A stretch of DNA of 30,219 bases from a virus, in IMG/VR virus record IMGVR_UViG_3300009605_000082, positions 1 to 30,219 of that record, one strand, 5' to 3'. The translations under genes and the position numbers were made by a program. Of the stretch, positions 1 to 30,219 are shown piece by piece (position 1 is the first letter of the stretch; the number at the start of each line of letters is the position of its first letter). Below the pieces are notes generated by a model. That model was not told the origin of the DNA, searched no databases, and worked only from the letters and a program-made list of their open reading frames with translations.

Positions 1-2
1 AC

Positions 3-1697
3 CTTAAGAATCGTCGTTCGGGATTCTCTTTCATGAGTTCAGCAGAAACAGTTAACTTAGCCACTATATCAAGTGATAGTAGATATGGGATTCTCTCTAA
101 GTCTGGTTCCGACGCTAAGAAAATGTTTACTGATAAAGTGGTACCTATATCAATTAATTACCCCTTCTTTTTTAAACCTATACAGGATGGTATGGATCGT
201 CCAAAGTCGGAGTTAGCATATAGAGTTCCAGCTAGTAAATTTACTCGTAAAAAAATAGAGGTTAACGAGAAACTTGAAGAGATAGTAGGTCTTGACACAA
301 CGATCGACTGGAAGAATACGGGTGATAATAGCTATGACGGTGAAAAGCTAAGTCTGCTAGTGCACGATGAGAGTGGTAAGTGGGAGAGACCTGATAATAT
401 ATTAAACAACTGGCGAGTTACTAAAACCTGTCTAAGGCTAGGTAGTAGAATCGTTGGTAAATGCATGATGGGCAGTACCAGCAACGCATTAGACAAGGGT
501 GGAGATAATTTTAAAAAGCTATTCAATGATTCTAACGTATCAAGACGAAATGCTAATGGACAAACGAAGTCTGGCCTTTATTCTCTCTTTATCCCAATGG
601 AATGGAACTATGAAGGATTTATTGACGAATACGGACTTCCAGTATTTGATAATCCAGGTGATGATGAACGACTGGGACCAGACGGTGAACTAATAGATGT
701 AGGTGTAATAACTAATTGGGAGAACGAAGCTGAAGGACTCCGAGACGATCAAGACGCATTGAACGAGTTTTACCGTCAATTCCCTAGAACTGAAGAGCAT
801 GCATTCAGAGATGAGACTAAAAATAGTATATTTAACTTAATTAAGATATACGAACAAATAGATTATAACGAAGGTAGTAGACATAACGCACACACTACTA
901 TTGGCAGTTTCCAATGGGTTAATGGTATACGTGACACACAAGTCGTATTTCATCCAGATCCCACCGGTAGATTCAAGGTAAGTTGGGTGCCTCCAGCCCA
1001 TTTACAAAATAAATATATTATAAAAAATGGAATTAAATACCCTGGCAACGAACACGTGGGAGCCTTTGGCTGTGATAGCTACGACATTAGTGGTACTGTT
1101 GACGGTCGCGGTTCGAAAGGTGCTTTACACGGATTAACAAAATTCTCTATGGAAGACGCGCCTTCAAGCACATTCTTCCTAGAGTACATAGCAAGACCAC
1201 AAACCGCAGAGATGTTCTTTGAAGACGTTCTAATGGCATTAGTGTTTTACGGTATGCCATTACTCGCAGAGAATAATAAACCTAGGTTATTATACTATTT
1301 ACGCCGAAGAGGCTATAGAGGCTATAGTATGAATAGGCCAGATAAAACTTGGAAGAAGTTATCAACCGCCGAGAAAGAAGTGGGTGGTATACCAAACTCA
1401 AGCGAAGATATAAAGCAGGCTCACGCGGCAGCTATTGAAATGTACATACAAAATCATGTTGGACACTTAGGTGACGGCAACTACGGAACGGTGTATTTCA
1501 ATGAACTGCTTAATGATTGGTCTAAGTTTGATATAAACCGAAGAACTAAACATGACGCTTCTATAAGCTCGGGTTTAGCAATCATGGCTTGTAATAGACA
1601 TTTATACGCACCGAACGCAAAAGTAGAAAAAACACCAATGAATTTGAATATAGCAAAATACGATAATAAGGGTTTTAACTCCCAGATAATTAAATAA
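3..1697 (+). CDS. terL: Terminase large subunit, 5'-truncated (C-terminal part with nuclease domain)
   Basis: This is the DNA-packaging motor subunit that drives DNA into the prohead and cuts it. The reading frame is open back to the window edge (L-K-N-R-R-S-G-F-S-F before the ATG at 33), so the gene starts upstream and the ATPase Walker motifs are not visible. Residues here count from the ATG at 33. A GGDNFKKL...NANGQTKSGLY segment is typical of the linker between ATPase and nuclease domains in Bacteroidota-phage terminases. The RNase H-like nuclease is supported by G-C-D348-S-Y-D (DNA 1068-1085), a later EYIARPQT...FYG...AENN stretch, and T-K-H-D508-A-S-I-S-S-G-L-A (around 1554), the likely third acidic motif. 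It ends 2 nt before the portal gene, the classic terL-portal order. Family resemblance is to crAss-like and related podovirus terminases, judged by eye. Confidence 0.88.
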   Translation, partial: LKNRRSGFSFMSSAETVNLATISSDSRYGILSKSGSDAKKMFTDKVVPISINYPFFFKPIQDGMDRPKSELAYRVPASKFTRKKIEVNEKLEEIVGLDTTIDWKNTGDNSYDGEKLSLLVHDESGKWERPDNILNNWRVTKTCLRLGSRIVGKCMMGSTSNALDKGGDNFKKLFNDSNVSRRNANGQTKSGLYSLFIPMEWNYEGFIDEYGLPVFDNPGDDERLGPDGELIDVGVITNWENEAEGLRDDQDALNEFYRQFPRTEEHAFRDETKNSIFNLIKIYEQIDYNEGSRHNAHTTIGSFQWVNGIRDTQVVFHPDPTGRFKVSWVPPAHLQNKYIIKNGIKYPGNEHVGAFGCDSYDISGTVDGRGSKGALHGLTKFSMEDAPSSTFFLEYIARPQTAEMFFEDVLMALVFYGMPLLAENNKPRLLYYLRRRGYRGYSMNRPDKTWKKLSTAEKEVGGIPNSSEDIKQAHAAAIEMYIQNHVGHLGDGNYGTVYFNELLNDWSKFDINRRTKHDASISSGLAIMACNRHLYAPNAKVEKTPMNLNIAKYDNKGFNSQIIK

Positions 1698-1699
1698 GC

Positions 1700-4072
1700 A
1701 TGGCTGAGTCAGTATATGTAAATTTTCCTTCTCAAGCGGTTCCTGACCTAGAGAAAATGAGTCACGAGTATGGGCTCAAAGTGGCGCGCGCTATTGAGCA
1801 AGAGTGGTTTAAGGACTCTCATAGTAATAGGTATAATGTCTCGCAACAAAAGTTTCACAACCTACGGCTATACGCAAGAGGTGAGCAATCAATACAAAAA
1901 TATAAAGACGAGTTGTCTATCAATGGTGACCTATCATATCTTAATTTAGATTGGAAACCAGTACCTATTATACCTAAATTTGTAGATATAGTGGTTAATG
2001 GCATGTCTGAGAGAATGTTCAGGATTAAGGCTTACTCTCAAGATCAATATGGTGTAAGTAAGCGAACCGAGTACATGGAGTCTATACAGCGAGATCTTGA
2101 TTCGGCTGCGTACAATGATCAAGCGGCTAAGCATTTTAATGTTGATTTATACGAGAGCAAAAAAGAAGAGCTTCCAGATACACAAGAAGAACTAGATCTA
2201 CACATGCAGCTTAATTATAAGCAAGCTGTAGAATTAGCAGAGGAGCAAGCTATTAGTGTATTGCTTGAAGGTAGTAATTACGACTTAATTAGGCGAAGAG
2301 TATTATATGATCTAGCTGTACTAGGTATAGGGTGCGTTAAAACTAGCTTTAATTGGAGTGATGGCGCGACCGTAGAGTATGTTGATCCAGCTAATATAGT
2401 TTATTCTCATACTGAATCTCCTTATTTTGAAGATATATACTATATTGGTGAAGTAAAAACTATTCCTATTAATGAGCTTGCTAGAGAATTTGATAATTTA
2501 ACAGAGTCTGATTTAGAGGAAATACATTCTAGAAGTAGCAAGCGTAGTATGGGTAGACGCCCGCGCGAAATGGACAAGAACAAGGTTCAAGTTTTGTATT
2601 TCAACTATAGAACTTACACTAATGACGTTTACAAATTAAAGGAGACAGGCAGTGGAGGATATAAAGCGATTGAAAAACCTGACACATTTAATCCACCTGA
2701 AGACAAGCAAGTTGGTTACGCTAGAATGCAGCGATCTGTAGAGTGTATTTTTGAAGGCGCCATGATAGTAGGTTCGGATAAACTACTTAAGTGGGGGAAA
2801 GCTGAAAATATGATGCGTAGTAAGTCTGACTTTAATAAAGTCAAGATGAATTACTCTTTAGTTGCACCACGTATGTATGAAGGCCGTATAGAGTCTTTAG
2901 TAGGCAGAATTACTGGGTTTGCTGATATGATTCAGTTAACTCACTTAAAGTTACAGCAAGTTATGTCACGCATGGTTCCTGATGGAGTGTACCTTGACGC
3001 TGATGGACTTGCTGAAATAGATTTAGGCAATGGCACTAATTATAATCCACAAGAAGCGCTTAACATGTTCTTCCAAACTGGTAGTGTAATTGGTAGAAGT
3101 ATGACGGCTGACGGCGATCCAAACGCAGGTGCTATGCCTATAAAAGAGATATCTAACGGTGCGGGTGCTGGGGGTAAACTACAAGCTCTTATAGGTAATT
3201 ACAATTACTATCTCCAAATGATTAGAGATGTAACAGGTCTAAACGAGGCTAGAGACGCTAGTGTTCCAGATCCTAAATCTTTAGTTGGAGTACAGAAATT
3301 AGCTGCGGCTAATTCTAACGTAGCTACTAGGCATATATTACTAGCTAGTTCTTTCTTGACTACCGAAGTTGCTGAAGCTTTATCTTTGCGTATATCAGAT
3401 ATATTAGAGTATTCTCCAACAGCGGATGCGTTTGTTCAAGCAATAGGTTCTCATAATGTAGCAACTCTAAAAGAAATGTCTGAATTATATTTATATGATT
3501 TTGGTATATTTTTAGAATTAGAACCTGATGAAGAAGAAAAGCAACTCCTTGAGAATAATATACAGACAGCTTTATCCCAACAATTAATCGACTTAGACGA
3601 TGCTATAGATATTAGGGAAGTTAGAAACGTAAAGCTGGCTAACCAATTATTAAAAATTAAACGTAAGAAAAAACAAGAGCGAGATCAGGAAATCGAACAA
3701 GAAAACGCGAAAGCCTCGGCAGAAGCGAATGCACAGGCTCAACAAGCCGTTGCTCAAACTGAGATGCAAAAAAATAAGGAAAAAGCTGAAGCTGAAACGC
3801 GAATAGAGCAGCTAAGAGGCGAAACTAAATTAAAGCATCTTCAAGAAGAGGTTAGATTAAAGAAAGAACTTATGCAATTTGAGTTTGATTTAAACCAACA
3901 GCTAAGAGATCAAGAACGGGAGTCTACCGAAAAAATGGAGACTATGAAAGAGCAAGGCAAAGATAGGCGAGAAAAAGTTAAACAAGCACCTAAAAAGTTT
4001 GAGTCTTCAGGTAATGATATACTAGGAGGCGGAATGGGTTTGGATAAGTTCACCCCACAAATTGGAACTTAA
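1700..4072 (+). CDS. Portal protein with long C-terminal coiled coil
   Basis: This protein probably forms the dodecameric ring at the packaging vertex through which DNA enters and leaves. It has 790 aa, in the range of large podovirus portals (P22, crAss-like). The first 500 residues are mixed alpha/beta. Around residues 505-550 the text YYLQMIRDVTGLNEARD followed by KSLVGVQKLAAANSN resembles the clip/stem region of portals. Residues about 645-765 are almost pure K/E/Q/A/R, a long charged coiled coil that could form a barrel projecting into the capsid, as in P22. The position directly after terL and before the scaffold and capsid genes supports the call. The leader (attaaataagcATG) has no Shine-Dalgarno sequence. 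The protein sequence alone would not prove the call; context carries much of it. Confidence 0.82.
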   Translation: MAESVYVNFPSQAVPDLEKMSHEYGLKVARAIEQEWFKDSHSNRYNVSQQKFHNLRLYARGEQSIQKYKDELSINGDLSYLNLDWKPVPIIPKFVDIVVNGMSERMFRIKAYSQDQYGVSKRTEYMESIQRDLDSAAYNDQAAKHFNVDLYESKKEELPDTQEELDLHMQLNYKQAVELAEEQAISVLLEGSNYDLIRRRVLYDLAVLGIGCVKTSFNWSDGATVEYVDPANIVYSHTESPYFEDIYYIGEVKTIPINELAREFDNLTESDLEEIHSRSSKRSMGRRPREMDKNKVQVLYFNYRTYTNDVYKLKETGSGGYKAIEKPDTFNPPEDKQVGYARMQRSVECIFEGAMIVGSDKLLKWGKAENMMRSKSDFNKVKMNYSLVAPRMYEGRIESLVGRITGFADMIQLTHLKLQQVMSRMVPDGVYLDADGLAEIDLGNGTNYNPQEALNMFFQTGSVIGRSMTADGDPNAGAMPIKEISNGAGAGGKLQALIGNYNYYLQMIRDVTGLNEARDASVPDPKSLVGVQKLAAANSNVATRHILLASSFLTTEVAEALSLRISDILEYSPTADAFVQAIGSHNVATLKEMSELYLYDFGIFLELEPDEEEKQLLENNIQTALSQQLIDLDDAIDIREVRNVKLANQLLKIKRKKKQERDQEIEQENAKASAEANAQAQQAVAQTEMQKNKEKAEAETRIEQLRGETKLKHLQEEVRLKKELMQFEFDLNQQLRDQERESTEKMETMKEQGKDRREKVKQAPKKFESSGNDILGGGMGLDKFTPQIGT

Positions 4073-4090
4073 TTAATTATATAATATTTT

Positions 4091-5311
4091 ATGATGCAAG
4101 ATGAGAATCAAACAGATCTTGAAGAGGTAATCAACGAGGTCGAAAACGAAACACCACAAGTGGAAGAGGTTTCTGAAGAGAAACCCGAACTTGATTTAAG
4201 TAAATTTGAAAGTAAAGATGATCCGGAAGTCTACAAAGTAGATTTAAGTACACCACCGACCAATGAAACAAACGAAGAGCCAAAAGCTGAAAAAAGTGAC
4301 CCTGACGACACACGAGTGGCTGGAAGCGATGAAAGTCCCGAGCCCGCACAAGAACAGGAAGAAGTACAATCGGAAGGAGAAGTACAAGGAGAAGTACCAG
4401 TATTAGAAGAGGTTACTGAAGAAGCGGAAGAGCTAGCAGAAGAAACCGTTGAGGCTATTGAAAAAGCGGAGGCTACCGGAGAATCGCTGCCTGAGAATAT
4501 TCAGAAGTTAGTTGACTTTATGGGTGAGACTGGTGGAGATCTTGAAGACTACGTTAGATTAAATAGAGACTTGGAATCCATTGATGATCAAGATGCTTTA
4601 TTAGAATACTACAAAACTACTAAACCTCACTTATCTTCAGAAGAAATAAACTTTTTGATGGAAGATCAATTCGCTTATGATGAAGACGAAGATAGTGAGA
4701 GAGATATTAAACGTAAAAAATTGGCCCGAAAAGAGCAAGTTGCTGAGGCCAAGACCTACTTAGACGGGCAAAAGTCTAAATACTACGAAGAAATTAAAGC
4801 TGGAAGCAAGCTCACAGATGAGCAGCAGAAAGCAATTAATTTTTTCAACCGATACAATAAAGAGTCGGAGCAAAAACAACAGCGAGTTGAAAAGCAAACA
4901 TCTAGATTTAACAAGAAAACCAGTGAGGTTTTTAACGACAAATTCAAAGGTTTTGAATACAACGTCGGAGATAAAAAATATAGATACAATGTTAATAATG
5001 CTGATAAGGTTAAGGAAACCCAAAGTGACATCAATAATTTCGTGAGAAAGTTTCTCGATGAAAACAATACATTAGATGATGCTAAAGGTTATCATAAGAG
5101 CTTATATACGGCCATGAACGCAGACGCTATCGCTCAACATTTTTACGAACAAGGTAAAGCAGATGCTATCAAAGATAGTGTTGCTAAAGCTAAGAATATA
5201 AACACTACAGCAAGATCTTCTCATGGAGAAACTCAAAGTGGTGGTTTAAAATTTAAAGTCCTTGGCGAAGACTCCAACTCTTTTAAGTTCAAAATTAAAA
5301 ATAAAAAGTAA
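4091..5311 (+). CDS. Putative capsid scaffold / assembly protein, acidic
   Basis: This 406-aa protein lies between portal and major capsid genes, the usual place of the scaffold. Residues 1-150 are very rich in Glu, with Pro, Val and Thr, and look disordered. Residues about 150-400 are charged and helical (K/E/D/N/Q), ending in a Lys-rich tail. Acidic, helical, low-complexity composition and this position fit an internal scaffold that guides capsid assembly and is then lost or cleaved. No protease motif is visible and there is no separate head protease in the window. Two ATGs lie in tandem at 4091 and 4094; either could be used, and both follow an all-A/T leader (atataatatttt). It could instead be a head-interior structural protein that stays in the virion. 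Confidence 0.6.
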   Translation: MMQDENQTDLEEVINEVENETPQVEEVSEEKPELDLSKFESKDDPEVYKVDLSTPPTNETNEEPKAEKSDPDDTRVAGSDESPEPAQEQEEVQSEGEVQGEVPVLEEVTEEAEELAEETVEAIEKAEATGESLPENIQKLVDFMGETGGDLEDYVRLNRDLESIDDQDALLEYYKTTKPHLSSEEINFLMEDQFAYDEDEDSERDIKRKKLARKEQVAEAKTYLDGQKSKYYEEIKAGSKLTDEQQKAINFFNRYNKESEQKQQRVEKQTSRFNKKTSEVFNDKFKGFEYNVGDKKYRYNVNNADKVKETQSDINNFVRKFLDENNTLDDAKGYHKSLYTAMNADAIAQHFYEQGKADAIKDSVAKAKNINTTARSSHGETQSGGLKFKVLGEDSNSFKFKIKNKK

Positions 5312-5329
5312 ATTTAAAAATTAAACAAA

Positions 5330-6769
5330 ATGGCAATTACAAGTGCAAGTGGACCGGATGCGGCTCCACGTAAACAAACGCTTGCCTCTAACTATGTAGA
5401 CTTTACGTCTGCAGACACTGAAGGTTGGGCGCAACAATACCTACCGGACCTTATGGAAAAGGAAGCGGAGGTTTATGGTAAAAGAACAATCGCTGGATTC
5501 TTAGATAAAGTTGGTGCTGAAGAGGCTTCTACATCTGACCGAGTTATTTGGTCTGAACAAGGTCGTCTACACTTAGCTTACACAGCAAAGTACAAGGATT
5601 CTAACGATACGTATGAGATTGAGAACGATATTGACGGTAACGCTGTTACTACAAATCACGGTCTTCGTGTAGGTGATATGGTGATCATGTCTATTGCTAA
5701 CGCGACAGCTAAAGGTTACGTTTCTGCAATTAACGAAGATGGTGATAACGCTGCTGAATTTACAGTACTATCTTATGGCGCTGCTAATATGGCAACTGCT
5801 TTAGGCTCTACAGCTACAACATCTGAGTTAGTAAGAGTGCTAGTTATTGGTTCTGAATTTGAAAAAGGATCTAATGCTCGTACAGCTGCTAACGCTCCTA
5901 ATTTCAAGTCTTACTCTAATAAGCACATCATTCTAAGAGACTACTACGAAGTTTCTGGTTCTGATGCTGCTCAAATTGGTTGGGTAGAAGTTTCTGGTGA
6001 AGACGGACAAAATGGTTACCTATGGTACCTAAAGGCTCAAGGCGACACTAAGCAACGTTTTAACGATTACTTAGAGATGACTATGCTTGAGGCTGAGACT
6101 GCGGTTGATGGTGCTGGCGCTATCGGTGGTACTGACGCTTCTACAAGTGACGGTACACAAGGTTTATTCCAAGCTATCGAAACTCGTGGTCACCAAACTA
6201 CTGGTATTACAGGTGTTAACGCTGCTACTGATCTAGCTGAGTTTGACGCTATTTTAGCAGTATTTGACCAAAACGGTGCTATCGAAGAGAACATGATGTT
6301 TACAGATCGTTCAACTAGCTTAGCAATGGACGACATGCTTGCTTCAATGAACTCTTACGGAGCTGGCGGTACTTCTTACGGAGTATTCGACAACGAAGAA
6401 GACATGGCTCTAAATCTAGGATTCTCAGGATTCCGTCGTGGATCTTACGACTTCTACAAGTCTGATTTCAAGTACTTGAACGACAAAGGTACGCGTGGAG
6501 CTCTTAACGATACGGTTAACAATATCCGTGGAGTTGTTGTTCCAGCAGGAGTATCTTCAGTATATGATGAGCAGTTAGGCAGGAACCTTAAGCGTCCTTT
6601 CTTACACGTTCGTTACAGATCATCTCAAGCTGATAACCGTAAGTTAAAGACTTGGGTTACTGGTTCTGTTGGTGCTGAGACATCTGGTGTTGACGCGATG
6701 CAAGTTCACTACTTGTCTGAGCGTTGCTTGATTACTCAGGGTGCAAACAACTTTATGTTGATGAACTAA
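5330..6769 (+). CDS. Major capsid protein
   Basis: This 479-aa protein is the likely building block of the icosahedral shell, presumably with the HK97 fold. The N-terminal part reads SADTEGWAQQYLPDLMEKEA...VYGKRTIAGFLDK, a helical arm followed by beta-rich sequence with many G, A, T and N residues. A region of MFTDRSTSLAMDDMLASMNSYG and a C-terminal LKRPFLHVRYRSSQADNRK is compatible with a capsid-fold core. Support is mainly from length, position after the scaffold, and codon use. Arginine is written CGT at 15 of 21 positions by my count, while neighbours use mainly AGA, the usual sign of a very highly expressed phage gene. A strong terminator follows immediately. The leader (aaaaattaaacaaaATG) has no Shine-Dalgarno sequence. 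Confidence 0.85.
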   Translation: MAITSASGPDAAPRKQTLASNYVDFTSADTEGWAQQYLPDLMEKEAEVYGKRTIAGFLDKVGAEEASTSDRVIWSEQGRLHLAYTAKYKDSNDTYEIENDIDGNAVTTNHGLRVGDMVIMSIANATAKGYVSAINEDGDNAAEFTVLSYGAANMATALGSTATTSELVRVLVIGSEFEKGSNARTAANAPNFKSYSNKHIILRDYYEVSGSDAAQIGWVEVSGEDGQNGYLWYLKAQGDTKQRFNDYLEMTMLEAETAVDGAGAIGGTDASTSDGTQGLFQAIETRGHQTTGITGVNAATDLAEFDAILAVFDQNGAIEENMMFTDRSTSLAMDDMLASMNSYGAGGTSYGVFDNEEDMALNLGFSGFRRGSYDFYKSDFKYLNDKGTRGALNDTVNNIRGVVVPAGVSSVYDEQLGRNLKRPFLHVRYRSSQADNRKLKTWVTGSVGAETSGVDAMQVHYLSERCLITQGANNFMLMN

Positions 6770-6785
6770 GATAAGTATATTTGGT

Positions 6786-6830
6786 GAAACTACCTCTCCT
6801 TCGGGAGGGGTAGTTTTATATTAATTTTTT
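6786..6830 (+). terminator. Intrinsic terminator after the major capsid gene
   Basis: The left arm is 6786-6799 and the right arm 6804-6817, closed by a C(TTCG)G tetraloop at 6800-6803. The stem is 14 bp with two G-T pairs and no mismatch. It is followed by tttt and then a TTAATTTTTT tract to 6830. This is a textbook rho-independent terminator and would end or attenuate transcription after the capsid gene. Confidence 0.88.
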
Positions 6831-6843
6831 ATTATATTATATT

Positions 6844-7689
6844 ATGGCTAAAAAGCAAACAAAAAAAGTAGAGGTCGAAGAACCCTACGTAGAAGAAACA
6901 GTTGTTATGGAAGCTCCTAAACCGGAGCCAAAACCTCAACCTATTATAGAAGAACCAGTAAAAAGCAACGAGTGGGAAATCAAAGATAGAATGTACTATC
7001 TTAAAGGTAACAAAAGTCCTTTAACATACCTTATTCGTGGCAGTAACATACACTGGTTTGATGAAGAAAAAGGATATGAAAGAGAATTAAAATACTGTTC
7101 TAATCAAAGAACTTGCTTTGTCGACGAGATGAAGGGTGAACAACGATTAGAGCATATTATATTCCAAAATGGAACTTTATTTGTACCTAAAAATAAAACC
7201 GTTTTACAGAAACTACTATCAATATACCATCCACACAATGGTTCTTTATTTATAGAGCATAAGCCAGCAGAAGTAGCTGCTTATGAAGTAGATATTCTAG
7301 AACTAGAAGTAGATGCGTTAATGGCTGCTAGAGGTCTAGATATCGAGGTAGCTGAAGCAGTTATGAGAGTAGAGATTGGATCTGAGGTGTCTAGGATGAG
7401 TTCTAAGGAGCTTAAACGTGATTTATTACTATTTGCTAAGAGAAACCCTAGATTGTTCTTAGAGTTAGTTGATGACGATAACGTAATGCTAAGAAACTTT
7501 GGTATTAAAGCTGTAGAGGCTAACATACTGAAGATCTCAAAGGATCAGCGTCACTTCTCATGGGCTTCAACAGATAGAAAGCTTTTCACTATACCATTTG
7601 AAGAGCATCCTTATACAGCCTTAGCCGCTTGGTTTAAGACTGATGAAGGAATGGAGATATACTCCAATATAGAAAAACGATTAAAATAA
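6844..7689 (+). CDS. Conserved-looking virion-region protein of unknown function (281 aa)
   Basis: I do not recognise a named family with certainty. The first 45 residues are Lys-rich, then Glu/Val/Pro-rich (KPEPKPQP...EEP), and probably disordered. Residues about 48-135 form a compact domain with YYLKGNKSPLTYLIRGS, IHWFDEEKGYERELKYC and CFVDEMKGEQRLEHIIFQNGTLFVP. Residues about 150-235 are strongly helical and charged. A C-terminal patch of FTIPFEEHPYTALAAWFKTDEG follows. The gene stands apart from its neighbours, with a terminator 5' (6786-6830) and another UUCG hairpin 3' (7697-7731), so its expression may be set separately. Its position between capsid and connector genes suggests a head-associated role such as a decoration, auxiliary or head-completion protein. 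That role is inference only. Confidence 0.75.
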   Translation: MAKKQTKKVEVEEPYVEETVVMEAPKPEPKPQPIIEEPVKSNEWEIKDRMYYLKGNKSPLTYLIRGSNIHWFDEEKGYERELKYCSNQRTCFVDEMKGEQRLEHIIFQNGTLFVPKNKTVLQKLLSIYHPHNGSLFIEHKPAEVAAYEVDILELEVDALMAARGLDIEVAEAVMRVEIGSEVSRMSSKELKRDLLLFAKRNPRLFLELVDDDNVMLRNFGIKAVEANILKISKDQRHFSWASTDRKLFTIPFEEHPYTALAAWFKTDEGMEIYSNIEKRLK

Positions 7690-7696
7690 TAATCAC

Positions 7697-7731
7697 TTAG
7701 TTGGGTGGCCACCCTTCGGGGTGGTCACTAA
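7697..7731 (+). promoter_or_regulatory. UUCG-capped RNA hairpin after the 281-aa gene
   Basis: The core stem is 7709-7714 with 7719-7724 around a C(TTCG)G loop at 7715-7718. It continues through a G-T pair at 7708/7725 and G-C at 7707/7726. An outer TTAGT/ACTAA pairing (7697-7701 with 7727-7731) leaves a short bulge. Unlike the hairpin at 6786, it is followed by ATAAAAAAACG and has no U tract. It is therefore not a canonical terminator on the + strand and may be an RNA processing or stability element. Confidence 0.7.
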
Positions 7732-7749
7732 ACTATAAAAAAACGAATT

Positions 7750-8484
7750 ATGGCAGTAAGTGTAGACACGGTATATCAAAGAGTATTAGCTCTTGCTAAC
7801 AAAGAGCAAAGGGGTTATATTACTCCGCAGGAGTTTAACTTATTTGCTAATCAGGCTCAGATGGCATTATTTGAGTCTTATTTTTACCAAAAAAATACTA
7901 GAGAAACGGCTGACGCTGGCAAGTCTAACGAAATTGACGAGTCTAATATAAGCGAATTACTTGACCGTAAGCTAGCTCCTTTTTCTATTTTTCAAACAGT
8001 AACAAGTGGTACTACGTTTCCAGCAAACGGAACTATATCAAGCGTAGCTAGACCAGTATTCCAATATGGCATGGTATTATCGGGCAATGAACCGTGTCAA
8101 AAAGTAAGTGTGTTTGAAGCTCAGCGACTAAAGAATTCCACTAGACATATGCTTACAACAGCTGGTCAAGCTCCCATATATTGTGATAGTAGAACTACGG
8201 GTGAAGACATACAGGTGTATGATGGCGGTGTAGCTCCAGTTTCTAGTAGCGTCACCGTAGAATGTTTTTGCATACCAAGAGACGTTGTTTGGGCTTATGT
8301 AGTTGTAAACGGTAAGGCATTATATAATAGTTATGCTGCAGTGGATTTTGAGCTGCATAGATCAGAGGAAGATACTTTGGTTAATAGAATATTGCAGCTA
8401 GCTGGTATAGCTATGAACAAGGTTGGTTTAGCAGATACGGCTAGTAATCTTAACCAAGCAGAACAACAACTTCAAAATCAATAA
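7750..8484 (+). CDS. Putative head-tail connector / ring protein (244 aa)
   Basis: This protein begins with a helical segment containing LALANKEQRGYITPQEFNLF and an ANQAQMALFESYFYQ stretch. A beta-rich middle (residues about 75-185) and a helical C-terminus (HRSEEDTLVNRILQLAG..., ending in Gln-rich NQAEQQLQNQ) follow. The N-terminal pattern is one I associate with structural proteins of Bacteroidota and marine podoviruses. It lies in the slot between capsid genes and the adaptor-like gene and is separated from the next gene by only 4 nt, so the two are probably co-translated and may be partners. A connector, ring or head-completion role is inferred from position and size. No catalytic motif is visible. 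The leader aaaaaaacgaattATG has no Shine-Dalgarno sequence. Confidence 0.62.
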   Translation: MAVSVDTVYQRVLALANKEQRGYITPQEFNLFANQAQMALFESYFYQKNTRETADAGKSNEIDESNISELLDRKLAPFSIFQTVTSGTTFPANGTISSVARPVFQYGMVLSGNEPCQKVSVFEAQRLKNSTRHMLTTAGQAPIYCDSRTTGEDIQVYDGGVAPVSSSVTVECFCIPRDVVWAYVVVNGKALYNSYAAVDFELHRSEEDTLVNRILQLAGIAMNKVGLADTASNLNQAEQQLQNQ

Positions 8485-8488
8485 TTAA

Positions 8489-9418
8489 ATGGCAATAGCA
8501 AGAGACGCAGCGCAAGCATATTATGCAACTGGTGGAGATCACGGGAGCTATAGATATATTTCGCTAAACGAGATAATAGATTCCTTTGCAGCGACATATG
8601 TTGGAAAAGGAAAGTTATGCGAAGATGTTATTTTTCCTGATATTACTTTTCACGCAATTAGAGCTTTGCAAGAATTAAGTTATGACACAATCAAGTCTAC
8701 TAAAGATTGGGAGGTTGTTATACCTTCTACGTTAGTTTTAGTTATGCCGCTTGATTACGTTAATTACGTAAAGCTTTCTTGGAGTGATAGTAATGGAATA
8801 GAAAGAATTATATATCCTACGAGTAAAACCTCTAATCCTAATAACGTAGATACAGACGCAACTGCTGACGTGCAGTCTTGGGGTGGTTGGACTACAGACG
8901 GGACCAACGATGATTTAGATTCGTCAGAATCATCAGATACTTGGACTAATTATCAAGCCGAAACAACAAGTGATATTGGGTCTGTAGATGCGGATGAAAT
9001 GGATGATGAGTATGGTAATCTCGTGGGTGAAAGATATGGTATCGACCCTCAACACGCGCAAGCAAACGGGTCTTTCTTTATAGACGAAAGTGCTGGCAAG
9101 TTCCACTTTAGTTCTAATATAAGTGGAAAAACAGTAATATTAAGATACATAAGTGACGGTATAGCAGCTACAAGTGCTACAGACCAGTCGATAAGTCTTG
9201 CAAATAGTTTGGTTCCGAAATTAGCAGAAGAGGCTATATATAAGCATATACTTTATGGAGTCCTATCAGCTAAATCTGATTCAGACCCAAGCATGCTTGC
9301 TCGTATTAAAAAAGAGAGGTTTGCAGAAACTAGAAAAGCTAAGCTTAGGCTTTCAAATATTAAGCTAGAAGAATTAACTCAAATACTTAGAGGACAATCT
9401 AAAATAATTAAACATTAG
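8489..9418 (+). CDS. Putative tail adaptor protein (T7 gp11 / P22 gp4-like role)
   Basis: This 309-aa protein has a helical N-terminal part with LNEIIDSFAATYVGKGKLC and FPDITFHAIRALQELSYDT. A hydrophobic beta segment (VVIPSTLVLVMPLDYVNYV, residues about 75-95) comes next, then an Asp/Ser/Thr-rich loop region (about 120-185). The C-terminal helix is long (SLVPKLAEEAIYKHILYGV...). The arrangement of helical start, beta core and helical tail with a DYVNYVKLSW motif fits adaptor or tail-tubular-A-type proteins that join portal to tail. The gene sits between the 244-aa connector candidate and the giant tail tube/hub gene (3-nt gap), the expected order. It is the only gene in the window ending in TAG. 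The assignment rests on pattern and context, not on a diagnostic residue. Confidence 0.65.
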   Translation: MAIARDAAQAYYATGGDHGSYRYISLNEIIDSFAATYVGKGKLCEDVIFPDITFHAIRALQELSYDTIKSTKDWEVVIPSTLVLVMPLDYVNYVKLSWSDSNGIERIIYPTSKTSNPNNVDTDATADVQSWGGWTTDGTNDDLDSSESSDTWTNYQAETTSDIGSVDADEMDDEYGNLVGERYGIDPQHAQANGSFFIDESAGKFHFSSNISGKTVILRYISDGIAATSATDQSISLANSLVPKLAEEAIYKHILYGVLSAKSDSDPSMLARIKKERFAETRKAKLRLSNIKLEELTQILRGQSKIIKH

Positions 9419-9421
9419 AGC

Positions 9422-12400
9422 ATGCCAGAGTTGAAGAAAATGTTCTCAGCCGCTAAGATGAACAAAGATCTCGATGAGAGACTTGTTCCTCAAGGCGAGT
9501 ATAGAGATGCAACTAATATAGAAATATCGACCTCAGAAGGTTCTAATAGTGGAGTGGTTCAAACCCTAAAGGGTAATACCATGTATAACACTATGGCTAA
9601 TTTTCCATCCCAAGCCGGACAGTATGATTTAGCCTCAAATTACCAGGGCACATGCGTAGGTTCTATAGCAGCTCCCGATAAAGATAAGGTGTATTACTTT
9701 GTTCATCGCGCCTTAAACACGGTTACTAGTGTTGAGTTAGATATAGCTAAAGATTATATACTAGAATTTGATACAGTTACTGAGACTATAAAGTACGCCT
9801 TTGTAGATATATACAGAGTAAATACTACGACTTCTGGAGTTACCGAGGCTAGCACTACGTTTTTTATAGCTGCTGGGGCTGGTAATAGCGAGAATCAGAC
9901 AGGTATAAGAATTGGTATGAATCTAATTTATGGTTCTACCTATGATCTAACGAATAACATTGTTACAGTTACAGACGTAACTTATGATACAGATGAAAAC
10001 AAGTGGAAAATAACAGTAGATACAGCTGTGACTATACCAGCTTCCGCTAGCATTCGATTTGAAGCAGATAGAGTTTTAGAGTTTAATAAAAATACTTTAA
10101 TTACTGCGATAAATATTCTTGATGATTTTATATTTTGGACAGACAACGTTAACGAACCTAAAAAAATACATATAAAACGATCTATGCTCGGTACTGGTGG
10201 TTCAGTAGCTTTGGGTAGTATTTTTGAAGGAAATAATGCTTATTTCCATACACGTTTAGTTATAGACGATTCTGGTGTTGGAGATAATTATTACGTGGTA
10301 ACTAACCCTGCGGGGACTCAACCTGTGTTTACTAACATACACAATGTAACGGTAATTAAGAAAGCTCCAGTAACTCAACTTGAGCTAGACATGTATAGAA
10401 CATCTGTTAGCAGAGTAAATACGGTGACTGGTATTGAGAATAATGTATCAAGTATAGCGACTACCACCGAGTCATGGAGCGATGAGAACAGCTCTCTTAA
10501 TACCGCGGGTAATCCAGTTCCAGTAGGAACAGAAGTAACCGTAAACTTTGAGGAACAAGTAGACTTTAGACTTGGTGACATTTTAATATTTGCACTTGAG
10601 AGCGCTGCTTTAGATGAGGATAATTTTGAAGAGTCTCTGCAGCATGTTAGAGCTGTAGTAACAGAAGTACCAGGTGATAATGATAATCCAGATATTTTAT
10701 ATCAAAACGGCTTTAAAGTAGAGGTTTTATCTATAAAGGATGATGTCGCTAATAACTGGGGTACAGTGGGTAATCCATGGAAAGTAAGACTCGAAGATAA
10801 AGATCCGTTATTTAACTTTAAGTTTCCAAGATTTTCTTATAGATATAAGTATATAGACGGTGAATACTCTACGTTTGCGCCATGGTCTGAGATAGCTTTT
10901 TTACCGACTAATTTTGATTATCAACCTAAGAGAGGTCATAATTTAGGTATGAAGAATGAGATGAGGGGATTGAAGATTAAAAACTATCATCCATCAGAAA
11001 ACTCTTTTCCCCAAGATGTTGTAGAAATAGATATATTATATAAAGAAACAAACAAAACCGCGGTTTACACCGTAAAGACTTTAAGAAAATCAGACGGCTA
11101 TCCATTATGGCCAGACACGAATAACTATCCCGATTCGCGAGGAGAGTTTGAGCTAGCTACAGATATGATTCATGCTGTAGTTCCAGCTAACCAATTATTA
11201 AGACCTTGGGATAACGTGCCAAGAAAAGCCTTGGGCCAAGAGATTACTGCTAATAGATTAGTATACGCCAATTACTTACAAGGATATGATATACCTAAAG
11301 AACCAACTATAAACACGAGCTTCGCCCACGTAGATATAAATGAAGAAGGTAATACTTATCCTTTGCCTTCTGTTAAAACTATGCGCGACTACCAAGTGGG
11401 AGTTGTTTTTAGTGACAGATTCGGTAGAGAAACACCCGTGTTAACAAACAAGGATTCATCTATAAGATTAGATAAAAAATATGCTAAGTATAAAAACAGG
11501 ATAAAAGTACGTCTAAGCGGCGATTCAGAAATTCCAAGTTGGGCTGAGTATTACTCTTTCTATATAAAAGAAACTTCTGTAGAGTACTACACAATGTCTA
11601 TGGATCGTTGGTATAACGCTTCAGACGGAAATATATGGTTGTCGTTTCCTTCATCAGAAAGAAATAAAGTAATGGAAGAGGATTTTTTAATCCTCAAAAA
11701 AGCACACGGTTCAGGAGCTATTGTTGAAGAAAAGGCTAAGTATAAAATATTAGCTATAAAAAACGAGGCCCCTGATTTTATTAAAACAAGGAAACTTAGT
11801 TTAGGCAAGATAACGTCTCAAGATGACATTGGTAGCAGCGGAAACGGGTTTCCTTTAGTAGGAGTAAAAGGGGTTAATATAGCCACAAGTGCTTTTAAAG
11901 AAGCTTATGGCGAGTCGTTTACTGCTGATCGTGATTATGAAAGACTATTTATAAGAGTTTGGGCTGGCAACGAAGCTTCAATGCCATACGAGGTAACTAA
12001 TATTGCTGATTCTGGAACTAACTATACGTTAAATCTGTTACACCCATTTGGTGAAGACATGAGCATTACGTCTACTAACGATACTTACGAGAGTCGTGTA
12101 GATGGCATAGGTATTGAGCTCATTGATTACAAAGTACAAAACTTACCAGAGTTTGACGGTCGATTCTTTGTTAAAATATATAAAGATGATGTATTAGAAA
12201 ATTATGTTGCTATTAACAGCGATATCGACTATTATATAAAGCAAGCTTGGAAATTAGGTTATATAAATAACAATGGCTACGTAAATGCTGGTACAAGAAC
12301 TGGAGGTAATTACTCTGGTGGTTTTGAAGGAGCTTGCCCTGTGTATCCAGTATATCCGTACAATAAGTACGGCGTAGATTACCTCGAGGTAACTAGTGAA

Positions 12401-15400
12401 ACTGAAGGAAATCCTCAGGCGTGGCAAAAGCACTATTCTTCTTGGGAATATGATTACGCAAGATATCATCCCACGGAGCACAATTGGTATGAATTATCGC
12501 AAGACGCTAACGAAGCTTTTACTGGAGCTACGTCACAAGAGTCTACATATAACAATGGCGGGCGCTATAAGTTCTTAACTGGTACTGGTGAATGGCAATT
12601 AGCTGGAGTTAAGGATAATATGGAAGACTGTATGGTAAGGGCTATTAATGGCTTTGGTGGTTGGGGATCAAATGGAATTGGTGGCGAGGGAAATACTTTT
12701 ACCAAGTACGCTAAATACTTTTGGTGGTATACGCGCCAACACAAAGCGTTCTGGATTGACGCATGTACCGCAGCTGTTTACGGTGGTAGAGGCAATACTG
12801 GTAATAACTTTCGACCAGGTACTAAATATACGCCTCATAAATATTTAGATCAAAATCCAGACGATAGTGAAGTTTCTTATCTAGGATTTACCGTGGCAAA
12901 TGATGAAGGTTTCCAAACGCATGGAACATTTAATCACAATTTCTGGTACGAAGAAGGAGAACTTGGAGTTAGCGACGACGAAGCGGGTGTAAGCGGTGGA
13001 TATGCGCTTCCTGGAACGGAAGGACCATCCATATCATCAGGATTTGATATGACTAATATTCTTTGGTACGGTTATACAAGTGATGGTAACTGGCACCACG
13101 GTGGTAATACAGCACCTAGTAGAGGTATATGGACAGATGGCGGTGATTGCTTTATGGATATTTCGTGGAACAGCTTTAACAATCGCGGAAATGAGTGGGC
13201 AGTTAATTCAGGTATGACTGGAATACCATCTAGACTTTCTGACGATACTGGTGCCGTAGCTCCTAATGGTTCTACAACAACTAGTCAAGGTGATATGCCA
13301 GCTGAAGCAGCTTGGGAATTTATAAAAGAATTTGTTACGCCTGGGACTAAGTTTAGATTTAAGCGCTGTCCTGATCAGCAGGTATATACTATAAAAGCCT
13401 TTACCAGTAGCACGACGGATATTGGAAAATATAATGATTGGGGTTTTTACGGCGATAATCACGGTAACTCCTTATCACATCTCCAAAGAGGTACTTATGG
13501 TATAAGAAATGTTATTGTGGGATACTCAAGCAGTGACGACGAATCAGACGCATCACGTCAGTATTTTACGAGTTGGAATAATAGACAAAGGTGGACTGTA
13601 AGGGTAGAACCTATGATAGGTGGCGCAGAAACAGAGTGTGGTTATAATCCAATACACGGTACTGATCCGAATTTAGTTACAGATTATAATGATTCTAAAT
13701 TTAGAAGAGCCCTCCAGCACGACGGTTTTGGTAATAAGTCTGGTTATGATGCTATAGAAATATTAACTCCATTTAATACAGGTGAATCTTCGTATTCTGA
13801 TAACCCGGCTGTATGGGAAACAGAACCTAGAGAAGCTGTTGAGTTAGATATATACTACCAAGCATCGCATTTAATACCTGTTAATTTAAATTCTAAAACT
13901 ATTGAAGAATATATCTCTATAGGATCTAAGTTTAAGATTAATGGTTATATCCCACTGCAACAAGGTGGCGCTACGCCAACAACGACTACTCACACGGTAA
14001 CTGGTCTAGATGGGAATGTAGTAACGTTCACGCCTGCTATAAGCACATATGGAGCGTCTTCAGTTGACGGTAATGTAAGCGGACCTGGTTTGGCAATTAA
14101 TGATTATGTTGAATTTGAAACTCATGGAAATACTATTTCAATATCATCCACGACTAGTGCCTCTGAAATAGGCGCTACTAGCATGACTATTAGTACGAAT
14201 TCATGGGAAGCACAGCATAAACTTGGATGGAGTAACTGTTGGAGCTTTGGTGACGGGGTTGAATCTGATAGAATTAGAGACGACTTTAACGCTCCACAAT
14301 TAGATAATGGAGTTAAGGCCTCAGCTACATTGGCTAACAAAAGTATTAGAGAAGAGCATAGAAAATACGGTTTGATATGGTCGGGTTTATATAATTCTAA
14401 TTCTGGAGTTAATGATACGAATCAGTTTATAATGGCTGAAAAGATAACCAAGGAAGTTAACCCATCACACGGTAGTATACAAGCACTAAAAGCTAGAGAT
14501 ACGCAAGTTGTATTATTTTGTGAAGATAAAGTATTACGCGCTCAAACAAACAAAGACGCTCTATACAATGCTGACGGTAATCCTCAATTAATAGCTAGCA
14601 ATAAAACTATAGGTGATATAGCTGCATATAAGGGAGATTTCGGCATATCTACAAATCCAGAGTCTTTAGTTGCTACCCCATATAGTATGTATTTTACCGA
14701 TGTAATGAGAGGTAAAGTTTTAGCGTTATCTCCAGAAGGCGTAAGAGCTATATCTGAGCATGGTATGAAAGATTACTTTGCTGATACTATGAATTCATAT
14801 GTAGACAAGGCTATAGGTACATATGACGAGAGAAAGAACGAGTATAATATATCTTTAAATAAAAAGTATAGACACGATCAAAAACTACCTACTGAACAAA
14901 TCACCGTTTCATACAGTGAAAAATCAAAGGGTTGGACTAGCTTCAAAACGTTTTATAAATCATATGACACTTCACCTGCTGAAGTCCAGGGCTTAGAGCA
15001 TGGGCTTAGTTTAAATAACAACTACTACACGTTCTTTGATGGTCATATATGGAAGCATCACTCTAATGAAACTAGGAATAACTTCTACGGAACACAATAC
15101 ACTTCTGATGTAACTGTTTTATTTAACGATCAACCAGAGGCTGTTAAGAGTTTTAACACAATAAACTACGAAGGCTCTCAAGCTAAGATAACAAATTGGG
15201 ATGACGCTGGTTTTGGTAGTCAATCTGGCGCCACTGATGGAGTAGGGTTTTACAATAACGATTCAACTACCGGTAGCGGAGCCACAGCGGGTACCACAAC
15301 TGTTAACAATGTTAGCGACAGAGAATACTTTAATATACCTAACACTGTTAGCGGATGGTATGTAGATAATATCGCCACTAACTTACAAGAGTGCGAAACT

Positions 15401-15604
15401 CTAGAGTTTAAGGACAAAGAGGGCAAGTGGTTTGCGTATCCAACGGGTGCAACAACAAACATCGATAATCTTGACGAAAAAGAGTTTTCTGTTCAAGGTT
15501 TAGGTATAGCAACAATGGATCATAGTAATGATTCATATGGCGCAACTATAACAATAACTACTAACGACAGTTCTACCGCATCAGGTGGAGCATCATGGGA
15601 TTAA
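9422..15604 (+). CDS. Giant tail tube / hub (muzzle-type) protein, 2060 aa
   Basis: The N-terminus reads KMNKDLDERLVPQGEYRDATNI followed by an EGSNSGVVQTLKGN stretch, a pattern I associate with tail tube/hub proteins of environmental podoviruses (role of T7 gp12 or P22 gp10). Residues about 470-780 hold conserved-looking blocks: FKFPRFSYRYKYIDGEYSTF, VGVVFSDRFGRETPVL and a WAEYYSFYIKE stretch. Residues about 940-1370 are an aromatic, Gly- and Asn-rich stretch unlike the rest. Residues about 1670-1900 (VVLFCEDKVLRAQ, YFTDVMRGKVLALSPEGVR, TVSYSEKSKGWTSFK, NNYYTFFDGHIWKH) look like blades of a beta-propeller, as known for hub proteins. It is more than twice T7 gp12 (794 aa), so it may also carry receptor-binding or muzzle functions. 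No signal peptide or transmembrane segment is seen. It starts 3 nt after the adaptor-like gene. Confidence 0.75.
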   Translation: MPELKKMFSAAKMNKDLDERLVPQGEYRDATNIEISTSEGSNSGVVQTLKGNTMYNTMANFPSQAGQYDLASNYQGTCVGSIAAPDKDKVYYFVHRALNTVTSVELDIAKDYILEFDTVTETIKYAFVDIYRVNTTTSGVTEASTTFFIAAGAGNSENQTGIRIGMNLIYGSTYDLTNNIVTVTDVTYDTDENKWKITVDTAVTIPASASIRFEADRVLEFNKNTLITAINILDDFIFWTDNVNEPKKIHIKRSMLGTGGSVALGSIFEGNNAYFHTRLVIDDSGVGDNYYVVTNPAGTQPVFTNIHNVTVIKKAPVTQLELDMYRTSVSRVNTVTGIENNVSSIATTTESWSDENSSLNTAGNPVPVGTEVTVNFEEQVDFRLGDILIFALESAALDEDNFEESLQHVRAVVTEVPGDNDNPDILYQNGFKVEVLSIKDDVANNWGTVGNPWKVRLEDKDPLFNFKFPRFSYRYKYIDGEYSTFAPWSEIAFLPTNFDYQPKRGHNLGMKNEMRGLKIKNYHPSENSFPQDVVEIDILYKETNKTAVYTVKTLRKSDGYPLWPDTNNYPDSRGEFELATDMIHAVVPANQLLRPWDNVPRKALGQEITANRLVYANYLQGYDIPKEPTINTSFAHVDINEEGNTYPLPSVKTMRDYQVGVVFSDRFGRETPVLTNKDSSIRLDKKYAKYKNRIKVRLSGDSEIPSWAEYYSFYIKETSVEYYTMSMDRWYNASDGNIWLSFPSSERNKVMEEDFLILKKAHGSGAIVEEKAKYKILAIKNEAPDFIKTRKLSLGKITSQDDIGSSGNGFPLVGVKGVNIATSAFKEAYGESFTADRDYERLFIRVWAGNEASMPYEVTNIADSGTNYTLNLLHPFGEDMSITSTNDTYESRVDGIGIELIDYKVQNLPEFDGRFFVKIYKDDVLENYVAINSDIDYYIKQAWKLGYINNNGYVNAGTRTGGNYSGGFEGACPVYPVYPYNKYGVDYLEVTSETEGNPQAWQKHYSSWEYDYARYHPTEHNWYELSQDANEAFTGATSQESTYNNGGRYKFLTGTGEWQLAGVKDNMEDCMVRAINGFGGWGSNGIGGEGNTFTKYAKYFWWYTRQHKAFWIDACTAAVYGGRGNTGNNFRPGTKYTPHKYLDQNPDDSEVSYLGFTVANDEGFQTHGTFNHNFWYEEGELGVSDDEAGVSGGYALPGTEGPSISSGFDMTNILWYGYTSDGNWHHGGNTAPSRGIWTDGGDCFMDISWNSFNNRGNEWAVNSGMTGIPSRLSDDTGAVAPNGSTTTSQGDMPAEAAWEFIKEFVTPGTKFRFKRCPDQQVYTIKAFTSSTTDIGKYNDWGFYGDNHGNSLSHLQRGTYGIRNVIVGYSSSDDESDASRQYFTSWNNRQRWTVRVEPMIGGAETECGYNPIHGTDPNLVTDYNDSKFRRALQHDGFGNKSGYDAIEILTPFNTGESSYSDNPAVWETEPREAVELDIYYQASHLIPVNLNSKTIEEYISIGSKFKINGYIPLQQGGATPTTTTHTVTGLDGNVVTFTPAISTYGASSVDGNVSGPGLAINDYVEFETHGNTISISSTTSASEIGATSMTISTNSWEAQHKLGWSNCWSFGDGVESDRIRDDFNAPQLDNGVKASATLANKSIREEHRKYGLIWSGLYNSNSGVNDTNQFIMAEKITKEVNPSHGSIQALKARDTQVVLFCEDKVLRAQTNKDALYNADGNPQLIASNKTIGDIAAYKGDFGISTNPESLVATPYSMYFTDVMRGKVLALSPEGVRAISEHGMKDYFADTMNSYVDKAIGTYDERKNEYNISLNKKYRHDQKLPTEQITVSYSEKSKGWTSFKTFYKSYDTSPAEVQGLEHGLSLNNNYYTFFDGHIWKHHSNETRNNFYGTQYTSDVTVLFNDQPEAVKSFNTINYEGSQAKITNWDDAGFGSQSGATDGVGFYNNDSTTGSGATAGTTTVNNVSDREYFNIPNTVSGWYVDNIATNLQECETLEFKDKEGKWFAYPTGATTNIDNLDEKEFSVQGLGIATMDHSNDSYGATITITTNDSSTASGGASWD

Positions 15605-15607
15605 TAT

Positions 15608-18286
15608 ATGGCACTTTACTATACAATAGCAGACACAAAAACAATTCAAGTTGGCGACAATTTAAATGGCACTACTTCTAATATAACTATTACGCCTATA
15701 AATCCTGACACGGATGTACATAGCGGATATTATATACAAGCTAGTAATTTTAAAGTCGGTGGTGGAGAAGAAAGCAACGGTAGTGGAGTTGCTGCAACAG
15801 GTACCAATATATACGAAAATATATCTGACACGTGGAATGTAGATACCGGTGTAACTAAAGTTACTTTTACAAATAATAGTTCTACACCTGGAGATATAAA
15901 CAATACCGTTAACGCGGCCGTGTTATTTGGATCAGTGACTCCAAGCGCAACAGGTAATATAAATATAGATATCGACGAAAAAACCGACAATCCTATACAA
16001 TTAGTACCTGGTAGAAAAGTTTGTTTTCAAGTTTGGTTGCTGTATGACACAGATGTAGTATATAAATTTTATCAGCCATCTAGCAATGTAAACGAGTGGA
16101 CAGAGGCTGCTAATCCATATTTAGGAGTAACTAGAACACAGACTGACGATGGAACTACTGACGGTTGGATTAAGTATACATTTGAAGGCACTATAAATAA
16201 CTATGTTGAAAGTCAGAGTTATGACTTAATTAGAGTTGGTACTTTACGGGCTAATCTAGGTATGGCTATAGATTCTACGCCAAGCGTCTCAACAGGTCCA
16301 GTAGAGCCCGACTTTAGTGTTTACGACTTTTACTTTACTGATAATCAAACTGATTGGAGTGGAACGCCGCCTATATACACGGCTGCTTATAACCACGCAT
16401 CTTTTCAGGTTACGAATTCTAGTAACCAAGCCTATATAATTGGTACAACACTATCTTATAATCCTTTAGATCAAGATGGATATTCTGAGCTAGAAGAAGG
16501 GGATTTTTGTGGTTTAGGACATCGTTTTAGAATACAGCAAACCTCATTTAACCCTGATGAACCCGAGGAAGCGTCTGATGAAATAACTAGTGTCACGTTC
16601 CCAGCTACTCTACCTAGCACATCTGCTCAGGAAACTATAACAGTACACGGAGCTGTGGGAGCAACATACTCTTTACACCTTCAGAAAATGGAAAGCACTA
16701 CAACTACTAAGGTAAATGCTACTAGTGGGTATTATAGTTTCTCAGGAGGATTAAGGGGTTTTAAAGATGTGATAGCTCGCCCTAAAACTAATGAGTTTAC
16801 TATAGGTAACTCTGGTAAAAAGTCACATAAATTTATACTACCTAGAAGTAGTGACGAAGAAAGATACGAAGTATTTGTGACTCCAGCGGGGACTACTAGC
16901 GCTAGGAGTAGTGTGCCCACTAAAGTTGGAGAGGGTACTATTATTAGAGAAGGTATAACTACAGTTACTATTCAAGCTGAAGCGGAAACAGATGCTAATT
17001 GGCAGTTGAGTGCAGCTGCAAGCGAATCTGATGTTACACCTGTGATAACAACGTCTTTCTCACGTAGAAAATCTGCTAGAGGTCAAAAACACGATAGCGT
17101 GACTGCAAAAGCTCAGTCAGCAGTATCTGCTTCAACTAAATTGATATTAGAAAGAGCAGACAGTAGGATACAACCCGGCATGTATGTTATAACGCCTATG
17201 GCTGGTGACGGAGTGCCCTATAATACGACTGTTAGTTCTGTTAAAAATAAAAACGTAATACTTAGTGCTAACTGTACTATAGCTCAAGATGCTAATGTTT
17301 TATTTGAAAGCAACACCAGTAGAATAGTCCCTTTCAACTTAACTATACCCGCTGGCTATGGTGACGGTACAGAGCTTATAGCTTCTGATCCCGCTGACAA
17401 TAGAACGTTTGACAACGACACGGGTAACTGGGCTGCACTTGATACTACTGGTAGTGATGTATCTATAACTAGAGATGGCACGAAGCTACAAGTAACCACA
17501 TCGACAGATAATGAAATAGAAGGAGCTCAGTTACCTATCGCGCACGTTGGAGATGGAAGTACCACTTCTATTGTAGCCGGCAAAAGCTATCGAGTTTATA
17601 TGAAATTAGCTTTAACTAGTGGAGCAACAACTATGGCTACACGATTTAGTATAGGTGGGACTGTTAGTGATGCGTTTACTATCACGACATCAGAAACAGC
17701 TGTTGAAAAAGTTATAGTTGCAGCTAATAACACTGATGCTTTAAAAGTATATAACACCTCTCTCACGAATTGCGTTTTTACGGTAGATGACGTGTCAGTA
17801 AAAGAAGTAACTTATAAAAATTTAACAGCTACTAATAGCGATCCTAATACTTCGCTAGGAGGTACATCATCTGGTTCAGCTACAGTTGACGGAGCTACCA
17901 CAAATAGCTTATCCGTCGTAGTTGATTCGCCTGGCCAAAGAAAGGTTGTAGTGGGAATGCTAGTAAAGAGTGACGAGATAATAGGTTCCGCAGTGGTAGC
18001 AGCAGTAAATCTTTCTACTCGTACTATAACTATGCGTACTACGCAAACTCTATCTGATGGTAGCAAGCTGACGTTTGAGAGTGATCCAGCTTTAGAGGGT
18101 ACATCAAGCGCCGTTACAACAGGCGGTGTTGATCTCTTGCATACTCACGCTACTATATCAGAGTCAGGTAGCGTAAGTAACCAAGAGGTTGCTCAAGTAT
18201 ACGGGTATCTCAAAGTAAATAATCCAAACAACAGCGTTACACTACCTTTCTATTTAGACAGTATACTAACGTCTGCTTCATTCTAA
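15608..18286 (+). CDS. Tail fibre / appendage protein with carbohydrate-binding-like module (892 aa)
   Basis: This Ser/Thr/Gly/Asn-rich, almost wholly beta-type protein is probably an exposed virion appendage. Residues about 1-330 and 330-500 look like successive beta domains. Residues 510-568 and 764-825 form a diverged internal repeat: both have a GM-x-V segment and an I-x-L/M strand and end in L/V-x-F-E-S. Between them, residues about 595-737 resemble a CBM4/9-type jelly roll. An F-x(6)-W start, a GKSYRVYMKL strand and the ending F-T-V-D-D-V-S-V-K-E-V are typical of the carbohydrate-binding domains in marine phage fibres. It lies 3 nt after the tail hub gene and before two small virion genes. 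Binding of host surface polysaccharide is the natural inference. No enzymatic motif is visible, so it need not be a depolymerase. Confidence 0.68.
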   Translation: MALYYTIADTKTIQVGDNLNGTTSNITITPINPDTDVHSGYYIQASNFKVGGGEESNGSGVAATGTNIYENISDTWNVDTGVTKVTFTNNSSTPGDINNTVNAAVLFGSVTPSATGNINIDIDEKTDNPIQLVPGRKVCFQVWLLYDTDVVYKFYQPSSNVNEWTEAANPYLGVTRTQTDDGTTDGWIKYTFEGTINNYVESQSYDLIRVGTLRANLGMAIDSTPSVSTGPVEPDFSVYDFYFTDNQTDWSGTPPIYTAAYNHASFQVTNSSNQAYIIGTTLSYNPLDQDGYSELEEGDFCGLGHRFRIQQTSFNPDEPEEASDEITSVTFPATLPSTSAQETITVHGAVGATYSLHLQKMESTTTTKVNATSGYYSFSGGLRGFKDVIARPKTNEFTIGNSGKKSHKFILPRSSDEERYEVFVTPAGTTSARSSVPTKVGEGTIIREGITTVTIQAEAETDANWQLSAAASESDVTPVITTSFSRRKSARGQKHDSVTAKAQSAVSASTKLILERADSRIQPGMYVITPMAGDGVPYNTTVSSVKNKNVILSANCTIAQDANVLFESNTSRIVPFNLTIPAGYGDGTELIASDPADNRTFDNDTGNWAALDTTGSDVSITRDGTKLQVTTSTDNEIEGAQLPIAHVGDGSTTSIVAGKSYRVYMKLALTSGATTMATRFSIGGTVSDAFTITTSETAVEKVIVAANNTDALKVYNTSLTNCVFTVDDVSVKEVTYKNLTATNSDPNTSLGGTSSGSATVDGATTNSLSVVVDSPGQRKVVVGMLVKSDEIIGSAVVAAVNLSTRTITMRTTQTLSDGSKLTFESDPALEGTSSAVTTGGVDLLHTHATISESGSVSNQEVAQVYGYLKVNNPNNSVTLPFYLDSILTSASF

Positions 18287-18297
18287 AATAAAATAAC

Positions 18298-18678
18298 ATG
18301 CCAATAATAACACTGGAATTTACGCAGCCACTAAATGCTTCGTGCGAAGTCGGTGATACAGCCTATTACGTTAACACTAGTACCTCGGAAAAGGCTGGCC
18401 ATGAGAGTAATGGTTTTACTATTAATAGTACAGACCCAGTAGCAATAGGTACTATTATAGAAATAGCTGATAGAGAAGCTACACCAACAGTTAAGGTTTA
18501 TTCTACTATAGCTGGATGGAGCGGGACGCAGAGTCGATTTATATTTTTCTCTAAAGACAATAAAGCTAATTTAAGCTCACCGCTTGGATATTACGCTAGT
18601 GTAAAGCTAACAAATGACTCTACAACTGAAGCTGAATTACATGCGGTCGGTATGGATATATTCACTAGTAGTGCGTGA
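18298..18678 (+). CDS. Small putative virion protein (126 aa)
   Basis: This is a short all-beta protein. Features are PLNASCEVGDTAYYVN near the N-terminus, an AIGTIIEIADRE strand, SRFIFFSKDNKANLSSPLGYYASVKLTND in the middle, and a TEAELHAVGMDIFTSSA C-terminus. I associate this pattern (GDTAYY..., FSKDN...N.S...GYYA, AEL...G) with a small protein found among structural genes of marine phages, function unknown. It follows the fibre gene by 11 nt, with an A/T leader (aaaataaaataacATG). A tail-tip, fibre-attachment or decoration role is plausible. It ends in TGA and is followed by a 53-nt gap in which I see no hairpin or clear promoter. Confidence 0.6.
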   Translation: MPIITLEFTQPLNASCEVGDTAYYVNTSTSEKAGHESNGFTINSTDPVAIGTIIEIADREATPTVKVYSTIAGWSGTQSRFIFFSKDNKANLSSPLGYYASVKLTNDSTTEAELHAVGMDIFTSSA

Positions 18679-18731
18679 TACTGGTAAATAAGCGCTAAAA
18701 AGTGTAACTATATCAATAGAAATTTAATATA

Positions 18732-19364
18732 ATGAACACAGACGATATTGATAATCAAGCAATAAACGATCCGCTATCTAAGGAAGAGTTAAGAAAGCAA
18801 TTTATAGAGAAAACTGAAGAGCTAGGTTTAAAACACGCTTTCACGTTTGATGAGGCTTGGGAGGTTGCTCAAGAGCTTAGACGTAAGCAAGAATTTAGAG
18901 AGAAGATAACTGATCTTCACGAAGAAATGGTGCAAGGTGGTGGATTAGTTGGAGAAGACGCCGAGAGGGTTAATCCTACAAAACACACGTTTGCTGGCGG
19001 ATGTTATATTAGAGAGATATTTAATCCCGCTGGGATATTGGTTATCACTAAGATACATAAAAAAGAACATCCCTTCTTCTTAATGAAAGGCAAGATGTCT
19101 ATATTAACAGAGGATGGTATAAAAACAATAGAAGCACCGCACCACGGTGTAACCCAACCCGGCACTAAAAGAGCTATATACGCACACGAGGACTGCGTGT
19201 TTATTACTGTACATGCTACAGATAAGACAACGCCTGAAGAAGTTGAAGAAGAAGTTATAGCTAAAGACTTTAATGATAGTGATATATCATTAGAGAGTGA
19301 TATAAACGAATTAAGCAAAATAATAGATCTTAATACAGATTTAATTAAAATGAATACACGATGA
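18732..19364 (+). CDS. Cupin-fold protein in the tail gene cluster (210 aa)
   Basis: Residues 1-75 are helical and charged. Residues about 85-162 look like a single cupin beta-barrel: G-C-Y-I-R-E-I-F-x-P-A-G-I, then I-H109-K-K-E-H113-P-F-F-L-M-K-G120 (cupin motif 1, two His and Gly), then A-P-H-H-G-V-T-Q-P143-G144-T-K-R-A...H161 (motif 2). The two-His pattern could bind a metal, but the usual motif-1 Glu is not clearly placed, so the fold may be purely structural. Residues 165-210 are acidic and helical. Cupin-like proteins of this kind occur beside fibre genes in marine phages. Whether this one is a virion part, a chaperone or an enzyme cannot be told from sequence. Its stop overlaps the next start (ATGA at 19361-19364), implying translational coupling to the first ejection-type gene. 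Confidence 0.65.
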   Translation: MNTDDIDNQAINDPLSKEELRKQFIEKTEELGLKHAFTFDEAWEVAQELRRKQEFREKITDLHEEMVQGGGLVGEDAERVNPTKHTFAGGCYIREIFNPAGILVITKIHKKEHPFFLMKGKMSILTEDGIKTIEAPHHGVTQPGTKRAIYAHEDCVFITVHATDKTTPEEVEEEVIAKDFNDSDISLESDINELSKIIDLNTDLIKMNTR

Positions 19365-19975
19365 GTTTTGTAACAGTAGCAACTGGCGTTATAAGCGCTG
19401 GAGTAGGAGTAGCCAAACTAGTACAAGGTAGAAAAGCAGCTAAAGAAGCTAAGGAGCAGGCTGATCTTTCTCGTATAGAGATGGATAAGCAAAAAGAAGC
19501 TTTTCAACAACTTGACACAAGTAATCCATATTTGAATATGGAGAATACCATGGAAGACGCTACAGTAAACCAGCAGGCAGCCGAGTTCGCTCAACAAGGT
19601 GCGTTACAATCTCAAGCTAACGTTATGGATAAAATGCGTGGTGCGGCTGGAAGCTCTGGTATAGCAGCGCTTGCGCAAAGTATGGCTAACCAAGGTTCTA
19701 TGGACGCGCAAAAAGCCGCGACATCTATTGCCGATCAAGAAGCAGCTAATCAGAAAGCTGAACGTGCAGAAGCGTCTAGATTACAGGGTCTTGAGAAACA
19801 AGGTGAGATGCAGAAGAGGCAGATGGAGCAAGCTAAGATTGATTCCCTTATGGGTATGGCCGCGGGTGATGTTTCGTCTTCTCAAGCTTTACAAGCAGCG
19901 GCAATGGAATCTCAAGGCCAAGCTATGGATGATATAGCAGGCGGAGCAACTACGGCGATGGGTGGTATAGGATAA
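19361..19975 (+). CDS. Putative internal virion / ejection protein A (T7 gp14-like role, 204 aa)
   Basis: Residues 1-22 (VTVATGVISAGVGVAKLV) are hydrophobic and Gly/Ala-rich, a possible membrane-inserting segment. The rest is helical and rich in Ala, Gln, Met, Glu and Lys (QSQANVMDKMRGAAGSSGIA, ALAQSMANQGSMDAQKAA), then K/Q/M coiled coil and a Gly/Ala/Met tail. Size and composition are close to T7 gp14 (196 aa), which forms the outer-membrane channel during DNA ejection, though I cannot align the two. It is the first of three successive genes of rising size with similar Ala/Gln/Glu-rich character, the same order as T7 gp14-gp15-gp16. The start overlaps the cupin gene stop. No catalytic residues are expected or seen. 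Confidence 0.66.
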   Translation: MSFVTVATGVISAGVGVAKLVQGRKAAKEAKEQADLSRIEMDKQKEAFQQLDTSNPYLNMENTMEDATVNQQAAEFAQQGALQSQANVMDKMRGAAGSSGIAALAQSMANQGSMDAQKAATSIADQEAANQKAERAEASRLQGLEKQGEMQKRQMEQAKIDSLMGMAAGDVSSSQALQAAAMESQGQAMDDIAGGATTAMGGIG

Positions 19976-19996
19976 CGAGATTAATAAAAAATAATT

Positions 19997-21679
19997 ATGT
20001 CAGAAGGAATATTTACACCGAATTACGGATTATCAGAATTTACTAGGAAAGCAGTAAAAGAAGCTGGAGTAGGCGGAGAAAAAGCAGCGAAGGCTAGAGC
20101 TCACCTTGCTAAAGCAGACATGCTTGGTAAAATAGGGGCAGGTGTTGATACTGTAGGTAAACAGGCGGATGAAATGGTTGGTAGTATAAAAGCCAACAAC
20201 GCTGCAAAAAAACTAGAGGAGGAAAAAGCAAAATTAGCAATTGAAGCCGCGGAGGCGGCGACGCGTGGACAAGAGGGAGATGATAGGTATATGACAGCTG
20301 TCGGACCTGGTAGGGATGAGTATTATGCTCAAGAAAGAGCGGCGGCTGGAGACACCTTGGAGAATTGGGAAAAGCGTGGTAAACCACTGTCTGAGAGAGT
20401 ATCACTATCTGGTAACTCACCTGTCGAGATGAAATCACCTGCAAAATCCCTAAGTGGATTATCTGAAGTGCACGATAGCCAGAGTGAAGAGCTACCAGCT
20501 TTTGATGAAGCTGACTTAAAATGGAGGGAGGGCTTTTCAAAGATGAACGACCGTCAGAGTTGGGCATCTCCAGAATTATATAGCCAGTTCCAAAGTATGG
20601 AGAGACGCGAAAAAGAAAAGCACTTAACTGCAATTAGAAATAAAGATAAAGCAGGCGCGGCTAAGGTTTTAGCGGATCAATCTGCCCGCGCAAACGCGCT
20701 AAAAGATATTCAACAAACCATGACAACTGCTATGCAAATAGATAAAGACCATGGGTGGAATGTAATAATAGAAGGAGACGACGATCAAGCTAAAGGTAAT
20801 AGAGAAATCCTAAGCGCACTAGCATCTAATGATGGTACTGCTAAAGTGGCGTTAGATCCAGAAAGTGGTGAGATGGGTTTTACTCTTGGGGAAATTGATC
20901 CTGCGACAAGTAACCCGCTGCCGAACATTGATCCAATAACAGGTCAACTCATTGGCACTCCTAAGGTGTGGATGCATAGAGAGATAGATGAGTTAATAAG
21001 TGTTGGTACACGTCCACTACATAGAGAAGAGACTTTCCAAAATGGGATAATGGAAGCTAACGCACTAGGTACTGCTGGAGGAGAGTTTGATGCAGATGCT
21101 AGAAATAAGATAAACAAAGGTAAAATTAAAGAAGAGCTTATAAAGAATCCAAAGGTTGCTAGATCTATTCTTCATGACACTTGGGGTGGCGATAACACGC
21201 TTGCGGAAGATCTTATGGAAGGTAATGTTATTCAGAACATGGACTTTAGATTAAAGATGCCTAGAAGCTTTGGTACTTGGAAAAGACCTTTACCAGATGG
21301 CCCTGCTATCAATGAATTAGATGTAGATAACGATGGGTTTTTAACTGCAGCAGATTTAACTCAAGGTGATGTAGCTCGCATCCTTCAAGAGTTAGAAAAA
21401 CGTGAGCACTATAAATTACTAGCTGAGATTGCGGGTGACTGGATGACTCGAAAGGAGCAGAATGTTCACGGGCCAGCTAAAGCAAATTACGATGCTCAAC
21501 AGGAGCAAACCGCGAAACAGGCTGAAGCTGATAAATTAAGTCAGATGACAGAGCAGCAGCGAATGGATTACTTTAAAGCGCTAGGTGACGCAAGATACTT
21601 TAGTGGTAAAACAGCAGCTGAAAAGATCGAATACTATAAACTAAAAAGAGCTAAAGAGACAGCAAATTTAAACGCTTAA
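19997..21679 (+). CDS. Putative internal virion / ejection protein B with EF-hand-like loop (560 aa)
   Basis: Residues 1-95 are Ala/Lys/Glu/Gly-rich and helical (KAAKARAHLAKADMLGKIGAG). Residues about 95-190 are polar and probably flexible. The remainder is mixed helical, with a Gln/Glu/Ala-rich C-terminus. Residues 442-453 (D-V-D-N-D-G-F-L-T-A-A-D, DNA 21320-21355) match the 12-residue EF-hand or dockerin calcium loop: Asp at 1, 3, 5 and 12, Gly at 6 and a hydrophobic at 8. Only one such loop is evident. The gene lies between the 204-aa and 2787-aa proteins, the slot of T7 gp15 (747 aa), part of the periplasmic tunnel. An ejection role is inferred from position and composition. The leader (attaataaaaaataattATG) has no Shine-Dalgarno sequence. 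Confidence 0.62.
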   Translation: MSEGIFTPNYGLSEFTRKAVKEAGVGGEKAAKARAHLAKADMLGKIGAGVDTVGKQADEMVGSIKANNAAKKLEEEKAKLAIEAAEAATRGQEGDDRYMTAVGPGRDEYYAQERAAAGDTLENWEKRGKPLSERVSLSGNSPVEMKSPAKSLSGLSEVHDSQSEELPAFDEADLKWREGFSKMNDRQSWASPELYSQFQSMERREKEKHLTAIRNKDKAGAAKVLADQSARANALKDIQQTMTTAMQIDKDHGWNVIIEGDDDQAKGNREILSALASNDGTAKVALDPESGEMGFTLGEIDPATSNPLPNIDPITGQLIGTPKVWMHREIDELISVGTRPLHREETFQNGIMEANALGTAGGEFDADARNKINKGKIKEELIKNPKVARSILHDTWGGDNTLAEDLMEGNVIQNMDFRLKMPRSFGTWKRPLPDGPAINELDVDNDGFLTAADLTQGDVARILQELEKREHYKLLAEIAGDWMTRKEQNVHGPAKANYDAQQEQTAKQAEADKLSQMTEQQRMDYFKALGDARYFSGKTAAEKIEYYKLKRAKETANLNA

Positions 21680-21693
21680 GTAAATTAAGACTA

Positions 21694-24600
21694 ATGATTG
21701 ATAACGAGTTAGAAGAAATTGTACTTGCTATGGAACAGGCTGGGGAATCCCCAGAAGCTATTGGTCAAGTGATAGAAGAATATGAGGCAAAAAAAGCCCA
21801 AGACTCTCAGGCAAGCCCAAACGGGGAGTCAATGACTCCAGGGCAAGAAACAGGAGAGCTACCTTCTACTACGGAACCTACAGAGGAAGGCTCTTTATTA
21901 GCTGTAGAGCCTGAAGAACCTCAGGTTTCCGATTTAGATACTAGTATTAACTTGGTTACACTATCGCAAGAACAAAGAGACGGTGTAATAAAAGATGCTA
22001 ATCGTAGTGTAGCTGAATATTCTCTTGTAAAAGAAACTAAAGGCAAGGATACTGAAACAGTGAAGGAGTGGATTACAAGTAATCCAGATGCAATAGAACC
22101 TCCACAAATGTGGAATGAGGGGCTTAAGCATGAGTTTAGAGTTCAAAAAGCAAACGAGTCTGGGACATTCTATGAACATGTTGATCCACGGGAAACTGTG
22201 GGGTCTATAAATGCTAGTAGTGCTTTGCAGGAATCCCGTAGAAGTATGGCGATGAACAAGCTTTTCAAAGAGAAGGTTGAGTCTGGAGAGCTTGAGGAAG
22301 ATCAAGTTAAGAACTACGTGTTAAGTTTTAGTGATTGGGATAAGCTTAAAGATATAGAGCAAACTATAGATTTAGAAGATCCGAACGTTAAATCTATGGC
22401 TGTTCAAAGCACTATTGATACTAACTTATTATCTAATATAGAGAAGAACGTAGAGGATCAAGCTCAGGCTATGGATATAGGTTGGTTCACATCATCTGAC
22501 GAGCAAGATAAATTATACGAAAAGGCTCAACAGCGTTTGGTTGAAGTTGACGAAAAAATAAAGAACGTAATTAAAAAATCTCACGTAGTTGGTGGTGATA
22601 TCGAAGCGCTAGACGCTACTTTAGCGACTCAGAATAGTTGGCTTAAAGAAACTGGGGATAGATTAAACGATATCAACAGCCAAGCTCCAGCTCCAATGGC
22701 GCCTATAGGTGCTTCTGAACAAAAAATTGAAGAGCTACAACAGCAACACGACGCAGCTATATTACAAAGAGAGAAATCAATTAAGGAATATAGGGTTAAG
22801 GAAGAGGAATACAACAAGAATCTCGAAATTAGAGATAAGTATGTAGGACTTATCGAAGGTTATTCTAACGAGGTTCAGCAATTAGGTTTAGACGAAAAGG
22901 AGCTGCGTGTTTACGCTAAATCTATGGGTAAAAACTATAGCCAAGGAGCTATGATTGCAAACAGTTTAACCTCTGGTACCGTAGACTTAGTGCAAGGTTT
23001 TGAGCGAGGTCTTTATTTAGTCAATCCAGTTGGGTTTGCAACCGACGTTATTGTTAATCAGTTTGAAGGAGAAAACAGAGCTCTAGCTAATAACGTAGCA
23101 ACAGGAGTACGTAACACTATAGGCACAGTGGCTGGTGGTCGCATGTATACTAAAATGGACCCTAACGATAGAAGCGCTAGAGAGTGGATGCATGACGGTG
23201 TTGACGGTTTTCAACAATATATGCTAGATGAGGTTGTTGGAACTCCTATTGCTTATGATGATATAAAAACAACAGCTGATGGAGCTGAATGGTTAGTTAA
23301 TTCTATAGCTACAAATCTACCGCAGATAGGTGTTGCTATGGGAACTGGTCCATATGGTATAGCTATACTAGGTACTAGCGCTATGGGTAATCACTATGAC
23401 TCCATGCAATCTCAGAAAGACTTGTATATGAACTCTTCTGGTTTGTATGGAAACTACTATTCAGCTCCTAACATGCTCCTTACATCTGCTGGCGTAGGTA
23501 TAGTTGAGGGTGTTACTGAGAAGTGGACGGCTAATCTAGTATCCGGCGTAGGAAATATTGTTACTAGAGGTAGCAAAGAGATGATCCACCAGTCTCTTGG
23601 TAGAAGAATGTTAAGGGGTGGTCTTACATACCAAATGGAGAGTATTGGTGAGGGTGGTTCTGAGATTTTTGCAACCGTAGGACAAAATGGTCTTTCTATG
23701 TTAAGTGGTGATAAGTCTGTCGGTTTGTTTGATGGCGTTGCACCATCGTTTATCACTGGCTATACTATGGGTAATATAATACAAACACCCTCACTAGCTA
23801 ACGCGGCGTTGTCTCCATTTGCTTCACAAAAACAAACAACCACCATAGACGCTAACTTTCAAAAGATTGAGAAGTTAAAACAAGAGCTGTCTACTCTTGA
23901 TAAAAATAACCCAGCACACGTAGAGCGTTCTGAACAGATATATAGAGATGTAGCCGACGCGGTTTCAGAAAATGCTGATGTTATAGCTCAAGACGTAAAG
24001 CGTGTTGATATAATGACTAACACCGATAAGCAGACGTTAGTTAATATAGAATCTGACAATAGAAAGCTACGTCAAGCTGTGTCAGAAGTTGCTCTTGATC
24101 AATCGTTAGATGCTGCTGAAAAGAAAGAGCAGATAGAGGTTATTAATAAAAAGATTAGATCTAATAAAACTACTAAAGAGAATATAATTGAATCTTATCC
24201 AGATAGCGCTGCTAATGATAACTACATAAAGGAGTATAATAAGATTAAAGCTATGGCAAAGAAAGCTGAAGAATCTGGAGCTCCTCCAATCAGAGTTAGA
24301 GACGGTTTAGAGCAAGATATGCAAGCCTTTATTAAGGAAATGGAGGATATAGGTGCTATTGATGCCATAGCAGCTTCCGAAGGTGGAGCTTTACCTTATG
24401 GAGCTATGGTACCGGTATTAAATAAGAAAGGTGAAGTAGAGAGATTTGAGTTGTTTATAAATAGAAGCGCGGTAAATGAAGACGGTGCTTTCGGAACTCA
24501 AGCTCACGAGTTTATGCACGCAATCTTGTATAACACATTAAAGCAAGACCCTGTGAATAGAGAAAGGATGGGTGATGAGGTTGATAAAATACTTCAAGGT

Positions 24601-27600
24601 CCAGGGGTAACGATAAGTCCAAAAGCCCAAAAGAGTCTTGACAGATTAGACTTGTACGAGTCAGAACAAAAAGGCGAGGAGATTGTTGCTATTGTTTCAG
24701 AGTTGATGGCGGAAGGAGAGATCACGATAGATAACACGGGTGTGGGTAAATTTAAAGATATGTTTAGAAGATTTACACAGCGTGTTGCTGGTAGAGATAT
24801 ATCTTTCGACACAACTGATGACGTGCGTAACTTTCTAAAGGACTATCATAAGTCTATGCGTAAAGGTAAGTTGGACCCTCGTTTATCTCGTATGCTATCT
24901 AAGGGTGCTAATGGTGATATAATTAAACCTAACGAAGTTCTTGGTGAGAAAAAGGTTAAAGAAAAAGTTGTTGAAAAAGCTAAAAGAAAAGCTAAGATTG
25001 ACTTCTCTAAAGCTGTTGATTCAAACATAAGATCTAATCCTGATCTAATGAAGACTTTCGACACGTTCACTAAGAACGAAGACGGTACGTCTAAACATGA
25101 GAGCCAAGAGGATTGGGAGGCTAGTCCAGAATATTGGGATGCGTATTTTCAAATAGTAGAAGGAAGAGCTTTAGACGGTTTGATTCAGCATAAGATGACT
25201 GAACTTGGTTTACCACCTGAAGCATTAAGAGAGTTTACTAGAAAAGTTAAGGAAAAGATTGGTGAAAGATTTTTACCTACAGTAGATAAGGCTACAGGTA
25301 GAGTAAAACCTGAATCTGGATATAGGGTTTCAAATAATAGTTTATTTGGTTGGTTAACTGGTGTCGCTGGTGGCGGCGGTATGTCTGTTATATACAGAGC
25401 TAAAGGTGATGTAATGGCTGAATACAAGGCTTCTGGTGCAGCCCAAACGTCGTCATTAGACGCTGTGATTGGTGATAACATGGTTGTTGGTGACGTAGTT
25501 CAAGCTGATATTGATAGTTCTATTGAAGCTTTTGAAGAGATGGATCAATCCATAACACGTGAAGCACGTGAGGCTAGAAAACCAAAAAGATTTGTTGATA
25601 CTATAAATCTTGATGAGACTATACAGAAAAACATTGCAAACGCCGTATCTAAAGCAAATATAAGTACGGAAGGCTTAAACTATAAAGATGTTAAAAAACT
25701 AACCACCAGTAAAGACGCCCCATTATCTAACGTATTAAATGCTATAGCAAGTGAGTTTGGTATTCCACCAAGTAAGGTAGTAAAGCCAGCAGATTTGAAT
25801 AAAGCTGAAAGAGAAGCAGCGCAGCAGTATATTAAAAATAACTCAAAGGCTTTGCTAAATATGCTGCCTGAGGGTGAGACTAGAAGCGGCGAGGCTACAG
25901 GTGTGGCTAATACAAAACTAAAAACTTTTTACGAAAAAGGTGAGAGGTTAAAGTACGCGGAAGGTGCCACTGCTGCCGGAAAGTTTGCTCAAATAAAAAA
26001 ACCCGATATAACAGTAGAGCAATTTAATGAGGTGTTTGGTATAAAACCAAACGGCACTTTTGATTCTAGTAGAAAAAACGATGGCGCTATAAAAGCTTTA
26101 GTTAATCAAGCCGCTATGATAACAGCTAATCAAGCTATTAGAAAGAACGCTATTGAAGAGGGGTTAGATACAGCTAGTGATATAGCAAAGCTTGGTGAAG
26201 GAAGATCAGAAGCTATGTTTAGCAAGAGAAGTTACGATGATAAATCTAGCAAAAATGTAGATAAAATCTTTAATGAAAACTTTAAAGAAACCTATATATA
26301 TCCTTTAGGTACACTAGGTGCTATGTTTGGCACCAAGAGAGTTCCAAACAAACAGGTTAGCCGTGTAAAATCAAACGGAACTATTGAGAAGTTTAATACT
26401 AGAGATCTTCAAGCTTCTTTCAGTGAAACAGAAACGTACGATCAAGCTGGTACTAGGGTTATTAATACATTTGTAGAGTCGTTTCCTCAGTTTAGAGATT
26501 TAATAAAAATCACTATGACCGGCGGTATAAAAGGTGGTTTTTTTCAAACAGTAGGTAACTTCAATGACAAGATAAAAAGTACTGATGTTGATCAAAGAAA
26601 CCCAGGCAAGTCGGATTATAACAAAAAGAGAAGGTTTATGCCTTCAGTGTTCAATAAGATAGGCACTAAGGATTTCAAAGAAAACCAAGCTGGAAGATTA
26701 CCTTTACTATATGATTTCTTTAAAGCTGTTGAAACTCATTTGTCTCAATATCCTGATGACGTGTGGATGTTTGAAGAGATGCTTCTTGATACTGGTAAGC
26801 AGCAAAATACTTTGACTAGAATACTAGCGCCTTTTGCGTTCTATACTATAGATCCTAAAACAGGTAAACCAGTATTTAATAAAGACGTGGTTGAAGAGCA
26901 TACCGACCCACAAAACCAAATTGGTAAATCTTTATTAGCCGCGGCTTTATATGGTAAAGTTGATCAAGTTTGGAAGGTGGTTGGTAAGTCATATATGCAA
27001 GGTTCTCTTTTAGAAACTGGTGACAAAAAATTAGGCAATGCAGGTCTCGGAAACACTATGCCAGACGTGTATTTTGAAAAAGTTGTCCCTAGATTGCTAA
27101 GTGAAGAGCTAAATCTACCTAATGGATATTCTTCTTTAGCGAGATTGTCTGTAGCTGGTATAGATCCAAACTCTATATATTTAATAGAGGCTGATATGAC
27201 AATGGCTGAATTTTTTAAAGTAGATAAAGCTGAAAACATAGATCAAGCTAATAACTTAATTATACAACAGTTATCTGGAGAAATAACACCTGAGTTTACC
27301 GACGTAGTATCTAACCTAGTAACTCCAGAGCATGTTAGTAAAACACGAATTATAAACAAGGCTATTGAGGCTTCTGAGCAAAGCAAGGAACCTAAAGGAA
27401 TAACAGTGCTTGATTTTGATGACACGTTAGCTACAACAAAATCCAACGTTCTATATACAGCTCCAGATGGTGCAACGGGTAAATTAAACGCTGAAGAGTT
27501 TGCTAAGCAAGGATCTGATTTACTGTCAGAAGGTTATAAGTTTGATTTCTCCGAGTTTAATCAGGTTGTTGATGGTAAGACGGCGCCGCTGTTCAATAAA

Positions 27601-30057
27601 GCTATGAAGCTATCTGATAAGTTTGGAACAGATAACATGTTTATCCTTACTGCTAGAGCGCCTGAGTCTGCGCCAGCAATAAAAGAGTTTCTTGATGCTC
27701 AAGGCTTGAATATACCACTTGACAACATAACTGGTTTAGGTAAGTCAGAAGCCGAGGCTAAAGCGTTATGGATAGCTGAAAAGGTTGGAGAGGGCTACAA
27801 CGACTTCTACTTTGCAGACGACGCAATACAAAATGTTAAAGCTGTCAAGGATATGCTTGATCAGTTTGATGTAAAAGGTAAAGTTCAACAAGCTAAAATA
27901 GATTTTAGTAAGCGCGCTCCAAAAGAAATGGAGAATATCATCGATGAAAAGCAAGGTGATTTAGACTCTGACTTTAATACTATGCTTGAAGAAAGCAGAG
28001 GTATAGGAAAACAGAAGAGATTCTCTGCAGCTAAAGCTAAACAAAGAGGAAAGAACAAAGGTAAGTTTAAATTCTTCATTCCACCTTCAGCGGATGATTT
28101 CGCTGGATTGATGTATTACTTTATGGGCAAAGGTAAAACAGGTAATCAACATCATAAGTGGTTTAAAGAAAATTTATTCGATCCTTTCTCTAAAGGTATA
28201 AGACATCTCAATGGCGTTAAGCAAGCTGTAGCAAATGATATAAAGCAGCTTAGAAGTGCTATGCCTGAGGTTAGGAAGAAGTTAGGTAAAAAGCTTAAGA
28301 ACACGGAGTATACTCACGCTGATGCTATCAGGATTTACAATTGGGATAAGGCCGGTTTTGATATACCTGGTTTATCAGAAACAGATAAGAACACCATAAT
28401 AAGAGAGATCAACGCTGATGCTCAGTTGAAAGCTTTCGCCGACGGCGTGAACTCTATAAGCAACATGCCTGGTGGTTTAGTAGAACCTGGTGAACACTGG
28501 TTAGGTGGAACTATAGCTTCTGATATGACAGATGCTTTAGAAAATGCCAGAGCTACATACTTGCAGCAGTGGAAAGAAAACGTTGATATAATATTCAACG
28601 AAGCTAATCTTAATAAGATAGAAGCTGAATATGGTTCTAATTTCAGAGAAGCGCTAGAAGATATTCTGTTTAGAATGGAACACGGAGGTAATAGATCTCG
28701 TGGAGCTGGAAGGTTATTAAATAACTTTACGTCTTGGATACATGGTTCTATAGGTACAACTATGTTCTTTAACGCTAGATCTGCTGTACTTCAGATGATT
28801 TCTAATGTTAACTTCATTAACTGGAGTGATAACAACATGCTGAAGGCAGCCGGAGCGTTCGCAAATCAACCTCAGTATTGGAAGGATGTTGCTATGATTT
28901 TTAACTCTCCTTTCTTGAAGCAAAGAAGAGCTGGTCTACAGACAGACGTTAACGCAGCAGAGTTACTAGCTCAAATCAAAGATTCCAAGAATAAAATGAA
29001 AGCCGCTACAGCTTATTTATTACAACTTGGTTTTACGCCTACGCAGATTGCGGATAGCTTGGCTATTGCTACTGGTGGTGCTACAATGTATCGTAATAGA
29101 ACAAAGACATATGTAAAAGAAGGTATGTCTAAAAAGGATGCTGAGTCAAAAGCTTTTAAGGACATGATGGAGATTGCTGAAGAAACTCAGCAGTCAGCAA
29201 GAGAAGATAGAATATCTCAGCAGCAAGCTTCTCCTCTCGGTAAGTTTATATTAGCTTTCCAAAATACACCTATGCAGTATAACAGACTTATTAAGAAAGC
29301 TGCTATGGATTTAGTTAATGGTAGAGGAGATCAAAGAGCTAACGTATCTAAAATCGTTTACTATGGAGCTATTCAAAACGTAATATTCTATGGTTTGCAA
29401 CAAGCTTTATTTGCAGCTCTATTTGGAGATGACGAAGAAGATGAGTTAACAGATAAGAAAAAGGAGAGGATAATAAACGGAATGATGGACACATTATTAC
29501 GTGGAGCAGGTATAGGTGGCGCAGTGGTGTCTACTATTAAGAACGTTGTCTTAAAGTTTGCTAAGGAAAGCGAAAGAATGGATGACACAACAACTAGGTT
29601 GGATAAAGATGGTAATGTTATAATTGATCCAGAAACTGGTCAACCAAAATTGTATGACAACTTCTTCACTGATCCAGATTGGGGCAACGTAGTTATTGAA
29701 GCTTTAAATATATCTCCACCAATAGGTATTAAAGCTAGAAAAATATACAGTGGTTTAAAAACATGGGAGTACAATAACGATGTTATTGATCACATGAGCA
29801 AGACTGATATTGATAACCCAATATATGATGCTGTTTTCAGTGGAACTGAAGCGGTTACAAACTTACCATTAAGTAGACTATACAACAAGTTCCAGAATAT
29901 TAGTGAAGCAATGGATTCTGATCATGAAACTTGGAAGCGGGTTGCAATGTTATTAGGTTGGAGTAAGTGGAGTTTTGGTATTAAGAACCAAGACGTAATG
30001 ACAGCTAAGAACGAGCTTAAAGAAATTAAAGAAAAAGAGAAAGAAGAGAAAAACTGA
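21694..30057 (+). CDS. Giant polyvalent internal protein: HExxH metallopeptidase, HAD phosphatase, LPD38-like C-terminus (2787 aa)
   Basis: This is the largest protein of the window and the third of the putative ejection set (gp16-like slot). Residues 1-60 are acidic. Residues about 410-640 hold Gly/Ala-rich, membrane-prone stretches (for example 530-572). Residues about 880-1005 are a zinc metallopeptidase: Q-A-H938-E939-F-M-H942, with E995, E996 or E1003 as candidate third ligand. Residues about 1100-1900 are several unnamed modules. Residues about 1903-2060 are a HAD domain: D1907-F-D1909-D-T1911-L, T1986 in L-T-A-R, and A-D2042-D2043. Residues 2110-2787 include FKFFIPPSADDF, a hydrophobic helix near 2552-2577 and a C-terminal region resembling the phage large-polyvalent-protein domain LPD38. 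Such proteins are thought to enter the host with the DNA. I see no lytic transglycosylase motif like that of T7 gp16. The frame may continue past its stop (see 30056-30124). Confidence 0.8.
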   Translation: MIDNELEEIVLAMEQAGESPEAIGQVIEEYEAKKAQDSQASPNGESMTPGQETGELPSTTEPTEEGSLLAVEPEEPQVSDLDTSINLVTLSQEQRDGVIKDANRSVAEYSLVKETKGKDTETVKEWITSNPDAIEPPQMWNEGLKHEFRVQKANESGTFYEHVDPRETVGSINASSALQESRRSMAMNKLFKEKVESGELEEDQVKNYVLSFSDWDKLKDIEQTIDLEDPNVKSMAVQSTIDTNLLSNIEKNVEDQAQAMDIGWFTSSDEQDKLYEKAQQRLVEVDEKIKNVIKKSHVVGGDIEALDATLATQNSWLKETGDRLNDINSQAPAPMAPIGASEQKIEELQQQHDAAILQREKSIKEYRVKEEEYNKNLEIRDKYVGLIEGYSNEVQQLGLDEKELRVYAKSMGKNYSQGAMIANSLTSGTVDLVQGFERGLYLVNPVGFATDVIVNQFEGENRALANNVATGVRNTIGTVAGGRMYTKMDPNDRSAREWMHDGVDGFQQYMLDEVVGTPIAYDDIKTTADGAEWLVNSIATNLPQIGVAMGTGPYGIAILGTSAMGNHYDSMQSQKDLYMNSSGLYGNYYSAPNMLLTSAGVGIVEGVTEKWTANLVSGVGNIVTRGSKEMIHQSLGRRMLRGGLTYQMESIGEGGSEIFATVGQNGLSMLSGDKSVGLFDGVAPSFITGYTMGNIIQTPSLANAALSPFASQKQTTTIDANFQKIEKLKQELSTLDKNNPAHVERSEQIYRDVADAVSENADVIAQDVKRVDIMTNTDKQTLVNIESDNRKLRQAVSEVALDQSLDAAEKKEQIEVINKKIRSNKTTKENIIESYPDSAANDNYIKEYNKIKAMAKKAEESGAPPIRVRDGLEQDMQAFIKEMEDIGAIDAIAASEGGALPYGAMVPVLNKKGEVERFELFINRSAVNEDGAFGTQAHEFMHAILYNTLKQDPVNRERMGDEVDKILQGPGVTISPKAQKSLDRLDLYESEQKGEEIVAIVSELMAEGEITIDNTGVGKFKDMFRRFTQRVAGRDISFDTTDDVRNFLKDYHKSMRKGKLDPRLSRMLSKGANGDIIKPNEVLGEKKVKEKVVEKAKRKAKIDFSKAVDSNIRSNPDLMKTFDTFTKNEDGTSKHESQEDWEASPEYWDAYFQIVEGRALDGLIQHKMTELGLPPEALREFTRKVKEKIGERFLPTVDKATGRVKPESGYRVSNNSLFGWLTGVAGGGGMSVIYRAKGDVMAEYKASGAAQTSSLDAVIGDNMVVGDVVQADIDSSIEAFEEMDQSITREAREARKPKRFVDTINLDETIQKNIANAVSKANISTEGLNYKDVKKLTTSKDAPLSNVLNAIASEFGIPPSKVVKPADLNKAEREAAQQYIKNNSKALLNMLPEGETRSGEATGVANTKLKTFYEKGERLKYAEGATAAGKFAQIKKPDITVEQFNEVFGIKPNGTFDSSRKNDGAIKALVNQAAMITANQAIRKNAIEEGLDTASDIAKLGEGRSEAMFSKRSYDDKSSKNVDKIFNENFKETYIYPLGTLGAMFGTKRVPNKQVSRVKSNGTIEKFNTRDLQASFSETETYDQAGTRVINTFVESFPQFRDLIKITMTGGIKGGFFQTVGNFNDKIKSTDVDQRNPGKSDYNKKRRFMPSVFNKIGTKDFKENQAGRLPLLYDFFKAVETHLSQYPDDVWMFEEMLLDTGKQQNTLTRILAPFAFYTIDPKTGKPVFNKDVVEEHTDPQNQIGKSLLAAALYGKVDQVWKVVGKSYMQGSLLETGDKKLGNAGLGNTMPDVYFEKVVPRLLSEELNLPNGYSSLARLSVAGIDPNSIYLIEADMTMAEFFKVDKAENIDQANNLIIQQLSGEITPEFTDVVSNLVTPEHVSKTRIINKAIEASEQSKEPKGITVLDFDDTLATTKSNVLYTAPDGATGKLNAEEFAKQGSDLLSEGYKFDFSEFNQVVDGKTAPLFNKAMKLSDKFGTDNMFILTARAPESAPAIKEFLDAQGLNIPLDNITGLGKSEAEAKALWIAEKVGEGYNDFYFADDAIQNVKAVKDMLDQFDVKGKVQQAKIDFSKRAPKEMENIIDEKQGDLDSDFNTMLEESRGIGKQKRFSAAKAKQRGKNKGKFKFFIPPSADDFAGLMYYFMGKGKTGNQHHKWFKENLFDPFSKGIRHLNGVKQAVANDIKQLRSAMPEVRKKLGKKLKNTEYTHADAIRIYNWDKAGFDIPGLSETDKNTIIREINADAQLKAFADGVNSISNMPGGLVEPGEHWLGGTIASDMTDALENARATYLQQWKENVDIIFNEANLNKIEAEYGSNFREALEDILFRMEHGGNRSRGAGRLLNNFTSWIHGSIGTTMFFNARSAVLQMISNVNFINWSDNNMLKAAGAFANQPQYWKDVAMIFNSPFLKQRRAGLQTDVNAAELLAQIKDSKNKMKAATAYLLQLGFTPTQIADSLAIATGGATMYRNRTKTYVKEGMSKKDAESKAFKDMMEIAEETQQSAREDRISQQQASPLGKFILAFQNTPMQYNRLIKKAAMDLVNGRGDQRANVSKIVYYGAIQNVIFYGLQQALFAALFGDDEEDELTDKKKERIINGMMDTLLRGAGIGGAVVSTIKNVVLKFAKESERMDDTTTRLDKDGNVIIDPETGQPKLYDNFFTDPDWGNVVIEALNISPPIGIKARKIYSGLKTWEYNNDVIDHMSKTDIDNPIYDAVFSGTEAVTNLPLSRLYNKFQNISEAMDSDHETWKRVAMLLGWSKWSFGIKNQDVMTAKNELKEIKEKEKEEKN

Positions 30058-30124
30058 AAATGTTGATTTATCCCTAATTGACGAAGTATATGAACTACTT
30101 ATTGAAAGAGGCATTTTATCATGA
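30056..30124 (+). CDS. Coding-like tail in the +1 frame after the giant gene (possible frameshifted C-terminus)
   Basis: From 30056 the +1 frame reads E-N-V-D-L-S-L-I-D-E-V-Y-E-L-L-I-E-R-G-I-L-S and stops at TGA 30122-30124. This is an amphipathic, protein-like sequence. The open frame reaches back to 30002 but contains no ATG, GTG or TTG, so it has no usual start of its own. Its stop overlaps the next ATG as ATGA (30121-30124), the same coupling seen at 19361. The simplest reading is that it is the true C-terminus of the 2787-aa protein. It would be joined at the five-A run at 30049-30053 by a +1 shift (AAA to AAA re-pairing), or separated by a one-base indel in this copy or assembly. Confidence 0.4.
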   Translation, partial: ENVDLSLIDEVYELLIERGILS

Positions 30125-30219
30125 ATTTAAAAGAAGAAAAAGAACTCAGATCGCATATAAGATCTTTAATCCGCGTTGTTAAGCAGAAAAGAATAGATGA
30201 AGAACAACAATTGCGCAAT
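30121..30219 (+). CDS. Start of a downstream gene, 3'-truncated by the window edge
   Basis: The 33 visible codons read M-N-L-K-E-E-K-E-L-R-S-H-I-R-S-L-I-R-V-V, then charged K/R/E/Q-rich sequence, with no stop before the window ends. It looks like the start of a helical, charged protein. The ATG overlaps the TGA at 30122-30124 of the coding-like tail in another frame, which suggests translational coupling. An AGAGG lies about 10 nt upstream, the nearest thing to a Shine-Dalgarno sequence in the window, though it is also part of a coding-like stretch. Function is not recognisable. Being next to the ejection genes, it may be another virion or assembly protein. Confidence 0.6.
   Translation, partial: MNLKEEKELRSHIRSLIRVVKQKRIDEEQQLRN

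Follow-up and report, generated by a model that had tools for sequence, protein, structure and literature searches.

The window, an entire virus record of 30,219 bases that is probably a genome fragment, encodes a large terminase, a portal, virion structural proteins and a crass-type muzzle, followed at the end by a giant gene, termed P0001 (Table 1). Matches of the terminase and the muzzle are confined to phages of Flavobacterium, Cellulophaga, Tenacibaculum and Maribacter and one environmental podovirus, so that a Bacteroidota host is likely. The gene order corresponds to gp90-gp101 of Cellulophaga phage phi38:1, with additional genes after the muzzle. Positions 15608-18286, between the muzzle and the gp98-like gene, encode an 892-aa protein that matches no family and to which nothing in phi38:1 corresponds. 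The elemo and Panino phages share an identical gene plan with a giant gene at the end in each, and this last gene is annotated as a structural protein in phi38:1 and the Flavobacterium elemo phages. The first-pass annotation had assigned P0001 to a gp16-type slot of a short-tailed phage, in agreement with the gene order, which puts it last in the structural module; the small, medium and giant genes in the last slots resemble gp14-gp15-gp16 of phage T7, by position only.

Table 1. Features of the P0001 locus, in window coordinates.
Feature	Position	Strand	Basis or remark
Crass-type muzzle protein (PF25729)	9422..15604	+	phi38:1 gp97 homolog
204-aa protein, slot of phi38:1 gp99	19361..19975	+	119 of the loci fetched contain a relative
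560-aa protein, slot of phi38:1 gp100 (549 aa)	19997..21679	+	Gene order; no direct BLAST match
P0001 giant protein, 2787 aa	21694..30057	+	Open reading frame; synteny with phi38:1 gp101 and elemo gp18
N-terminal region, aa 361-835	22774..24198	+	Homology to phi38:1 gp101 and elemo gp18
Predicted zincin metallopeptidase domain, aa 820-1125	24151..25068	+	Invariant alignment columns, AlphaFold2 pLDDT 84, VIA-align
Zincin residues H938, E939, H942	24505-24519	+	
Predicted third zincin ligand E996	24679-24681	+	
FSK joint motif, aa 1104-1106	25003..25011	+	Candidate processing site
Variable middle module a, aa 1335-1500	25696..26193	+	Without known family; no Pfam match
FSK joint motif, aa 1509-1511	26218..26226	+	In linker with pLDDT<50; candidate processing site
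Variable middle module b, aa 1520-1890	26251..27363	+	Without known family
HAD domain, aa 1895-2070, Pnkp 3'-phosphatase-like	27376..27903	+	D1907, D1909, T1986, R1988, K2023, D2042, D2043
FSK joint motif, aa 2071-2073, HAD/C-terminal boundary	27904..27912	+	pLDDT<50; candidate processing site
Conserved C-terminal domain, aa 2095-2769	27976..30000	+	Common to >500 viral stretches

The frame of P0001 is open from an ATG start, and the HExxH and HAD residues that had been read from it in the first pass all lie where they had been placed. Direct BLASTP of residues 531-769 against gp101 gave an E value of 3e-5, and an iterated profile of residues 361-835 reached gp101 at E 1e-70 and elemo gp18 at E 8e-67. 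Because the gene order matches phi38:1 and elemo, the last giant gene there is annotated as structural and the N-terminal region is common to them, P0001 is likely a virion protein, and probably an ejected one. In phage crAss001, the cargo proteins encoded behind the muzzle gene were detected in virions by mass spectrometry, and ejection was proposed for them (PMC10172136).

Family searches with the entire P0001 against Pfam and PHROGs returned nothing useful, tblastn against 50,697 phage records retrieved no relative, and sequence searches of the PDB gave noise only. Two traits that had been attributed to the protein were not recovered. The LPD38 model (PF18857), to which its end had been likened, matches nothing in the window with the threshold relaxed to E 10; among 11 relatives one reaches 12.5 bits against a curated cut-off of 27 bits, and members of the C-terminal family have no match either. 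As for the supposed membrane-prone stretches, no 19-residue window of P0001 has a Kyte-Doolittle mean above 1.4. An RNA polymerase was also considered and rejected, as P0001 has no DxDGD-type motif (only DLDSD at residue 2089) and no match to an RNA polymerase family.

Relatives were found in IMG/VR, in four stretches for the whole protein, eight for the middle part, at least 468 for the HAD domain and at least 522 for the C-terminal domain. Several hundred environmental phage stretches contain the unit of HAD and C-terminal domains, which is missed by Pfam, and the whole protein is missed by PHROGs. After removal of duplicates, the fetched loci contained 130 complete giant proteins of 2068-3543 aa from metagenomic viruses; a search for prophages yielded only two contigs in bacterial metagenome-assembled genomes. 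The family follows a common plan, in which a variable N-terminal part leads to the zincin, a variable middle, the HAD domain and the C-terminal domain. The upstream parts form 109 clusters, and two alignments, one of 21 and one of 25 such parts, have almost no invariant columns besides the start methionine and the zincin residues. Wherever a reading frame lies upstream (158 loci), it ends at most 60 nt from the giant gene (median 10). Pfam search of 46 upstream regions found a single domain, a GH108 lysozyme domain that occupies the first about 125 aa of one giant (L070), scores above the cut-off and counts in favour of packaging. In three loci (L001, L002 and L004), the reading frames upstream of or beside the giant encode tail-side proteins with many GCTD..A.NY...A..DDGSC repeats.

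The modules between zincin and HAD vary widely and are swapped on a large scale among relatives; module b shows high conservation in a few relatives (DVWMFEEMLLDTG, EEHTDPQN). By its build, the P0001 family belongs among the phage polyvalent proteins. The first-pass annotation had made the same assignment, and several unrelated domains on one chain and an architecture that varies across relatives sustain it, apart from the LPD38 membership.

Exactly one HExxH is present in 124 of the 130 complete unique relatives, compared to 0.010 expected per protein from composition. In an alignment of the zincin region (A7, 62 sequences), the only invariant columns are the two histidines and the glutamate of this motif, a downstream glutamate and one phenylalanine; H119, E120, H123 and E177 of the alignment correspond to H938, E939, H942 and E996 of P0001, which supply the HExxH and the downstream Glu ligand of a zincin. 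The AlphaFold2 model of this region (pLDDT 84.2) displays an N-terminal helix, a three-stranded sheet (strands 47-51, 84-90 and 96-103), the HExxH helix (116-130) and a second, ligand-bearing helix (171-187), as predicted for a zincin fold. Structural similarity search using VIA-align placed zinc metallopeptidases at the top, from Z 6.4 downward, a Z of ~6 being within the range of common-fold matches; the antirestriction protein ArdC is also in the list, with Z 4.7. Foldseek gave a weak result (E 0.39), again with zinc metallopeptidases in the top rows. Against the PDB, neither the zincin nor the HAD model has a Foldseek match below E 0.001, and the structural calls for both rest on VIA-align rank order. 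None of the Pfam peptidase models matches the segments of four members. The predicted fold and the conserved motif bear out the metallopeptidase proposed in the first pass, and the modelled domain of P0001 is almost certainly a zincin. Three of the exceptions to the single HExxH, the giants L061, L027 and L079, have HDxxH near the expected site, an unusual Glu to Asp replacement of the general base.

The full set of HAD motifs is present in 127 of the 130 relatives, and one relative (L001) scores above the DUF2608 cut-off. The DxDxT, [ST], K and DD motifs sit on a Rossmann-like core in the AlphaFold2 model (pLDDT 80.2), and HAD phosphatases head its structural list. The HAD fold, likewise proposed in the first pass, is supported by this model virtually beyond doubt. 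Two kinds of exception were observed within this domain. One member with the nested kinase described below, L013 (giant at 4609-13908), has an 11-residue deletion that removes HAD motif IV, which is either a real loss or an assembly error, and three others (L018, L040 and L107) carry non-kinase insertions of ~65-135 aa at the point where a kinase is nested in nine relatives.

Further comparison suggests that the HAD domain is most similar to the 3'-phosphatase of polynucleotide kinase-phosphatase (Pnkp). Pnkp phosphatases take up the first five rows of the structural list with Z 10.5-11.1, whereas other HAD proteins reach at most 9.7. A profile built from 13 Pnkp-type phage proteins matched the domain at 93% with the four motifs in register, Pnkp being the only HAD family profiled at that depth; a single-sequence hhalign comparison with T4 Pnkp, made before this family profile was built, was weak (14.7%). 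Residues D165/D167, S211, R213, K258 and D277/D278 of Pnkp align to D1907/D1909, T1986, R1988, K2023 and D2042/D2043 of P0001. PHROG 415, annotated as 'polynucleotide kinase', matches 23 of 40 members, and also 10 of 14 control genomes, which are cellular and lack Pnkp.

In nine relatives a P-loop kinase of ~200 aa is inserted directly after HAD motif I. It matches the Pnkp kinase profile at 97.7%, compared to about 5% or less for controls, and in Pfam the Zeta toxin model fits as well as AAA_33. P0001 has no such insertion, and hence lacks the linked 5'-kinase of a full Pnkp. Each of these lines is moderate singly; taken together, sequence and model make a Pnkp-type phosphatase our best guess for the HAD of P0001. 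The first-pass description of a 'nucleotide- or phosphate-directed' enzyme is right in naming a real HAD domain, although Pnkp-like, in the sense of healing nucleic-acid ends, is probably a more fitting label than that of an unspecific phosphatase.

In line with a Pnkp-type phosphatase, a DNA ligase gene is present in 12 of 13 larger relatives. A route to RNA repair by way of an RNA ligase was considered and rejected: PF09511 has no match (nor has the control), and the matches to PF09414 roughly double their score when taken as DNA ligase. RNA is therefore not favoured over DNA as the substrate of the HAD.

The tripeptide FSK is enriched three-fold overall in the family (298 occurrences, compared to 96.5 +/- 9 in shuffles), and its extended form [KRM]FS[KR] is distributed unevenly along the chain. 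Among 104 cluster representatives, there are 73 sites in 87,107 aa downstream of the zincin, compared to four in 83,126 aa upstream (binomial p about 1e-16, uncorrected for relatedness), whereas the permuted control FKS occurs 24 times downstream and 23 times upstream. The strict motif is found in the linker of only 46 of the 104 representatives and FS[KR] in that of 71; FS[KREQND] is present where the HAD meets the C-terminal domain in 129 of 157 relatives. The [KRM]FS[KR] motif often lies at module joints, e.g. just before the recurring module FSKSHREAYE. In P0001 the joints start at residues 1104, 1509 and 2071, the last two in linkers with pLDDT<50. FS[KR] is absent from DdrB and DarA of phage P1, and rare in phi38:1 gp101, elemo gp18 and the crAss001 cargo. 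This pattern suggests that the [KRM]FS[KR] joints are candidate processing sites of the zincin and is consistent with self-processing.

The best overall explanation, to which we give about an even chance, is that P0001 is a virion cargo polyprotein combining self-processing with nucleic-acid end healing. In the virion of a short-tailed phage with a Bacteroidetes-type host, P0001 would be packaged alongside the 204-aa and 560-aa proteins encoded next to it and would exit the head before the DNA, a step that we regard as quite probable. Its N-terminal region, homologous to that of gp101, may serve as the ejection part. After packaging or injection the zincin might cut the chain at the [KRM]FS[KR] joints and so release the middle modules, the HAD unit and the C-terminal domain as separate pieces, although we rate this step at slightly under even. 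The freed HAD would then, with somewhat better than even likelihood, strip 3'-phosphates from DNA or RNA ends in the manner of the Pnkp phosphatase, and the healed ends would be sealed by a ligase. Through such healing the incoming genome, or tRNAs that host nucleases have cut, could be protected ahead of phage gene expression. The most specific version, an injected self-cutting polyprotein whose zincin frees exchangeable modules at FS[KR] joints, including a Pnkp-like end-healing enzyme (with a nested kinase in some relatives), before phage gene expression, is tentative, and we doubt that it holds as a whole. If it is true, end-healing enzymes would be delivered with the virion, placing repair ahead of phage gene expression.

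The first-pass annotation had instead viewed P0001 as a delivered effector. In such a reading, the zincin would cleave host defence or cell-envelope proteins, the HAD would dephosphorylate host nucleotides or signalling molecules, and the joints would be only flexible linkers. ArdC, an antirestriction polyvalent protein, in the structural list and the arms-race-like variability of the modules around both enzymes fit such a role, and proteolysis of targets by effectors is one option considered by Iyer et al. (PMC5512222); by analogy, a protease that directly disarms host defence is possible. However, an effector does not predict the concentration of FS[KR] downstream of the zincin, a single HExxH kept in almost all members amid so much variation is easier to reconcile with a common internal task than with host targets that change, and the data indicate no host target. 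We consider this reading unlikely, and the motif pattern points to self-processing as the simpler role of the zincin.

Less likely still, the FS[KR] joints might be recombination seams for module swapping rather than cleavage sites. The large-scale swaps between zincin and HAD would suit such seams, as would a motif that often directly precedes a recurring module such as FSKSHREAYE. By contrast, the serine codons of the joints are mixed in background-like proportions (54 TCN and 51 AGY), which argues for selection on the protein and leaves no conserved DNA seam, and the N-terminal modules vary too, yet are nearly devoid of the motif. Least likely, P0001 may be a structural ejection protein only, its domains being relics or scaffolds for packing and extrusion with catalysis dispensable in infection, as would agree with gp101 lacking HExxH and HAD motif in the equivalent slot, with the N4 virion RNA polymerase (vRNAP), the metallopeptidase (MPTase) region of which is needed for encapsidation while the protein is packaged uncut (PMC5512222), and with the exceptional members noted above (L013 and the three with HDxxH), but a scaffold would not need catalytic residues, and these are the most conserved of the family.

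Among known systems, the closest in gene position are gp101 of phi38:1 (Callevirus, Pervagoviridae) and gp18 of elemo (Elemovirus), which share with P0001 the end-of-module slot and N-terminal homology and are annotated as structural proteins. They differ in their domains: gp101 has neither HExxH nor HAD motif, and elemo gp18 has one HExxH (aa 1543) but no HAD motif. The window also resembles the gp45-gp50 region of crAss001 (PMC10172136) in having probable cargo genes after the muzzle, which is crass-type in the window; however, the crAss001 cargo includes RNA polymerase proteins, and profiles built from the N-terminal, zincin and C-terminal parts of the P0001 family do not match it. One of these cargo proteins, gp47 (L195), annotated as an RNA polymerase subunit, has one HExxH (HEAFH, aa 2157) and may also be a zincin. 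N4 vRNAP (PMC12633501, PMC5512222) likewise has an HExxH domain ahead of a large C-terminal portion that is mainly helical, on a giant chain that is ejected, as P0001 probably is. It differs in its RNA polymerase domain, none being found in P0001, and is reported to be packaged unprocessed despite its MPTase, which counts against self-processing (PMC5512222).

T4 Pnkp (PseT) is the nearest structural match of the HAD, with the DxDxT, [ST]xR, K and DD motifs aligned. The kinase of T4 Pnkp is N-terminal, whereas in the nine relatives it is nested within the HAD; in addition, the HAD of P0001 is part of a giant virion-type protein and has DDA where T4 has DDR. Moreover, P0001 resembles those phage polyvalent proteins described by Iyer et al. 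in 2017 (PMC5512222) that have a zincin-like MPTase and are giant, multidomain and encoded near virion genes, with the zincin as a hub domain among highly variable neighbours and presumed delivery with the genome. The text of that study mentions no HAD phosphatase or kinase-phosphatase domain, we saw no joint motif described in it, and it leaves self-cutting by the MPTases as an open proposal, a question for which the P0001 family offers a concrete candidate cleavage motif and more than 100 natural variants. Unlike those polyvalent proteins, the P0001 family keeps the HAD and the long conserved C-terminal domain as a constant pair.
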